This document shows, piece by piece, positions 1-64,000 of a DNA stretch of 64,000 bases (position 1 is its first letter; the number at the start of each line of letters is the position of its first letter). Both the position numbers and the translations under genes were made by a program. Source of the stretch: Pasteurellaceae bacterium (GTDB lineage: Bacteria > Pseudomonadota > Gammaproteobacteria > Enterobacterales > Pasteurellaceae); contig JAUNAB010000004.1 of NCBI GenBank assembly GCA_030527795.1, forward strand, positions 1 through 64,000. Reading direction: 5' to 3'. The notes beneath the pieces were generated by a model that made no database searches, was not told the DNA's origin, and saw only the letters and a program-made list of their open reading frames with translations.

Positions 1-33
1 CATTTTAAAACAATTAGTAAAGCAGAATTTATT

Positions 34-768
34 CTAGTTATCTAGTACAGCCCCATTATATAAACCTGCAACTGATAATAAATAAGGTTCTTTCATTAAT
101 TCTTGATCTTGTTCTGAAGGCAATTCATCCCTTTTTAAAGCAGCATTTTCGAGATCAAATGGATTATAAATCATCGTTATTGGTTTTTTGTCTAAATTGA
201 GCTGTTGAATTGCCTGCTCTTGATATTCTACCATTTCATCAGCAATACAGACGAACCCAGAGAATTTATTAAAAATATAACGGCTTTGTTCTGGAGATTG
301 CAACATTCTTGTGATTTGATCGTAAATATGTATCCATTGAATAACCTTAATATCGGGATGTAAATCATATTTTTGCAAGAAATTACTGAAAGAGCTATTA
401 AAATCAATGATAATATCGTAATGTTCATTAATAGATGGTGTTGAATTGATGAAGTCTAATAAACGTTTTTCTTTAGAATATTCAATCTCATTTATCCAAC
501 TATTAAAATAATCTTTTTTGTTCTCATCAATATTTCTACTTATTAGAATTCGGGAAATATTACCAAATTCATATTCAATATGTGATAGCAGATGATGAAC
601 CTTGATATTTTCAGGAATATTTTCATTCCGAGGAGCTTCTTCTAATAACAGGGTAACGTCATAATCTTCTTGTTTTGCAAATATTTTGAGATAGTTTCTT
701 AATATGGTTGTACAGCCACCAATTCTTAAACTGCCTTGTACAATTAGGATCTTCTTTTTCTTAATCAT
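34..768 (-). CDS. Glycosyltransferase family 4-like protein, C-terminally short
   Basis: The 244-residue product begins with a GT-B N-terminal Rossmann signature (ILIVQGSLRIGGCTTIL, residues 7-23) and later has IYNPFDLENA, typical of the linker before the donor-binding half of GT4 enzymes. It then stops right after PYLLSVAGL, where the family usually continues for another 100-150 residues with the E-x7-E donor site. The protein therefore looks truncated and probably inactive. The window ends 33 bases beyond the stop, so a frameshifted continuation cannot be excluded. The start at 768 has an AGGAAATTAAG ribosome site in front. It lies downstream of tyrR on the same strand, which says nothing about its substrate. 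GT4 fold is likely; function is unknown. Confidence 0.6.
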   Translation of the reverse strand: MIKKKKILIVQGSLRIGGCTTILRNYLKIFAKQEDYDVTLLLEEAPRNENIPENIKVHHLLSHIEYEFGNISRILISRNIDENKKDYFNSWINEIEYSKEKRLLDFINSTPSINEHYDIIIDFNSSFSNFLQKYDLHPDIKVIQWIHIYDQITRMLQSPEQSRYIFNKFSGFVCIADEMVEYQEQAIQQLNLDKKPITMIYNPFDLENAALKRDELPSEQDQELMKEPYLLSVAGLYNGAVLDN

Positions 769-837
769 CTTAATTTCCTGTAGCGTGATGTAACTGTTAA
801 ATATGGTAACATTGAATTTACTTAATTTTAAATAAGT

Positions 838-1800
838 TTATTTTCCAATACCATATAATTTTAATTTATTTGCTACCGCGGTATGTGATAGTCCTAAACG
901 ATTGGCTAATTTTCTGCTGCTTGGATATTGTTGATAAAATTTGGTGAGAACCATTGCTTCAAAATTATGCATAATTTGCTCTAGGCTTTCGTTACCAAAT
1001 TGATCTAAATCTAAAGAAAAGGTTTGGGGTTGGGATAAATTTAATTGCTCAATAGTTAGCTTGCCATCTTTTGTCAAACAACAAGCCCGATACAATGCAT
1101 TATAGAGCTCTCGTACATTGCCTTGCCAATGTTGTTCAAGGAGATAATTAATGAAATTTTGATCCCATTTGGGCGTGGGAATAGCGAGAGTTTGGCTAAT
1201 TTGTTGCAAGAAAATGTCTGTCAAAAAGGGAATATCCGCTTGGCGTTCTCGGAGTGGGGGAATGTGCAAGGTTAGGACTGCTAAGCGATGGAACAAATCA
1301 CTACGCATTTTTCCGTCGTGAACGGCTTGTTGTAATGGCGTTTGACTGGTGCAAATTACGCGCACATCTGAATAATGTTCTTGCTCTTCACCTACACGGC
1401 GAAATGTGCCGTCATTTAGAAAGCGTAGTAATTTTGCTTGCAGTAATAACGGCAATTCGGCAACGCTATCAAGTAATACCGTGCCACCGTTGGCATATTC
1501 AAAAAAACCTGTGTGAGCATTGTCTTCATTTGCTCGTCCAAACATTTCGCTTTCGGCATCTTCCGCAGGTAATCCTGCACAGTTTACCGCGATAAACTTT
1601 TGTTGTTTACGTTGGCTAAAATGGTGGCAAGCCTTAGCGAGTAGTTCTTTTCCTGTGCCTGTTTCCCCTTCAATCAACAAGGGTGCATCAAGGGATGCAA
1701 AGGTTTTTGCGGTTTCCAATAGCGTTTGCATTTTGCCACTTTGTGCAACAATATCGTCAAAATATTGGAATTGGTTGGCTTTTGAAAATGCAACTGACAT
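838..1800 (-). CDS. tyrR: TyrR-type aromatic amino acid transcription regulator, short form
   Basis: This is an AAA+ sigma-54-activator-like regulator of 320 residues. It has Walker A GETGTGKE (45-52), a Walker B region VLLDSV (108-113), an arginine region SDLFHRLAVL and a C-terminal helix-turn-helix (about 297-316, KLANRLGLSHTAVANKLKLYG). The GAFTGA loop that contacts sigma-54 is missing (AHTGFF instead), as expected of TyrR, which acts with sigma-70. E. coli TyrR has about 510 residues with N-terminal ACT and PAS domains; these are absent here, as in Haemophilus TyrR. Walker B has Ser where most family members have the catalytic Glu. Family knowledge predicts control of aromatic amino acid synthesis and transport genes; mtr at 55.6 kb is a candidate target. 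The tyrR-ycjF-ycjX order matches E. coli. Confidence 0.9.
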   Translation of the reverse strand: MSVAFSKANQFQYFDDIVAQSGKMQTLLETAKTFASLDAPLLIEGETGTGKELLAKACHHFSQRKQQKFIAVNCAGLPAEDAESEMFGRANEDNAHTGFFEYANGGTVLLDSVAELPLLLQAKLLRFLNDGTFRRVGEEQEHYSDVRVICTSQTPLQQAVHDGKMRSDLFHRLAVLTLHIPPLRERQADIPFLTDIFLQQISQTLAIPTPKWDQNFINYLLEQHWQGNVRELYNALYRACCLTKDGKLTIEQLNLSQPQTFSLDLDQFGNESLEQIMHNFEAMVLTKFYQQYPSSRKLANRLGLSHTAVANKLKLYGIGK

Positions 1801-1883
1801 TGGTTTTTTCCTTTTTCGTTTAACTCATTAGGGCGATCATACTTGATTTATGTAAAGTTTCCAAATTATTCGTCAAAAATTGT

Positions 1884-2936
1884 TTACACTTTTTCTTTTT
1901 GTTTCAATGGGCTAAGCACGGTTTTCTTAATTTGTGTCAAGAGTTCACGATGAATGTCAGTTAACCGCGGTCTTTCATTGGCTTGGAAATGTAAAGGGCG
2001 GCAGAATTCCATTGCTTTAATGCCTAAGCGAGCGGTGAGTAAGCCAACGCCGATCCCCTGTGCTGCACGTGCGGAGAGCTTGGCTGCGATATCTTGGGAT
2101 AACCAATCTATACCTATTTCTTGCACTAATTCAGTTGCACCTGCAAACGCGATATTAAGTAACACCATTTTAAATAAGCGTAATCGGCTAAAATAGCCCA
2201 GTTCAATGCCGTATAGTTTCGCAATTTGATTGATTAAGCTAATGTTACGCCACGAAATAAATAACATATCAACGAGAGCCAGTGGGCTAATAGCCACAAT
2301 TACGCCACTTTCAATTGCATTGCGAGTAATTAAATTAATCGCTTGTTTATCAAAGGATTGCAATACATTACGGCTAAATAGATAGGCGACTTCTTGACCC
2401 GAATGTGCAGGCGTAATCTGCTGTTGCCATTGTTTTAGGGTGGGATTTTGCCGTGCTAAATGAATTTCATCAGCGATGTTTAAGCATAATTGTTCGCTCT
2501 GTTCCGCATCAAAAACGATTAAATTTTTGTCCGCGGTTTTCTCTTGTAACGCCATATGCTTACTCAATTTGATTATCCGACGGTATTCATTGAGTAACGC
2601 AAAGAGCCCCAATCCGAGCGTGGCACAGCTGACTATCGCAAAAACAAAATAGATCCATTGATGTTGTTGCCACGTGTCAAGTAACCATTGTATTGACTGA
2701 GCAATGGTTGCACCGAGAAATAGGGTAATGGTGATAATCAATGCTGATTTCCACCAACGTGGCTTCGGTTGTAGCATTGACTCTAAGCCATCATCTTGCC
2801 ATTCATCCGTGAGATGTTGGCTATCAATAGGATCAATTTCTATTTCATTTTGTTCATTATGAAATTGGCGTTTAGGGATAAAGGCAATGTTTTCATCCTG
2901 AGTATTGGTTTGTTCAAAAAATTTTTTGTCATTCAT
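1884..2936 (-). CDS. ycjF: YcjF family inner membrane protein (UPF0283)
   Basis: The 350-residue protein has a polar acidic N-terminus (about 60 residues), a pair of membrane segments (about 62-82 and 94-115), a soluble middle part and a C-terminal DUF697-like hydrophobic domain (about 205-300, with ISPLALVDMLFISW and LLNIAFAGATELVQEIG). Length matches E. coli YcjF (353). It starts 13 bases after the ycjX stop, so the two are very probably co-transcribed. In E. coli ycjX-ycjF is a stress-responsive pair next to tyrR. The molecular role is not established. A CCGCGG motif lies inside the gene at 2531. Confidence 0.88.
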   Translation of the reverse strand: MNDKKFFEQTNTQDENIAFIPKRQFHNEQNEIEIDPIDSQHLTDEWQDDGLESMLQPKPRWWKSALIITITLFLGATIAQSIQWLLDTWQQHQWIYFVFAIVSCATLGLGLFALLNEYRRIIKLSKHMALQEKTADKNLIVFDAEQSEQLCLNIADEIHLARQNPTLKQWQQQITPAHSGQEVAYLFSRNVLQSFDKQAINLITRNAIESGVIVAISPLALVDMLFISWRNISLINQIAKLYGIELGYFSRLRLFKMVLLNIAFAGATELVQEIGIDWLSQDIAAKLSARAAQGIGVGLLTARLGIKAMEFCRPLHFQANERPRLTDIHRELLTQIKKTVLSPLKQKEKV

Positions 2937-2949
2937 CGTGTTTGTTCAT

Positions 2950-4359
2950 TTAGTCAAGTTTATCGGCTAGTAAAAATTGCAATACTGCATCTATTCTTAA
3001 ATGGGGAATGGGGTTGTTCGGATCGAGTGGTTGCGGAGCAAATTGATCAAATTCAAATTGGTTGTGTTGCCAAAAGTCAGCATTGGGCAAACGGTTTGGT
3101 ACAGATCCAGGGAAGACGGTAATTTGTTGCCTATCTTGCGCTCTGATACCGCGGATCGCTTTGTAAGTTTGCCCATTTTCATTAATATTCAGTTGTTGAG
3201 TTGTACGAATAGCCGCAATTGTGCCATATTCTGTCGGAATTTCCGCAAAATCAGCATAGCGCCCACTACCTTGAACTAATTGACGCATTAGGCTGATAAG
3301 TTGGGGAAATTGATCGCTGGTAATATGATCGGCTTTGGTCGCAAGAAACATCAATTTATCAATACGTGGCGAGAATAGACGGTGTAAAAAGGTGCGTTTA
3401 CCATAATGGAAATTTTTAAAGAGTTGTTGTAGCCCTTCTTGCATATCATTGAAGGCTTGATAGCTATGATTTAATGGGGTTAAACAATCGGCTAAGATCA
3501 CTTGGCGATCAAAATGGGCGAAATAATCTTGGTAAAAACGCTTCACAATTTTTCCTCGGTAATAGTCAAAACGCTGATTGAGTAGAGCAAAATAGCTGTT
3601 TGGTGCGTGATGTTGTTTGAGTTGTTGCCATTGTGTATCTGTTAAATGAAGTAATGGGAAAAATTGTAACGCGGGCGCACCTTCTAATTCGCCTGGTAAC
3701 ACAAATCGTCCAGGTTGAATGAAGTGCAGTCCCTGCGCTTTGCATTGATGTAGATAGGCGGTGTAATCTTGTGCTAACCGTGCTAACGTATCTTCATTAG
3801 CAGGTGCGTTCAAATCGAGCTGTTGGGTTTTGTTGAACCACGTTTGAGCTAATTCTGCACGAATGCCTTGATGGTGCTGTTCCATTAGGGTTGACCATTG
3901 CTGGAAGTTCATCTCGAGCAATGGGAGATCCAGTAACCATTCCCCGGGGTAATCAAAAATATCAACATATAGGGTTCCGCGTTCTTTGATATAACTAAGC
4001 AAACCTGATTGGCGTTGGTAGCGGATTGCAAGGCGAGTTTCGCTCACGCCACGAGTGGATGCGGGAAATTGTGGCGGAGTTTGTTGAAGTGCATTAAGAT
4101 TTTGTTCATATTCAAAACGTGGAATATTTAAATCAGGCTGTGCAACACGTTTGACGCTGATAATTTGTTGATTACGTGCAGGTTCAAACAAGGCTAATGA
4201 GTTATTTCCTACGTGATTAATATGCAATAATTGATTGATCAAACTGGTAATAAAAGCGGTTTTACCACTTTGACTTAATCCTGTGACGGCAATACGCAAA
4301 CTGCGATCGAGACCGCGGTTGATAAATTGATTTAGCTCATTTTGTAGGCTATTAAACAT
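2950..4359 (-). CDS. ycjX: YcjX family P-loop nucleoside triphosphatase
   Basis: The 469-residue protein carries a P-loop GLSQSGKT (27-34) near the N-terminus, a switch-like motif VDIFDYPGEWLLD (about 132-144) and the conserved C-terminal VLQFLLADKLD. Size and motifs fit the DUF463/YcjX GTPase-like family (E. coli 465). Its expression in E. coli is linked to envelope or heat stress, and it is always paired with the membrane protein YcjF, so a shared membrane-associated task is inferred. It is the first gene of the minus-strand ycjX-ycjF-(tyrR) group and is divergent from sapA, with a 74-base intergenic gap at 4360-4433. Confidence 0.9.
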   Translation of the reverse strand: MFNSLQNELNQFINRGLDRSLRIAVTGLSQSGKTAFITSLINQLLHINHVGNNSLALFEPARNQQIISVKRVAQPDLNIPRFEYEQNLNALQQTPPQFPASTRGVSETRLAIRYQRQSGLLSYIKERGTLYVDIFDYPGEWLLDLPLLEMNFQQWSTLMEQHHQGIRAELAQTWFNKTQQLDLNAPANEDTLARLAQDYTAYLHQCKAQGLHFIQPGRFVLPGELEGAPALQFFPLLHLTDTQWQQLKQHHAPNSYFALLNQRFDYYRGKIVKRFYQDYFAHFDRQVILADCLTPLNHSYQAFNDMQEGLQQLFKNFHYGKRTFLHRLFSPRIDKLMFLATKADHITSDQFPQLISLMRQLVQGSGRYADFAEIPTEYGTIAAIRTTQQLNINENGQTYKAIRGIRAQDRQQITVFPGSVPNRLPNADFWQHNQFEFDQFAPQPLDPNNPIPHLRIDAVLQFLLADKLD

Positions 4360-4433
4360 TTTTATTTCTCAATTTGATTAAACTATTCTAAAATCACCAC
4401 TAATTTATCACGAATACGATCTTTTCGCTCATT

Positions 4434-6128
4434 ATGTTGCAGAGAAAACATTTTCTACTTTTACTGATTAACTTAGGTTGTATGCCGTTGTTATGGGCTG
4501 CACCACAAGTTCCTGCTGAATTAAGCAATAATGGGTTGATTTATTGTACTCAAACTAATTCCTTTTCGTTAAATCCACAGACCGTGGATGCGGGAACCAA
4601 TATGAATGTGGTGACGGAACAGATTTATAACAAGTTATTTGAATTAAAAAATAATGATGATAAGTTAAGCCCTGCATTAGCACAGTCTTATTGGGTTTCT
4701 GCGGATGGTAAAGAAATTTATATCCAATTACGTCAAGGCGTGAAGTTTCATCATACGCCTTGGTTTACACCGACCCGTGATTTTAATTCATCGGATGTGG
4801 TTTTTTCTTTAAATCGAATTTTAGGACACGATACCTCTTTGCCTGAGTTTGATTCAGAAGAACAGAAATCAGATCATCGCCAGTATAAAATTTTTCATCA
4901 ACAAGCCAAAAAGGTGCATTTCCCTTATTTTGAAAGTATTAAGTTAAATGAAAAAATTGCGAGTGTGGAAGCCTTAGATCCTTACCAAGTCAAAATCACC
5001 TTGTTTCAGCCTGATGCATCAATTCTGTCGCATTTAGCGAGCCAGTACGCGGTCATTTTTTCACAGGAATACGCCTTGCAATTAAATGCAGATGATAACT
5101 TAATGCAACTTGATATGTTACCCGTTGGCACGGGACCTTATCAATTAAAAGATTATCAACGCAATCAATACGTGCGTTTGCAACGAAATAAGGATTTTTG
5201 GAACAAGGATGCGAAAATTGATAACATTGTTATTGATTTGACAACTGAGCGGAATGGACGGTTGGCTAAATTTTTTAATGGTGAGTGTCATATTGTCGCC
5301 TTTCCTGAATTTAGCCAATTAGGGTTATTACAAAAAGAAAATCTGCATTTTCAAACGCAGTTTAGTGAAGGAATGAACCTTGCATTTTTAGCCTTTAATT
5401 TCCAAAAGGCGAAAATGCACGATATTGCTTTACGTCAAGCTATATCACAAGCGATTAATCGTAAACGTATTATTCAAGATATTTATTATAATACGGCAAA
5501 CCTGGCTAATCATATTTTGCCCCCGATTTCTTGGGCTGCGGATAATCAATCTCCACCTTATGCTTATGATTATCATCCAGAACAAGCGAAAGCCTTTTTC
5601 CAAAACAAAAATATAAATTTAGTGATGTGGGTGTTAAATGATGAGCAAGTTTATAATCCCGCACCATTAAAAATGGCAGAGCTGATTCGATTTGATTTAG
5701 CTCAAGTGGGGGTACGGGTAAAAGTTAAGTCCGTTACGCGTAATTATTTGATTGAACAGCTTAAAAATAAGACTGAAGATTACGATATGATTTTAACGGG
5801 ATGGTTAGCCAGTACATTAGATCCTGATAGTTTTATTCGCCCAATTTTAAGTTGTGCGACCCAAATGGACATCACGAATTTAGCAAATTGGTGCTATCCT
5901 GCATTTGATCAATTAATTAATCAAGCGTTGACGAACGAACAAAAAACATTGCGTGCAAAAGAATATGCCCAAGCACAACAAGTTCTTGAAAATCAAGTTC
6001 CGATAGTTCCTATTGCACATGTTAAGCGTGTTTTATTAATTAACACACGTGTAAAAGGGGTAACCACATCGCCTTTTGGTAATATGAATTTTGAACAATT
6101 ATCCTTAAAAAAGGAGGATAATGAATGA
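4434..6128 (+). CDS. sapA: SapA, periplasmic binding protein of the Sap peptide transporter
   Basis: The 564-residue precursor has a hydrophobic signal peptide (residues 6-22), probably cut after WAA at 23, then an SBP family 5 fold like DppA/OppA (for example QAISQAINRKRIIQDIYY). Length matches the SapA family (about 547-565). In Haemophilus, SapA binds antimicrobial peptides and haem and delivers them to the SapBC permease. It is the first gene of a five-gene operon; sapB begins inside its stop codon (ATGA at 6125-6128). It is divergent from ycjX, the arrangement seen in Haemophilus. Confidence 0.93.
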   Translation: MLQRKHFLLLLINLGCMPLLWAAPQVPAELSNNGLIYCTQTNSFSLNPQTVDAGTNMNVVTEQIYNKLFELKNNDDKLSPALAQSYWVSADGKEIYIQLRQGVKFHHTPWFTPTRDFNSSDVVFSLNRILGHDTSLPEFDSEEQKSDHRQYKIFHQQAKKVHFPYFESIKLNEKIASVEALDPYQVKITLFQPDASILSHLASQYAVIFSQEYALQLNADDNLMQLDMLPVGTGPYQLKDYQRNQYVRLQRNKDFWNKDAKIDNIVIDLTTERNGRLAKFFNGECHIVAFPEFSQLGLLQKENLHFQTQFSEGMNLAFLAFNFQKAKMHDIALRQAISQAINRKRIIQDIYYNTANLANHILPPISWAADNQSPPYAYDYHPEQAKAFFQNKNINLVMWVLNDEQVYNPAPLKMAELIRFDLAQVGVRVKVKSVTRNYLIEQLKNKTEDYDMILTGWLASTLDPDSFIRPILSCATQMDITNLANWCYPAFDQLINQALTNEQKTLRAKEYAQAQQVLENQVPIVPIAHVKRVLLINTRVKGVTTSPFGNMNFEQLSLKKEDNE

Positions 6129-7090
6129 TTGGTATTTTTTGTCGTCGTATATTACTGACGTTGATTACATTATTTATCTTATCGGTGATTAGCTATATTA
6201 TTTTGGCGCGAGATCCCCTAAACCAACCGCTATTTAGCCCAAATGTCTTTGTGGGGTATCTTTATTATGCAGAAATGCTTTTGCACGGTGATTTAGGTAT
6301 TACCTATAATGGCGGAGAATCGTTAATTTCCTTAATTTTAACAGTCTTGCCTCCCACTCTTGAACTTTGTTTTGCCGCAATGATCTTGGCGTTGGTGATA
6401 GGTATTCCACTGGGATTTATTGGAGCATTAAATCGGCACCAATGGTGCGGAAAGGCGATTAATATATTGTCATCATTTGGGTTATCGTTACCTATTTTCT
6501 GGCTTGCACCAATTTTGTTATACTTTGCGGCTATTCATCATTGGGAAATTTCCGCGGTGGGGCAAATCAATTTATTGTATGAAATACCCGCGGTTACAGG
6601 GTTTGATATTATTGATGTGTGGTTTGTTGATCAACCTTATCGTATTAAAATTATCCAAAGCGTTTTGCAACATCTTGTATTGCCAACTTTAGTGTTGGCG
6701 ATTTCGCCTACGATGGAGATTACACGCTTAGTGAAACAACGAGCTGAATTTATTTTTACTCAAAATTTTTCAAAAGTTGCGATCACAAGAGGTTGGTCTG
6801 CATTTAGAATTTTGCGGAAATACGGGATAAGGGATACCTTGCCTTTGCTTATTCCGCAAACAACAAACCAATTTACGCTAGTGTTAGCACAATGTATGTT
6901 AATTGAAAGTAGCTTTGGTTGGCCAGGCATTGGGCGTTGGCTTATAGAGGCAGTGGCACAACAGGACTACAATAGTATTTCAGCTGGCGTGGTGGCAATC
7001 GGAGTAACCATTATTTTAATTAATTTAGTGAATGGCTTATTTAGCTTTTTACTTGATCCATTAGGACGCAAGGGGTGGTATGCTCGATAA
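6125..7090 (+). CDS. sapB: SapB, Sap transporter permease
   Basis: This is a DppB-like inner membrane permease of 321 residues. An N-terminal membrane segment (about 8-28) is followed by a periplasmic part and the BPD_transp_1 core; the EAA-like cytoplasmic loop is near KVAITRGWSAFRILRKYGIRDTL. It dimerises with SapC to form the peptide channel. The start overlaps the sapA stop (ATGA) and has a strong AAGGAGG at 6111-6117, so translation is probably coupled. The 3' end overlaps sapC by 11 bases. Confidence 0.93.
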   Translation: MIGIFCRRILLTLITLFILSVISYIILARDPLNQPLFSPNVFVGYLYYAEMLLHGDLGITYNGGESLISLILTVLPPTLELCFAAMILALVIGIPLGFIGALNRHQWCGKAINILSSFGLSLPIFWLAPILLYFAAIHHWEISAVGQINLLYEIPAVTGFDIIDVWFVDQPYRIKIIQSVLQHLVLPTLVLAISPTMEITRLVKQRAEFIFTQNFSKVAITRGWSAFRILRKYGIRDTLPLLIPQTTNQFTLVLAQCMLIESSFGWPGIGRWLIEAVAQQDYNSISAGVVAIGVTIILINLVNGLFSFLLDPLGRKGWYAR

Positions 7091-7967
7091 AGATCCTGAA
7101 GAATTTCGCGATAATCACAGTTTAATTGAAATTTGGCAGTTGTTTCGGCGTAATCGGCAAGCCTTATTTTGTTTTTATCTTTTTGTTTTATTGTGCATTA
7201 TTGCCTTATTTAGCCCTTTATTTGCACCTTACAGTAGCGATATGCAATTTGTTGGACAAGAACTTACGCCACCATCTTGGGCGGAGCAGGGTAAAGTGGC
7301 TTATTTCTTTGGCACCGATGATATTGGTCGAGATGTATTAAGTCGGTTAATTTATGGTTCAACCTACACCTTTGGCTGTGCAATGTTGGTGGTGCTATTA
7401 ACGGGAATATTCGGCGGAATATTAGGGATTTTATCGGGTATGTCCGATGGATTAAAATCCCGAATTCTTAATCACTTCTTTGATGCATTTTTGGTGATCC
7501 CTATTTTGCTTATTGCAATCATTATTGCGACATTAATGCAACCAAGTTTGGTTAACGCAATGTTGGCGATTACTTTAGCACTCTTGCCTAACTTTATTCA
7601 TTCAATTTCTAAAGCAATTCAACAAGAATTAAAAAAAGAATATGTTTTAGCGTTGCGTTTAGATGGCGCAACGAACCAAGTGCTACTTAAAGAAACTATT
7701 TTACCTAATATCAGTAGCGTTTATGTGAAGCAATTATCAAATGCCTTTGTCTTGGCTATTTTAGATATTAGTGCGTTAAGTTTTATTCGGCTTGGGGCAC
7801 AACGCCCAACGCCAGAATGGGGGGCAATGATTAAAGATAGTTTAGATTTGATTTATCTTGCACCTTGGGCGGTGATTTTACCTGGGATTGCGATTATTTT
7901 AAGTATTTTAATCATCATTATTATGAGTAACGGCTTAATCAAAGCCATCGACAAATATCATCAATAG
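7080..7967 (+). CDS. sapC: SapC, Sap transporter permease
   Basis: The 295-residue protein is a DppC-like permease. It has a cytoplasmic N-terminus, a first membrane segment at about 30-50, the family motif FGTDDIGRDVLSRLIYG (about 80-96) and the EAA-like loop YVLALRLDGATNQVLLKETILPN. It partners SapB. The start lies 11 bases inside sapB, and sapD follows after 9 bases, so this is a tightly packed operon. Confidence 0.93.
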   Translation: MLDKDPEEFRDNHSLIEIWQLFRRNRQALFCFYLFVLLCIIALFSPLFAPYSSDMQFVGQELTPPSWAEQGKVAYFFGTDDIGRDVLSRLIYGSTYTFGCAMLVVLLTGIFGGILGILSGMSDGLKSRILNHFFDAFLVIPILLIAIIIATLMQPSLVNAMLAITLALLPNFIHSISKAIQQELKKEYVLALRLDGATNQVLLKETILPNISSVYVKQLSNAFVLAILDISALSFIRLGAQRPTPEWGAMIKDSLDLIYLAPWAVILPGIAIILSILIIIIMSNGLIKAIDKYHQ

Positions 7968-7976
7968 GACTGACTT

Positions 7977-9026
7977 ATGGCGTTACTTGATATTCGGAAT
8001 CTTTGTATTGAAATAAAAACTCCAACGGGTCGCGTTAGGGTGGTGGATAACGTTAATCTCACACTCAACGAAGGCGAAATCTGTGGTTTAGTTGGTGAAT
8101 CTGGGTCAGGAAAAAGTTTAATTGCCCGCGTAATTTGTAATGCATTTAAAAATAATTGGATTATTCGTGCCGACCGTTTTCGGTTTGATGATATTGAATT
8201 GCTGAAATTAAGCCCTGCTAAACGGCGTAAAATCGTGGGTAAACAAATCTCAATGATTTTCCAAGATCCCCTTACTTGTCTTGAACCGAGTCGTAAAATT
8301 GGCAAGCAAATTATTCAAAATATCCCATCTTGGACATTTAAAGGACGTTGGTGGCAATGGTTCGGTTGGAAAAAAAGACGTGCGATTGAGCTATTGCATC
8401 GTGTTGGTATTCGGGATCATAAAGATATTATGCGTAGCTATCCGCACGAAATTACCGAAGGAGAAGGGCAAAAAGTGTTGATTGCGATTTCGGTAGCAAA
8501 TCAACCGCGTTTATTAATCGCTGATGAACCCACTAACGCCCTTGATGCGATGACCCAGCAACAAATTTTCCGTTTGTTATCCAGTATGAACCAAAATAAT
8601 GGCACAACGGTTTTGCTTACCAGCAATGATATTGCGAGCATTAGCGAATGTTGCGATCGCTTCGTGGTGCTATATTGTGGGCAAAATGCAGAATCTGGCA
8701 ATAAAGAAGATATTTTGGACAATCCACATCATCCTTATACCGCCGCATTATTGCATTCCATTCCCGATTTTAGCCAACCTCTGCCATTGAAAAGCCATTT
8801 AAATACCTTGCGTGGCACAGTTCCCCTATTGCAGAATTTACCAATCGGTTGTCGTTTAGGACCACGTTGCCCCTTTGCACAAAAACAATGCACCCACAAA
8901 CCGCCATTACGCCGTATTAAACAGCGGGAATTTGCTTGTTATTATCCGCTTAATTTACGTGAAAATAGCAAGAAAAAGCCCGTGCAAACGGCAGAACCAC
9001 TTATGCTTAGCGAGAAAAAGGATTAG
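7977..9026 (+). CDS. sapD: SapD, Sap transporter ATP-binding protein
   Basis: The 349-residue ABC ATPase has Walker A GESGSGKS (40-47), Walker B LLIADEPT and the oligopeptide/dipeptide C-terminal extension with a CxxxPPLRRI-like region ([16 protein letters not shown]), where a 4Fe-4S-like cysteine cluster is common. The signature motif is degenerate (ITEGEGQ instead of LSGGQ), a feature of SapD. SapD also supports Trk potassium uptake in enterobacteria. The gene sits two bases before sapF. Confidence 0.92.
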
Positions 9027-9028
9027 TT

Positions 9029-9835
9029 ATGATGCCATTACTTGAAGTGCAAAATTTGTCAAAATCCTTTGTTGATCAGCAAGGTGTATTTCATCGAGAA
9101 GAATTTAATGCGGTAAATAACCTTAGCTTCAATTTAGACCGCGGTAAAACCTTAGCGATTTTAGGCAATAACGGTTCAGGCAAATCCACATTAGCAAAAA
9201 TGGTTGCAGGGATTATCGAACCGAGTGCGGGCAAAATCATATTTAAACAGCAAGAATTAGCCTTTGGCGATTATTCTTATCGGGCAAAACATATTCGTAT
9301 GGTCTTCCAAGATCCGAACAATGCGATTAATCCGCGTCTTAATATTGGGCAAGTTTTAGATGCACCTTTGCGTTTGACAACCGCATTATCAACCGCAGAA
9401 CGTAATGAGAAAATTTTCAATACCTTACGTTTAGTTGGGCTTTATCCAGATCACGCCAATGTCAAAATCCATAGCTTATCGGTTAGCCAAAAACAGCGTG
9501 TTTCATTGGCGAGAGCGATTATTTTAGATCCCGAATTGGTGATTTTTGATGATGCGTTTAATATGTTGGATTCATCGGTAAAAACGCAATTAATTAACTT
9601 AATTCTCACATTACAAGAACGGCTTGGCTTGGCGTATCTGTATATTGGGCAACACCTTGGCATTTTAAAGCATATTTCCGATTATGTTTTAGTAATGGAT
9701 AATGGCGAAATGGTGGAATATGGCAGCACACGTCAATTATTCACGCAGCCAAAAAGTGAAATAACAAGGCGTATTGTTGAAAGTCAATTTGGTCAATTAC
9801 TCACAGATCGGGCGTGGCAAGAAAAAGAAAGCTAG
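9029..9835 (+). CDS. sapF: SapF, Sap transporter ATP-binding protein
   Basis: The 268-residue ABC ATPase pairs with SapD. Walker A is GNNGSGKS (about 49-56), the signature is degenerate (SLSVSQKQR), and Walker B is LVIFDDAF with the Asp-Asp-Ala-Phe change seen in SapF homologues. It ends the operon, and a strong inverted repeat at 9854-9898 follows. A sapZ-like gene, found after sapF in Haemophilus influenzae, is not present; the next gene is a convergent transporter. Confidence 0.92.
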   Translation: MMPLLEVQNLSKSFVDQQGVFHREEFNAVNNLSFNLDRGKTLAILGNNGSGKSTLAKMVAGIIEPSAGKIIFKQQELAFGDYSYRAKHIRMVFQDPNNAINPRLNIGQVLDAPLRLTTALSTAERNEKIFNTLRLVGLYPDHANVKIHSLSVSQKQRVSLARAIILDPELVIFDDAFNMLDSSVKTQLINLILTLQERLGLAYLYIGQHLGILKHISDYVLVMDNGEMVEYGSTRQLFTQPKSEITRRIVESQFGQLLTDRAWQEKES

Positions 9836-9853
9836 TTTAACTGATTAATTGAC

Positions 9854-9898
9854 AAAAACCGCGGTCAAAAAATAAATAAAATTTTGACCGCGGTTTTT
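9854..9898. terminator. Bidirectional terminator built from two uptake-signal-like motifs
   Basis: A 17-base arm AAAAACCGCGGTCAAAA (9854-9870) is perfectly repeated in inverse at 9882-9898, with an 11-base AT loop. Both strands end in a T run, and the hairpin sits between convergent sapF and the MFS gene, two bases from the MFS stop. It probably terminates both transcripts. Confidence 0.85.
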
Positions 9899-9899
9899 A

Positions 9900-11228
9900 C
9901 TATTTGATTTCAGTTAAATCAATATTTTTGGTTTCTTTTGAATAATAGAGAGCGATTAACGTAATGATAGCGTTGATGGCTAAATAAACCCCAACGCCCA
10001 TAATGCCATAAAGTTCGTTTAATTTCATTGACACCATTGTCGCTAAACTTGCACCGACAATAGATGAAAAATTATAGGCTAACGATGCACCAGAATAGCG
10101 GACTTCTGTTGGGAACAGCTCAGGCAACAGTGCTGCCATTGGGCCGAAAGTCATTCCCATAAAGATCATACCGATCACTAAGAACGCTAACACTGAGTTG
10201 GCTGTGCCGTTGTTTAAAAAAACAGGCATACAAAAACCGAAAATCATAATCGCAAATGTGACACCTAATAACCATTTACGGCGACCAATTTTGTCGGCGT
10301 AAATGCCAGAAATGCTGATAAAGATCGCAAAAATGACCGCGGCAATAAGGAGAAATCCCGTGAAGGTATTGGCAGGGATGCCTAAGCCCATAGTATAACC
10401 GGCTTTGGATAAAGTGGGCGCACTTTTAGAATACACTTGCACAAATGCCGTCATAATATAGAACAACACATAGGTGGTGCTCATAATAAAGATACCTAAG
10501 ATCAAAGGTTTAAGGTGATGGCTGAATACTTCTTTCACGGGGGCTGAGCGTTTTTTGCCTTGGACTTCAACAGCTTTAAACACGTGGCTTTCGTGTAAAC
10601 TTAAACGAACATACAAGCCGACCAACACTAAAATAACGGAGGCAATAAAGGGAATACGCCACGCCCATTCCACTAAAGCTTGGCTACCAAAATAGCCTGC
10701 CACTAAGAAAAAGACGCCATTGGCTAAAAACAATCCGATAGGAGCGCCAAGTTGTGGGAATGTGCCGTACCACGCCCGTTTGCCTTCAGGGGCATTTTCT
10801 GTGGCGACCAATGCCGCACCGCCCCATTCACCGCCTAACCCTAAGCCTTGTCCAATGCGACATAAACAAAGGAAAAACGTCGCCCATACACCAATGGATT
10901 GATAAGTCGGCAATAAGCCGATCGTCACGGTTGAAATGCCCATTAATAACAAGGAGGCAACTAAGGTTTTTTTCCGACCAATTTTATCGCCAAAATGACC
11001 GAATAATGCTGAACCAATCGGGCGAGCAAAAAAGGCTAAGGCAAGTGTGGATAGGGAAAGTAATTGATCTGATACGGGGTCGCCTGAATGAAAGAATTGG
11101 GTGTTGAACACTAACACTGTGGCGGCAGCGTAAATATAATAATCAAAAAATTCAATTGCGGTCCCCATCATTGAGGCTATCGCAACATTGCGTGGGTTAT
11201 TACGCAATAGGTTGGTTTGAGTTGACAC
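9900..11228 (-). CDS. MFS transporter, metabolite:H+ symporter (MHS) family, YhjE/ShiA-like
   Basis: The 442-residue protein has about 12 hydrophobic segments and the MHS hallmarks: SMMGTAIEFFDYYIYAAA near the N-terminus, GHFGDKIGRKKTL in loop 2-3, and CRIGQGLGLGGEWGGA in segment 4. Members carry shikimate, alpha-ketoglutarate, proline/betaine or unknown acids by proton symport across the inner membrane. Similarity in style is closest to YhjE and ShiA, but I cannot settle the substrate. It is a single gene, convergent with sapF. Upstream lies the rsmC terminator. Confidence 0.82.
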   Translation of the reverse strand: MSTQTNLLRNNPRNVAIASMMGTAIEFFDYYIYAAATVLVFNTQFFHSGDPVSDQLLSLSTLALAFFARPIGSALFGHFGDKIGRKKTLVASLLLMGISTVTIGLLPTYQSIGVWATFFLCLCRIGQGLGLGGEWGGAALVATENAPEGKRAWYGTFPQLGAPIGLFLANGVFFLVAGYFGSQALVEWAWRIPFIASVILVLVGLYVRLSLHESHVFKAVEVQGKKRSAPVKEVFSHHLKPLILGIFIMSTTYVLFYIMTAFVQVYSKSAPTLSKAGYTMGLGIPANTFTGFLLIAAVIFAIFISISGIYADKIGRRKWLLGVTFAIMIFGFCMPVFLNNGTANSVLAFLVIGMIFMGMTFGPMAALLPELFPTEVRYSGASLAYNFSSIVGASLATMVSMKLNELYGIMGVGVYLAINAIITLIALYYSKETKNIDLTEIK

Positions 11229-11265
11229 AGAGCTTCCTTAAGTAAAAACAATGAAAACGATAAAA

Positions 11266-11286
11266 ATAGGTGGCATTTGCCACCCC
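11266..11286 (-). terminator. Rho-independent terminator after rsmC
   Basis: On the minus strand GGTGGCA-AA-TGCCACC (11284-11269) forms a perfect 7-bp stem with a two-base loop, followed by TATTTTTATC. It lies about 95 bases past the rsmC stop and before the MFS gene. Confidence 0.75.
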
Positions 11287-11377
11287 TAATTGGCAAAAAT
11301 CCTATCACTTAATTGTTCACTAAACAACCCGATATAATAAAAAAAACGCAGATTTTTTGTCCGCGGTTTAGAAAAAA

Positions 11378-12373
11378 TTAGGCAAAAGCCCGATAAACTT
11401 TGAATTTATTACTTTTGGCGAGAACTTGATGTGAACCAAAATAGCGATCAAGTAAATCAGGATAAGACAAAAAGCGATTGGCGACAATGCGTAATTCTCC
11501 ACGTGGCAGTAAATGATTTTTAGCCTGTGAAATCAATGCATTTACTGCACGATAGGCGGTGTCAATGCCGTCGTGAAAAGGCGGATTAGACACAATCAAG
11601 TCAAATTTTCCGTCAATATCAGAAAACACATCGCTCGCTACCAATATTGCACTTAATTGATTGCGTGCTAAGGTTTCTCTTGTAGAAGCTAAGGCTAAAG
11701 CGTGAATATCGCTCATTGTTAATTCAATCAATGGGTTATGTTGTTTGAGATACGCACCGACTATTCCAGCGCCGCAGCCAAGATCTAATACCTTACCCTG
11801 AATTTTTTGTTGGAATGTGGATAACAATAATGCTGTTCCCGCATCCAATTCATTAGCACTGAACACTCCAGGTAAGCTGTGGATAACCAAATTATCCAAT
11901 GCATCGTGCTGATAAGTTTTCCAAAAATCAGCGAATTGGAATGGCACGCTTTTCGTTAACTCAAAATGATATAATCCACAACGGCGTGCACTATCAATTT
12001 TCGCAATGTTGCCATAGGAGGCGAGTAAATTTTCAACTGAACGCACACCGCAGCGGTTCTCGCCGACGATTAACATTTTTTGCCCTAAGGGTGCGTGTGA
12101 GAGCAGTTGGAATAACTGAAATTGGACTTCTTGTTTATTTTTTGTCCAATAATAAATGATTAAGTCTGCTGAATTCTCAATTTCTTCGCCAAAATTGACC
12201 GCGGTTTTGGCACGTTTCGCATAATCAAAATACCACGACCAAACTGTCACGGCATTGCCTTGATTTTGAATTTGTGTGGGAAAATCATCATTGATTGCCC
12301 CTGCAAAAAGTAAAGATTGGTTTGCCAGTAAGGGCAAATGGCGTTCAAGAACTTGGCTTTCAACCGTTAGCAT
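11378..12373 (-). CDS. rsmC: 16S rRNA (guanine1207-N2)-methyltransferase RsmC
   Basis: The 331-residue protein has an inactive N-terminal methyltransferase-like half and an active C-terminal Rossmann half. The latter has the SAM loop VLDLGCGAGIVGAYL (about 195-209) and the catalytic N-P-P-F motif in LIVSNPPFHDG (about 258-268). Family length is about 330-343. RsmC methylates G1207 of 16S rRNA in 30S subunits, using SAM. It is divergent from holD across 100 bases, as in many gammaproteobacteria. A CCGCGGT motif lies inside at 12198. Confidence 0.92.
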   Translation of the reverse strand: MLTVESQVLERHLPLLANQSLLFAGAINDDFPTQIQNQGNAVTVWSWYFDYAKRAKTAVNFGEEIENSADLIIYYWTKNKQEVQFQLFQLLSHAPLGQKMLIVGENRCGVRSVENLLASYGNIAKIDSARRCGLYHFELTKSVPFQFADFWKTYQHDALDNLVIHSLPGVFSANELDAGTALLLSTFQQKIQGKVLDLGCGAGIVGAYLKQHNPLIELTMSDIHALALASTRETLARNQLSAILVASDVFSDIDGKFDLIVSNPPFHDGIDTAYRAVNALISQAKNHLLPRGELRIVANRFLSYPDLLDRYFGSHQVLAKSNKFKVYRAFA

Positions 12374-12473
12374 AATGTGATCCTGTGTTTAATCTGATAA
12401 AACCTATTTTAGCAAAAAAACTGAAGTTGCAGGCAAATAATGTTAGAATGAACCCGTTGAGTAGGGGGCGAAT

Positions 12474-12893
12474 GTGAATAGCACAACAAAACGTGATTTA
12501 GTATTACAACAAATGGGGATTAGCCAGTGGCAACTGTGTCATCCCGAACGGCTTAAAGGGGCTGTCAATATTTGTTTGGCATCACATATTCAGCTCGTCA
12601 TTTTAAGTGATGAAGCCATTTCATTACGTGATCCTTATTTGCAAGATATTTTGCGTGCTGTTGAACTCAACAAAAACGATTGTGCAGTTGCACAATTTAC
12701 GCAACTGGAATATTTACAGCTTGCAGAGCCGACAAATTTTTTACTATTTGAAAAAAATAACGCCATTTTTGACCGCGGTTTAGCTAAATTGAAGGTGAAA
12801 AATTGTATCTATTCCGCCCCGTTTTCCCAGCTAAAGCAAGATCCGCAAGCTAAACGCCAGTTATGGCAAGCATTACAAGTATTGGCAAGTTAA
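12474..12893 (+). CDS. holD: DNA polymerase III psi subunit HolD
   Basis: The 139-residue protein matches the psi family: RDLVLQQMGISQWQLCHPERLKG at the N-terminus is the region that contacts chi and the clamp loader. Psi links the clamp loader to chi and SSB. Translation starts at GTG 12474; the ATG two bases earlier runs straight into TGA. holD-rimI with one base between them is the classical gammaproteobacterial pair. An uptake-signal-like motif TTGACCGCGGTTTA lies inside at 12770. Confidence 0.88.
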   Translation: MNSTTKRDLVLQQMGISQWQLCHPERLKGAVNICLASHIQLVILSDEAISLRDPYLQDILRAVELNKNDCAVAQFTQLEYLQLAEPTNFLLFEKNNAIFDRGLAKLKVKNCIYSAPFSQLKQDPQAKRQLWQALQVLAS

Positions 12894-12894
12894 A

Positions 12895-13380
12895 ATGAAC
12901 GAAAACCTGATTCAGATTTTACCGATAGAAGAAGACGATTTTGATGCGTTGTTGAATATTGAACAATCTGCTCATTCTGTCCCTTGGTCGCTTGGCACGC
13001 TAAAAAATAATCAGGGTGAACGCTACCTAAATTTTAAACTGTTACTTGATAAACAAATTATTGGGTTTGCGATTTGCCAATTTGTGTTAGATGAAGCGAC
13101 TTTATTTAATCTCGCCATTCACCCTAAGCAACAAGGGAAAAAATTCGGTTTTATCTTATTGAAATATCTCATAAAACAACTACAACAGCGAGATATCCAA
13201 ACACTGTGGCTTGAAGTGCGCGAAAGTAACCAACGTGCACGAGCGTTGTATGAAAAAATGGGATTTAACGCCATTGACACACGTAAAAATTATTATCCAA
13301 CGCCCGATGGCAAACGAGAAAATGCGATAGTGATGGTTGGCACAATGGATCTCTTGATGGAAATCGCGGAATATGGTTAA
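12895..13380 (+). CDS. rimI: [Ribosomal protein bS18]-alanine N-acetyltransferase RimI
   Basis: The 161-residue GNAT enzyme has an acetyl-CoA loop region NLAIHPKQQGKKFGFILL (about 82-99, a Q/R-x-x-G-x-G/A variant) and the RimI signature WLEVRESNQRARALYEKMGF. It acetylates the N-terminal alanine of ribosomal protein S18. The usual length is about 148, so the C-terminus (MDLLMEIAEYG) is slightly long. It is transcribed with holD. Confidence 0.9.
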   Translation: MNENLIQILPIEEDDFDALLNIEQSAHSVPWSLGTLKNNQGERYLNFKLLLDKQIIGFAICQFVLDEATLFNLAIHPKQQGKKFGFILLKYLIKQLQQRDIQTLWLEVRESNQRARALYEKMGFNAIDTRKNYYPTPDGKRENAIVMVGTMDLLMEIAEYG

Positions 13381-13427
13381 CAACTGTTGAAATTTAAAGC
13401 GAATAGATATAAAAACACAATTTATAC

Positions 13428-13455
13428 TTGCAAGCCTTTCTAATAGCCGTATAAT
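13428..13455 (+). promoter_or_regulatory. Sigma-70 promoter for tRNA-Leu
   Basis: TTGCAA (13428-13433), a 16-base spacer and a perfect TATAAT (13450-13455) lie 32 bases before the tRNA 5' end. Confidence 0.65.
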
Positions 13456-13487
13456 GCAGAACTGTCAAACAGAAATTCATTTCCCTT

Positions 13488-13574
13488 GCCAGTGTGACGA
13501 AATTGGTAGACGTAGCGGATTCAAAATCCGCCGCCCTTAAAAGCGTGTCGGTTCGAGTCCGACCACTGGCACCA
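13488..13574 (+). tRNA. tRNA-Leu(CAA)
   Basis: The 87-base gene has acceptor arms GCCAGTG/CACTGGC, an encoded CCA end, anticodon stem GCGGA/TCCGC around loop TTCAAAA (anticodon CAA, reads UUG), a class II long variable arm (CGCCCTTAAAAGCG) and T-loop GGTTCGAGTCC. It has its own promoter just upstream, and no T-run terminator is obvious after it. Confidence 0.97.
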
Positions 13575-14714
<1,140 letters not shown>

Positions 14715-14832
14715 TTTAACTCATTGATTTTATTTTGATTTATTTTTAGACGCCATATTGAATCTGAGCAAAAACCTCCGATCAAAATGGCGTTGTTTTT
14801 TTATGTTGATATGTGATTTGGCGAGAGTAAAA

Positions 14833-15576
14833 ATGTTGCAAAATATTAGGATTGTTTTATTAGAAACCTCTCATTCAGGCAATATCGGTTCAACCGCTCG
14901 TGCGATGAAAACGATGGGATTGCACGAGTTGGTGTTAGTAAATCCTAAAGTTGCATTGGATGAACAGGCAATCGCATTAGCTGCGGGAGCGGATGATGTG
15001 ATTCGGCAAGCAAAAATTGTGTCAACCTTTGAGCAAGCGATAGCCGATTGCACGTTAGTGATTGGGACGAGTGCGCGTTTGCGGCATTTACAAAATACGT
15101 TGATTGAGCCACGTGAGTGTGCTGAAAAAGCGGTGCAAAGTGCGCAGCAAAATAAAGTGGCTATTGTGTTTGGGCGTGAGCGAGTAGGATTGCATAATGA
15201 TGAGTTGTTAAAATGCCACTATCATTTAACCATTCCAGCCAATCCTGATTATACGTCTTTAAATTTGGCAATGGCGGTGCAAATTGTGTGTTATGAGTTG
15301 CGAATGGCGTTTTTAGCACAGCAAAGCCAACATAAAAATCCTGTTATTTCAATAGATATTGACAATCAAAATGCGGATTTTTATCCAAATTTTCAGCAGT
15401 TAGAACATTTCTTTTCTCGTACCGAACAGCTTTATCAGCAGCTAGGATTTGTTCAAAATCAAGCAGTTATCCCAAAATTAAGACGACTTTATCAGCGAGC
15501 CAGAATTGAAAAAAATGAGCTCAATATTTTGCAAGGGATGTTGACTGCGGTCGAAAAACAGCTTGGTTTAAAATAA
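14833..15576 (+). CDS. trmJ: tRNA (cytidine/uridine-2'-O)-methyltransferase TrmJ
   Basis: This is a SPOUT-fold enzyme. It opens with MLQNIRIVLLETSHSGNIGS and has the family motifs LVIGTSARLR, VFGRERVGLHNDEL and TSLNLAMAVQ, ending with the usual C-terminal helical extension. TrmJ methylates the 2'-O of residue 32 in several tRNAs. An in-frame TTG at 14758 would add 25 residues without family similarity; the ATG at 14833 gives 247 residues, matching E. coli (246). It sits directly before iscR, as in E. coli. Confidence 0.92.
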   Translation: MLQNIRIVLLETSHSGNIGSTARAMKTMGLHELVLVNPKVALDEQAIALAAGADDVIRQAKIVSTFEQAIADCTLVIGTSARLRHLQNTLIEPRECAEKAVQSAQQNKVAIVFGRERVGLHNDELLKCHYHLTIPANPDYTSLNLAMAVQIVCYELRMAFLAQQSQHKNPVISIDIDNQNADFYPNFQQLEHFFSRTEQLYQQLGFVQNQAVIPKLRRLYQRARIEKNELNILQGMLTAVEKQLGLK

Positions 15577-15578
15577 CA

Positions 15579-15613
15579 ATAGTTGACTAATTTACAAGGG
15601 TATGTAAACTATG
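15579..15613 (+). promoter_or_regulatory. iscR promoter with IscR type 1-like operator
   Basis: The 25 bases at 15579-15603 begin ATAGTTGACT and end GGGTAT. They match the outer parts of the published type 1 IscR site (ATASYYGACT ... RRSTAT), with weaker agreement in the AGTC part. The site covers a -35 TTGACT (15583-15588), with a -10 near TAAACT/AACTAT (15605-15612). This fits autorepression by [2Fe-2S]-IscR. It starts three bases after the trmJ stop. Confidence 0.65.
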
Positions 15614-15657
15614 TGCCATTGTTATTCATACGTTGTGATTTTTAAAGGAAAAGAAAG

Positions 15658-16122
15658 ATGAAACTGACTTCTAAAGGGCGTTACGCAGTAACTGCAATTT
15701 TAGATGTAGCATTGCACACGAATGATGATCCCGTCACCTTATCTGATATTTCCACTCGTCAGCAAATTTCGCTTTCTTATTTAGAACAACTGTTTGCAAA
15801 ATTACGTCGTTATGGTTTAGTGAAAAGTGTTCGTGGTCCAGGTGGCGGTTATCAATTAGGCTTACCTGCGGAGCAAATTTCGATTGCAATGGTGATTGCT
15901 GCGGTAAATGAAAATATCAATGTAACCAAATGTTTAGGTCAGGGAAATTGCCAAGGTGGTGTGGAATGTTTAACGCACGCATTATGGGATCAATTAAGTC
16001 AGCGTATTGAAGATTTTTTAAATGAAATTACCTTAGCAGAATTAGTTGAACAGCAATCGGAAAAGCAAAATAAACACCAGAAGCATCAAGATTTTGAAAA
16101 TTTGTTAGTGGTAAATAGTTAA
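15658..16122 (+). CDS. iscR: Iron-sulfur cluster regulator IscR
   Basis: The 154-residue Rrf2-family protein has an N-terminal winged helix ([18 protein letters not shown]) and the cluster ligands Cys92, Cys98, Cys104 and His107 ([17 protein letters not shown]). With its [2Fe-2S] cluster it represses the isc operon at type 1 sites; apo-IscR acts at type 2 sites. It is the first gene of the isc operon, and a type 1-like site overlaps its promoter. Confidence 0.96.
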
Positions 16123-16190
16123 CAATAATAAGTAATGCGGCAAAAACCGCGGAAAAAATTAAGCACGTTTTTATTAGGAGTGAGAAACAA

Positions 16191-17405
16191 ATGAAATTAC
16201 CCATTTATTTAGATTATGCTGCAACTTGCCCAGTGGATGAGCGTGTAGCGAAAAAAATGCTGGAATATATGACCAATGATGGTGTTTTTGGTAACCCTGC
16301 ATCTCGTTCACATAAATTTGGTTGGCAAGCAGAAGAAGCCGTTGATATTGCACGTAATCAAATTGCAGATTTAATTGGTGCGGATAGCCGTGAGATTGTC
16401 TTTACTTCAGGGGCAACAGAATCTGATAATTTAGCGATTAAAGGTGCGGCACATTTTTACCAAACGAAAGGTAAACATATCATTACTTGCAAAACTGAGC
16501 ATAAAGCAGTGTTAGATACTTGTCGCCAATTAGAACGTGAAGGATTTGAAGTCACCTATTTAACACCGAAAAGCGATGGTATCGTTGATTTAGCAGAGCT
16601 AGAAGTGGCGATGCGTCCTGATACGATTTTAGTTTCCATTATGCACGTCAATAATGAAACTGGCGTTATCCAAGATATTGCGGCAATTGGTGAATTATGC
16701 CGTTCCCACAAAATTTTGTTCCACGTTGACGCAACACAAAGTGTGGGTAAATTACCGATCAATTTAGCGGAATTAAAAGTGGATTTGATGTCAATGTCAA
16801 GCCACAAATTATATGGGCCAAAAGGGATTGGAGCGTTATATGTTTGCCGTAAACCTCGGGTGCGTTTAGAAGCGATTATTCACGGCGGTGGACATGAGCG
16901 TGGTATGCGTTCAGGAACTTTACCTGTGCATCAAATTGTGGGAATGGGCGAAGCATACCGCATTGCTAAAGAAGAAATGGCAACCGAAATGCCACGTTTA
17001 ACTGCGTTACGCGATCGTTTGTATAATGGTTTAAAAGATATTGAAGAAACCTATGTTAATGGTTCAATGGAACATCGTGTTGGCACAAATTTAAATATTA
17101 GTTTCAACTATGTTGAAGGCGAATCCTTGATGATGGCATTGCGTGATATTGCCGTTTCATCAGGATCAGCTTGTACTTCTGCCAGTCTTGAACCGTCTTA
17201 CGTTCTGCGTGCGTTAGGTTTAAATGACGAATTAGCACATAGTTCAATTCGTTTTAGTATCGGTCGTTATACCACTGAAGAAGAAATTGATTATACGATC
17301 AGCTTAATGCAAGGTGCAGTGCAGAAATTGCGCGATCTTTCTCCTTTATGGGAAATGTTCAAAGAAGGGATTGATTTAAATTCAATTGAATGGTCACATC
17401 ATTAA
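16191..17405 (+). CDS. iscS: Cysteine desulfurase IscS
   Basis: The 404-residue PLP enzyme has the PLP lysine at 206 ([12 protein letters not shown]), His at 104 (KTEHKAVLD) and the persulfide cysteine at 328 ([17 protein letters not shown]). It takes sulfur from cysteine for Fe-S clusters, thio-tRNA and other acceptors. The length is identical to E. coli IscS. It is the second gene of the isc operon; the gap before it (16123-16190) contains one CCGCGG motif. Confidence 0.97.
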
Positions 17406-17431
17406 TTAACGAGTAAGCAAGGAATAAGAAA

Positions 17432-17815
17432 ATGGCATATAGCGAAAAAGTTATTGATCACTATGAAAATCCGCGTAATGTGGGTTCATTTGATAAAAAA
17501 GACAGTGCAGTTGGCACAGGAATGGTTGGTGCGCCTGCTTGTGGCGATGTTATGCAATTACAAATCAAAGTAAACCAAGATGGTATTATTGAAGATGCAA
17601 AATTTAAGACCTACGGTTGTGGCTCGGCAATTGCATCAAGTTCATTAATTACGGAATGGGTAAAAGGCAAATCTCTTGATGAAGCCCAAGCAATTAAAAA
17701 CAGTCAAATTGCAGAAGAGTTAGAATTACCGCCAGTAAAAGTGCATTGTTCAATTCTGGCTGAAGATGCAATTAAAGCGGCAATTGCTGATTATAAAGAA
17801 AAAAATAATAAATAG
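17432..17815 (+). CDS. iscU: Fe-S cluster scaffold IscU
   Basis: The 127-residue scaffold has ligands Cys37, Asp39, Cys63, His105 and Cys106, and the HscA-binding LPPVK at 99-103. Clusters are assembled on it with sulfur from IscS and released by HscA/HscB. It lies 26 bases after iscS. Confidence 0.97.
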   Translation: MAYSEKVIDHYENPRNVGSFDKKDSAVGTGMVGAPACGDVMQLQIKVNQDGIIEDAKFKTYGCGSAIASSSLITEWVKGKSLDEAQAIKNSQIAEELELPPVKVHCSILAEDAIKAAIADYKEKNNK

Positions 17816-17898
17816 TTCCGAAAAGGCATTCTAAAGAAAGGATCTCGCTATCCCGTATTTAGTTTGCCCCTTAAATCTTTTCATCTTAAGGATATTCT

Positions 17899-18222
17899 AT
17901 GGCGATAACATTAACTTCATCTGCAGCAGATCGTGTACGTGCTTTCCTTGCGAATCGTGGCAAGGGCATTGGTTTACGCTTAGGGATCAAAACATCAGGT
18001 TGTTCAGGTTTAGCTTATGTACTTGAATTTGTTGATGAATTAAACGAAGATGATATTGTCTTTGAGCAAGATGATGTAAAAGTGATTGTTGATGCGAAAA
18101 GTCTTGTTTATCTTGAAGGAACGCAATTAGATTTTGTCAAAGAAGGGTTAAATGAAGGCTTTAAGTTCATTAATCCGAACGTAAAAGATCAATGCGGTTG
18201 TGGTGAAAGTTTTAACGTTTAA
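17899..18222 (+). CDS. iscA: A-type Fe-S carrier IscA
   Basis: The 107-residue A-type carrier has the invariant Cys35, Cys99 and Cys101 (GCSG and CGCGESF). It passes [4Fe-4S] clusters to target proteins. An 83-base gap after iscU holds an AAGGATATTCT ribosome site but no clear terminator, so it is likely in the same operon. Confidence 0.96.
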
Positions 18223-18231
18223 TCTAATGAG

Positions 18232-18759
18232 ATGAAAATGAATAACCCTTTTGAATTGTTTGATTTACCTATTGCCTTTGAGATCGATCAGCAGGCGTTA
18301 TCCTCACGTTATTTAGCATTACAAAAATCTCTTCATCCTGATAATTTTGTGCACGCTAGCTCACAAGAACAACGATTATCAATGCAAAAGTCGGCAGAGA
18401 TTAACGATGCGTTACAAATCTTAAAAGATCCTATTGCACGAACAGATTGTATTATTGCATTGAATACTGGCGAACAAGTCAATGTAGAAGAAAAAAGCAG
18501 TCGCGATCTGGCATTTTTAATGCAACAAATGGAATGGCGTGAGCAGCTTGAAGAGTTAGAACAACGCAATTCGTTGGATGAACTCGCTGATTTTAGTCAG
18601 CAGATTATTTCGCAACAGCGTGAATTTTTGAGCCAAATTTCGTCCGCGGTATTAGCAAAAAATTGGCAATTAGCGGGACAGCTCAATGATCGTTTACGTT
18701 TTATTAAGAAATTAATTGTTGAAATTGAACGAATTGAAGATAAATTAGCCGAATTTTAA
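18232..18759 (+). CDS. hscB: Fe-S co-chaperone HscB
   Basis: The 175-residue J-type co-chaperone carries HPD at 35-37 (SLHPDNF), followed by the C-terminal three-helix domain that binds IscU. It stimulates HscA ATPase. Two ATGs (18232 and 18238) are possible; the first gives MKMNNPFELF. It lies nine bases after iscA. Confidence 0.95.
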   Translation: MKMNNPFELFDLPIAFEIDQQALSSRYLALQKSLHPDNFVHASSQEQRLSMQKSAEINDALQILKDPIARTDCIIALNTGEQVNVEEKSSRDLAFLMQQMEWREQLEELEQRNSLDELADFSQQIISQQREFLSQISSAVLAKNWQLAGQLNDRLRFIKKLIVEIERIEDKLAEF

Positions 18760-18795
18760 GGGCTATTAGCAACAGATATTTTAAAAGAGAGCGAT

Positions 18796-20661
18796 ATGGC
18801 TTTATTACAAATTGCAGAACCTGGAAAAAGTGCTGCGCCACATCAACATAAATTAGCTGTTGGTATTGATTTGGGGACAACCAATTCCTTAGTTGCAACG
18901 GTACAAAGTGGTCAAGCGACCATTTTGCTTGATGAGGTTCAACGTCCATTATTACCATCAATTGTGAATTTTGCACCAAATGGCAACGTGCTTGTGGGTT
19001 ATGAAGCGGGTAAATTAGCGAGCCAACAACCACAAGACACCATCATTTCTGTGAAACGTTTGGTTGGACGCAGTTTGGCTGATGTTACAACACGCTACCC
19101 GAATTTACCCTACCAATTTTCCCAAACAGAAAATGGTTTGCCATTATTCCAAACTGTGCAAGGTTTGCGTAGCCCAATTGAAGTATCAAGTGAGATTTTG
19201 AAAGCTCTCAAGCAACTTGCGGAAAATCGTTTAGCAGGCGAGCTTGCTGGTGCCGTGATTACGGTACCTGCTTATTTTGATGATGCACAGCGTCAAAGCA
19301 CCAAAGATGCGGCAAAACTGGCTGGGTTAAATGTGTTGCGTTTGTTGAATGAGCCCACTGCTGCTGCCATTGCTTATGGCTTAGATAATGCTCAAGAAGG
19401 CGTAATTGCGGTTTATGATCTTGGTGGCGGTACCTTTGATATATCCATTTTGCGTTTGTCTAAAGGGGTTTTTGAAGTATTAGCCACAGGTGGCGATACG
19501 GCATTAGGTGGCGATGATTTTGATAGCTTATTGGCGGATTGGATTGTGGCACAATCAGGGATTGTGCCACGAGATGATCAACAAAAACGTCAGTTAATTG
19601 AATTGGCGACACAAGTCAAAATCGCCTTAACCGCGGATCAAAATTGCCCTATTTTTTATCAAGATTGGCAAGGCAGTATTAGCCGTGAGATATTTAATCA
19701 ATTAATTAGTAGTTTGGTTAAACGTTCATTAATGGCTTGTCGCCGAGCTTTAAAAGATGCGAATTTGGTTATTGATGATGTACAAGAAGTGGTGATGGTG
19801 GGTGGAGCAACACGCGTGCCTTATGTACGTGAACAAGTTGGTTTTTTTTTCCAACGTGAGCCATTAACGAGCATTGATCCAGACAAAGTGGTTGCCTTAG
19901 GTGCTGCAATTCAAGCGGATATTTTGGTGGGCAATAAACCTGATAGTGAGATGTTATTGCTTGATGTGATCCCGTTATCTTTGGGCATTGAAACGATGGG
20001 TGGTTTAGTAGAGAAAATTATTCCGCGTAATACCACAATTCCAGTTGCTCGGGCGCAAGAGTTTACAACCTTTAAAGATGGGCAGACAGCAATGTCAGTG
20101 CATATTGTGCAAGGCGAGCGAGAATTGGTCAATGATTGCCGTTCCTTAGCTCGTTTTACGTTGCGCGGTATTCCACCAATGGCAGCGGGTGCAGCCCATA
20201 TTCGTGTCACTTATCAAGTTGATGCCGATGGTTTACTTAGTGTTACGGCGATGGAAAAATCCACGGGAGTGCAGTCATCCATTCAAGTTAAACCATCTTA
20301 TGGGTTAACGGATGATGAAATTACGGCAATGCTTAAGGCTTCAATGGAAAATGCTAAACAGGATATTCAATTGCGTTTATTAACCGAACAACGCGTAGAA
20401 GCACGTCGTGTTATTGAAAGTGTTTATTCTGCGTTGGAAAACGATCAAGATTTGCTTAACCAAGCGGAGCTAAGTCGGGTAAAAGAGGCATTAGTTGAAT
20501 TGGAACAATTGCAACAACAAGATGATCATTTAGCCATTAAACAGGGCATTAAAGCTTTGGATCAAGCGACACAAGACTTTGCTGCACGCCGAATGGATAA
20601 ATCTATTCGCAATGCACTTGCGGGGCAATCTGTTGCAGAGTTAACCGCATTAACGAAATAA
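18796..20661 (+). CDS. hscA: Fe-S chaperone HscA
   Basis: The 621-residue Hsp70 homologue has ATP-binding [13 protein letters not shown] (about 24-36), [14 protein letters not shown] and the substrate-binding half with a C-terminal lid. It drives cluster release from IscU, recognising LPPVK. A run of nine T at 19832-19840 encodes part of VGFFFQRE and is a possible slippage site. E. coli HscA has 616 residues. Confidence 0.96.
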
Positions 20662-20680
20662 ATTGAAATAGGAAAGTAAT

Positions 20681-21022
20681 ATGCCAAAAATTGTTTTTTT
20701 ACCAAATGAAGAATTTTGCCCTGAAGGGATGGTTGTAGAAGCCAACGCAGGCGATAATTTGCTTGATGTGGCACATAATGCAGGGGTTGAGATTCATCAT
20801 GCTTGTGATGGTTCTTGTGCTTGTACTACTTGTCACGTTGTTGTGCGTGAAGGATTTGATAGTTTAAATGAAGCCACTTCACAAGAAGAAGATATGTTAG
20901 ATAAGGCGTGGGGCTTGGAAATTGACAGCCGTTTATGCTGCCAATGTGTAGTCGGCGAGGAAGATCTGGTAGTGGAAATTCCAAAATACAATCTTAATCA
21001 TGCAAATGAGGCGGCACATTAA
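20681..21022 (+). CDS. fdx: [2Fe-2S] ferredoxin of the Isc system
   Basis: The 113-residue adrenodoxin-type ferredoxin has ligands Cys42, Cys48, Cys51 and Cys87 ([11 protein letters not shown] and RLCCQCV). It provides electrons for cluster assembly with IscS/IscU. It starts 19 bases after hscA and overlaps the iscX start by one base. Confidence 0.96.
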
Positions 21023-21216
21023 TGAAATGGACTGATAGCCAGCTAATTGCAGAAGCTTTGTATGATCAGAATCCTGATCTTGATCCGCAAACCGTGCGTT
21101 TTACCGATTTGCACCAATGGATTTGTGAGCTAGAAGATTTTGATGATGATCCAGAAAAATCAAACGAAAAAGTGCTTGAAGCGATTTTATTATGTTGGCT
21201 CGACGAGTATGCGTAA
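21022..21216 (+). CDS. iscX: Isc accessory protein IscX
   Basis: The 64-residue, strongly acidic protein ([15 protein letters not shown] ... LCWLDEYA) matches IscX/YfhJ. It binds IscS and iron and tunes the desulfurase. It is the last gene of the isc operon; the hairpin at 21248-21291 follows. Confidence 0.94.
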
Positions 21217-21247
21217 TGAAAAGTGACAATATGTAGCAAGATAGCTT

Positions 21248-21291
21248 AAAACCGCGGTCAAAAAAACGTTTGAAATTTTGACCGCGGTTTT
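21248..21291. terminator. Bidirectional terminator from inverted uptake-signal-like pair
   Basis: AAAACCGCGGTCAAAA (21248-21263) is repeated in inverse at 21276-21291 around a 12-base loop. It lies between convergent iscX and frdD, with T runs on both strands. Confidence 0.85.
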
Positions 21292-21294
21292 TGT

Positions 21295-21642
21295 TTAAAG
21301 ATTAATGACAGCGAAAAAGACTAATACGCTGTAAAGTGTGGATAAACCGTAGAAAATCCAGCCACTTGCAGGTAAGTGAATTTTGAAATCGTGTAAACCG
21401 TGATGGATACGATGCATTGCCCCCCACATTGGGAAAATCAGCAATACGAGTAACACTAATTTACCGATAATGCTGTGGCTGTAAACAAAGAGATTTTCTA
21501 CACCGCCGTTGATTAATCCGAAAGGTAATAAAAAGCCCAAGATTAACACAAGAATAGGATAGAACATTGCACTAACAGTTGTGCCAGCACCGAATAGCAA
21601 CCAAACGACAGGTTCATTGGAACGTTTTGGTGTGTCTTTCAT
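21295..21642 (-). CDS. frdD: Fumarate reductase membrane anchor FrdD
   Basis: From the ATG at 21642 the product has 115 residues with three membrane segments (about 16-40, 57-78 and 94-114). It anchors FrdAB to the inner membrane together with FrdC and helps form the menaquinone site. An upstream ATG at 21660 would add six residues and overlap frdC; the AAGGGG site seven bases before 21642 favours the shorter form, and H. influenzae FrdD is also about 114 residues. Confidence 0.93.
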
Positions 21643-21652
21643 TGGTTTCCCC

Positions 21653-22054
21653 TTATACATACATTAAAATCAATAAAATAATACTAACGATTGCCGTTGC
21701 AACCCATAGCCCTATCGTAATGATATTTGGATTTAAGCGTTCATTTTTCACCACAATATTGAGAACTTTCGGCGTCATAAAATAATAGGTGACGGTATTT
21801 AATATCATTGCAGCTAGTGTGATTAGGTTAAAGATAATTACAACGGGATTTTGCAAAAATGGAATTAAATCCTGTTTAATCTGATCGACTGAACCCAAGC
21901 AAGTGAGAGCATACAGCAATTCTAGGCAGAACCACAAGGTTGGCACGGAAGTGCCTTCGCGTAGAATATACAGTTTGTAAAAATCCAATTTTTTCCACCA
22001 AGATGGTGTGATTTCACGGACATATCTTTTACGTTTTGATACAGTTGTTGTCAT
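21653..22054 (-). CDS. frdC: Fumarate reductase membrane anchor FrdC
   Basis: The 133-residue protein has three membrane segments. The first follows the family signature [26 protein letters not shown]-like N-terminus (residues 9-35), and [17 protein letters not shown] is the second. With FrdD it holds the quinone sites. It lies between frdB (10-base gap) and frdD. Confidence 0.95.
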
Positions 22055-22064
22055 TCTACTTTCC

Positions 22065-22835
22065 TCATTTTTGCGGTTTTAGCATTGCAATGACATAGTC
22101 TTTTGCACTTTCAACTTTACCTTGGTTTACGCCCGCGGCAGGATCAACGTGTTTTGGACAAACTTCAGAGCAATAGCCCACGAACGTACAGCTCCACACC
22201 CCGTTTTTACCATTGATAATTTTCATCCGTTCTTCCTTGCCGTGATCACGATTATCTAAATTATAACGATGTGCCAAGGTTAACGCAGCGGGTCCCACAA
22301 ATTCAGGATTTAAACCAAATTGTGGGCAAGCGGCATAGCATAATCCGCAGTTAATACACATTGAAAATTGGCGGTATTTTTCAAGTTGTGCTGGAGTTTG
22401 TTTGGTACGGCTTTTTGCTAATTCTGCTGAAGGATGGGGTTTCCCATCTAATTCAGGGGCTTTATTGCCAATAATGTAGGGCTTAATGCTTTCTAAACTT
22501 TCAATAAAGTGGCTAAGATCAACGACTAAATCGCGTTCAATCGGGAAGTTTGCCAAGGCTTCAATTCGCATATGCCCACTGTAATCGCGTAAAAAGGTTT
22601 TACACGCCAGTTTCGGTTTACCATTTACCATCATCCCACACGACCCACAAATCGCCATTCGGCAAGACCAACGGTAAGAGAGTTCAGGTTCAAGTTTGTC
22701 TTTAATATAACCGAGTGCATCAAGCAGTGAAGTTTGAGAATCATAAGGCACTTTATAACTACAAAGATGCGGTTTTTCGTCAACCTCAGGGTTATAACGC
22801 AAAACTTCAACATTCATTATGCTTTCATTTGTCAT
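22065..22835 (-). CDS. frdB: Fumarate reductase iron-sulfur subunit FrdB
   Basis: The 256-residue subunit has a plant-type [2Fe-2S] site (Cys58, 63, 66, 78; [10 protein letters not shown]) and a C-terminal ferredoxin-like domain with [12 protein letters not shown] and [11 protein letters not shown] for the [4Fe-4S] and [3Fe-4S] centres. It passes electrons from menaquinol to FrdA. The gap to frdA is 11 bases. Confidence 0.96.
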
Positions 22836-22846
22836 TTGCGTTCTCC

Positions 22847-24640
22847 TTATTTGTTTTGATTGGCTTTTTCAGCTTTTTCTTGTGCTTCGGCTTCTGCACC
22901 GTACACACGTTTAGCTGGCTGAGATTTTGTGATTTTGACATCGCTGTATTCGATCCGCGGTACGCCGTTTGGATTGTAATAAGCAAGGGTATGTTTTAAA
23001 TAATTGCTGTCATCACGCTCTGTATAGTCTAATCGTTGATGTGCACCACGCGACTCTTTACGCTCAATCGCTGAATTTGCAATGGATTGTGCCACATCAA
23101 GAATGTAGCCAAGTTCAACGGTGTAGAGCAAATTGGTGTTAAAGACGCTTGAACGATCGGTAATCCGAATGCGTTTATACCGTTCTTTGAGTTCCCCAAT
23201 TTTGTCAACCGTGGTTTGCATACTTTCTTGAGTACGGTAAATGCCACAACCTTCTTCCATTGACATCCCCATTTCTTCACGAATATCTGACCAAGATTCA
23301 TTTCCTTCTTGATGATATAAGTCTTCTAAACGGCGTACAACATCCTGTGCTTGTGCGTCAACGGCAATTTGATTGGCTGGGGTAGCTTCTTGTGCACGTT
23401 GTGCAGCGTATTCGCCTGCCACACGACCAAGTACGACTAATTCGGCTAATGAGTTAGAACCCAAGCGGTTTGCACCGTGTAAACCTGATGATGCACATTC
23501 TCCGACCGCGAATAGCCCTTTAATGCGTGTTTCGCTGTTAAAGTCAACTTCAATGCCCCCCATTGTGTAATGTACAACGGGACGAACAGGAATTGGAGCC
23601 TTGGTTGGATCGACACCTTCATAGGCTTGTGCCAGTTCACAAATAAATGGCAAACGTTCGTGCAGATATTTTTCGCCTAAATGGCGTAAATCTAAATGGA
23701 CAACATCAACTCCTTTCGCAGTTTTTAGGGTATTCCCTTTACGCCATTCTTGCCAGAATGCTTGAGATACCTTATCCCGCGGTCCTAATTCCATATATTT
23801 ATTTTCAGGTTTACCAATCGGGGTTTCAGGGCCAAGACCATAATCTTGTAAGTAGCGATAGCCATTTTTATTGACTAGAATTCCGCCTTCGCCACGGCAA
23901 CCTTCCGTCATTAAAATCCCTGTATTGGGTAAGCCCGTTGGGTGATATTGCACAAATTCCATATCTCGTAATGGCACACCGTGGCGATAAGCCATTGATA
24001 ATCCATCACCCGTTACAATACCGCCATTAGTATTGAAGCGGAATGCTCGGCAGCCACCACCTGTTGCGATAATCACTGCATTCGCGTTGATTTGAACCAG
24101 TGTGCCTTCCATCATATTCATCGCAACTAAACCGCGGGCGTGACCGTCATCCACTAAAATATCGAGAACAAAGTATTCATCAAAACGTTGGATTTGTGGA
24201 AATTGGATTGAGGTTTGAAATAAGGTGTGTAGGAGATGAAAACCCGTTTTATCCGCAGCGAACCAAGTCCGCTCAATTTTCATTCCGCCAAAACGGCGTA
24301 CATTCACATCGCCATCTTGTTTTCTTGACCAAGGGCAACCCCAGCGTTCGAGCTGAGTCATTTCAACGGGAGAATGTTCAACAAAGTATTCTACAACATC
24401 TTGTTCGCATAACCAGTCGCCGCCTGCAACGGTATCGTGAAAATGTTTATCGTAAGAATCTTCTTCTTTAATGACCGCGGCTGCGCCGCCTTCAGCAGCA
24501 ACAGTATGGCTCCGCATTGGATATACCTTAGAAACTAAGGCAATTTTTAGGTTAGGGTTGGCTTCTGCCGCAGCAATAGCTGAACGTAACCCGCCACCAC
24601 CAGCTCCGACAATTGCAACATCAACGTTAACGATTTGCAC
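22847..24640 (-). CDS. frdA: Fumarate reductase flavoprotein FrdA
   Basis: The 597-residue subunit has an N-terminal FAD fold ([19 protein letters not shown]), the covalent-FAD histidine His45 in [10 protein letters not shown], and the active-site motif [21 protein letters not shown]. It reduces fumarate to succinate in anaerobic respiration. It is the first gene of frdABCD and divergent from epmA. The intergenic region carries a CRP-like site and nested inverted repeats. Confidence 0.97.
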
Positions 24641-24928
24641 AATATGTTCTCCATATTATTGAGTAAAAATAAATTCGGTAAAATAGGAAATAGCATTACG
24701 CTTTATATTTTAAAACAAGGTTATTCTGCCCATTTTTTAAGGCAAACACTATTTATTTTTTGAGTTAATTTATTATTTTGTGATCTAACTCAAAAAAGCC
24801 TAAATGATAATTTTTATTTCTGAAAAGAGAAGTAATTCTCAATTTTATTAATGAGTTAGAGATCAAGTTGCTCAACAACTTGCTTTTAACTACAATAGCG
24901 CCTTTAACGCTTGATAAAGGTAAATATT
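24641..24928. promoter_or_regulatory. frdA-epmA divergent control region with nested inverted repeats
   Basis: A perfect 12-bp inverted repeat TTTTTTGAGTTA/TAACTCAAAAAA (24756-24767 and 24786-24797) encloses 18 bases. Overlapping its right arm is TGTGATCTAACTCAAA (24779-24794), a close match to the CRP site TGTGA-N6-TCACA. A further copy of the element, TGAGTTAGAGATCA (24851-24864), is inverse to TGATCTAACTCA with two extra bases. CAAGTTG-CTCAA-CAACTTG (24864-24882) forms a small hairpin. No clean FNR site was seen. Anaerobic or CRP control of frd is inferred. Confidence 0.5.
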
Positions 24929-25900
24929 ATGAGCTCGCCGATATTGTGGCAACCTAGTGCATCTATTCAAAATTTAATTGCGCGTGCAAAGATAATGAAA
25001 GAAATCCGCCGTTTTTTTTCTGATCGTGGTGTACTTGAAGTGGAAACCCCCATTTTAAGTGAATTTGGCGTAACCGATGTCCATCTTTCAACATTCAGCA
25101 CCGAATTTATTGCCCCATTCCACGCACAATCTAAAACGCTTTGGCTTGGCACAAGCCCTGAATATCATATGAAACGCCTATTAGCCGCAGGCAGTGGGGC
25201 GATTTTCCAACTTTGCCACGTTTTTCGGAATGAAGAAGCAGGTTATCGCCATAATCCTGAATTTACGATGCTAGAATGGTATCGCCCCCATTTTGATATG
25301 TACCGTTTAATTAACGAAGTGGATGATTTGTTACAACAAATTTTAGATTGTCCGCCTGCGGAAAGTTTGAGCTATCAATTTGTGTTTCAAGAATATGTGG
25401 GATTAGATCCCCTTTCGGCTGAAAAGCCCGAGTTAATTGCCAAAGCACGTGAACATCATTTTAATTGTGATGAGGATGAAGATCGTGATACTTTATTACA
25501 ATTCTTATTTAGCCAAGTCGTTGAGCCTAAAATTGGGCTAGATCGCCCTGCGGCGATTTATCATTTCCCTGCAACCCAAGCGGCATTGGCACAAGTGAGT
25601 TCGGAAGATCACCGCGTGGCAGAACGCTTTGAGTTTTATTATAAAGGGCTGGAATTAGCCAATGGCTTTAATGAACTGACCGATGCAAAAGAACAACAAC
25701 GCCGTTTTGAACAAGATAATCGTCAACGTGAGAAATTAGGATTGCCAACGCGAGAAATTGATTATCGCTTGCTTGCTGCGTTACAAGCGGGTATGCCAAA
25801 TTGTGCGGGTGTGGCGTTGGGGGTTGATCGATTGCTAATGATTGCTCTTGGTTGTGAACGTATTGAGCAAGTAATGAGCTTTGGGATCGCTACCGCCTAA
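24929..25900 (+). CDS. epmA: Elongation factor P lysine ligase EpmA (PoxA/GenX)
   Basis: From ATG 24929 the product has 323 residues and is a class II lysyl-tRNA synthetase paralogue lacking the anticodon-binding domain. Motif 2 is [20 protein letters not shown] and motif 3 [15 protein letters not shown]. It attaches (R)-beta-lysine to EF-P. The in-frame TTG at 24911 has no better ribosome site, and E. coli EpmA has 325 residues. epmA divergent from frdA is the E. coli arrangement. Confidence 0.93.
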
Positions 25901-25909
25901 ATGCCCTGA

Positions 25910-25946
25910 ACCACGGTCAAAAAACGGTTGAATTTTTGACCGCGGT
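25910..25946. terminator. Terminator-like hairpin after epmA
   Basis: ACCACGGTCAAAAA (from 25910) pairs with TTTTTGACCGCGGT (25933-25946), with one mismatch in the core (CCACGG against CCGCGG). It begins ten bases after the epmA stop. Confidence 0.7.
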
Positions 25947-26073
25947 ATTCTGCAATTTGTTTGAAAACAACGACATTTTTATTCAATCAATTGATATTCC
26001 GCACTTGGCTTAACTGCGTTTAGATCCGTTCAGTTATTTGTTTCATTGTGTATTCACCTTCAATTTGAGATTG

Positions 26074-26116
26074 AAAACCGCGGTCAAAAAATAAAAGGAT
26101 TTTTGACCGCGGTTTT
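26074..26116. terminator. Second uptake-signal hairpin before acrR
   Basis: AAAACCGCGGTCAAAAA (26074-26090) is perfectly inverted at 26100-26116 around nine bases. It ends in TTTT on the plus strand. With the hairpin 130 bases upstream it brackets a gene-less segment. Confidence 0.75.
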
Positions 26117-26143
26117 GCTTGCTAAATCTGTTAAAATCGTTAA

Positions 26144-26161
26144 AATGAACGAACGTTCATT
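26144..26161. promoter_or_regulatory. Palindromic operator candidate for the TetR-type regulator
   Basis: AATGAACG-AA-CGTTCATT is a perfect 8+2+8 palindrome about 100 bases before the acrR start. TetR-family regulators commonly bind such sites in their own promoters, so autoregulation is inferred. Confidence 0.6.
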
Positions 26162-26261
26162 CAGCATTCACATCTCAGCGATTTAAAATAGATGGTTTTT
26201 TGAACGAAAAATTTGATTTATTTTATTTAATTCATTCTTTTTATTTAGGTTTTTATTCATT

Positions 26262-26828
26262 ATGCGTCAACCCAATCAGGATATGGCTGAGCAAATTTTT
26301 GCGGCAACGGAACGATTAATGGCGAGAGATGGATTACCACAACTTTCTATGCATAAAATTGCCAAGGAAACCGCGATTTCAGCGGGGACGATTTATCTTT
26401 ATTTTAAAAGTAAAGAAGAGTTATTAGAGCAATTTGCCTTGCGTGTTTTTTCTAATTTTCAGCAACAATTAGAGAACAATGTGGATTATTCGCTGTCTTT
26501 CTTTGAGCAATACCGTCAAATGTGGTTAAACATTTGGCAATATTTATTAGATAATCCAATGATTGTTTCTAATATGCATCAATACCAAGCATTACCTAAT
26601 TTTTTTAACATTTGTAAAAAGTGGGATCAGCAGGGTTATTGGGCAATATTTTGTCATAAAGCCCAAGAAGCAGGGATCTTGTGCAATTTGCCATCAAGGG
26701 TTTTGTTTTCTTTGGGAATAGAAAGTGCGATGAATTTAGCTCATAAAGAGCTATTTTTACAAGATATTGTGGATAACGATATATTAGAAGAGGTTATTGA
26801 ACGTACTTGGCGTGCGATTCAAAAATAA
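26262..26828 (+). CDS. acrR: TetR/AcrR family regulator of the adjacent RND pump
   Basis: The 188-residue protein has an N-terminal TetR helix-turn-helix (LSMHKIAKETAISAGTIYLYFKSKEEL, about 27-53) and a ligand-binding C-terminal domain without recognisable specificity. It precedes the membrane fusion and RND genes on the same strand. A perfect palindrome lies in its promoter. By position and type it is the counterpart of the Haemophilus AcrR-like repressor; repression of acrAB is inferred. Confidence 0.82.
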   Translation: MRQPNQDMAEQIFAATERLMARDGLPQLSMHKIAKETAISAGTIYLYFKSKEELLEQFALRVFSNFQQQLENNVDYSLSFFEQYRQMWLNIWQYLLDNPMIVSNMHQYQALPNFFNICKKWDQQGYWAIFCHKAQEAGILCNLPSRVLFSLGIESAMNLAHKELFLQDIVDNDILEEVIERTWRAIQK

Positions 26829-26900
26829 AGTTTAGGTTGATTTAAATCATAGATGTTTTTTTAGATCAATGTGTTATGTATTAATTCTACGGAGTTTTTT

Positions 26901-28106
26901 ATGACTGAACAAAGTCAAAAACCAAAACGTGGCCATTCGTTTCTTTTAAAATTGGCATTATTGATTGCGCTTCTTGTTTTTGCTGTAGCAATCGGCCTCA
27001 ATATGTTGAAACAGAAGAAAATCGGGGAATATTTAGCCCATATGCCTGAGAGTGTTAGCCCTGTTACTGCAATGACGGTGCAAAGTTCGGAATGGACGCC
27101 TGTGATTAACACCACAGGTTTAGTTCGTCCAAATCAAGGGGCGATGTTAAGTGCGGAAGCCGCTGGCACGGTAAAATCTATCAATGTGCAATCAGGGCAA
27201 CCTGTTCAGAAAGGGCAAGTGATTTTAGAACTTGATTCCAGTGTAGAGCAAGCAACCTTGCAAGCATCGGAAGCACAGTTACCTTCAGCACGAGCAACTT
27301 ATCAACGTTATGCCAGTTTATTGCGTAGCCAAAGTATTTCCCAATTAGAAGTAGATAGTGCAAAAGCAACCTATGATCAACTTCAAGCGACAATCCAATC
27401 ATTACGTTCCACTATCGATCGCCGTAAAATTGTTGCTCCGTTTGACGGTATTCTTGGGATCGTGAAAGTCAATGTTGGGCAATATATTACTGCGGGTACT
27501 GAAATTGTACGGGTAGAAGACAATAGCAAAATGAAAGTGGATTTTTCAGTGTCACAAAATGAATTGGAAAACTTAAAAATTGGACAATCATTAACTGCCA
27601 CAGCAGATGCACGCTTAGGGGAAACTTTTGCAGCACGTGTTACTGCGATTGAACCTGCGATCAGCACAACAACGGGTTTGATAGATGTACAAGCCACTTT
27701 TGAACCCGCAGATGGGGCAAAATTAGTGTCTGGAATGTTTACTCGCTTACGTTTGGCATTGCCGACAGAAAAAAATCAAATTGTTATTCCGCAAGTGGCG
27801 ATCACTTATAATATGTATGGCGAAACGGCTTATGTATTAGAAAAATTAAACGAAGAAGATAAAACAAAAGCATTAGAAAATCCTGCGAATAAAGATCACG
27901 CGGATAAACTTTATCGTGCGAAACAAATCACGGTGTTTACCAAAGATCGTCAAGGGATTTATGCGCAATTAAAAGGTGATGAGATTAAAATTGGTGATCA
28001 AGTGGTAACAGGTGGTCAACAACGTTTGAGTAATGGTGCATTAGTGCTATTAACGGATAAACAAGGCGTTGGAACGACACAACCCGCGGTCAAAAATAAT
28101 CTCTAA
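26901..28106 (+). CDS. acrA: RND efflux periplasmic adaptor (AcrA-like)
   Basis: From ATG 26901 (ACGGAG in front) the product has 401 residues. It has an N-terminal membrane anchor (about 13-33), a split lipoyl domain (VKSINVQSGQPVQKGQVILELDSS and IVAPFDGILGIVKVNVGQYI), a short coiled coil between them (about 115-175) and beta-barrel/membrane-proximal domains. There is no lipobox, so it is anchored by its transmembrane helix. It links the RND pump to an outer membrane channel, probably a TolC encoded elsewhere. The in-frame start at 26871 would add ten unrelated residues. An uptake-signal-like CCCGCGGTCAAAAA lies near the 3' end. Confidence 0.88.
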   Translation: MTEQSQKPKRGHSFLLKLALLIALLVFAVAIGLNMLKQKKIGEYLAHMPESVSPVTAMTVQSSEWTPVINTTGLVRPNQGAMLSAEAAGTVKSINVQSGQPVQKGQVILELDSSVEQATLQASEAQLPSARATYQRYASLLRSQSISQLEVDSAKATYDQLQATIQSLRSTIDRRKIVAPFDGILGIVKVNVGQYITAGTEIVRVEDNSKMKVDFSVSQNELENLKIGQSLTATADARLGETFAARVTAIEPAISTTTGLIDVQATFEPADGAKLVSGMFTRLRLALPTEKNQIVIPQVAITYNMYGETAYVLEKLNEEDKTKALENPANKDHADKLYRAKQITVFTKDRQGIYAQLKGDEIKIGDQVVTGGQQRLSNGALVLLTDKQGVGTTQPAVKNNL

Positions 28107-28126
28107 TTCAAGTTAGGAAATATTGA

Positions 28127-31100
28127 ATGAAATTTACAGATATTTTTATTCGCCGCCCTGTTCTTGCAATCTCTTTGAGTTTATTGATTGTAATTTTGGG
28201 CTTGCAAGCCATTTCAAAATTGACAGTGCGCGAATATCCAGAAATGACGACAACGGTGATTACTGTGTCAACGACTTATGCGGGGGCAGACGCAAGTTTA
28301 ATGCAGGCGTTTGTGACCTCTAAACTTGAGGAAGCCATTGCTCAAGCTGACAATGTGGATTATATGTCTTCAAGTAGTGCGCCAAGTAGCTCAACCATCA
28401 CGGTTAAAATGAAATTAAATACTGATCCTAATGGGGCATTGGCGGACGTGTTAGCGAAAGTGAACTCCGTTCGTTCCGAGTTACCAAGTGGGATTGATGA
28501 CCCGACAGTTACCTCGTCAACGGGTGGTTCGGGGATGATGTATTTGAGTTTTGTTTCCGATAAACTCAGTGCGAGCCAAGTAACGGACTATATTCAACGT
28601 GTTGTGAAACCGCAGTTATTTACGGTGGAAGGCGTGGCGAAAGTGAGCGTATTTGGTGGTGCTGAATTTGCAATGCGTATCTGGCTTGACCCCGCTAAAA
28701 TGGCTGCCCAAAATCTTTCAACAACCCAAGTGATGACCGCGTTATCCAATAATAACGTGCAAACTGCGGCTGGAAGTGATAATGGCTATTTTACGGTATA
28801 TAAAAATAAAGTAGAAACCACGACAAAAACGGTAGAAGATCTTGGCAATTTGATTGTGTCAAGCAGTGGTGAAAAACTGGTGCGGTTGCGAGATATTGCG
28901 GATGTGGAATTAAATAAAGAAAGCGATTCTACAAGAGCGACAGCAAACGGTGCAGAAGCCGTTGTATTAGCAATTGAGCAAACCCCAAGTGCAAACCCAA
29001 TTACTGTAGCTGAGAATGTGCGTCCGTTATTTGATAACATCGTCAAACAGCTACCAAGTAGCATTAAAGCGAATATTCTTTATGACAAAACTATCGCGAT
29101 TAATAGCTCAATTAATGATGTAATTCATACCATTGTGGAAGCAGTTGTTATCGTATTAGTCGTGATTTTATGTTTTATCGGTTCACTTCGAGCGATTATT
29201 ATTCCGATTATTGCTATTCCAATTTCGCTTATCGGCGTTATTTTTATGCTACAAGCGTTAGGATTCTCTATTAACTTAATGACGTTGCTTGCGTTGATTT
29301 TGGCTATCGGTTTAGTGGTGGACGATGCGATCGTGGTGCTAGAAAACGTGGATCGGCACATTAAGGAAGGTGAAACGCCATTCCGTGCGGCGATTATTGG
29401 GACGCGAGAAATCGCAACCCCTGTTATTGCAATGACGATTACATTGATCGCGGTCTATTCTCCAATGGCATTAATGAATGGGATTACGGGATCGCTATTT
29501 AAAGAGTTTGCGTTAACCCTAGCGGGTTCAGTGTTCATTTCAGGGATTGTTGCATTAACGCTCTCACCAATGATGAGTAGCAAAATGTTAAAACACGAAA
29601 CCTCTAAATTTGAAGAACGTGTTAACCGGACTTTAACAAAATTAACGAACCTATATAGTTATATTTTAGGTTTAGTGATGAATAGTCGTAAATTAATGCT
29701 TATTTTTGCGGTATTGATTTTTGCCACAGTGCCTGTTTTATTTAAGTCTTTATCTAGTGAGTTAACACCAACTGAAGATAAAGGGGCGTTTTTGGGGATG
29801 GCAACAATGCCGTCTAATGTGAATGTTGATTATGTGCAAAGTGCGGTTAAGCCTTATGAAGAGATTCTCAATAAGACCGAGGAAAAACAATATTCACAAG
29901 TGATTGCGGGGGCACCTGATACAAATAAAGCATTAGTGATTACAACCCTAAAGGATTGGAAAGACCGTTCGCGTAGCCAATCTGAAATAATGAATGATCT
30001 GAATGAACAGGCAAAATACATTCCTGAAGTGTCAATTTCAAGCTTTGCATTCCCTGAAATTGATACGGGTGAGCAAGGGCCACCGATTGTATTTGTATTA
30101 AAAACCGCGGGCAATATTAAAGATCTCGCTGAAGTTGCTGGGACATTACGCGACAAAATGAATAAGTCTGGTAAGTTTGTCTATACGAGTTTGGATTTAA
30201 GCTTTGATACGATTCAAATGAATATCCAAGTGGATAAAGAAAAAGCGGGGACTTATGGCATTACAATGCAACAAATAGCGAATACATTGGGAAGTTATTT
30301 GTCTGCAGCGACAGTTACCCGTGTGGATATTGATGGGCGAGCTTACAAAGTGATTGCACAAGTAAAACGCGGCCAACGCTTATCGCCAGAAAGTTTTAAA
30401 AACTATTATCTTTCAGCTAGTGATGGCACGTCAGTTCCACTTAGTAGTTTAATTACGATGAAAGAAGAACCTCAACCTTCATCATTATCACGCTTTAGCC
30501 AGTTAAACTCTGCATCTATTTCTGCAGTAGCATCTCCAACTACCACTACAGGGGATGCGATTGCGTGGTTACAAGATGCCGCGAAGGAATTACCGCAAGG
30601 TTATACTTATGACTGGCGTGGTGAAGCTCGTCAATTAGTACAAGAAGGCAATGCGTTAGCATTAACCTTCGCGTTAGCGGTCGTGATCATCTTCCTTGTT
30701 CTTGCCATTCAATTTGAATCTTGGCGCGATCCAATGGTGATTATGATTTCTGTACCTTTAGCTATTAGTGGTGCTTTATTAGTATTAAACTTATTAGGTT
30801 TCTTTGGAAAACCTGGTGCAACATTAAATATCTACTCAGAAGTCGGGTTGATTACGCTGGTGGGATTAATTACCAAACACGGGATATTAATGTGTGAAGT
30901 TGCTAAAGAAGAACAATTGCATAATGGTTTAAATCGTGTGGATGCGATTATGCACGCAGCCAAAGTGCGTTTACGTCCGATTTTAATGACTACTGCAGCA
31001 ATGATTGCAGGGCTTATCCCGTTGCTTTATGCATCAGGTGCGGGTGCGGTAATGCGTTTTAGTATGGGCGTTGTGATTGTTGCAGGTCTTGCTATTGGGA

Positions 31101-31195
31101 CATTATTTACCTTGTTTGTGTTGCCTGTGATTTACTCTTATATTGCAAGTGAGCATAAGCCGTTGCCTGAGTTTATTGAAGAAAAAAGTAGTTAA
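28127..31195 (+). CDS. acrB: RND family multidrug efflux pump (AcrB-like)
   Basis: The 1022-residue inner membrane pump starts FIRRPVLAISLSLLIVILG. It has the proton-relay aspartates in segment 4 (AIGLVVDDAIVVLENVDRH, about 400-418) and the duplicated periplasmic porter domains. Sequence style is that of the Haemophilus AcrB group, which exports macrolides, dyes and detergents in exchange for protons. It lies 20 bases after acrA and closes the operon; a hairpin terminator follows at 31222. The only exact Haemophilus-type AAGTGCGGT I noticed in the window lies here, near 29838. Confidence 0.9.
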   Translation: MKFTDIFIRRPVLAISLSLLIVILGLQAISKLTVREYPEMTTTVITVSTTYAGADASLMQAFVTSKLEEAIAQADNVDYMSSSSAPSSSTITVKMKLNTDPNGALADVLAKVNSVRSELPSGIDDPTVTSSTGGSGMMYLSFVSDKLSASQVTDYIQRVVKPQLFTVEGVAKVSVFGGAEFAMRIWLDPAKMAAQNLSTTQVMTALSNNNVQTAAGSDNGYFTVYKNKVETTTKTVEDLGNLIVSSSGEKLVRLRDIADVELNKESDSTRATANGAEAVVLAIEQTPSANPITVAENVRPLFDNIVKQLPSSIKANILYDKTIAINSSINDVIHTIVEAVVIVLVVILCFIGSLRAIIIPIIAIPISLIGVIFMLQALGFSINLMTLLALILAIGLVVDDAIVVLENVDRHIKEGETPFRAAIIGTREIATPVIAMTITLIAVYSPMALMNGITGSLFKEFALTLAGSVFISGIVALTLSPMMSSKMLKHETSKFEERVNRTLTKLTNLYSYILGLVMNSRKLMLIFAVLIFATVPVLFKSLSSELTPTEDKGAFLGMATMPSNVNVDYVQSAVKPYEEILNKTEEKQYSQVIAGAPDTNKALVITTLKDWKDRSRSQSEIMNDLNEQAKYIPEVSISSFAFPEIDTGEQGPPIVFVLKTAGNIKDLAEVAGTLRDKMNKSGKFVYTSLDLSFDTIQMNIQVDKEKAGTYGITMQQIANTLGSYLSAATVTRVDIDGRAYKVIAQVKRGQRLSPESFKNYYLSASDGTSVPLSSLITMKEEPQPSSLSRFSQLNSASISAVASPTTTTGDAIAWLQDAAKELPQGYTYDWRGEARQLVQEGNALALTFALAVVIIFLVLAIQFESWRDPMVIMISVPLAISGALLVLNLLGFFGKPGATLNIYSEVGLITLVGLITKHGILMCEVAKEEQLHNGLNRVDAIMHAAKVRLRPILMTTAAMIAGLIPLLYASGAGAVMRFSMGVVIVAGLAIGTLFTLFVLPVIYSYIASEHKPLPEFIEEKSS

Positions 31196-31221
31196 AATCT
31201 AATCAATGCTACAAGCTAAGG

Positions 31222-31249
31222 AAAGCCACATCAGTTGATGTGGCTTTTT
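31222..31249 (+). terminator. Rho-independent terminator after acrB
   Basis: AAAGCCACATCA (31222-31233), loop GT, TGATGTGGCTTT (31236-31247) and a T run ending at 31249 form a perfect 12-bp stem 27 bases after the acrB stop. Confidence 0.92.
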
Positions 31250-31369
31250 ATCTAAGAGATTCACATACTTTTTAAATATTGGTTTATAAAAATCAGTATA
31301 ATTTATTATGATTACTCTTTGTTTCATTATATAATATAAGAATTATATATTGTTTTCGTAGGTTTATTT

Positions 31370-32440
31370 ATGTTCTCAAAAAAAATTCTAGTCACCGGCG
31401 GTGCTGGGTTTATTGGTTCGGCGGTAGTTCGCCATATTATTAACGATACGCAAGATAGCGTGGTGAATGTTGATAAGCTGACTTACGCGGGCAATTTAGA
31501 GTCGCTTGAAAGTGTGGCGGGCAATGTTCGTTATGCGTTTGAGCAAGTGGATATTTGCGATCGTGCTGAGTTGGATCGCGTGTTTGCACAGTATCAACCT
31601 GATGCAGTGATGCACTTGGCTGCAGAAAGCCACGTTGACCGTTCCATTGACGGACCAGCCGCATTTGTAGAAACCAATATTGTAGGAACTTACAGCTTGT
31701 TAGAAGCTGCACGGGCTTATTGGAATCAGCTACCTGTAAATCGCAAAACCGCATTCCGTTTTCATCATATTTCTACTGATGAAGTGTATGGCGATTTGGA
31801 AGGTACCGATGATTTGTTTACCGAAACTACACCGTATTCTCCATCAAGCCCTTATTCTGCTAGTAAAGCAGGCAGCGATCACTTAGTGCGAGCGTGGTTG
31901 CGTACTTATGGTTTGCCGACAATTGTAACCAATTGCTCTAATAATTATGGTCCGTTCCATTTTCCCGAAAAACTGATTCCGTTGATGATTTTAAATGCCT
32001 TAGATGGCAAAAAGCTGCCCGTGTATGGCAATGGTCAGCAAATTCGTGATTGGCTATTTGTGGAAGATCACGCCCGAGCGTTATATAAAGTGGTAACAGA
32101 AGGCAAAATCGGCGAAACTTACAATATCGGTGGACACAATGAAAAAGCCAATATTGAGGTGGTGAAAACCATTTGTGCTTTATTGGAAGAATTGGTGCCA
32201 ACTAAGCCTGCAGGCGTAGCGAAATATGAAGATTTAATTACCTATGTTACCGACCGTCCAGGACATGATGTGCGTTATGCCATTGACGCGGCAAAAATCG
32301 GATGTGAATTAGGTTGGAAACCGCAAGAAACCTTTGAGAGTGGTATTCGCAAAACGGTTGAATGGTACTTAAATAATAAAAAATGGTGGAGCCGTGTGTT
32401 AGACGGTTCGTATAATTTGGAACGTTTGGGGAATAAATAG
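31370..32440 (+). CDS. rmlB: dTDP-glucose 4,6-dehydratase, first copy
   Basis: The 356-residue extended SDR has the NAD loop GGAGFIGSA (about 10-18), catalytic [10 protein letters not shown] with Tyr and Lys, and the dehydratase motif [11 protein letters not shown]. It converts dTDP-glucose to dTDP-4-keto-6-deoxyglucose. It is a close paralogue of the rmlB at 48251; most residues are identical along the whole length. It is followed by a remnant of rmlA, so this copy is the left-hand half of a broken rmlBA pair. It could be functional. A TATAAT at 31330-31335 may be its -10 box. Confidence 0.93.
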
Positions 32441-32509
32441 CCCTAAAAATAACTGAAAATTTGACCTCGGTTCGTGGTCAAAAAATGAATTTTTTATAAG
32501 AGAGGCATA

Positions 32510-32638
32510 ATGAAAGGCATTATTTTAGCGGGCGGTTCTGGTACGCGGCTTTATCCGATTACGCGTGGCATGTCAAAACAGCTTTTGCCGGTGTATGATA
32601 AGCCGATGATTTATTATCCGCTATCAGTGTTGAATTAG
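32510..32638 (+). pseudogene. rmlA: rmlA 5' remnant (42 codons)
   Basis: The reading frame begins [20 protein letters not shown] and runs to YYPLSVLN, then TAG. It reproduces the first 41 residues of glucose-1-phosphate thymidylyltransferase and breaks off where the intact copy at 49356 continues with MLAGIRDV. A ribosome site AGAGG remains in front. The sequence beyond is the inverse of another gene (erpA remnant), so this is a rearrangement junction, not a point mutation. Confidence 0.9.
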
Positions 32639-32723
32639 GGTTATCTTCCCCTTCAATTAAACTCTTAACTTTCTTCGCTGCCGCATCAGTAAAGATAAGA
32701 GGGATTTGAATATCGTCGTTCAT
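32630..32723 (-). pseudogene. erpA: erpA 5' remnant
   Basis: Read on the minus strand from ATG at 32723, the frame gives [20 protein letters not shown] and then [11 protein letters not shown], which is the N-terminus of the A-type Fe-S carrier ErpA (family start: FTDAAA-KVK-LI). The homology ends near 32630 where the rmlA remnant begins, so none of the three cluster cysteines is present. An intact erpA must be elsewhere if the organism needs it. The true breakpoint is accurate only to a few bases. Confidence 0.8.
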
Positions 32724-32862
32724 AAAATATTGTACCACATAGATTTTTTTAATTAATCTTACATATTATAGGTGAAAATTTATCAAAATAACATATAAAC
32801 CTATGATAGAACATGCCAGATCAATACCATAATAAGACAATAGCTATTGTAATGAGGATATT

Positions 32863-33972
32863 ATGTCAGAAAAATTAGGAAATGATGAAATTAGTTTAAT
32901 TGACCTATCTAAAACGTTATTGAAAAACAAATGGAAAATTGCTGCTTCAGCAATGGTATGTGCAGGTATTACTGCTGGATATGCATTTCTGGCAAAAGAG
33001 CAATGGACATCTAAAGCGACTATCATTGAACCAACGCTAACAGATGCTAATGATTATGTTTTGCAGAGAAGTGAATACGCTAATATTTTAGATGTAAAAG
33101 ACTTTAATAACCAAGAAATTATACGTAGTCTATTTAGTAAATTTAAAACGGCATTGTTTTCTAGTAATATAAAAAGAGAGTTTTTTGAACAGTCTGAATG
33201 GTTTAAAAAATATGCTAAAGAAAATGCAAATATGGAACAGGAAAAGATCAAATTATTAAGTGAGTTGATTGAGAAAAAATTAGTTATTTCTTTTCCTGAT
33301 CCGAAGAAAAATGCTAATGCAATTGGCGTAACAATTAGCTTCTCAACAGAAATACCAAGTAATGCGCAAATGGTATTATCTGATTATATCAATTTTGTTA
33401 ATAATAAATTAATTCAAGAAGAAAATAGGGATTTTACAACAGATATTAACCTTTCTATCAATAATCTAGAGTTACAAAAGAATAAATTAGAACGTAATAC
33501 GGAAAGCGTGAAAGATATTCAAATTCAGAATCTTTCAACAGCACTAAGCATAGCTAAAGAAGCAGGCATCAAAGAATATACAAAGAGTATTTCTAATAAC
33601 GTATCGTTGCCAGAAGTAGTATTAGGTGATGCTAAAATTCCATTTACTGATTCTAAATTGAGCGATGGCTCATATTTATTTATGTTGGGTGAAAAATACT
33701 TACAAGCACAGTTGGATACATTAAAAAATAATCAACTTATTTATCCTGTAAGCTATTACACAATGACAAAGCAAATCGCATTGCTTAAACAGCTTGAGCA
33801 AGAAGTTAGTATGGATAAAGATCAGAAAAGTTATTACTATCTTTCATCACCTGATTATCCAACACAACGTGATTGGCCAAAACGAGTTATTTTAATTCTT
33901 CTTGGCTTTGTGCTAGGTGGTGTAATTAGTAGTGTTACTATATTAGTTAAAGATTTATTTGGTCGTAAATAA
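32863..33972 (+). CDS. wzz: Wzz-type polysaccharide chain length determinant
   Basis: The 369-residue protein has the Wzz architecture: short cytoplasmic N-terminus with ISLIDLSKTLLKNKW, first membrane segment (about 26-46), a long periplasmic helical part (47-342) and a second membrane segment (about 343-364) with a glycine-rich LGFVLGGVISSV. There is no cytoplasmic tyrosine kinase domain, so it is the O-antigen/ECA type rather than Wzc. It sets chain length together with Wzy. It is the first complete gene of the AT-rich cluster, 3 bases before the next gene. Confidence 0.88.
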   Translation: MSEKLGNDEISLIDLSKTLLKNKWKIAASAMVCAGITAGYAFLAKEQWTSKATIIEPTLTDANDYVLQRSEYANILDVKDFNNQEIIRSLFSKFKTALFSSNIKREFFEQSEWFKKYAKENANMEQEKIKLLSELIEKKLVISFPDPKKNANAIGVTISFSTEIPSNAQMVLSDYINFVNNKLIQEENRDFTTDINLSINNLELQKNKLERNTESVKDIQIQNLSTALSIAKEAGIKEYTKSISNNVSLPEVVLGDAKIPFTDSKLSDGSYLFMLGEKYLQAQLDTLKNNQLIYPVSYYTMTKQIALLKQLEQEVSMDKDQKSYYYLSSPDYPTQRDWPKRVILILLGFVLGGVISSVTILVKDLFGRK

Positions 33973-33974
33973 AA

Positions 33975-34775
33975 ATGAAAGATATCAAGATTATTATTGC
34001 TACTCATAAGCAATATTTTATGCCTGCGGAGCAAATGTATTTACCGGTTCATGTAGGAAAATTAGGTAAGGAAAGCATTGGTTATCAAGGTGATGATAGT
34101 GGCAATAATATTTCTGAAAAGAACCCTAATTTTTGTGAATTAACTGGACTATATTGGGCATGGAAAAACTTACCTAATGATTATTTAGGTTTAATTCATT
34201 ATCGTCGTTTTTTTAGTGTAAAAAGCTCATCACAACGTCGAAATGCTCCTTTAGAATCCCTTTATTTAACAGAGCAAGAAGCAAGCACTTTGCTTGGACA
34301 ATACGATGTTATTGTACCGAAAAAACGTAATTATTATATTGAAACACTTTATTCTCACTATGCGAACACATTACATGGTAAGCATTTAGATATGACACGC
34401 GCTATTATTGCAGAGACTTGTACGCAGTACTTAGATAGTTTTGATACAGTAATGAAACAGCGTGGTGGATATATGTTTAATATGTTTATTATGTCTCGTG
34501 AATTAGTGAATGATTATTGTAGTTGGCTATTTCCAATCTTATTTGAATTAGAAAAACGTATTCCTGCAGAACAATATTCAGCATTTCACGCTCGTTTTTA
34601 CGGTCGTGTAAGTGAATTATTATTTAATGTATGGCTAAAACAGTATTCGAAAAATAAACCATTAAAAGTAAAAGCAATTCCATTTGTCTATGGAGAGAAA
34701 ATTAACTGGTTGAAAAAAGGTACAGCTTTCCTAATGGCTAAGTTTTTCGGTAAGAAATATGAGAAGAGTTTCTAA
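33975..34775 (+). CDS. DUF4422 capsular/O-antigen glycosyltransferase
   Basis: The 266-residue protein matches DUF4422 glycosyltransferases: KIIIATHKQYFMP at the start, then LTGLYWAWKNL and DYLGLIHYRRFF. Members occur in polysaccharide clusters and are thought to transfer galactose or galactofuranose-type sugars; specificity here is unknown. It has no membrane segment. The stop shares a base with the next gene start (34775). Confidence 0.82.
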   Translation: MKDIKIIIATHKQYFMPAEQMYLPVHVGKLGKESIGYQGDDSGNNISEKNPNFCELTGLYWAWKNLPNDYLGLIHYRRFFSVKSSSQRRNAPLESLYLTEQEASTLLGQYDVIVPKKRNYYIETLYSHYANTLHGKHLDMTRAIIAETCTQYLDSFDTVMKQRGGYMFNMFIMSRELVNDYCSWLFPILFELEKRIPAEQYSAFHARFYGRVSELLFNVWLKQYSKNKPLKVKAIPFVYGEKINWLKKGTAFLMAKFFGKKYEKSF

Positions 34776-35659
34776 TGGAAGATATAATCTCAATTATTAT
34801 TCCTGTATATAATGCAGAAAGTTTTCTATCCCGTTGCATTAATTCTTTAATTAATCAGACGTATAAGAATCTTGAAATTATCTTAGTTGATGATGGTTCT
34901 ACTGATTCATCCTTACAACTTTGTTATGAATTTTCTACTAAAGATAGCAGAATAAAAGTTTTTCATTGAGAAAATGCAGGTGCGGGTTCTGCTAGAAATT
35001 TTGGTATTTCTCAAGCTACAGGAAAATATATCGGTTTTGTAGATTCTGATGACTGGGTTACTCCTGATATGTATCAGTATCTTTATGAACAATTATTATC
35101 GGTAGATGCTGATATCTCAATATGTGAACATATTCGTTGTAAAGATAAACAAGATTCTGAAAATATTTTATCTAAGCTAAATAAAAGAGAAGTATCTATC
35201 CAAGAATATACACAAGAAGAATATATTAAGAAATATATGAAAATTGGTTCTCAATCGATAGAATATTATCCTTGGAATAAACTTTATAAAAGAGTTTTAT
35301 TGGAACATGGGCAATATCCAGTTAATTGTACAACTGAAGATGTTGTTGGTACTTATAAGGCGATTTTAAAGGCATCAAAAATTATTAGTTCAAATAATAA
35401 TCTTTATTTAGAATGGGCAAAAATAAATCGAGCAAGAATTGATTTTAATTTGTTATTTCAGATTTCAACCTCAAAATTATATAATATAATTTTTTAAAAA
35501 ATATTGATTTAATTAATGAGTTATTATCTAATCTAAAGATGAATAGAGAACTTTTATTAAAAGCAGATATTTCTTTGTCAAGAAAGATAATGATTTATTT
35601 TTTTGTCTAAACTATAAATTTTTTCTAAAGTTATTAATTTTTTATATAAGAAGTAAACT
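34775..35659 (+). pseudogene. Decayed family 2 glycosyltransferase
   Basis: The start encodes a normal GT2 N-terminus (SIIIPVYNAESFLSRCINSL, EIILVDDGSTDSSLQL). An in-frame TGA at 34967-34969 then interrupts VFH*ENAGAGSARN; the same frame continues through the DxD motif (GFVDSDDW) to TAA at 35495. A further 37 codons with GT2-like C-terminal character continue in the +1 frame after a T6A6 run (35490-35501) until TAA at 35608. A third frame after a T7 run (35598-35604) gives CLNYKFFLKLLIFYIRSK. One nonsense and two probable frameshifts make it non-functional, unless read-through or slippage occurs. Confidence 0.8.
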
Positions 35660-36472
35660 ATGCGATATTTAAATACAAGAGAAATTCAATTATATGAATT
35701 AGATATTCTTTATAAATTTGTAGAAATCTGTAGAGCATATAATTTAAGATATTATTTATCTGGAGGTACTTTGCTTGGTGCTATTCGCCATAAAGGCTTT
35801 ATTCCTTGGGATGATGATATTGATCTTGCTATGCCAAGAGATGATTTTATGAAATTAGCCGAATTAAGTAAAAATTTTAATGATGACATATATGAGTTTT
35901 TCTTTTTTAGCCAAGATGGAGACTATTTATTACCGTATGGAAAATTAGTTAATAAAAAGACATTTATTGATTCTCAATTTAGTGAGGAAGAAGTATTAAA
36001 GCATTTATGGGTAGATATTATGCCTATGGATGGGTTGCCAGAAGATACTAAGTTAGTAAAAGAAATTTATACTAAGGCAGAAAGATATAGAAAGATAATT
36101 AAATTGTGTAATGCAAAATTAGGTGAAGGAAAAACAGTATTTAAAAAATATGCTAAGTATATTTTAAAGCCTATTGCTAAATTATATGGAAAGAAAAGAG
36201 CTATAAATAATTTAAATAAATTATCAATGGTTTATGATTATAAATCATCTAAATATATTGGAGCGATTAGTTGGGGTCTATACGGTATAGGAGAAAGGAT
36301 GCTAAAATCAGAAGCTGAAAATTCAGTTTTAGTTAATTTTGAAACTGGATGTTTTAATTCTTTTGGTTGCTGGGATTCTTATTTAACAGGATTATATGGT
36401 AATTATATGCAATTGCCACCGAAAGAAAAACAAGTTACCCATAGTATGAAAACGTGGATAGAAGATGAATAA
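35660..36472 (+). CDS. LicD family phosphotransferase
   Basis: The 270-residue protein has the LicD signature YLSGGTLLGAIRHKGFIPWDDDID (about 33-56) with the acidic metal-binding Asp cluster. LicD proteins are nucleotidyltransferase-fold enzymes that move phosphocholine, or ribitol- or glycerol-phosphate-type groups, from CDP donors to glycans. A dedicated choline-kinase set (licABC) is not nearby; the CDP-sugar-type pair at 40132-41908 is a possible donor source (inference). It overlaps the next gene by eight bases. Confidence 0.85.
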   Translation: MRYLNTREIQLYELDILYKFVEICRAYNLRYYLSGGTLLGAIRHKGFIPWDDDIDLAMPRDDFMKLAELSKNFNDDIYEFFFFSQDGDYLLPYGKLVNKKTFIDSQFSEEEVLKHLWVDIMPMDGLPEDTKLVKEIYTKAERYRKIIKLCNAKLGEGKTVFKKYAKYILKPIAKLYGKKRAINNLNKLSMVYDYKSSKYIGAISWGLYGIGERMLKSEAENSVLVNFETGCFNSFGCWDSYLTGLYGNYMQLPPKEKQVTHSMKTWIEDE

Positions 36473-37511
36473 CCCTAAGATTAGCCTTATATTTGCTTGC
36501 TATAATGTATCTCAGTATTTACAAGAACTTTATAGACTACTAATTTCTCAGCCCTATCAAAATATAGAGATAATCTTTGTAGAAGATTGCTCACCAGATA
36601 ATACGTTAGAGATTTTAGAAAGTTTTACTGATAGCCGTATTAAATTAATTAAGAATGAGAAAAATCAAGGAGCTGCGATAAGCCGTAATATTGGAATAAG
36701 TCATGCAACAGGAGAATATATATGGTTTCCTGATCCTGATGACTTATTTAATGTTAATTTGATTTCAGAATCTGCTGATATTCTTAAAACTTATTCTCCT
36801 TCAGTTTTGATATGCGGAATGCGAGAAGAATATGAACTGAATGGTAAACTTGAATATACAAAGGATATCATAAGCTTATTTTCTGGAAAAATTAATAATA
36901 ATTTTTCTGATGTATTAGTAGATTTGGAAAAAACGTTCTTATTTGGTTATACGAATAATAAATTCTATAACTCATCTATTGTTTTGCAAAATAATCTTAG
37001 GAATAAACCGCTTGCACTTAAAGAAGATTTTGAATTTAATATTCAGTTTTTCTCTTTGATAAATGATTTCTATATTTTAAATAAACCATACTATTTTTAT
37101 AAAAAACGTAATAATGGCAGTTTAACTAATAAGTTTGTAAAGGAATATTTTGATATCCATATGGATTCTATCTTTCAATTTAAAAAATTAATGGAGAATA
37201 AGTATGGAATGAATAAGAATGTTGAATCTATTTTAGTAAATCGCTTTGTTAGATATTTCTTATCTGCAGCAGAACGTAATGCAAATCCAGCCTCTGGTTT
37301 AACGCTAACTGAACAAAATAAATGGACTTATATGGTATTGTCTAATCAAAAATACCACTATTTTCTAAGTAATTTAGATTTATTAGTTGGGAGAATGAGA
37401 GTTTTACGTCATTTTCTATCTGCAAGATATTCTTGGGTTATTGTTTTATTTGGCAATTCAATGAAATATCTGAAATCTGGATTACCGGTTTTATTTGCTA
37501 AACTTAAATAG
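36465..37511 (+). CDS. Family 2 glycosyltransferase
   Basis: The 348-residue GT-A enzyme has KISLIFACYNVSQYLQEL, EIIFVEDCSPDNTLEIL (nucleotide-binding Asp) and the DxD-like FPDPDDLF (about 88-95). The C-terminal 100 residues are basic and partly hydrophobic, so it is probably membrane-associated. It adds one sugar to the lipid-linked repeat unit; the sugar cannot be told. It overlaps licD by eight bases. Confidence 0.85.
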   Translation: MNNPKISLIFACYNVSQYLQELYRLLISQPYQNIEIIFVEDCSPDNTLEILESFTDSRIKLIKNEKNQGAAISRNIGISHATGEYIWFPDPDDLFNVNLISESADILKTYSPSVLICGMREEYELNGKLEYTKDIISLFSGKINNNFSDVLVDLEKTFLFGYTNNKFYNSSIVLQNNLRNKPLALKEDFEFNIQFFSLINDFYILNKPYYFYKKRNNGSLTNKFVKEYFDIHMDSIFQFKKLMENKYGMNKNVESILVNRFVRYFLSAAERNANPASGLTLTEQNKWTYMVLSNQKYHYFLSNLDLLVGRMRVLRHFLSARYSWVIVLFGNSMKYLKSGLPVLFAKLK

Positions 37512-37520
37512 GGCGTATTG

Positions 37521-38675
37521 ATGTTTGCTTATAATAAAGGCATATCTACATATATATTTCTTTTTTCTTATTTTTTATGGGTTTTTTTCATTCATATTAG
37601 TGGTAGCCAATATTTTACCTTGTTTGATGGAGATTTTTTGCTTAAGACATTTAATTCAGGGGTAATGGGGCTACTCTTAGTATATGTATTTATTAGTTAT
37701 TCATTTAATAAATCCTCTCTTTTTGATTTGATTATTACCATTGTATTTGCGATAGGTTATCTACATTTTAAAAAGGGGGTGCTTATTTATTTATTTATTA
37801 TATTATGTCGAAAAATTCCTTTTTCTTTTGTTATGAAGACATTTCTATTGGCAACAATATCAGGAATGCTGTTCATATTAATGACATATATATTTAATCT
37901 TTATCCTGAAACATATCTAGACCTTTTCCGAGAAGATGGAACTTATCGGTATTTATTAGGGTATCGCTTTCCTACGTTTTTACCAAATTATTATTTTCAT
38001 CTTGTCCTTTGCTGGTTCTTTATAAGAAAAAAAAATATTACTCTGGGTGAAATATTACTTATATTAAGTATAAATTATCCAATTTATTTATTTACTGATA
38101 CAAAAGCTGCTTATGGATTAGTAATCTTATCTTGTTTAGCTGTATTATTTGTTAAGTATTTTCATATTGCCTACTCAACATTAATATTAGGTAGATTGTA
38201 TAGATTATTCACTAAATATAGTTTTGTGATATTTGCAGCTATAGCAATATATTTTCAATATACATATGATCCTTCCTTTGAATGGATGGGTAAACTGAAT
38301 ACTATGTTTAGTGGACGTCTTGCCTTAGGGCATTGGGGATTTGAACTATATGGTATTCAGCCATTTGGAAACCTTGTTGAATTTACTACAATGTTAGAAG
38401 CAAGTGATACAAATAAATTCTTTTATATCGATTCAGCATATGTGCAGCTATTATTAGTTTATGGTGCAATTATCTTTATTCTAGTTTGTGTCGGTTATAT
38501 GAGAATTGGTCAAATGATAGTAGCTAATAATGATCAATATTTCGGATTAGTCTTAATTATCTTGTTTGCCCATTCGATTACGGATCCGCAGTTGATGTCA
38601 CCAGAATTTAATCCATTTTTACTTTGCTTGGGTTATTACGGGTTAGATAAATATCATAAAAATATTTTTAGGTAA
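37521..38675 (+). CDS. wzy: Probable O-antigen polymerase Wzy
   Basis: The 385-residue, very hydrophobic protein has about ten predicted membrane segments and a larger periplasmic loop (about 245-310, with FSGRLALGHWGFELYGIQPFG). This is the usual Wzy shape; Wzy sequences are poorly conserved, so assignment rests on topology, length, the GRL-x6-FE-x3-G-like loop motif and position next to wzx. The first ATG is at 37521; the TTG three bases before is less likely. Confidence 0.75.
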   Translation: MFAYNKGISTYIFLFSYFLWVFFIHISGSQYFTLFDGDFLLKTFNSGVMGLLLVYVFISYSFNKSSLFDLIITIVFAIGYLHFKKGVLIYLFIILCRKIPFSFVMKTFLLATISGMLFILMTYIFNLYPETYLDLFREDGTYRYLLGYRFPTFLPNYYFHLVLCWFFIRKKNITLGEILLILSINYPIYLFTDTKAAYGLVILSCLAVLFVKYFHIAYSTLILGRLYRLFTKYSFVIFAAIAIYFQYTYDPSFEWMGKLNTMFSGRLALGHWGFELYGIQPFGNLVEFTTMLEASDTNKFFYIDSAYVQLLLVYGAIIFILVCVGYMRIGQMIVANNDQYFGLVLIILFAHSITDPQLMSPEFNPFLLCLGYYGLDKYHKNIFR

Positions 38676-38677
38676 AT

Positions 38678-40129
38678 ATGAAAATTCGCTCTGTTAAATT
38701 TAATTTTGCAATGAATATGCTGTTAACGGTATCAAACTTTCTTTTTCCGTTAATCACATTTCCTTATGTGTCTAGGGTACTAAGTCCAATAGGAACGGGT
38801 AAAGTTGCATTTGCTTATTCAATTGTTTCTTACTTTAGTATTTTTGCTGCATTTGGTGTTGCAAACTATGGGATCCGAGCTTGCGCACAAGTAAGAGATG
38901 ATAAAGAAAAGCTCTCTAAGACAGTACAAGAGATTTTATTTATTAATCTTGTGCTAATGAGTTTTGTTTATATAGTTTATTTTTTAGGTATATATCTAAT
39001 CCCAGAACTAAGAGCAGAGAAAATGTTATTTTTTGTATCTGGCTTAAATATTCTATTTACTATCGTTGGAGTGGAATGGCTTTATAAGGGCGTAGAGCAA
39101 TATTTTTATATTACGATGCGTTCAATCTTCTTTAAGTTATTAGCATTTTTACTTGTCTTTTCTGTTGTAAGAACTGAATCAGATTATAGTATCTATGCTT
39201 TTATTATCATTTTTGCTACGGTAGGGTCTGGCGTTGTTAATTTATATAATTTACGCAAAATAATAGACGTAAAATTATTTAATAGCTATGATTTTAAACG
39301 CCATCTCAAACCGATGTTTACATTCTTTATAACAACAATAGCTGTTGCCTTTTATGTAAATATTAGTGTTGCAATACTTGGCTTCATACAAGGTAATGAA
39401 GAAGTTGGATACTATAATGCAGCGTATCGTATTAAGGATGTTATGGTCAGTATAGTTACTTCTCTCGGTGTCGTTTTATTGCCTAGATTAAGCTATTATA
39501 TTGAAAATAATATGCAAGATAAATTTAGTGATGTTGTTACTAAATCAACACAATTTATTTTTATCTTGGCTTTACCTTTGGTTATATTTTGTATTTTGTT
39601 TGCTAAGCCGTCAGTGCTAATTTTGGCGGGTGAAGCTTATTCTGGCTCAATCATACCATTACAAATCTTATCCATTATTATTTTTGTTGTAGGGCTATCC
39701 AATCTTACTGGTATCCAAATGCTTATTCCTTTAAAAAAGGAGAAGTATTTATGTTACTCAGTTGTGATTGCAGCTGTAATCAACCTTCTGTTAAATCTTT
39801 TATTAATTCCATCTTATGGAGCACGAGGAGCTGCAATTTCTGTAATGGTTGCAGAAGTTACAATTCTAATTTACCAACTCTATGTGTTAAGAAGTTATTC
39901 TAGAGTATTATTTGGTAGTATTAGTTATATGAAACTAATTGTTTCTTTATCTATAGCGGCTACTGTATCAACGTTAATAAATTTACATTTAGAACATAAT
40001 GAAATAATTATATTTTTCATTAGTGCTAGCCTTTTCTTCATTTGTTATTTCGGTATGTTATTACTCTTTAGAGAACAATTTATTTTTACTATTTTAAATC
40101 AACTTAAATCAAAACTAGTTAGGAGGTAA
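38678..40129 (+). CDS. wzx: Polysaccharide repeat-unit flippase Wzx
   Basis: The 483-residue protein has 12-14 membrane segments and the MOP/polysaccharide_synt signature at the start (FPLITFPYVSRVLSPIGTGKVAFAYSIVSYFSIFAAFGVANYGIR). It flips undecaprenyl-linked repeats to the periplasmic face for Wzy. It lies two bases after wzy. Confidence 0.92.
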   Translation: MKIRSVKFNFAMNMLLTVSNFLFPLITFPYVSRVLSPIGTGKVAFAYSIVSYFSIFAAFGVANYGIRACAQVRDDKEKLSKTVQEILFINLVLMSFVYIVYFLGIYLIPELRAEKMLFFVSGLNILFTIVGVEWLYKGVEQYFYITMRSIFFKLLAFLLVFSVVRTESDYSIYAFIIIFATVGSGVVNLYNLRKIIDVKLFNSYDFKRHLKPMFTFFITTIAVAFYVNISVAILGFIQGNEEVGYYNAAYRIKDVMVSIVTSLGVVLLPRLSYYIENNMQDKFSDVVTKSTQFIFILALPLVIFCILFAKPSVLILAGEAYSGSIIPLQILSIIIFVVGLSNLTGIQMLIPLKKEKYLCYSVVIAAVINLLLNLLLIPSYGARGAAISVMVAEVTILIYQLYVLRSYSRVLFGSISYMKLIVSLSIAATVSTLINLHLEHNEIIIFFISASLFFICYFGMLLLFREQFIFTILNQLKSKLVRR

Positions 40130-40131
40130 GT

Positions 40132-40890
40132 ATGAATTCAGCAGTTATTTTTGCGGGCGGAACAGGTTCGCGTATGAACTCTAAAGTGCTGCCAAAACAA
40201 TTTCTCAAAATTTATGGTAAGCCTGTGATTATTCATACTTTAGAAGTATTTGAAAATTGCGATGAGATTGATGAAATTGTAGTAGTTATTCTTCAAAATT
40301 GGGAGCAATATCTTCAAGACTTGCTTGAACAATATCGTATTACGAAGGTGAAGAAAGTTGTAGGTGGTGGCGAGACAGGACAGCAATCTATCTACAATGG
40401 TTTACGAGAAGTTAAAGATGGTATTGTTCTTATTCATGATGGTGTTCGACCTTTTATCACAAGTCAGCTTATCAAAGAAAATATTGAAATGGCGAAAATG
40501 AAACAGATTGCCATTACTTGCGTAAAAGCAAAAGAAACATTGGTATCGGTGGAAGATAATAAGATTAATGGTGTGCTTAAACGTGACGTATCTTACATGG
40601 CAAGAGCACCACAGACTTTTAATGTATCGCTGTTGAAGTCAGCTCATGAGAAAGCTATCGCAGATAATGATTTTTCTTTTGTAGATTCTTGCGCGATTGT
40701 GAAGCATTATTTCCCTGAGTTAGAATTTAATATTGTTGAATATAGCTCAGATAATATCAAGATTACGACACAAGAAGATTTTTATTTAGCTAAAGCAATG
40801 TTCTCACTAGAAGAAGACGAGCAACTTTATGGCTTTAAGCGTGGAGATGAAAAAAATGATAAAGGATTCAGTATTACTAGAAGACCTTAA
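40132..40890 (+). CDS. IspD/TarI-family cytidylyltransferase
   Basis: The 252-residue enzyme has the nucleotide motif AVIFAGGTGSRMNSKVLPKQFL (4-25) and VLIHDGVRPF, typical of IspD and the TarI (ribitol-5-phosphate cytidylyltransferase) family. Its place in a sugar cluster beside a dehydrogenase favours a CDP-alditol or CDP-sugar route rather than isoprenoid synthesis. Haemophilus serotype a/b capsules use a fused cytidylyltransferase-reductase (Bcs1/Acs1) for CDP-ribitol; here two separate overlapping genes are present. The substrate is inferred only. Confidence 0.78.
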   Translation: MNSAVIFAGGTGSRMNSKVLPKQFLKIYGKPVIIHTLEVFENCDEIDEIVVVILQNWEQYLQDLLEQYRITKVKKVVGGGETGQQSIYNGLREVKDGIVLIHDGVRPFITSQLIKENIEMAKMKQIAITCVKAKETLVSVEDNKINGVLKRDVSYMARAPQTFNVSLLKSAHEKAIADNDFSFVDSCAIVKHYFPELEFNIVEYSSDNIKITTQEDFYLAKAMFSLEEDEQLYGFKRGDEKNDKGFSITRRP

Positions 40891-41908
40891 TTTTATTGCT
40901 GATAAAGTATTTAAAGATGGCTTTTTCTCAAATTCTACTATTTTGGTAACAGGGGCTACAGGTCTAATTGGTTCATTAGTTGTTAAAAGTTGCTTATATG
41001 CAAATGAAACATTAGATACAAAAATTAAAGTATTAGCAAGTGTACGTAATTTGGAAAAAGCACAAGATACTTTTGCCGATTTTGCTAATAATCCAAATTT
41101 AGAATTTGTTACAAATAATCTTTTAGAACCATTAACGTTTGGTAAACCTGTAGACTTTATTATTCATACAGCAAGTATCACAGCATCTAAAGAGATGATT
41201 GAGAATCCAACAGGCGTATTATTAACAGCTTTTGAAAGTACCAAAAATTTATTGGAATATGCGAAGGCTCACCCAAACTGTAAGATGGTTTATATTTCAT
41301 CGATGGAATATTACGGACAGATCACAGAGAAACAGGATTCTGTTGCTGAAGAGAGATTAGGCTATATCGATATCAGCAAACCAAGAAGTAGTTATCCTGA
41401 GAGCAAACGTGTTTGTGAAATATTATGTAATGCTTATGCAGCGCAATACGGAGTGAATGTGTGTAGTGCACGTTTGGCTCAAACTTTTGGTGCTGGGGTG
41501 CCTCTTTCTGACAATCGTGTATTTGCCCAATTTGCGAGAAGTGCGATAAAGCAGGAAAACATTGTATTGCATACAAGCGGTCAATCTGAAGGAAATTACT
41601 GCTATACAGCTGATGCTGTTTACGGCATTTTTGTGTTGCTGCAGAAAGGTCAAAATGGCCAAAGTTATAACCTAGCTTATAATCATAGTTCTATTTTGAA
41701 TATGGCAAAACTAGTTGCTGAAAAAATTGCAGAAAATAAGATCAGTGTTGATGTAAATATTCCTGAAAATCTAAGTAGTTTAGGATATGCACCAGACGTT
41801 AAGATGAAATTAGATTCAAGTAAGTTAAAAGCTTTAGGCTGGAAACCTACCGTTGATTTAGAAAATATGTTCCAGAGAATGGTAAAAAGTTGGGAATTAC
41901 AGGGATAA
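40856..41908 (+). CDS. NAD-dependent epimerase/dehydratase-type SDR
   Basis: From ATG 40856 the product has 350 residues: an extended SDR with VTGATGLIGSLVV, VYISSMEYYG, catalytic SSYPESKRVCE (Tyr-x3-Lys) and a C-terminal GWKPTVDLE typical of sugar-nucleotide epimerases. GGAG nine bases before supports this start; ATGs at 40829 and 40847 in the same frame lie inside the preceding gene. Overlap with the cytidylyltransferase suggests coupled translation and a shared pathway. Whether it reduces, dehydrates or epimerises a CDP-linked or free sugar cannot be told. Confidence 0.75.
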   Translation: MIKDSVLLEDLNFIADKVFKDGFFSNSTILVTGATGLIGSLVVKSCLYANETLDTKIKVLASVRNLEKAQDTFADFANNPNLEFVTNNLLEPLTFGKPVDFIIHTASITASKEMIENPTGVLLTAFESTKNLLEYAKAHPNCKMVYISSMEYYGQITEKQDSVAEERLGYIDISKPRSSYPESKRVCEILCNAYAAQYGVNVCSARLAQTFGAGVPLSDNRVFAQFARSAIKQENIVLHTSGQSEGNYCYTADAVYGIFVLLQKGQNGQSYNLAYNHSSILNMAKLVAEKIAENKISVDVNIPENLSSLGYAPDVKMKLDSSKLKALGWKPTVDLENMFQRMVKSWELQG

Positions 41909-41912
41909 AGAT

Positions 41913-43016
41913 ATGAAACAGTATGATTATTTAATTGTTGGTGCCGGTTTATTTGGCTCTATTTTTGCTCATGAAGCAACAAAACGCGGTAAAAAATGTT
42001 TAGTGATCGAAAAACGCGAGCACATTGGTGGAAATTGCTATACCCAAAATGTAGAGGGTATCAATATGCATAAATATGGTGCCCATATTTTCCACACGAG
42101 CAATAAAGTTGTTTGGGATTATATTCAGCAATTTGCTGGGTTTAATCGTTTTACGAACTCTCCTGTAGCTCGTTATAAAGATGAACTCTATAGTTTGCCA
42201 TTTAATATGCTTACTTTTAATAAGATGTGGGGCGTGATTACTCCACAAGAAGCAGAAGCTAAAATTAAAGAGCAGATTGCAAAAGAAAATATTACAGAAC
42301 CTAAAAATTTAGAAGAGCAGGCTATCTCATTGGTTGGCCGCGATATCTATGAAAAGCTAATCAAAGGTTACACCGAAAAGCAATGGGGTCGTAAGTGTAC
42401 TGAATTACCGGCTTTTATTATTAAGCGTTTACCAGTGCGTTATACCTATGATAATAACTACTTCTATGATACTTACCAAGGGATTCCTATTGGGGGATAT
42501 ACAGGTATTTTTGAAAGAATGTTAGAGGGCATTGAAGTAAAACTTAATGTTGATTTCTTTGCAGAGCGTGAATTTTACGAAAACTTAGCTGATAAAATTG
42601 TATTCACAGGAATGATTGATGAGTACTTTGGATACCAATTTGGCAAATTAGAATATCGTAGTTTACGTTTTGATAATGAAGTACTAGATATGCCAAATTA
42701 TCAAGGTAATGCGGTAGTTAACTATACAGAAGCAGAAGTTCCATATACTCGAATTATTGAACATAAGCACTTTGAATATGGTACACAGCCAAAAACTGTA
42801 ATTACCCGTGAACACTCGAAAGAGTATGAGGAGGGTGATGAACCGTACTATCCAATTAATGATGCACGTAATAATGAACTTTATGCTCAATACAAAGCGC
42901 TAGCAGACGAAAAATCAAACGTAATTTTTGGTGGCCGCTTAGCGCAATATAAATATTTTGATATGCATAATATTATTGCGGAAGCGTTGGAATGTGTTTC
43001 ATCAGAATTAAACTAA
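41913..43016 (+). CDS. glf: UDP-galactopyranose mutase
   Basis: The 367-residue flavoenzyme has the FAD loop YLIVGAGLFGSIFAHEA (5-21), GGNCYT, MHKYGAHIFHTSN (substrate loop) and a C-terminal GGRLAQYKYFDMHNII. It converts UDP-Galp to UDP-Galf, so the polymer very probably contains galactofuranose. Length equals E. coli Glf. It lies four bases after the SDR gene. Confidence 0.95.
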   Translation: MKQYDYLIVGAGLFGSIFAHEATKRGKKCLVIEKREHIGGNCYTQNVEGINMHKYGAHIFHTSNKVVWDYIQQFAGFNRFTNSPVARYKDELYSLPFNMLTFNKMWGVITPQEAEAKIKEQIAKENITEPKNLEEQAISLVGRDIYEKLIKGYTEKQWGRKCTELPAFIIKRLPVRYTYDNNYFYDTYQGIPIGGYTGIFERMLEGIEVKLNVDFFAEREFYENLADKIVFTGMIDEYFGYQFGKLEYRSLRFDNEVLDMPNYQGNAVVNYTEAEVPYTRIIEHKHFEYGTQPKTVITREHSKEYEEGDEPYYPINDARNNELYAQYKALADEKSNVIFGGRLAQYKYFDMHNIIAEALECVSSELN

Positions 43017-43025
43017 GTTCTTATC

Positions 43026-44441
43026 ATGAATAAATTAGCACTAAGTAAATTTATATTATTATTAACAGACTGGCTTGTTTTTGGCGGCTCTCTATTCCTT
43101 GCACTATATTTGTTATCATTTAGTGGAAGTATTGAAAGTTACTTTCCTGTAAGCCAGTTGGATAACTATATTCTGATTCACTTTTCTATGGCATTAGTTT
43201 GTGTTGCATGGTTCTGGATTAGACTACGTCACTACACCTATAGAAAACCATTTTGGTTTGAATTAAAAGAAGTATTGAGAACATTGGTAATCTTTTTTGT
43301 TATTGAATTATCGGTAATTGCACTTTCTAAACTCTATGTATCCAGAAAATTATGGATTTTAACATGGGTAATTCTTTTTGTATTGCTTCCGTTAGTTCGC
43401 GTCTTACTCAAAAAGACTCTTATCGCAATAGAATGGTATAAACGAGATACTGTCATTATTGGTAGTGGTAAGAATGCAAAAGAAGTGTATAGAGCCTTAT
43501 CAGATGAATCATATCTTGGTCTAAATCTTTGCTATTTTGTCTCTTCGGATAATATGCCAGTAGATGATTTACAGGGGATGAATGTTATCGATTCAAAGAA
43601 TAATGACATTATTTCATTTTTAAATTTAGATAAAGAAAAAACGCAGTTTATTTTGGCGTTAGATGATGAGCAGTCATTAGACATTTGGTTAAGATATTTA
43701 GCAAAGAATAAGTGCCACTCAGTTTCGGTAATTCCTAGTGTTCGAGGAATCCCACTTTATGGAACTGATATGTCTTTTCTATTTAGCCATGAAATGTTAT
43801 TGCTACGTGTAAATAATAACTTAGCTAAACGTTCATCAAGAATATTGAAACAAACAATGGATATTATAGGTTCGATTGCTATTATTACTCTACTATCTCC
43901 ATTGTTACTGTATCTCTATTTCGCTGTGAAGAAAGATGGTGGCAATGCTATTTATGGTCATCCTCGTATTGGACGAAATGGAAAAACGTTTAAATGTTTA
44001 AAATTCCGTTCGATGGTAGTGAATTCTAAGGAAGTCTTAGAAGAACTATTGAAGAATGATCCTGAGGCTCGAGCTGAATGGGGAAAAGATTTTAAACTTA
44101 AAAATGACCCTCGAATTACTAAAATCGGTCACTTTATTCGTAAAACTAGCTTAGATGAACTACCTCAACTATTTAATGTTCTGAAGGGTGAAATGAGTCT
44201 AGTCGGCCCACGTCCTATCGTTAAAGATGAACTAGAACGCTATGAAGAAGATGTTGATTATTACCTGATGGCAAAACCAGGTATGACAGGTTTATGGCAA
44301 GTAAGTGGTCGTAATGATGTTGATTACGACATACGTGTTTATTACGACTCATGGTATGTCAAAAATTGGTCTCTTTGGAATGATATCGCGATCTTATTTA
44401 AAACTGTTAATGTAGTTTTAAAAAGGGATGGGGCTTATTAG
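43026..44441 (+). CDS. wbaP: Undecaprenyl-phosphate hexose-1-phosphate transferase (WbaP-like)
   Basis: The 471-residue protein has four N-terminal membrane segments, a CoA-binding-like middle domain (VIIGSGKNAKEVYRAL), a re-entrant membrane helix (about 276-300) and the C-terminal catalytic domain. The latter has KCLKFRSMVVNSKEVL, LPQLFNVLKGEMSLVGPRP and PGMTGLWQVSGRN. It starts repeat-unit assembly by moving Gal-1-P (WbaP) or Glc-1-P (WcaJ) to undecaprenyl phosphate. The length and VVNS-x-EVLEELL insert favour WbaP-type. Confidence 0.88.
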   Translation: MNKLALSKFILLLTDWLVFGGSLFLALYLLSFSGSIESYFPVSQLDNYILIHFSMALVCVAWFWIRLRHYTYRKPFWFELKEVLRTLVIFFVIELSVIALSKLYVSRKLWILTWVILFVLLPLVRVLLKKTLIAIEWYKRDTVIIGSGKNAKEVYRALSDESYLGLNLCYFVSSDNMPVDDLQGMNVIDSKNNDIISFLNLDKEKTQFILALDDEQSLDIWLRYLAKNKCHSVSVIPSVRGIPLYGTDMSFLFSHEMLLLRVNNNLAKRSSRILKQTMDIIGSIAIITLLSPLLLYLYFAVKKDGGNAIYGHPRIGRNGKTFKCLKFRSMVVNSKEVLEELLKNDPEARAEWGKDFKLKNDPRITKIGHFIRKTSLDELPQLFNVLKGEMSLVGPRPIVKDELERYEEDVDYYLMAKPGMTGLWQVSGRNDVDYDIRVYYDSWYVKNWSLWNDIAILFKTVNVVLKRDGAY

Positions 44442-44446
44442 AAAAT

Positions 44447-46984
44447 ATGAAAGTTTTATCTAGTCGATTTTGTGTAATTAGTTTTATTTCTGCTATTACG
44501 ACACTGTTTACTGTTATTCTGTTTTTATTTCTAAATAAAATAGCTCCTTTCGGTAATTACACTTTAGTTATTGCTGATGCAGATATTCAGTACTTAGATT
44601 TGTTTTCATATTTTAAGGATATTATATCTGGAGATAAGAGTGTTGGGTATGATTTTTCTAAGGGGCTTGGCGGAAATACATTTGCTGTTTTTTCCTATTA
44701 TTTACTTTCTCCAGTAAATTTATTGCTTGTATTTTTTGATAGATCTGAACTACATTCATTTTTCACTATAGCATTCTTATTAAAAATTATTCTGTCTTCT
44801 ACTTTTTGTTCTATTTTCCTAGCTGCTAGGTTTGAGCATTTAAGAAAGTTATACATAGTGTTACTCTCATTAGGGTATAGCTTCTCTCAGTATACCATTC
44901 TACAAGCTCATAATATTATGTGGTTAGATGGCGTATATATGCTCCCTCTAGTTTTACTAGGAGTATATTATGCTGTAAATAATAAAACTGTTGGTGTGTT
45001 ATCAGTTTCTATTGGATTATCAATGATCTTTAACTGGTATACAGGAATAATCAATTGTCTATTTTCTGCTGTATGGATGCTGTTTGAAGTTAGTTATAAA
45101 AATTCTAGTTTCAAAGAGAGATTTTGGGGAATAGGTAGATATGCATTAGAGATGTTAGTAGGTCTACTTTTATGCTCTTTTATTTTTATACCTACTTATT
45201 TTGAATTACAAAATGGTAAGGGTGGATTAGACCTTTGGTTGTTAAATACAGATTTTATAGGAAATATTGTAAGTCTATTAAAAGGTACTTTAATTGGTTC
45301 TAAGGATGCTAAAGGGCAGTTATCATTATTTTCTGGAACAATAGCATTAATCGGTTTTAGCCTATACTTAGCTAGAATAGTTAAAGAACCGAGTAGAAGA
45401 GATAAAGCTGTTTTTTTATTACTATGTATTACAGTTTTACTTTTCTACTGGAATCCTTTGGTACTAGTTTTTTCTATTTTTAAGAAAGTAGATAGTTATT
45501 GGTATAGATATAGTTATGTAGCTCATATAAGTTATATCTTTATAGCAGCTTATATGCTGAGTCAAGTATCTAGATTGAAAGAATATACTTTATCTTTAGT
45601 AAAATTAGGTTTTCTTCTAGGTGCCTTACTGTTAGTTATAGCTTATTCTAGAAATGAAGAATATAAGCTTATATATATAACATTATTCTTATATTTTTGT
45701 TTTGTAAGTATATTATATACTCTTAGTAGTAAAAATAAGTATGTAAACTTATTTAGTTATTCAACACTATTGTTTCTCTCTGTTTTAGAGCTAGAGGTGA
45801 ATGCTGGGTATATAAAAGGAGTACGGAATGATGCATCAGATTTTATATCATATTCAGGCTCCCAAAATGAGTTTATTAATAAACTAAAAGAATCAGATCC
45901 CGATTTTTATCGAGTTTCTCAGCTCAAAAATAGGAAAGTAAATTCAGAAAATATAACGGCATATTATTTGGAGTCTCTAGCCTATAACTACGCTGGTTTG
46001 AATATTTACACATCTTCATCAGATAAAAATCAGTTGGATTTACTAAGTAATTTAGGATATCCCCAATATGCTGGAACTTTAAATGTAGTTAATACATCAA
46101 TTTTACCTGTTGATTCTTTATTAAATGTTAAATATATTCTTTCAGATAAGGATGTAAAAGGACTTGTTAAAGATGAGAAAATATCTACTAAAAATGGAAA
46201 GTTTGCTTATCTAAATCCATATGCATTACCATTGGCATTTACACATTACTCTAATGATAAAGTAAATATAGAATTTTCTGATAACCCTTTTAGAAATATA
46301 AACTCTATTTATAGTTATTTAGTAGGAAGGGATGTTAGTATATTTCGTAAAGTTAAATATAGTATAAACTACTCTCTTAATAGTCTTAATGTGATATTTG
46401 GTGATAGTGCAAAAGATATAAGTTTTTATGGATATATAGATACTAAAAAAGGAGTGGATGGTAAGTTATTTTTAAATGATAAATTCTTGACGGGATACTC
46501 TAAATGGCTTGCTCCAAGAGTTGTTTACTTAGGAGAGCAAACTGGCGTAGATAATATATTAAAATTATCAGCTAAAAATATTTCATCTAAAGATATATCG
46601 AGTATTGAGATCTATGCATTGGATCTTAATGTATTTTCTGAAGTAATTTCAGAACTAAGAGGTATGAATTTAGTGGAAGATGTTAGTGTCAAAAATGGCT
46701 ATGTTAACATCAACTTAAAACAGTCAAGTAAGAACTATTCATTATTTTTAACTATCCCATATAATTCAGGATGGACATTCAAACTAAATGGAGAGGTTAT
46801 TAATCCTAAAGTTGTATATGACGCATTTATTCAAATAAATCTAGAATCTGGTAGGAGCTATCAGTTAGAAATGAGTTACTCTATACCTAAATTATATTTA
46901 GGATTATTGTTGTCTCTTATTGGAGTATTGGCGTTAATTTTTCTAATTTCATGGGGTAAGCGTGTTAAAAAGACAAATAATTAG
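44447..46984 (+). CDS. YfhO family membrane glycosyltransferase (GT-C type)
   Basis: The 845-residue protein has about 12 membrane segments in the first 430 residues, a large extracytoplasmic domain (about 440-815) and a final membrane segment (about 818-838). Family marks are the acidic first loop (NYTLVIADADIQYLDLFSYF), GGNTFAVFSYYLLSPVNL and MWLDGVYMLPLVLLG. YfhO proteins transfer a sugar from undecaprenyl phosphate on the outer face, known from Gram-positive teichoic acid glycosylation with a GtrB-like and a GtrA-like partner. Those partners are the next two genes. It overlaps gtrA by 23 bases. Confidence 0.85.
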   Translation: MKVLSSRFCVISFISAITTLFTVILFLFLNKIAPFGNYTLVIADADIQYLDLFSYFKDIISGDKSVGYDFSKGLGGNTFAVFSYYLLSPVNLLLVFFDRSELHSFFTIAFLLKIILSSTFCSIFLAARFEHLRKLYIVLLSLGYSFSQYTILQAHNIMWLDGVYMLPLVLLGVYYAVNNKTVGVLSVSIGLSMIFNWYTGIINCLFSAVWMLFEVSYKNSSFKERFWGIGRYALEMLVGLLLCSFIFIPTYFELQNGKGGLDLWLLNTDFIGNIVSLLKGTLIGSKDAKGQLSLFSGTIALIGFSLYLARIVKEPSRRDKAVFLLLCITVLLFYWNPLVLVFSIFKKVDSYWYRYSYVAHISYIFIAAYMLSQVSRLKEYTLSLVKLGFLLGALLLVIAYSRNEEYKLIYITLFLYFCFVSILYTLSSKNKYVNLFSYSTLLFLSVLELEVNAGYIKGVRNDASDFISYSGSQNEFINKLKESDPDFYRVSQLKNRKVNSENITAYYLESLAYNYAGLNIYTSSSDKNQLDLLSNLGYPQYAGTLNVVNTSILPVDSLLNVKYILSDKDVKGLVKDEKISTKNGKFAYLNPYALPLAFTHYSNDKVNIEFSDNPFRNINSIYSYLVGRDVSIFRKVKYSINYSLNSLNVIFGDSAKDISFYGYIDTKKGVDGKLFLNDKFLTGYSKWLAPRVVYLGEQTGVDNILKLSAKNISSKDISSIEIYALDLNVFSEVISELRGMNLVEDVSVKNGYVNINLKQSSKNYSLFLTIPYNSGWTFKLNGEVINPKVVYDAFIQINLESGRSYQLEMSYSIPKLYLGLLLSLIGVLALIFLISWGKRVKKTNN

Positions 46985-47318
46985 TTATTCCTTTATTGGT
47001 GTGTTAAATACACTAGTTCATTGGGGAGTGTTTTTAATTGTATTTAAATTGATTGAAATGCAGTCTATTAGTAATGTTATGGCGTTCATTTGTGCTGTTA
47101 TTTTTTCTTTTTTTATGAATGCTCGTTTTACTTTCAAAAAGAAAAGCACTTATAAAAGAATGGTTTGGTATATGCTTTTAATGGGCAGTTTGAATTTTAC
47201 TATAGGATATATTTCTGATGTAATCAGTCTTCCAGCTTTTGCAACATTACTCATATCATCAATTTTAGGCCCTGTACTTGGTTTTATTTTCTCAAAGTAT
47301 TTAGTTTTTAAAGGATAA
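46962..47318 (+). CDS. GtrA-like polyprenyl-sugar flippase
   Basis: The 118-residue protein has four membrane segments, starting FIGVLNTLVHWGVFLIVFK and with NARFTFKKKSTY at the loop, typical of GtrA/GtcA. It starts at GTG 46962, inside the YfhO gene. It is thought to flip undecaprenyl-phosphate-sugar made by GtrB. The next gene follows after three bases. Confidence 0.88.
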   Translation: MLKRQIISYSFIGVLNTLVHWGVFLIVFKLIEMQSISNVMAFICAVIFSFFMNARFTFKKKSTYKRMVWYMLLMGSLNFTIGYISDVISLPAFATLLISSILGPVLGFIFSKYLVFKG

Positions 47319-47321
47319 TAT

Positions 47322-48254
47322 ATGAAGGTTTCTTTAGTAGTTCCTTGTTTTAATGAAGAACAGACAATTCCTTTGTTTTGGAAAGCTGTTTCAGAGCATC
47401 AAATCTTTTCTAACCATAATATTGAAATTGTATTTATAGATGATGGTAGTAGAGATAATACAAATTCAGTTTTATTACATTTAGAAGAGCAACATAGTGA
47501 GCATATAAAGGTACTTTCTTTTTCTAGAAATTTTGGGAAAGAAGCTGCATTATTTGCGGGTATTGAACATGCCACAGGGGATGTTGTAATTCCTATTGAT
47601 GTTGATTTGCAACACCCACTAGATGTTATTCCTATCATGATTGAGAGATATAATGAAGGATTTGATGTTGTTTTAGCTAAATGCCAAGAAAAAGATTCTT
47701 ACAGCTTTATTAAACGAGTTACATCTCAATGGTTTTATAAATTTCATAATAAAATCTCAACACCTAAGATTGAAGAAAATGTTGGAGATTTCCGCTTGAT
47801 ATCTAGAGATGTTGTAGAAGCAATTAAACGACTTCCTGAGCGCCAATTATTTATGAAAGGTATTTATGCATGGGTAGGATTTTCATCAACAATTATTAAT
47901 TATGAAATTGAAGAGCGTTCTGCTGGAGCAAGTAAATTTAATGGTTGGAAATTATGGAATTTGGCCTTAGAAGGGATTACTTCATTTAGTACTGTGCCAT
48001 TAAGGGTTTGGAGTTATCTTGGCGGAGGAATTTCATTACTAAGTTTTCTATATGGTTTTTACTTGATTTTGGGTAAATTATTTTTTGGTAACCCTGTACC
48101 TGGTTATCCATCAATTATGGTAGCCGTATTATTTTTAGGCGGTGTACAGCTAATTGGCATTGGTGTACTAGGAGAATATATAGGACGAATTTATTTAGAA
48201 TCTAAACAACGTCCAAGATATATTTTAAAAAATAAGAAAGCAAAGATGAAATGA
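47322..48254 (+). CDS. GtrB/DPM1-like undecaprenyl-phosphate glycosyltransferase
   Basis: The 310-residue GT2 enzyme has [45 protein letters not shown] and DVDLQHP, followed by two C-terminal membrane segments (about 228-250 and 263-287). It loads undecaprenyl phosphate with glucose, GlcNAc or another hexose. Its stop overlaps the rmlB start (ATGA at 48251-48254), joining the AT-rich cluster directly to the rml genes. Confidence 0.9.
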
Positions 48255-49312
48255 AAATCCTAATCACAGGTGGGGCTGGTTTTATTGGCTCTGCCGTTGT
48301 TCGTTATATTATCCAGCAAACATCTGATGCAGTAATCAATGTTGATAAGCTCACTTACGCTGGGAATTTAGAATCGCTCGAGAGTGTGGAAAACAACCCT
48401 CGTTATGCATTTGCTCAAGTGGATATTTGCGATAAAGTCGCACTTGAGAAAGTGTTTGTGGAGCATCAGCCTGATGCAGTAATGCACCTCGCAGCAGAGA
48501 GCCATGTTGACCGTTCGATTAATGGGCCCGCAGCATTTATTGAAACCAATATTGTGGGGACTTACACGCTATTAGAAGTGGCTCGTGCTTACTGGAATCA
48601 ATTAGACAGCGATAAAAAAGCAGCTTTTCGTTTTCATCATATTTCAACTGATGAAGTGTATGGCGATTTGGAAGGTACGGATGATCTATTCACAGAAAAC
48701 ACCCCTTACGCTCCAAGCAGTCCTTACTCAGCATCGAAAGCCTCAAGCGATCACTTGGTTCGTGCGTGGTTGCGTACTTATGGCTTGCCAACAATCGTCA
48801 CCAACTGCTCAAATAACTATGGTCCTTTCCATTTCCCTGAAAAACTAATTCCGCTGATGATCTTAAATGCGTTAGACGGCAAGCCATTACCTGTTTACGG
48901 AAACGGTCAGCAGATTCGCGATTGGCTATTCGTGGAAGATCACGCCCGTGCATTATATAAAGTGGTAACCGAAGGCGAAATTGGAGAAACCTACAATATT
49001 GGTGGCCATAACGAAAAAGCTAACATTGATGTGGTGCGTACCATTTGCGCCTTATTAGAAGAGCTTGTGCCAAACAAACCAGCAGGCGTGGCGAAATACA
49101 AAGATTTAATCACTTATATGAAAGACCGCCCAGGTCACGACGTGCTTTATGCAATCGACGCAGCAAAAATCGGGCGTGAACTTGGTTGGAAAACGCAAGA
49201 AACCTTTGAATCAGTCATTCGTAAAACTGTTGAATGGTATCTCGCAAATAAAAAATGGTGGAGCCGCGTATTAGATGGTTCTTACAACCGTGAGCGTTTA
49301 GGTAATAACTAA
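48251..49312 (+). CDS. rmlB: dTDP-glucose 4,6-dehydratase, second copy
   Basis: The 353-residue enzyme has [20 protein letters not shown] and [10 protein letters not shown]. It is nearly co-linear with the copy at 31370 and most residues agree, but the N-terminus (MKILITGG) and many third codon positions differ. It is translationally coupled to gtrB and followed by rmlA and rmlD, so it is probably the main dTDP-rhamnose copy. Confidence 0.94.
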
Positions 49313-49355
49313 ATTACAAGCAGTTATAATAAACAAAATTTTTTGTGGAGAAAAA

Positions 49356-50228
49356 ATGAAAGGTATTATTTTAGCAGGCGGTTCAGGTACTCGCCTTTAT
49401 CCTATTACTCGTAGTGTATCTAAACAGCTTTTACCTGTTTACGATAAGCCAATGATTTATTATCCATTATCTGTACTTATGTTAGCAGGGATTCGTGATG
49501 TTTTGATTATCACAATACCTGAAGATAATGCAAGTTTTAAACGTTTATTAGGCGATGGCTCGTCTTTTGGTATTAATTTAAGCTATGCGATTCAGCCTAG
49601 CCCAGATGGTTTAGCACAAGCTTTCTTAATTGGTGAAGAGTTTATCAACGGCGATAGCTGTTGCTTAGTATTAGGTGACAATATCTTCTACGGTCAACAT
49701 TTCTCTGAAATGTTAAAAGAAGCAGTTGCTCAGCCTACGGGCGCAACAGTGTTCGGCTATATGGTAAAAAATCCAGAACGTTTTGGCGTGGTGGAATTCG
49801 ACGAGAATTTCAAAGCCATATCAATTGAAGAGAAACCAGAGAATCCAAAATCAAATTATGCCGTAACCGGTTTGTATTTCTATGATAATCGTGTGGTTGA
49901 TTTTGCAAAACAAGTAAAACCATCAGCACGTGGTGAACTTGAAATTACGACGTTGAATGAAATGTACCTAAATGATGGTTCACTTAATGTGCAATTATTA
50001 GGTCGTGGTTTTGCATGGCTTGACACTGGTACACATGAGAGCTTAAACGAGGCGGCTTCTTTTGTACGTACATTAGAAAATGTTCAAGGTTTACAAGTTG
50101 CTTGCCTTGAAGAAATTGCATGGCGTAATGGTTGGTTAACAAGCGAGCAAGTTGCTGAGCTTGCGAAACCAATGGCGAAAAATGAGTACGGTCAATACTT
50201 GTTACGCTTGTTGAATAAAAAGAAATAA
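49356..50228 (+). CDS. rmlA: Glucose-1-phosphate thymidylyltransferase RmlA
   Basis: The 290-residue enzyme has [16 protein letters not shown] (nucleotide loop), [19 protein letters not shown] and [15 protein letters not shown]. It makes dTDP-glucose, the first step of dTDP-L-rhamnose synthesis. It is intact, unlike the 42-codon remnant at 32510, which has the same first 41 residues apart from TRG-M against TRS-V. Confidence 0.95.
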
Positions 50229-50237
50229 GGCAATGCA

Positions 50238-51113
50238 ATGGCAAAATTTTTAGTAACGGGTGCGAATGGTCAAGTTGGGCATTGTTTAGTCAAACAGTTG
50301 CAAGCCAAAGGGGCTGATGTGTTGGGCGTGGATCGGGATCAATTGGATATTACCGATAAAACCGCGGTCGAAAATTGCTTCAAATTTTATCAACCTGATG
50401 TGGTGATTAATGCGGCGGCACATACGTCGGTCGATCGGGCGGAAAATGAAGTGGCTTTATCGGAAGCGATAAACGTGCAAGGTCCGCGATATCTTGCTGA
50501 AGCTGCCTGCAAACAGGGTGCGATGATATTGCATATTTCTACGGATTATGTGTTTGATGGCGAAGGCACGCACGCTTACAAAGAGAACGATGCTACAGCT
50601 CCGCAAGGCGTGTATGGACGAACTAAATTAGCAGGTGAACAAGCTGTTTTAGCGGCTAATCCGAAAGCGATTGTGTTGCGTACCGCGTGGGTGTTTGGCA
50701 AACACGGCAATAATTTTGTGAAAACGATGCTGCGTCTTGGCAAAGAACGCGATACATTGGGCGTTGTCAGCGATCAGTTTGGTGGGCCAACTTATGCTGG
50801 AGATATTGCGGCAGCGTTGATTGAGATTGCCGAGCAGTTGCTTCGTGGCAGTAGTGCCTATGGCGTGTATCATTTCACGGGTTATCCTTATGTAAGTTGG
50901 TATGAGTTTGCCGAAGCGATTTTTGCGCAAGCAGAGAAAGCAAACATTTTAGAAAAACGACCGCAGGTAAATCCGATTAAGACTAGCGATTACCCAACGC
51001 CAGCGAAACGCCCTGCGAATTCCCGTTTGGATTTAAGCAAAATTCAGGCAGTTTTTGGTATTCAACCGAGCGATTGGCAAGCGGCGTTAAATCATATTCA
51101 AGCATACCTTTAA
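50238..51113 (+). CDS. rmlD: dTDP-4-dehydrorhamnose reductase RmlD
   Basis: The 291-residue SDR has VTGANGQVGHCL, STDYVFDGEGTHAY and catalytic YGRTKLAGE. It makes dTDP-L-rhamnose. An AAAACCGCGGTCGAAAA motif at about 50360 is the first uptake-signal-like site after the 20-kb gap, so this gene looks native. It follows rmlA by nine bases. Confidence 0.94.
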   Translation: MAKFLVTGANGQVGHCLVKQLQAKGADVLGVDRDQLDITDKTAVENCFKFYQPDVVINAAAHTSVDRAENEVALSEAINVQGPRYLAEAACKQGAMILHISTDYVFDGEGTHAYKENDATAPQGVYGRTKLAGEQAVLAANPKAIVLRTAWVFGKHGNNFVKTMLRLGKERDTLGVVSDQFGGPTYAGDIAAALIEIAEQLLRGSSAYGVYHFTGYPYVSWYEFAEAIFAQAEKANILEKRPQVNPIKTSDYPTPAKRPANSRLDLSKIQAVFGIQPSDWQAALNHIQAYL

Positions 51114-51144
51114 CACAAATTAGGCATTACTGTTTAGAGAAAAA

Positions 51145-52137
51145 ATGCAAAAACAACCGTCTTTAACTATTATCAGCGTCACGGGGCATAGCGGCTACAC
51201 ACGTGGCTCAATGTTTGCTATTCATCGCAGTTATCTTGCATTACAAGAGAAAATTGCCGATTTACGCTGCGTATTGATTAGCCCCGATCGCCCTGAAGAT
51301 TTGCCTGAATATATAAAACATATTTCTTGTAAAACAATGGATTACCAAGAATATAACGCCTTTGTTTTTATGGCGTTAGGGCAATTTGTAGATACAGATT
51401 TTGCTTTGATTGTGCAAAATGACGGTTGGGTAATTGCCCCTGAAATGTGGACCGATGAATTTTTCCAATATGATTATATTGGTGCGCCACTGCCATTTTA
51501 TCTGTTTAAGGGGGAAAATACTGGCACGCAGTTCTGGTTGGATCACTTTTATCCCATCCCTGAAGGTATGGTTGAACCACAAAATGGTGGGTTTAGCTTA
51601 CGTAGTAAGAAATTATTGGATGCACCAAAGTTATTAAATTTACCTTATGAAATCAAAGTCATTGGAGCAACAGATAAGGAACCTGTAAGATTAGAATTTC
51701 AAGATAATAATCATACAGAAGATGTTTTGTTATCAGGTATTTATCGAGAAAAATTAGAAGAATATGGCTGTCGATTTGCACCAAGAGAATTAGCGGTAAG
51801 GTTCTCAATTGAAGATGATAGACCTCATGTTAAGGTTTGCGAAATACATTCAATTCAATTATCAATAACTGATAATTTAAGTTTAGGTCGCCATTTTATT
51901 GGAGATGTGGTATTAAGTGATTGGAATGAAGTATTGTACCGTAATCGCTGGAATAATTCATTTGAAGACCTGAAAAGGGCATTGGGGCAGGATCTAACAT
52001 TACGTGGTTTTTTAAATCATCATTATGTGGTGAGAATTCCCGAAGAATATAGTTTTAGTCATAAGGATGTTGTCATTCGTTACACCATCAATCCTGAAAA
52101 TCAACAAGCGGTTTACTCTATTATCGGGGCCGAATAG
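51145..52137 (+). CDS. DUF5672 family glycosyltransferase-like protein
   Basis: The 330-residue protein matches DUF5672 proteins of surface-glycan loci: SLTIISVTGHSGYTRGSMFA, then FALIVQNDGWVI, EFFQYDYIGAPLPF and NGGFSLRSKKLL, the latter a shared substrate-binding region. Function is not established in detail; glycosyl transfer to LPS or another glycan is inferred. It is intact, whereas its neighbour at 52206 is a decayed copy. The only exact ACAAGCGGT I noticed lies near 52104. Confidence 0.72.
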   Translation: MQKQPSLTIISVTGHSGYTRGSMFAIHRSYLALQEKIADLRCVLISPDRPEDLPEYIKHISCKTMDYQEYNAFVFMALGQFVDTDFALIVQNDGWVIAPEMWTDEFFQYDYIGAPLPFYLFKGENTGTQFWLDHFYPIPEGMVEPQNGGFSLRSKKLLDAPKLLNLPYEIKVIGATDKEPVRLEFQDNNHTEDVLLSGIYREKLEEYGCRFAPRELAVRFSIEDDRPHVKVCEIHSIQLSITDNLSLGRHFIGDVVLSDWNEVLYRNRWNNSFEDLKRALGQDLTLRGFLNHHYVVRIPEEYSFSHKDVVIRYTINPENQQAVYSIIGAE

Positions 52138-52205
52138 CTAGAAACTAATTTATGTTGAAAATATTTAAAAGTTTATGCAATGGAATATTTTATTAAGGGT
52201 AATAG

Positions 52206-53149
52206 ATGCAGTCGCAACCGTCTTTAACTATTATTAGCGTCACGGGGCATAGCGGTTATACACGTGGCTCAATGTTTGCCATCCATTGTAGTTATCTTGC
52301 ATTAAAAGATAAAATTGCAGATTTGCGATGTGTGCTAATTAGTCCCGAGCGCCCTGCGGATTTGCCCGAACAAATTCGTCATATTCAATGTGCACAAATG
52401 ACACACAAAGAATATAACGCCTTTTCTTTTTTGGCATTAGGGCAATTTGTGGATACAGATTTTGCTTTGCTTGTGCAAAATGATGGTTGGGTTTTACATG
52501 GCGATGTATGGACAGATGAGTTTTTTCAATATGATTATATCGGCGCACCAGTCTGCCATTATTATGACAATAATGAAGTAATGTCCACGGAACTGTGGAA
52601 GCAAAATTTCAGTATCCCTGCACCAGAAGGAATGCTTGAAATGTTTAATTGAGGGTTTAGCCTACGCAGTAAAAGATTATTAGATGCACCTAAAACATTA
52701 GGATTGCCTTATCAAATTAGTATTATCGGTGCCAATCTACAAGAACCCGTGTCATTAGAAAAATGTGATGATAATTATAATGAAGATGTTTTATTAACAG
52801 GTGTATATCGTCAGCAATTAGAACAATATGGTTGTCGTTTCCCAACTTATGAGTTGGCGTTGAGATTTTCTATTGAGTTTATTGATGCATGGGTTATTTA
52901 TAAAATGAAATATCCTGAAGCAGACTTAGAGGTTAGATGTTTAGGTTCACACTCTCAGCGGACGGTTTTGTGTTAACCGATTAGAATGAATTTACCTCAA
53001 TGGGAGCATTTCCGATAGATAATTTTGAAGAAATTATTACCATACCATATGTGAAAATGAGATTAAATCAAGGCTATGTTATGCGTATTCCAGCACAATT
53101 TAGCCCAAATGGTAAAGAAGCAGTAATTAAATTGGAATCGCAAAATTAA
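52206..53149 (+). pseudogene. Decayed tandem copy of the DUF5672 gene
   Basis: Over its first 140 codons it closely copies the upstream gene (SLTIISVTGHSGYTRGSMFA; QNDGWVLHGDVWTDEFFQYD). A TGA at 52650-52652 replaces a Gly codon before GFSLRSKRLLDAPK. The frame continues to TAA at 52974, where a frameshift is needed to reach ADGFVLTD. A TAG at 52982-52984 follows where the intact gene has Trp (SDWNE), then NEF and the rest to TAA at 53147. Two nonsense codons and one frameshift indicate a dead gene that arose by tandem duplication. Confidence 0.85.
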
Positions 53150-53159
53150 GGAAAGAAAA

Positions 53160-53702
53160 ATGAAAATTATTGAAACCAAAATCCCAGAAGTTAAGTTACT
53201 TGAACCCCAAGTATTCGGCGATGATCGCGGTTTTTTTATGGAAACCTTCCGTGATGAATGGTTTAAAGCTAATGTGGCAAACAGTACCTTTGTACAAGAA
53301 AATCACAGCAAATCTGTGAAAGGCGTACTGCGTGGTTTGCACTATCAAACGGAAAATACGCAAGGCAAATTAGTACGTGTGGTGCAAGGTGCGGTGGTGG
53401 ACGTTGCCGTTGATATGCGAAAAAGCTCGCCAACATTTGGGCAATGGGTGGCGGAAGTTTTGTCTGATGAAAACAAACGTCAACTCTGGGTGCCTGAAGG
53501 GTTTGCACACGGTTTTTATGTGTTAAGCGATACCGCAGAATTTGTTTATAAATGCACCGACTACTACAACCCAAAAGCCGAACATTCGCTTATTTGGAAT
53601 GATCCTACCGTGAATATTGATTGGCAACTAACGGGTGAACCAAGTTTATCCGCGAAGGATTTAGCTGGCAAAAAATTGGTTGAAGCGGTAACCTTTGCTT
53701 AA
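53160..53702 (+). CDS. rmlC: dTDP-4-dehydrorhamnose 3,5-epimerase RmlC
   Basis: The 180-residue cupin has FGDDRGFFMETFRDEWF, FVQENHSKSVKGVLRGLHYQ (catalytic His), and WVPEGFAHGFYVLSD. It performs the epimerisation step between RmlB and RmlD. It is separated from rmlBAD by the DUF5672 genes. It ends the cluster; a stem-loop follows at 53731. Confidence 0.95.
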   Translation: MKIIETKIPEVKLLEPQVFGDDRGFFMETFRDEWFKANVANSTFVQENHSKSVKGVLRGLHYQTENTQGKLVRVVQGAVVDVAVDMRKSSPTFGQWVAEVLSDENKRQLWVPEGFAHGFYVLSDTAEFVYKCTDYYNPKAEHSLIWNDPTVNIDWQLTGEPSLSAKDLAGKKLVEAVTFA

Positions 53703-53730
53703 ATCGATAAGTACCTAAACACGTTTATTT

Positions 53731-53757
53731 TTCTCCGCGGTCTTTATTCGCGGAGAA
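53731..53757. terminator. Stem-loop between rmlC and proC
   Basis: TTCTCCGCG (53731-53739) pairs with CGCGGAGAA (53749-53757) around nine bases. It separates convergent genes and ends just before the proC stop. T runs are weak, so efficiency is uncertain. The stem contains the CCGCGG motif. Confidence 0.6.
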
Positions 53758-53762
53758 TTATT

Positions 53763-54578
53763 CTAAAACAAACTTTCCATTTCTTTTGAACGTTGAACAC
53801 AAGCTTGCATTGCTTGTTGAACCAGCTGTGCAAAGTTGTGCTGTTCAAATACTGTTAGGGCAGCAGCTGTGGTGCCACCTTTAGAGGTTACATTTTGGCG
53901 GAGTTCGGCAATATCGCACTGTGGATTTTGAATCACCATTTGTGCTGCCCCTAAAGCTGACTGTTGAATGAGTTGTCTGGCTTGTTCTGTATTTAATCCC
54001 ATTTCAAGCAAAGCCTTTTGCATCGCTTCCATTAATAAAAAAAAATAAGCAGGGCTAGAGCCTGATGCGGCGGTTACCGCGTGCATTTGTTGTTCTTGTT
54101 CAAACCAACAAACTTCCCCTATCGATGAGAGCAAATCACTGGTAAAGTTTTTAAGTGCGTTTGACAACTGAGCTGGGGCGTATAATCCAGTCATCCCTGT
54201 TGATACGAGAGCTGGGGTGTTCGGCATTGCTCGCACGATATGTTGAGCTGTCGGTAGCAGTGTTTGAATACGTTTAATGGAAATTCCCGCAGCAATTGAA
54301 ATCACGAGTTTATCGCTAAAATCAAGATTGCTTAGTTGATGACAAACTGTCGCAATCGCTTGGGGTTTCACCGCAAGCAGAATAACGTCAGCTTTTTTGA
54401 CCGCGGTTTGATTATCCGTATTTGCTTGCACACCTTGTTCAATAAAAAGTGTGCGTTTTTCTTCATTCGGATCGCACACCAACATATTTTCTGCATGATA
54501 GCCTTGTTTTAACAAGCCCAATACAATGGCTTGAGCCATATTGCCGCCGCCAATAAAGGTAATTCGCTTTTGTTGCAT
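53763..54578 (-). CDS. proC: Pyrroline-5-carboxylate reductase
   Basis: The 271-residue enzyme has the NAD(P) loop FIGGGNMAQAIVLGLLKQG (8-26), AVKPQAI and the C-terminal TAASGSSPAYFFLLMEAM and NVTSKGGTTAAAL. It makes proline from P5C. A run of nine A at about 54044-54052 lies in the coding region, and a GACCGCGGTTT motif near 54399. It is divergent from rdgC. Confidence 0.95.
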   Translation of the reverse strand: MQQKRITFIGGGNMAQAIVLGLLKQGYHAENMLVCDPNEEKRTLFIEQGVQANTDNQTAVKKADVILLAVKPQAIATVCHQLSNLDFSDKLVISIAAGISIKRIQTLLPTAQHIVRAMPNTPALVSTGMTGLYAPAQLSNALKNFTSDLLSSIGEVCWFEQEQQMHAVTAASGSSPAYFFLLMEAMQKALLEMGLNTEQARQLIQQSALGAAQMVIQNPQCDIAELRQNVTSKGGTTAAALTVFEQHNFAQLVQQAMQACVQRSKEMESLF

Positions 54579-54650
54579 AGGTTTTCTTCTGAAATTCGGT
54601 TAGAATGGTGCCAAATATAACCGATCCAATTTTATTTTCAAGGAATGCCT

Positions 54651-55559
54651 ATGTTTTGGTTCAAAAATGCAATGATTTATCGTTTAACAAAAGAACTTGA
54701 TTGGTCGTCTGAAAAGCTTCAGCAAGATTTACAGCAATGCCAATTTCATCCTTGTCAGCCTGCAGATATGCACAAAGTGGGTTGGATCGCACCGTTAAAA
54801 GGTTCTGGTTTATTGCATTTTTCTGTGGGGAAACAGATTTTATTGGTTGTGCATAAAGAAGAAAAAATGTTGCCAAGTCAGGTGGTTAAGCAGACCTTAG
54901 ATGAACGTATTGCCCAAATTGAACAAGCGGAAAATCGGAAATTAAAGAAAATAGAAAAACAAGCACTCAAAGACGATATTATTTCAGTATTGTTGCCACG
55001 GGCGTTTAGCCGAAATCAGCATACAGCGATTTGGGTTGATACTGAAACAAATTTGATTTATGTTGATTCAGCCTCCAGCAAACGTGCTGAAGATGCCCTT
55101 GCATTGTTGCGGAAATCATTGGGATCGTTACCTGTCGTGCCGTTAAGTTTTGCCAATGAACCAATGTTGGTAATGACTAACTGGTTGTTAAAAGAGGATG
55201 TACCTGAGCGGGTTGCACTTTTACAGGAAGCGGAATTGAAAGCAGTTGATGACAAGGGCATTATTCGTTGTAAGCAACAAGATTTGAGCAGTGATGAGAT
55301 TTTATCGCACTTGAAATCAGGCAAAATGGTTAGTAAATTAGCATTGGAATGGGAAGATCATCTTAGCTTTGTGTTGTATGATGATGGCTCATTAAAACGC
55401 TTAAAATTTGCCGATGCGATCCGTGAGAAAAACGATGACATTTTAAAAGAAGATTATGCACAACGTTTTGATGCGGATTTTGTGTTAATGACGGGTGAAT
55501 TAGCAAAATTAAGTGCACATTTAATTGCCAATTTCGGTGGCGAAAAACCGCAGTCATAA
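54651..55559 (+). CDS. rdgC: Recombination-associated protein RdgC
   Basis: From ATG 54651 the product has 302 residues beginning MFWFKNAMIYRL, as in the RdgC family (E. coli 303). RdgC forms ring dimers on double-stranded DNA and limits RecA loading. The in-frame ATG at 54645 directly abuts AGGA, leaving no spacer, so the second ATG is preferred. It is followed by mtr after 33 bases. Confidence 0.93.
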   Translation: MFWFKNAMIYRLTKELDWSSEKLQQDLQQCQFHPCQPADMHKVGWIAPLKGSGLLHFSVGKQILLVVHKEEKMLPSQVVKQTLDERIAQIEQAENRKLKKIEKQALKDDIISVLLPRAFSRNQHTAIWVDTETNLIYVDSASSKRAEDALALLRKSLGSLPVVPLSFANEPMLVMTNWLLKEDVPERVALLQEAELKAVDDKGIIRCKQQDLSSDEILSHLKSGKMVSKLALEWEDHLSFVLYDDGSLKRLKFADAIREKNDDILKEDYAQRFDADFVLMTGELAKLSAHLIANFGGEKPQS

Positions 55560-55592
55560 TTTTATTTATTTTTATTAGATTAAGGAATTAAT

Positions 55593-56849
55593 ATGAACAC
55601 ACAGAAACAGCCATCGCTATTGGGTGGTGCAATGATTATTGCGGGGACGGCAATTGGTGCGGGGATGTTAGCCAATCCTACGTCAACCGCAGGGATTTGG
55701 TTTATCGGTTCGTTACTGGTTTTAGTTTATACTTGGTTTTGTATGACGACATCAGGGTTAATGATTTTAGAAGCGAATTTGCATTACCCAACAGGGGCAA
55801 GTTTTGACACCATTGTAAAAGATTTGCTCGGAAAAAACTGGAATATTATCAATGGGGTGTCTATTGCATTCGTGTTGTATATTTTAACCTACGCTTATAT
55901 CACATCAGGCGGTGGAATTACCGAAGGGTTTCTCAATCAATTATTCAGCGACTCACAACATTCAGTAGAAGTCGGTCGGAGTACAGGCTCGCTCATTTTT
56001 TGCCTTGTGCTAGCCGCATTCGTTTGGTTATCAACCAAAGCGGTGGATCGTTTCACGACGATTTTAATTGCAGGAATGGTGATTAGCTTTTTCCTTTCTA
56101 CGCTTGGCTTAATGGGATCGGCACAAAGCGATATTTTATTGGATAATCTCTCAACGGGTGAACAGCATTATTTTCCGTATATTTTAAGTGCTTTGCCTGT
56201 TTGTTTAGTTTCCTTTGGATTTCACGGCAATGTGCCGAGTTTAGTAAAATATTATGATCGTAATGGTCAACGTGTTATGCGAGCAATTTTCTTAGGTACG
56301 GGCATTGCGCTTGTGATTTATGCACTTTGGCAATATGCGATTCAAGGCAACTTACCGCGGACAGAATTTGCCCCTGTTATTGCAAAAGATGGCGATATTG
56401 CTGCGTTATTAAGTGCGTTAGGGAAATATATTCAAACCGATTATATTGCGGTGGTGTTGAAATTTTTTGCTTATATGGCAATTGCAACCTCTTTTTTAGG
56501 CGTTACGCTTGGCTTATTTGATTATATTGCGGACATGCTCAAACTTGATGATAGTATTTCAGGACGAACCAAAACAACCTTGATTACATTTCTTCCTCCT
56601 TTAGTTTTAAGTTTGATTTTCCCCTTTGGATTTGTGATTGCCATTGGCTATGCAGGGCTAGCTGCAACGATCTGGGCAGCGATTGTGCCAGCCTTATTGG
56701 CGAAAGCGAGCCGTCAAAAATTCCCAACTCGTAGCTATACGGTGTATGGTGGTAACTTTATGGTTTATTTTGTGATTTTATTTGGCGTGCTAAATATTAT
56801 TGCACAGTTAGGGGCACAACTTGATTGGCTGCCTAAATTCCTTGGTTAA
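55593..56849 (+). CDS. mtr: Tryptophan-type amino acid permease (HAAAP family)
   Basis: The 418-residue protein has 11 membrane segments and the HAAAP start SLLGGAMIIAGTAIGAGMLANPTSTAG. It has the same length as the Haemophilus Mtr homologue and GITEGFLNQ-like loops, favouring tryptophan over tyrosine (TyrP) specificity, though that is not certain. It imports aromatic amino acids with protons and could be under TyrR control. The next gene follows after eight bases. Confidence 0.83.
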   Translation: MNTQKQPSLLGGAMIIAGTAIGAGMLANPTSTAGIWFIGSLLVLVYTWFCMTTSGLMILEANLHYPTGASFDTIVKDLLGKNWNIINGVSIAFVLYILTYAYITSGGGITEGFLNQLFSDSQHSVEVGRSTGSLIFCLVLAAFVWLSTKAVDRFTTILIAGMVISFFLSTLGLMGSAQSDILLDNLSTGEQHYFPYILSALPVCLVSFGFHGNVPSLVKYYDRNGQRVMRAIFLGTGIALVIYALWQYAIQGNLPRTEFAPVIAKDGDIAALLSALGKYIQTDYIAVVLKFFAYMAIATSFLGVTLGLFDYIADMLKLDDSISGRTKTTLITFLPPLVLSLIFPFGFVIAIGYAGLAATIWAAIVPALLAKASRQKFPTRSYTVYGGNFMVYFVILFGVLNIIAQLGAQLDWLPKFLG

Positions 56850-56857
56850 TCAATAAG

Positions 56858-57607
56858 ATGCATTCATCAGTTTACGATAGTGACGGTTTTTTTGAACGCT
56901 ATCAAAAATTGCGTCGTAATCCGATTAGCTTAAATGAGCTTGTGGAAAAACCCACAATGTTACAGCTTTTGCCTGATTTGTCAGGCAAAACGCTGTTGGA
57001 CTTAGGTTGTGGCACAGGTGAGCATTTACAACTGTATTTGCAGCGTGGAGCGAGCTTTGTTGTTGGTGTAGATCTCTCGCAAGCAATGTTGGCTCAGGCA
57101 ACGCAATCCTTAGCCAAACAGCCCAATTTTGTTTCACGTTATCGCCTTTATCCACTGGCAATGGAACAATTAGCACAGCTTAATGAAGGGGAATTTGACA
57201 TCATAACCAGTTCTTTTGCTTTTCATTATGTTGCTGATTTTTCTGAGTTGCTTCAGCAAATTCACCATAAATTGAGTAACGGTGGGCAACTGATTTTTTC
57301 ACAAGAACATCCGATTACAACGTGCCACAAAACAGGGGACCGTTGGCAAAAGGAAGGCAAAGTGCAACTGGCCTATCGTTTGAATTATTATCGTGATGAA
57401 GGGGAACGACAACGAAATTGGTTTCAACAACCCTTTAAAACCTATCATCGCACGTTGGCGGCTATCATTAACACCTTGATTGCGACAGGTTTTCACATTG
57501 AGCAACTGGCAGAGCCTATGCTTGCCGAGCAACCGCAATGGCACGATGAATTTAAAGATTTACAACATCGCCCCCCATTACTATTTGTAAAAGCAAGAAA
57601 AGAATAA
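56858..57607 (+). CDS. SAM-dependent methyltransferase, class I
   Basis: The 249-residue protein has SAM motif I LLDLGCGTGEHLQLYL (about 46-61), VVGVDLSQAML and IITSSFAFHYVADFSELL. It resembles the uncharacterised Methyltransf_11 group. Target unknown. It shares a transcript with mtr and is followed by the hairpin at 57611. Confidence 0.78.
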   Translation: MHSSVYDSDGFFERYQKLRRNPISLNELVEKPTMLQLLPDLSGKTLLDLGCGTGEHLQLYLQRGASFVVGVDLSQAMLAQATQSLAKQPNFVSRYRLYPLAMEQLAQLNEGEFDIITSSFAFHYVADFSELLQQIHHKLSNGGQLIFSQEHPITTCHKTGDRWQKEGKVQLAYRLNYYRDEGERQRNWFQQPFKTYHRTLAAIINTLIATGFHIEQLAEPMLAEQPQWHDEFKDLQHRPPLLFVKARKE

Positions 57608-57610
57608 TGT

Positions 57611-57655
57611 CAAAACCGCGGTCAAAATTTTAAACGTTTTTTGACCGCGGTTTTG
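57611..57655. terminator. Terminator from inverted uptake-signal-like pair
   Basis: CAAAACCGCGGTCAAAA (57611-57627) is perfectly inverted at 57639-57655 around 11 bases. It starts four bases after the methyltransferase stop. Confidence 0.85.
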
Positions 57656-57762
57656 TATTGATTTAAATTTATTCACGCATTATTTTGTTGTGATAAGGGG
57701 TTTTAACAAAACGATTTCGCCATAATTTTTATGGCATAAATTTCGCTTGTAGCCAAGCAATC

Positions 57763-57803
57763 AAAACCGCGGTCAAAAATTTGAGCGTTTTTTTGACCGC
57801 GGT
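57763..57803. terminator. Terminator from inverted uptake-signal-like pair, gor side
   Basis: AAAACCGCGGTCAAAAA (57763-57779) pairs with TTTTTGACCGCGGT (57790-57803). It lies 83 bases past the gor stop on the minus strand and probably ends the gor transcript. Confidence 0.75.
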
Positions 57804-57885
57804 AAAAATAGGATATTGATTAATTCTCAGAAACGTAGGAATAATGTCCATTGTTTCTGTGCAACGATATCGGTCGTTTATTGAA

Positions 57886-59256
57886 TTAACGCATTGTTAC
57901 AAATTCTTCTGAACCCGTAGGGTGAATTGCAACGGTATTGTCAAAATCGGCTTTATTTGCACCCATTTTGATTGCTACGGCAAAGCCTTGGATCATTTCA
58001 TCCACGCCAAAGCCGATACCGTGTAAGCCGACAATTTTTTCTTCTTTGCCTACGCAGACTAATTTCATCCGACAAGGCTGACGATGTTGCGTAACGGCAC
58101 TGTACATTGGCGTGAAGCTGGATTTATACACTTTGACGTTATCTGCACCATATTGCTCAATCGCTTGCGGTTCAGTTAAACCAATGGTGCCAATTGGCGG
58201 ATGGGTGAAGACCACGGTTGGGACTAAATTGTAATCTAAATGTTCATTAGGTTTGTTATTGAATAAGCGTTCGGACAGACGGCGACCTGCCGCAACGGCA
58301 ACGGGCGTTAATTCAATGCCCCCTTCAATAATGTCGCCTACTGCATAAATGCCATTAACATTGGTGTTTTGGTATTTATCCACTTTCACAAAACCACGTT
58401 CGTTGGTTTTCACGCCTGCGGCATCTAGGCGAATTTTATCGGTAGTTGGTTCACGCCCGATTGCCCAGACTAAACAATCTACATTTTGTTCGCGTCCATC
58501 TTCTAATTTTAAGGTAAGCGAACCGTCAGCATTTTTAATCACTTGTTGTGGGATTGCTTGGGTGTGCAGTTGAATGCCGTCTTGCTGCATGACTTCAACG
58601 AGCGTATCTACAATAAGCGGATCAAAATTACGCAGTGGTGCGTGTTTACGCACGAATAAATGCGTTTCAGCACCAAGGCTATTAAATACACCTGCAATTT
58701 CAACCGCGATATAGCCTGCACCGACTACGGCAACTCGTTTCGGTAAATGGTTAAGCTCAAATAGTCCATCTGAATCAATCCCGTATTCTGCCCCGTTGAT
58801 ATTCGGACGGCTTGGGCGTCCGCCAGTGGAGATCAAAATATGATCGGCACTAATTTGTTCAATACCGCCGTAATTAAGTTTGACTTCAAGGTTTTTTTCA
58901 TCAATAAATTGAGCAAAACCGCGGATCACATCAACGTTGTTTTTGGCTAGAACGTTGTCATAGGATTGATGAATGCGATCAATGTAGGCATTACGGCTGG
59001 CAACCAATTTGGTATAATCAAAGTCTTTAAGTTCAAGATTAAATCCGTAATCTGGTGCGTAGGATTTAATTGCTTCGGCGATTTGTGCCCCATACCACAT
59101 CACTTTTTTTGGCACACAACCCACGTTGACGCAAGTGCCGCCAAGGTATTTAGCTTCAATAATTGCACATTTCTTGCCATAGCTTGCTGCACGGTTAATT
59201 GATGCGATGCCGCCACTGCCGCCACCGATGGCAATATAATCATAATGTTTAGCCAT
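57886..59256 (-). CDS. gor: Glutathione reductase
   Basis: The 456-residue flavoenzyme has FAD loop [13 protein letters not shown], redox-active Cys42/Cys47 ([13 protein letters not shown]), NAD(P) loop [17 protein letters not shown] and active-site His445/Glu450 (HPTGSEE). It reduces glutathione disulfide with NADPH. Pasteurellaceae often import glutathione, which makes this a key thiol enzyme. It is monocistronic. Confidence 0.95.
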
Positions 59257-59335
59257 TTTACTGTTCCTTATTTAAAAAATTGTGCTTATTTTGCCGAAAA
59301 AAGCCGATGAAGGCAAAATGAATTTAGTTATCGCT

Positions 59336-60181
59336 TTATTCGGGCGTTATCCAGTTTACTTGCCAACTGCCAGTGCCTTCGGGAACCAATAATTGTTGTA
59401 ATTGCGGAAGCAATTCACGCATTTGGCTTGCAAGTTGCCAAGGGGGATTGATGACAATCATACCACTGGCAGTCATTCCACGCTGATCGCTATCGGGACG
59501 TACGGATAGCTCAATTTGTAAAATCTTGCGGATACCTGTTTGTTCTAATTGGCGGATCATTCGTTTGATATTTTGACGCCAGACCACAGGATACCAAATT
59601 GCATAAATGCCCGTTGCAAAGCGTTTGTAACCTTCTTCAATAGCTTTTACGACTAAATCGTAATCTTCTTTCAGCTCGTAAGGGGGATCAATTAAGACAA
59701 GCCCACGTCGTTCTTTCGGCGGAAGTGTGGCTTTTACTTGTTGAAAACCGTCGTCACGTTTTGTGCTGATATTGGCATAGTCTTTGAAATTATTGCGTAG
59801 TAGTGGATAATCGCTTGGGTGCAATTCGGTGAATAATGCCCGATCTTGCGGACGCAATAATTGAGCAGCGATGAGTGGCGATCCTGCGTAATAACGCAAT
59901 GCTTTGCCGCCATAATTCAGATTTTTGATGAGATCAACATAGCGTTGCAAATCAGGATGTAAATTTGCTTGTTGCCAAAGCCGAGCAATGCCTTCTTCAA
60001 ATTCCGCGGTTTTTTCTGCTTCTTCGCTAAATAAGCGGTAACGCCCAACACCAGAATGGGTGTCAAGATAATAAAAGCCTTTTTCTTTTTGTTTGAGGCT
60101 TTCTAATATCAACATTAAAACGATGTGCTTTAACACATCGGCGTGGTTGCCTGCGTGAAAGCTATGGCGATAACTGAGCAT
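59336..60181 (-). CDS. rlmJ: 23S rRNA (adenine2030-N6)-methyltransferase RlmJ
   Basis: The 281-residue protein opens MLSYRHSFHAGNHADVLKH and has the D-P-P-Y catalytic motif in LVLIDPPYELKEDYD (about 161-175), matching RlmJ/YhiR (E. coli 280). It methylates A2030 of 23S rRNA. It follows gor's direction after a 79-base gap and may have its own promoter. Confidence 0.94.
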   Translation of the reverse strand: MLSYRHSFHAGNHADVLKHIVLMLILESLKQKEKGFYYLDTHSGVGRYRLFSEEAEKTAEFEEGIARLWQQANLHPDLQRYVDLIKNLNYGGKALRYYAGSPLIAAQLLRPQDRALFTELHPSDYPLLRNNFKDYANISTKRDDGFQQVKATLPPKERRGLVLIDPPYELKEDYDLVVKAIEEGYKRFATGIYAIWYPVVWRQNIKRMIRQLEQTGIRKILQIELSVRPDSDQRGMTASGMIVINPPWQLASQMRELLPQLQQLLVPEGTGSWQVNWITPE

Positions 60182-60212
60182 AATTGTTCCTAATTGATAA
60201 AAATGAGTGAAA

Positions 60213-60249
60213 TTTTGTCCGCGGTTTTCTCAATAAACCGCGGACAAAA
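60213..60249. terminator. Hairpin of inverted CCGCGGAC motifs between mrcA and rlmJ
   Basis: TTTTGTCCGCGGTTT (60213-60227) and AAACCGCGGACAAAA (60235-60249) form a perfect 15-bp inverted repeat with a seven-base loop, just after the mrcA stop. The core variant is CCGCGGAC rather than CCGCGGTC, and flanking T runs are short. Confidence 0.7.
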
Positions 60250-60260
60250 AAGCCGTTATT

Positions 60261-62864
60261 TTAGAATAATTCTTGACGTTGGAATTGTTCTGAAGGTGAT
60301 TGTTCTGAACGATAACGTTGATCGACACCATCAGGCACATAATATCCACGTTCTTCTATATAAACACGTTTAGGCTCTGTGCCTTTGATAAAGTATTCCA
60401 CTTTTCCGCCATTATTTGATAGTAAGCCTGAGCCGAGATCGATACGTTTTTCAATAATATTGGCAGGCACTTTGCTTTCACGTTCAGGCACATCTTTCAA
60501 CGCAATTTTCATATAATTAACCCACGCAGGCATTGCGGTTTTTGCACCTGCTTCGCCTTTGCCAAGATTGCGTTTATTATCATCAAAACCGACATAGACC
60601 GCGGTCGTAATGTCTGCACCAAATCCTACATACCAAGCCACTTTGGAATTATTGGTTGTTCCTGTTTTTCCGCCGATATCTTTCCGTTTGATGCTATTTG
60701 CAATACGCCAACTGGTGCCTTTCCAACTTTGCCCTGGTTCACCATAAATCGCAGAATTTAACGCACTACGGATTAAGAAAGCTAACTCGCCGCTAATCAC
60801 CCGTGGGGCATATTGTGCTTGGGGTTGTTCAAGTTTGTTGCTTGTCATTAGGCTTAGACTACCATCTTTTAATTCGCCCGTCTGAGCATTGAGTTCTGGC
60901 ACATCATCATTTGTGTTTTCATCATTGCTGTTATCGGTTTCTTCGCCATTAGTGCTTTCATCGGTATGGGCAAGATTTTTGCTTTCATTATCTTTGGTAT
61001 TATTACTGAAACCATCAATTTTGTCGGTGGTTTGCCCGTAAATAACAGGAATGTCATCACATTCTAAACACGCAATTTTGGGATTCGCTACAAAAATTTC
61101 TTTGCCATTATTATCTAAGATTTTTTGGATAATGTAAGGATCAATCAAGAATCCGCCATTATCAAACACTGCATAACCGCGTGCCATTTCAAGTGGCGTA
61201 AAGGAAGCCGCCCCTAAGGCTAACGCTTCACTGGCGAAGTATTGATCGCGTTTAAAGCCAAAGCGTTGTAAAAAATCTGCGACAAAAGGAATGCCCGCGG
61301 TTTGAATAGCACGAATCGCAATCATATTTTTAGATTGTCCTAGACCAACACGCAGACGCATATTGCCGTCATAACGATCAGGCGAGTTTTTCGGCATCCA
61401 ATCTTTTTGCCCTGGTTTTTTAATGATAATTGGTGTATCTGCTAACATACTTGAAAGAGTTAAGCCTTTTTCAAGTGCCGCAGAATAGATAAAGGGTTTG
61501 ATTGTTGAACCCACTTGCACTAACGATTGAGTCGCTCGGTTAAATTTGCTTTGTTCAAAGCTAAATCCACCCACAATTGCTTCAATTGCACCGTCTTGGC
61601 TGTTGAGTGAAACCATTGCCGAGTTGACTTCAGGAATTTGCCCTAATATCCATTCGCCGTTATCACGTTTGCGAATCCAAATTTGTTCGCCAACTTTAAC
61701 GGGATTGACTTTACCTGTCCAACGCATTGCTGAGTTTGGTAAGGCCATTTTATTTCCATCAGCTAACAACAGATCTGCCCCATTTTTATTAATAGCTAAC
61801 ACTGCCGCTGGGATAAAGGGATCTGAGTTTGGTAATTTACGCAAATTATCGATAATGGTTTCGTTATCCCACGCAGTGTCTTTCGCTTTCCATAATTCTG
61901 TACCGCCACGGTATTTGCTATGACGTAAATCATAGTCAATAATATTCTCTATCACAGACTTTTGTGCAGCAGCTTGGTCAGTTGATACGATAGTTGTATA
62001 AACTTGATAACCTTTTGTATAAGCATTATCTTCGCCATAACGTTTTACCATTTCTTGGCGCACCATTTCGGTGACGTAATCTGCGTGGAATTCTAATTGT
62101 GAACCGTGGTAGCTTGCAACAATAGCTTCTTGCGTCGCTGCTTGCATTTGTTCTTTGGTAATGAAATTCATTTCAAGCATCCGACCAAGCACAACATTGC
62201 GACGTTCTTCGGCACGCTTTAATGAGTAGAGCGGATTCATCGTGGAAGGGGCTTTTGGTAAACCTGCGATCACAGCCATTTCAGAAAGGGTTAACTGATT
62301 GAGATCTTTACCAAAATACGTTTTTGCTGCTGCAGCTACGCCATAAGAGCGATAACCTAAGTAAATTTTATTTAAATATAATTCAAGAATTTCTTGCTTA
62401 CTTAAAGCATTTTCAATTTCAACCGCTAACACCGCTTCTTTCGCTTTGCGGATTAAAGTTTTTTCGGGTGTCAAAAAGAAATTGCGTGCAAGTTGCTGAG
62501 TAATAGTACTTGCCCCTTGTGATGCCCCACGGTTGGTAATGGCAACACCAACTGCACGTGCGATACCGATAGGATCAAGCCCGTGATGATCGTAGAAGCG
62601 GCTATCTTCTGTCGCAATAATTGCATTAATTAATTGTTGAGGCACATCATTGAGCTTCACAGGAATACGTCGTTGTTCCCCCACTTCACCGATCAGTTTT
62701 CCATCCGCGGTATAAATTTGCATGGGTTGTTGTAATTCAACGGTTTTCAAACTCTGTACATCAGGTAATTCTGATTTGATATGGGTATAAAGTAACCCAA
62801 GGGCGATTGCGCCCAAAATAACTAGCGTAAGAAACGTACTTAATAATAATTTTATGATCTTCAT
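60261..62864 (-). CDS. mrcA: Penicillin-binding protein 1A
   Basis: The 867-residue bifunctional enzyme has an N-terminal membrane anchor (about 5-27), the glycosyltransferase domain (IIATEDSRFYDHHGLD with catalytic Glu; GASTITQQLARNF; KEAVLAVEIENALSKQEILELYLN), an OB-like insert, and the transpeptidase (VGSTIKPF, SKN, KTGTTN). It polymerises and cross-links peptidoglycan. Residues about 616-656 form an Asn/Asp/Glu-rich low-complexity insert. It is divergent from comA, the Haemophilus arrangement. Confidence 0.95.
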   Translation of the reverse strand: MKIIKLLLSTFLTLVILGAIALGLLYTHIKSELPDVQSLKTVELQQPMQIYTADGKLIGEVGEQRRIPVKLNDVPQQLINAIIATEDSRFYDHHGLDPIGIARAVGVAITNRGASQGASTITQQLARNFFLTPEKTLIRKAKEAVLAVEIENALSKQEILELYLNKIYLGYRSYGVAAAAKTYFGKDLNQLTLSEMAVIAGLPKAPSTMNPLYSLKRAEERRNVVLGRMLEMNFITKEQMQAATQEAIVASYHGSQLEFHADYVTEMVRQEMVKRYGEDNAYTKGYQVYTTIVSTDQAAAQKSVIENIIDYDLRHSKYRGGTELWKAKDTAWDNETIIDNLRKLPNSDPFIPAAVLAINKNGADLLLADGNKMALPNSAMRWTGKVNPVKVGEQIWIRKRDNGEWILGQIPEVNSAMVSLNSQDGAIEAIVGGFSFEQSKFNRATQSLVQVGSTIKPFIYSAALEKGLTLSSMLADTPIIIKKPGQKDWMPKNSPDRYDGNMRLRVGLGQSKNMIAIRAIQTAGIPFVADFLQRFGFKRDQYFASEALALGAASFTPLEMARGYAVFDNGGFLIDPYIIQKILDNNGKEIFVANPKIACLECDDIPVIYGQTTDKIDGFSNNTKDNESKNLAHTDESTNGEETDNSNDENTNDDVPELNAQTGELKDGSLSLMTSNKLEQPQAQYAPRVISGELAFLIRSALNSAIYGEPGQSWKGTSWRIANSIKRKDIGGKTGTTNNSKVAWYVGFGADITTAVYVGFDDNKRNLGKGEAGAKTAMPAWVNYMKIALKDVPERESKVPANIIEKRIDLGSGLLSNNGGKVEYFIKGTEPKRVYIEERGYYVPDGVDQRYRSEQSPSEQFQRQELF

Positions 62865-62978
62865 TCCAAAATTTACTCTTGATAGATGAATTAGTTTAGA
62901 AACTAGGGAAAATTGCTATAAGTATAAGGTTTAAGCGAAATTTAAAAAAGAAAAATATGGAATAATCGTGAGAATTAT

Positions 62979-63779
62979 ATGAGAAATCGTCAAGAATTCC
63001 CCTTTATTCAGGTTGGGATATTTCAACAACATAGCAAAATTGAAGTTGTTTATTGGGATAAGCAAGATTTTCATTATTGTGAATTTGAATTAATTCAGGG
63101 AGTCAACATATCAGAAAAAATAGCGAATCTATTGGGATTATCGTTAAAAGAATATCAAACACGTGTGCGTTATGTGAGTGCGATTGCTGCACACCAAGTT
63201 TGGCATAAAACAGTGATTGTGCCACAACAACTGACTGAAGATGAATGTTTACAGCAATGTCAGCATCTTATACAACAAGCTTTTCCTGCGTTAGAAGCGA
63301 AAGAATGTTGGTTTGATTATCAAATGGAATTTTTAAAACAAGGTATGCGTTTAGACATTATTGCTGTGATGAAAAGTATTGCTGAAAAAACGATTTTGTC
63401 TTATTTGCCTATAAGCATTACGGTATTGAATACGGTTCCTATGTGTATTATGCGTGCTTGCCTTTATTTAGTCGGAGAAAAATTGCCAACACACAGTTTA
63501 ATTTTATATCAAGATTTACATACTTGCTTGGCACTAATTGATACGGGCTATGATTTTATGGTGTTAAATAAAAATGAATCGAGTTTATTTGCACTATATC
63601 AAGAAGTTGTGGCATTTGATATGGATATTCAACAGGTATTTGCTTATCAGCATTCTCAAATCAAAACTCTTAATATACAAGAGCAACATTGCAAAGATAA
63701 ATCTTGGCAATGGCTTAAGAACGATATTCCGCTTATTCCCTTAGGGGCGGCATTATGGGGAAATTATCAGGGACATTGA
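62979..63779 (+). CDS. comA: Competence protein ComA (PilM-like)
   Basis: The 266-residue protein has length and position of Haemophilus ComA, the first gene of comABCDEF, next to the divergent PBP1A gene. It is a distant PilM-like cytoplasmic component of the type IV pilus machine that takes up DNA. I recognised it by context and size more than by motifs. In Haemophilus this promoter carries a Sxy-dependent CRP-S site; no close match to TGCGA-N6-TCGCA was found in the 114-base gap. Confidence 0.82.
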   Translation: MRNRQEFPFIQVGIFQQHSKIEVVYWDKQDFHYCEFELIQGVNISEKIANLLGLSLKEYQTRVRYVSAIAAHQVWHKTVIVPQQLTEDECLQQCQHLIQQAFPALEAKECWFDYQMEFLKQGMRLDIIAVMKSIAEKTILSYLPISITVLNTVPMCIMRACLYLVGEKLPTHSLILYQDLHTCLALIDTGYDFMVLNKNESSLFALYQEVVAFDMDIQQVFAYQHSQIKTLNIQEQHCKDKSWQWLKNDIPLIPLGAALWGNYQGH

Positions 63780-63793
63780 TTAAGTAGCTAGCG

Positions 63794-64000
63794 ATGAAAA
63801 CCGATTTTAATTTATTACCTTGGCGATTGAATTTGCATCAACAGCGAAGTAAAAAGATGTGTAGTGTTTTGATGCGATTTTTCTTTACAGTAGGAATAAT
63901 TGGAATGCTTGCCCTTTTTCTTAATAATGAATTGAGTCAGCAAAAAATGCAACTTGAACAGCAGTTAGCGACATTACAGCAACAAGCAGAACGTCTGAAA
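63794..64000 (+). CDS. comB: Competence protein ComB (PilN-like), 5' part
   Basis: An open frame from ATG 63794 runs to the window edge (69 codons). It begins MKTDFNLLPWRLNLHQQR, has one membrane segment (about 28-44) and then a coiled-coil-like Gln/Leu stretch, the usual PilN layout (FNLLPWR motif). It is 14 bases after comA and incomplete because the window ends. Confidence 0.82.
   Translation, partial: MKTDFNLLPWRLNLHQQRSKKMCSVLMRFFFTVGIIGMLALFLNNELSQQKMQLEQQLATLQQQAERLK

Follow-up and report, generated by a model that had tools for sequence, protein, structure and literature searches.

In Campylobacter jejuni, the enzyme HS5.17 (8V4G, 8V4H) reduces CDP-6-D-fructose made by its cytidylyltransferase (CT) partner (PMC10918830). 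The available text of that paper reports about 400 pairings of PF01128 with PF01370, two of them characterised, and predicts such pairs in more than 200 organisms, so that a reading of the split pair considered here as unusual is not supported. Similarly, Mnp1 and Mnp2 of Streptococcus pneumoniae 35A give CDP-6-fructose and then CDP-mannitol, and Mnp2 is 30% identical to HS5.17 (both in the available text of PMC10918830), which is about the distance from HS5.17 of the SDR in the window (the whole stretch of 64,000 nucleotides of Pasteurellaceae DNA that was analysed). Mnp1/Mnp2, compared by description, have the same pair architecture as the window, and HS5.18/HS5.17 likewise consist of a PF01128 CT beside a PF01370 SDR in a surface-polysaccharide cluster. 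AbpA and AbpB of S. pneumoniae 17F, reportedly the CDP-arabinitol pair of Wang et al. in 2012, are comparable, again by description, in joining a CT and a reductase for a CDP-pentitol. The product of abpA is described as acting in the synthesis of CDP-arabinitol (PMC10118250, in the part available).

Haemophilus influenzae Bcs1 and Staphylococcus aureus TarIJ, which make CDP-ribitol, also combine an IspD/TarI-type CT with an NADPH-dependent reductase, although in Bcs1 the two are fused, whereas the window holds two open reading frames (ORFs). TarJ is a medium-chain dehydrogenase and belongs to a different reductase family from the PF01370 SDR. In Bcs1 and TarIJ reduction comes before activation, according to the title of reference 48 of PMC10918830. 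Within the Pasteurellaceae, the O-antigen cluster of H. parainfluenzae strain 17 carries Glf (17D), a WefL-like protein (17F) and two CDP-ribitol genes (17I/17J), read in the available text of PMC3989065 as specifying a galactofuranose (Galf) plus ribitol-phosphate O-antigen. Compared by description, it shares with the window both Glf and a predicted alditol-phosphate, but its alditol genes are those assigned to CDP-ribitol in that text. Among the papers searched, none dealt with a pair for CDP-hexitol or CDP-arabinitol from Pasteurellaceae.

The polysaccharide cluster and the gene pair

The features of the cluster, in window positions, are these:

28127-31195, upstream of the cluster: efflux-pump gene reading as acrB (by eye)
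31370-32440, + strand: rmlB-like (name read from the ORF)
32863-33972, + strand: Wzz chain-length determinant (PF02706, E 3.9e-12)
33975-34775, + strand: DUF4422 protein, probable glycosyltransferase (PF14393, E 1.2e-87)
about 34778-35497, + strand: interrupted GT2 with one in-frame stop (TGA at 34967-34969)
35660-36472, + strand: LicD-family phosphotransferase, proposed alditol-phosphate transferase (PF04991, E 1.3e-42)
36465-37511, + strand: GT2 glycosyltransferase (PF00535, E 3.5e-30)
37518-38675, + strand: membrane protein, probable Wzy polymerase (by position and relatives only)
38678-40129, + strand: Wzx flippase, directly upstream of the CT/SDR pair (PF01943, E 4.7e-35)
40132-40890, + strand: CT, IspD/TarI-type cytidylyltransferase, 252-aa ORF (PF01128 IspD, E 3.4e-45)
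40856-41908 (favoured start), + strand: extended SDR, proposed NADPH-dependent CDP-ketose reductase (PF01370, E 2.2e-36)
41913-43016, + strand: Glf, UDP-galactopyranose mutase, galactofuranose supply (TIGR00031, 436.5 bits; cut-off 303.75)
43026-44441, + strand: WbaP-type undecaprenyl-phosphate sugar transferase (TIGR03022, 532 bits; cut-off 403)
44447, + strand: YfhO
46962, + strand: GtrA-like
47322, + strand: GT2
48251-49312, + strand: rmlB-like (name read from the ORF)
after the second rmlB-like gene, + strand: rmlA-, rmlD- and rmlC-like ORFs (names read from the ORFs)

The cluster is of the Wzx/Wzy type, and its LicD gene is intact. The IspD/TarI-type enzyme does overlap an extended SDR, as two ORFs with the Pfam matches listed above, and licD does lie nearby, 3.7 kb upstream in the same + strand gene run; on both counts the initial annotation was correct. 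The protein at 37518-38675 has no Pfam match and a homologue 79% identical at the same place in a related locus (L011). G+C content is 34-35% in the pair, 30% across 33975-48254 and 41% in the acrB-like gene.

Three further features of the window may be recorded. The interrupted GT2 has no counterpart between DUF4422 and LicD in L011 and may be a decaying extra gene. The cluster is flanked by two closely similar rmlB-like genes, a possible seam for whole-cassette recombination. Beyond them, the neighbouring ORFs at 51145-52137 (a DUF5672 protein) and 52206-52652 (shorter) have alike beginnings.

The longest ORF of the SDR runs from 40829 to 41908 (359 aa). Because its closest relatives (L008-L011), when aligned with it, begin at window Met10 (40856), an overlap with the CT of 35 nt is more likely than one of 62 nt. 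The CT of these relatives stops about 10 codons sooner, ending in ...GDEKK/R/E or NEK, whereas in the window a run of seven A at 40850-40856 gives the CT a short end that does not resemble theirs; slippage or a sequencing error could account for this, and only these last codons are affected. Two separate ORFs set the pair apart from the fused CDP-ribitol synthase, as had been proposed, and a Bcs1-like reading was rejected since CT and reductase are not one polypeptide.

Conservation of the two genes as a pair

The arrangement of CT and SDR is not chance, for the same order recurs in two Haemophilus parainfluenzae records, in Pasteurella langaaensis and in Xenorhabdus griffiniae, at identities of 83-90% for the CT and 72-75% for the SDR. 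Twelve loci carry an SDR of the same type (the window and L008-L018, the latter from named genomes). Nine of them have the CT next to the SDR, and two (L014 and L016) have it 4-5 kb away; in L013 none was found within the 11.6 kb examined. A LicD match is present in 10 of the 12, the window included, and absent from L009 and L013. LicD, CT and SDR are contiguous in L018 and in L026, and LicD also lies directly upstream of the CT in L016, where the two genes overlap by 4 nt. Thirteen additional sequences (L021, L025-L036), which are excluded from the 12, have a CT beside the SDR in six cases and none within the flank of about 1.5 kb in the other seven, whose SDRs are more distant.

In a tree of 29 rows, which like the comparison with these 13 sequences used only the final 360 residues of L016 and a partial sequence of HS5.17, the window SDR falls in a group of 12 rows (support 100/97) nested in a clade of 15 (100/99) that adds L025, L026 and HS5.17. 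CT-paired members make up 14 of these 15, counting L014 and L016 with their CT 4-5 kb off. HS5.17 sits on a long branch, and since the AU test does not reject a tree that places it outside the 14 others (p 0.355), it may be their sister.

Among 140 Pasteurellaceae genomes, five encode the SDR (E 1e-20) and the same five the CT (E 1e-45), side by side in all five. In four of them the SDR is of the same type as in the window, and in G119 it is a distant one (26%). Two of 369 evenly drawn Gammaproteobacteria genomes match at E 1e-60, one being the window's own genome, and 12 of 398 genomes from the phylum of the Blautia locus match at E 1e-50. Four pattern matches came from viral contigs, none of them encoding a relative.

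Two loci deserve separate mention. In Butyrivibrio sp. NC3005 (L016, 6987-9080) a single frame of 697 aa joins an ABC-transporter ATPase domain to the SDR that follows it. In Xenorhabdus griffiniae (L009, 5823-9062) Wzx, CT and SDR stand together at 72-84% identity within 17 kb that hold no Glf, WbaP or LicD match, which suggests transfer of a three-gene piece.

Identity of the enzymes

The CT was rejected as the housekeeping IspD. On the ispD equivalog model TIGR00453 it falls just short (178.4 bits against a cut-off of 181.3), and a separate ispD elsewhere in the genome scores 239.6 bits on the same model, above the cut-off. Given that the genome has its own ispD, followed by an ORF that reads by eye as IspF, a CT accepting only methylerythritol phosphate seems unlikely. 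LicD, for its part, is the single match of its family in the genome, in which no match to the choline kinase family PF01633 appeared at E 0.001. A role as phosphocholine transferase was rejected on this ground, a weak one that covers one kinase family. The co-occurrence of LicD with the pair, its being the sole LicD of the genome and the lack of that choline kinase match together point to LicD as the likely transferase.

The SDR finds HS5.17 first among PDB sequences (8v4g/8v4h, phmmer E 1.4e-41), with the UDP-glucuronate decarboxylases as the next family (E 7.4e-27), and is identical to it at 98 of 303 aligned residues by phmmer and at 91 of 304 by MAFFT. Likewise, the top four Foldseek rows for its AlphaFold model (pLDDT 70.4, pTM 0.77, built on 10 sequences and poor around residues 150-184, at the pocket) are the four chains of 8v4g/8v4h. 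The model places a helix at residues 5-19, before the first strand at 28, and HS5.17 has such an extra N-terminal helix preceding its first strand (PMC10918830, in the text available). With HS5.17 the window SDR shares 30-32% identity, this helix, the Tyr-Lys and Met-Glu pairs and the sugar-pocket Gln and Arg. After the catalytic Ser/Thr, where the 4,6-dehydratases cited in PMC10918830 carry Asp-Lys or Asp-Glu, it has Met159-Glu160 in the numbering of the 359-aa ORF. A dehydratase or epimerase was therefore rejected, as Met-Glu replaces the dehydratase pair and the best match is a CDP-ketose reductase. The initial annotation had seen an epimerase rather than a reductase; with a CDP-ketose reductase as the closest characterised relative by both sequence and fold, a reductase is most likely.

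It might still be supposed that the two genes work independently of each other, the CT supplying CDP-ribitol or a spare methylerythritol phosphate step and the SDR an epimerised or dehydrated NDP-sugar, given that the CT scores close to generic IspD models and that extended SDRs include epimerases and dehydratases. The recurrence of the pair in distant phyla, the separate ispD of the genome, and the Met-Glu pair of an SDR whose best match is a reductase make this very improbable.

The substrate pocket

Nineteen contact positions of HS5.17, taken from the available text of PMC10918830, were mapped onto the window and the other SDRs of its type, S100, R164, R233 and L296 by MAFFT only. The window matches HS5.17 at thirteen of them (R56, K60, T98, S100, M139, E140, R164, Y167, K171, Q196, R208, T227 and Y295) and departs from it at six (N34T, T195A, D212Q, F226H, R233G and L296A). 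All 12 SDRs of this type share these letters, with the sole exception of Ser at 195 in L016. The SDR therefore differs from HS5.17 at D212, R233, F226 and three further contact positions, but retains the catalytic and open-chain-sugar residues Y167, K171, E140, Q196 and R208. Retention of the Met-Glu pair and of E140, Q196 and R208, whose side chains face the sugar, favours a reductase acting on an open-chain substrate.

In HS5.17 the contacts at T195, F226 and L296 are made by the backbone (PMC10918830, available text), so the side-chain changes that matter would be those at D212, R233 and N34. The side chains of D212 and R233 grip cytosine and pyrophosphate in HS5.17, where R164 also contacts the beta-phosphate and T227 and Y295 contact cytosine (same source and limits). 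Of six CDP-binding side chains the window keeps four (S100, R164, T227 and Y295), and D212Q and R233G stand in 12 of 12. Judged from these aligned residues, the one real oddity of the SDR is a CDP end of the pocket that appears partly rebuilt. The loss of D212 and R233 could reflect another mode of CDP binding, another chain length or another substrate; with both changes in all 12, the SDR may differ from HS5.17 in the length and stereochemistry of its alditol and even in whether activation comes first.

Two alternatives concern the substrate and the sequence of reactions. In the first, the CT would activate D-xylulose-5-phosphate (or ribulose-5-phosphate) and the SDR would form CDP-arabinitol or another CDP-pentitol, as AbpA/AbpB reportedly do. 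A 240-aa AbpA acts in CDP-arabinitol synthesis (PMC10118250, in part), the Galf and alditol-phosphate O-antigen locus of H. parainfluenzae strain 17 is read as ribitol (PMC3989065, in part), the CT scores above the cut-off of NF001183, a broad subfamily model named D-ribitol-5-P CT (169.4 bits; cut-off 166), and the subfamily-wide D212Q and R233G at the pyrophosphate end could fit a shorter chain. However, E140, which in HS5.17 holds the hexitol C5 hydroxyl (PMC10918830, in part), is kept together with Q196 and R208 in 12 of 12, and a pentulose, though a serious competitor, is considerably less probable than a hexulose.

In the second, reduction would come first: the SDR would act on the free ketose phosphate, and the CT would activate the resulting alditol phosphate, in the order of Bcs1 and TarIJ. 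The loss of two CDP-holding side chains in all 12 (D212Q and R233G) favours it, but R164, T227 and Y295 are equally kept in 12 of 12, and a PF01370 SDR is not of TarJ's dehydrogenase class. Further, HS5.18 given glucitol-6-phosphate formed less than 1% product (PMC10918830, in the available text), and a reduction-first order is accordingly regarded as improbable.

One Pasteurellaceae locus differs. L019 (G119, 8214-9967) has the same Wzx-CT-SDR-Glf-WbaP order as the window, with a CT at 68% and an SDR that is distant (26%), keeps Arg233 and Asp212, and has Arg and His at positions 139 and 196, respectively. On its sequence, this locus appears to be a case in which nature has exchanged the second enzyme.

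Proposed pathway and its implications

From the gene pair, its conserved pairing, the families of its members and the retained catalytic and sugar-contact residues, we infer what the two enzymes act on, in which order they act and what LicD does, as follows. The CT would couple an open-chain ketose phosphate, D-fructose-6-phosphate being the most likely, with CTP and so form a CDP-ketose, whose C2 keto group the SDR would reduce with NADPH, yielding a CDP-hexitol (glucitol or mannitol); LicD would move the alditol-phosphate onto the repeat unit; and Wzx and Wzy would export and then polymerise the repeat units. That the pair makes some CDP-alditol by activation and then reduction is held with high confidence, and this order is probably the opposite of that in Bcs1 and TarIJ. 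The more specific claim, a CDP-hexitol made via a CDP-ketose for the polysaccharide of this cluster and transferred by LicD, is put forward with moderate confidence as the reading we favour.

The phosphodiester-linked alditol that the initial annotation considered plausible thus fares well, its best reading now being a CDP-activated alditol transferred by LicD, in view of the HS5.17-like SDR and of LicD in 10 of 12 loci. The prediction has become specific, namely a phosphodiester-linked alditol and an SDR that is a reductase, not an epimerase. More tentatively, and less probably than not, the subfamily that spans Pasteurellaceae, Xenorhabdus and Lachnospiraceae-type gut bacteria may in all 12 members combine a remodelled CDP end of the HS5.17 pocket (Asp212 to Gln, Phe226 to His, Arg233 to Gly) with a retained open-chain sugar end, and may make an alditol new to CT-SDR pairs, in a Gram-negative O-antigen.

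The two-enzyme route itself is already known from Campylobacter and pneumococcus, and the pair in these Pasteurellaceae is one of a subfamily whose CDP pocket is changed. Finally, the retention of the CT beside a distant SDR in G119 points to exchange of the alditol itself from one O-antigen type to another.
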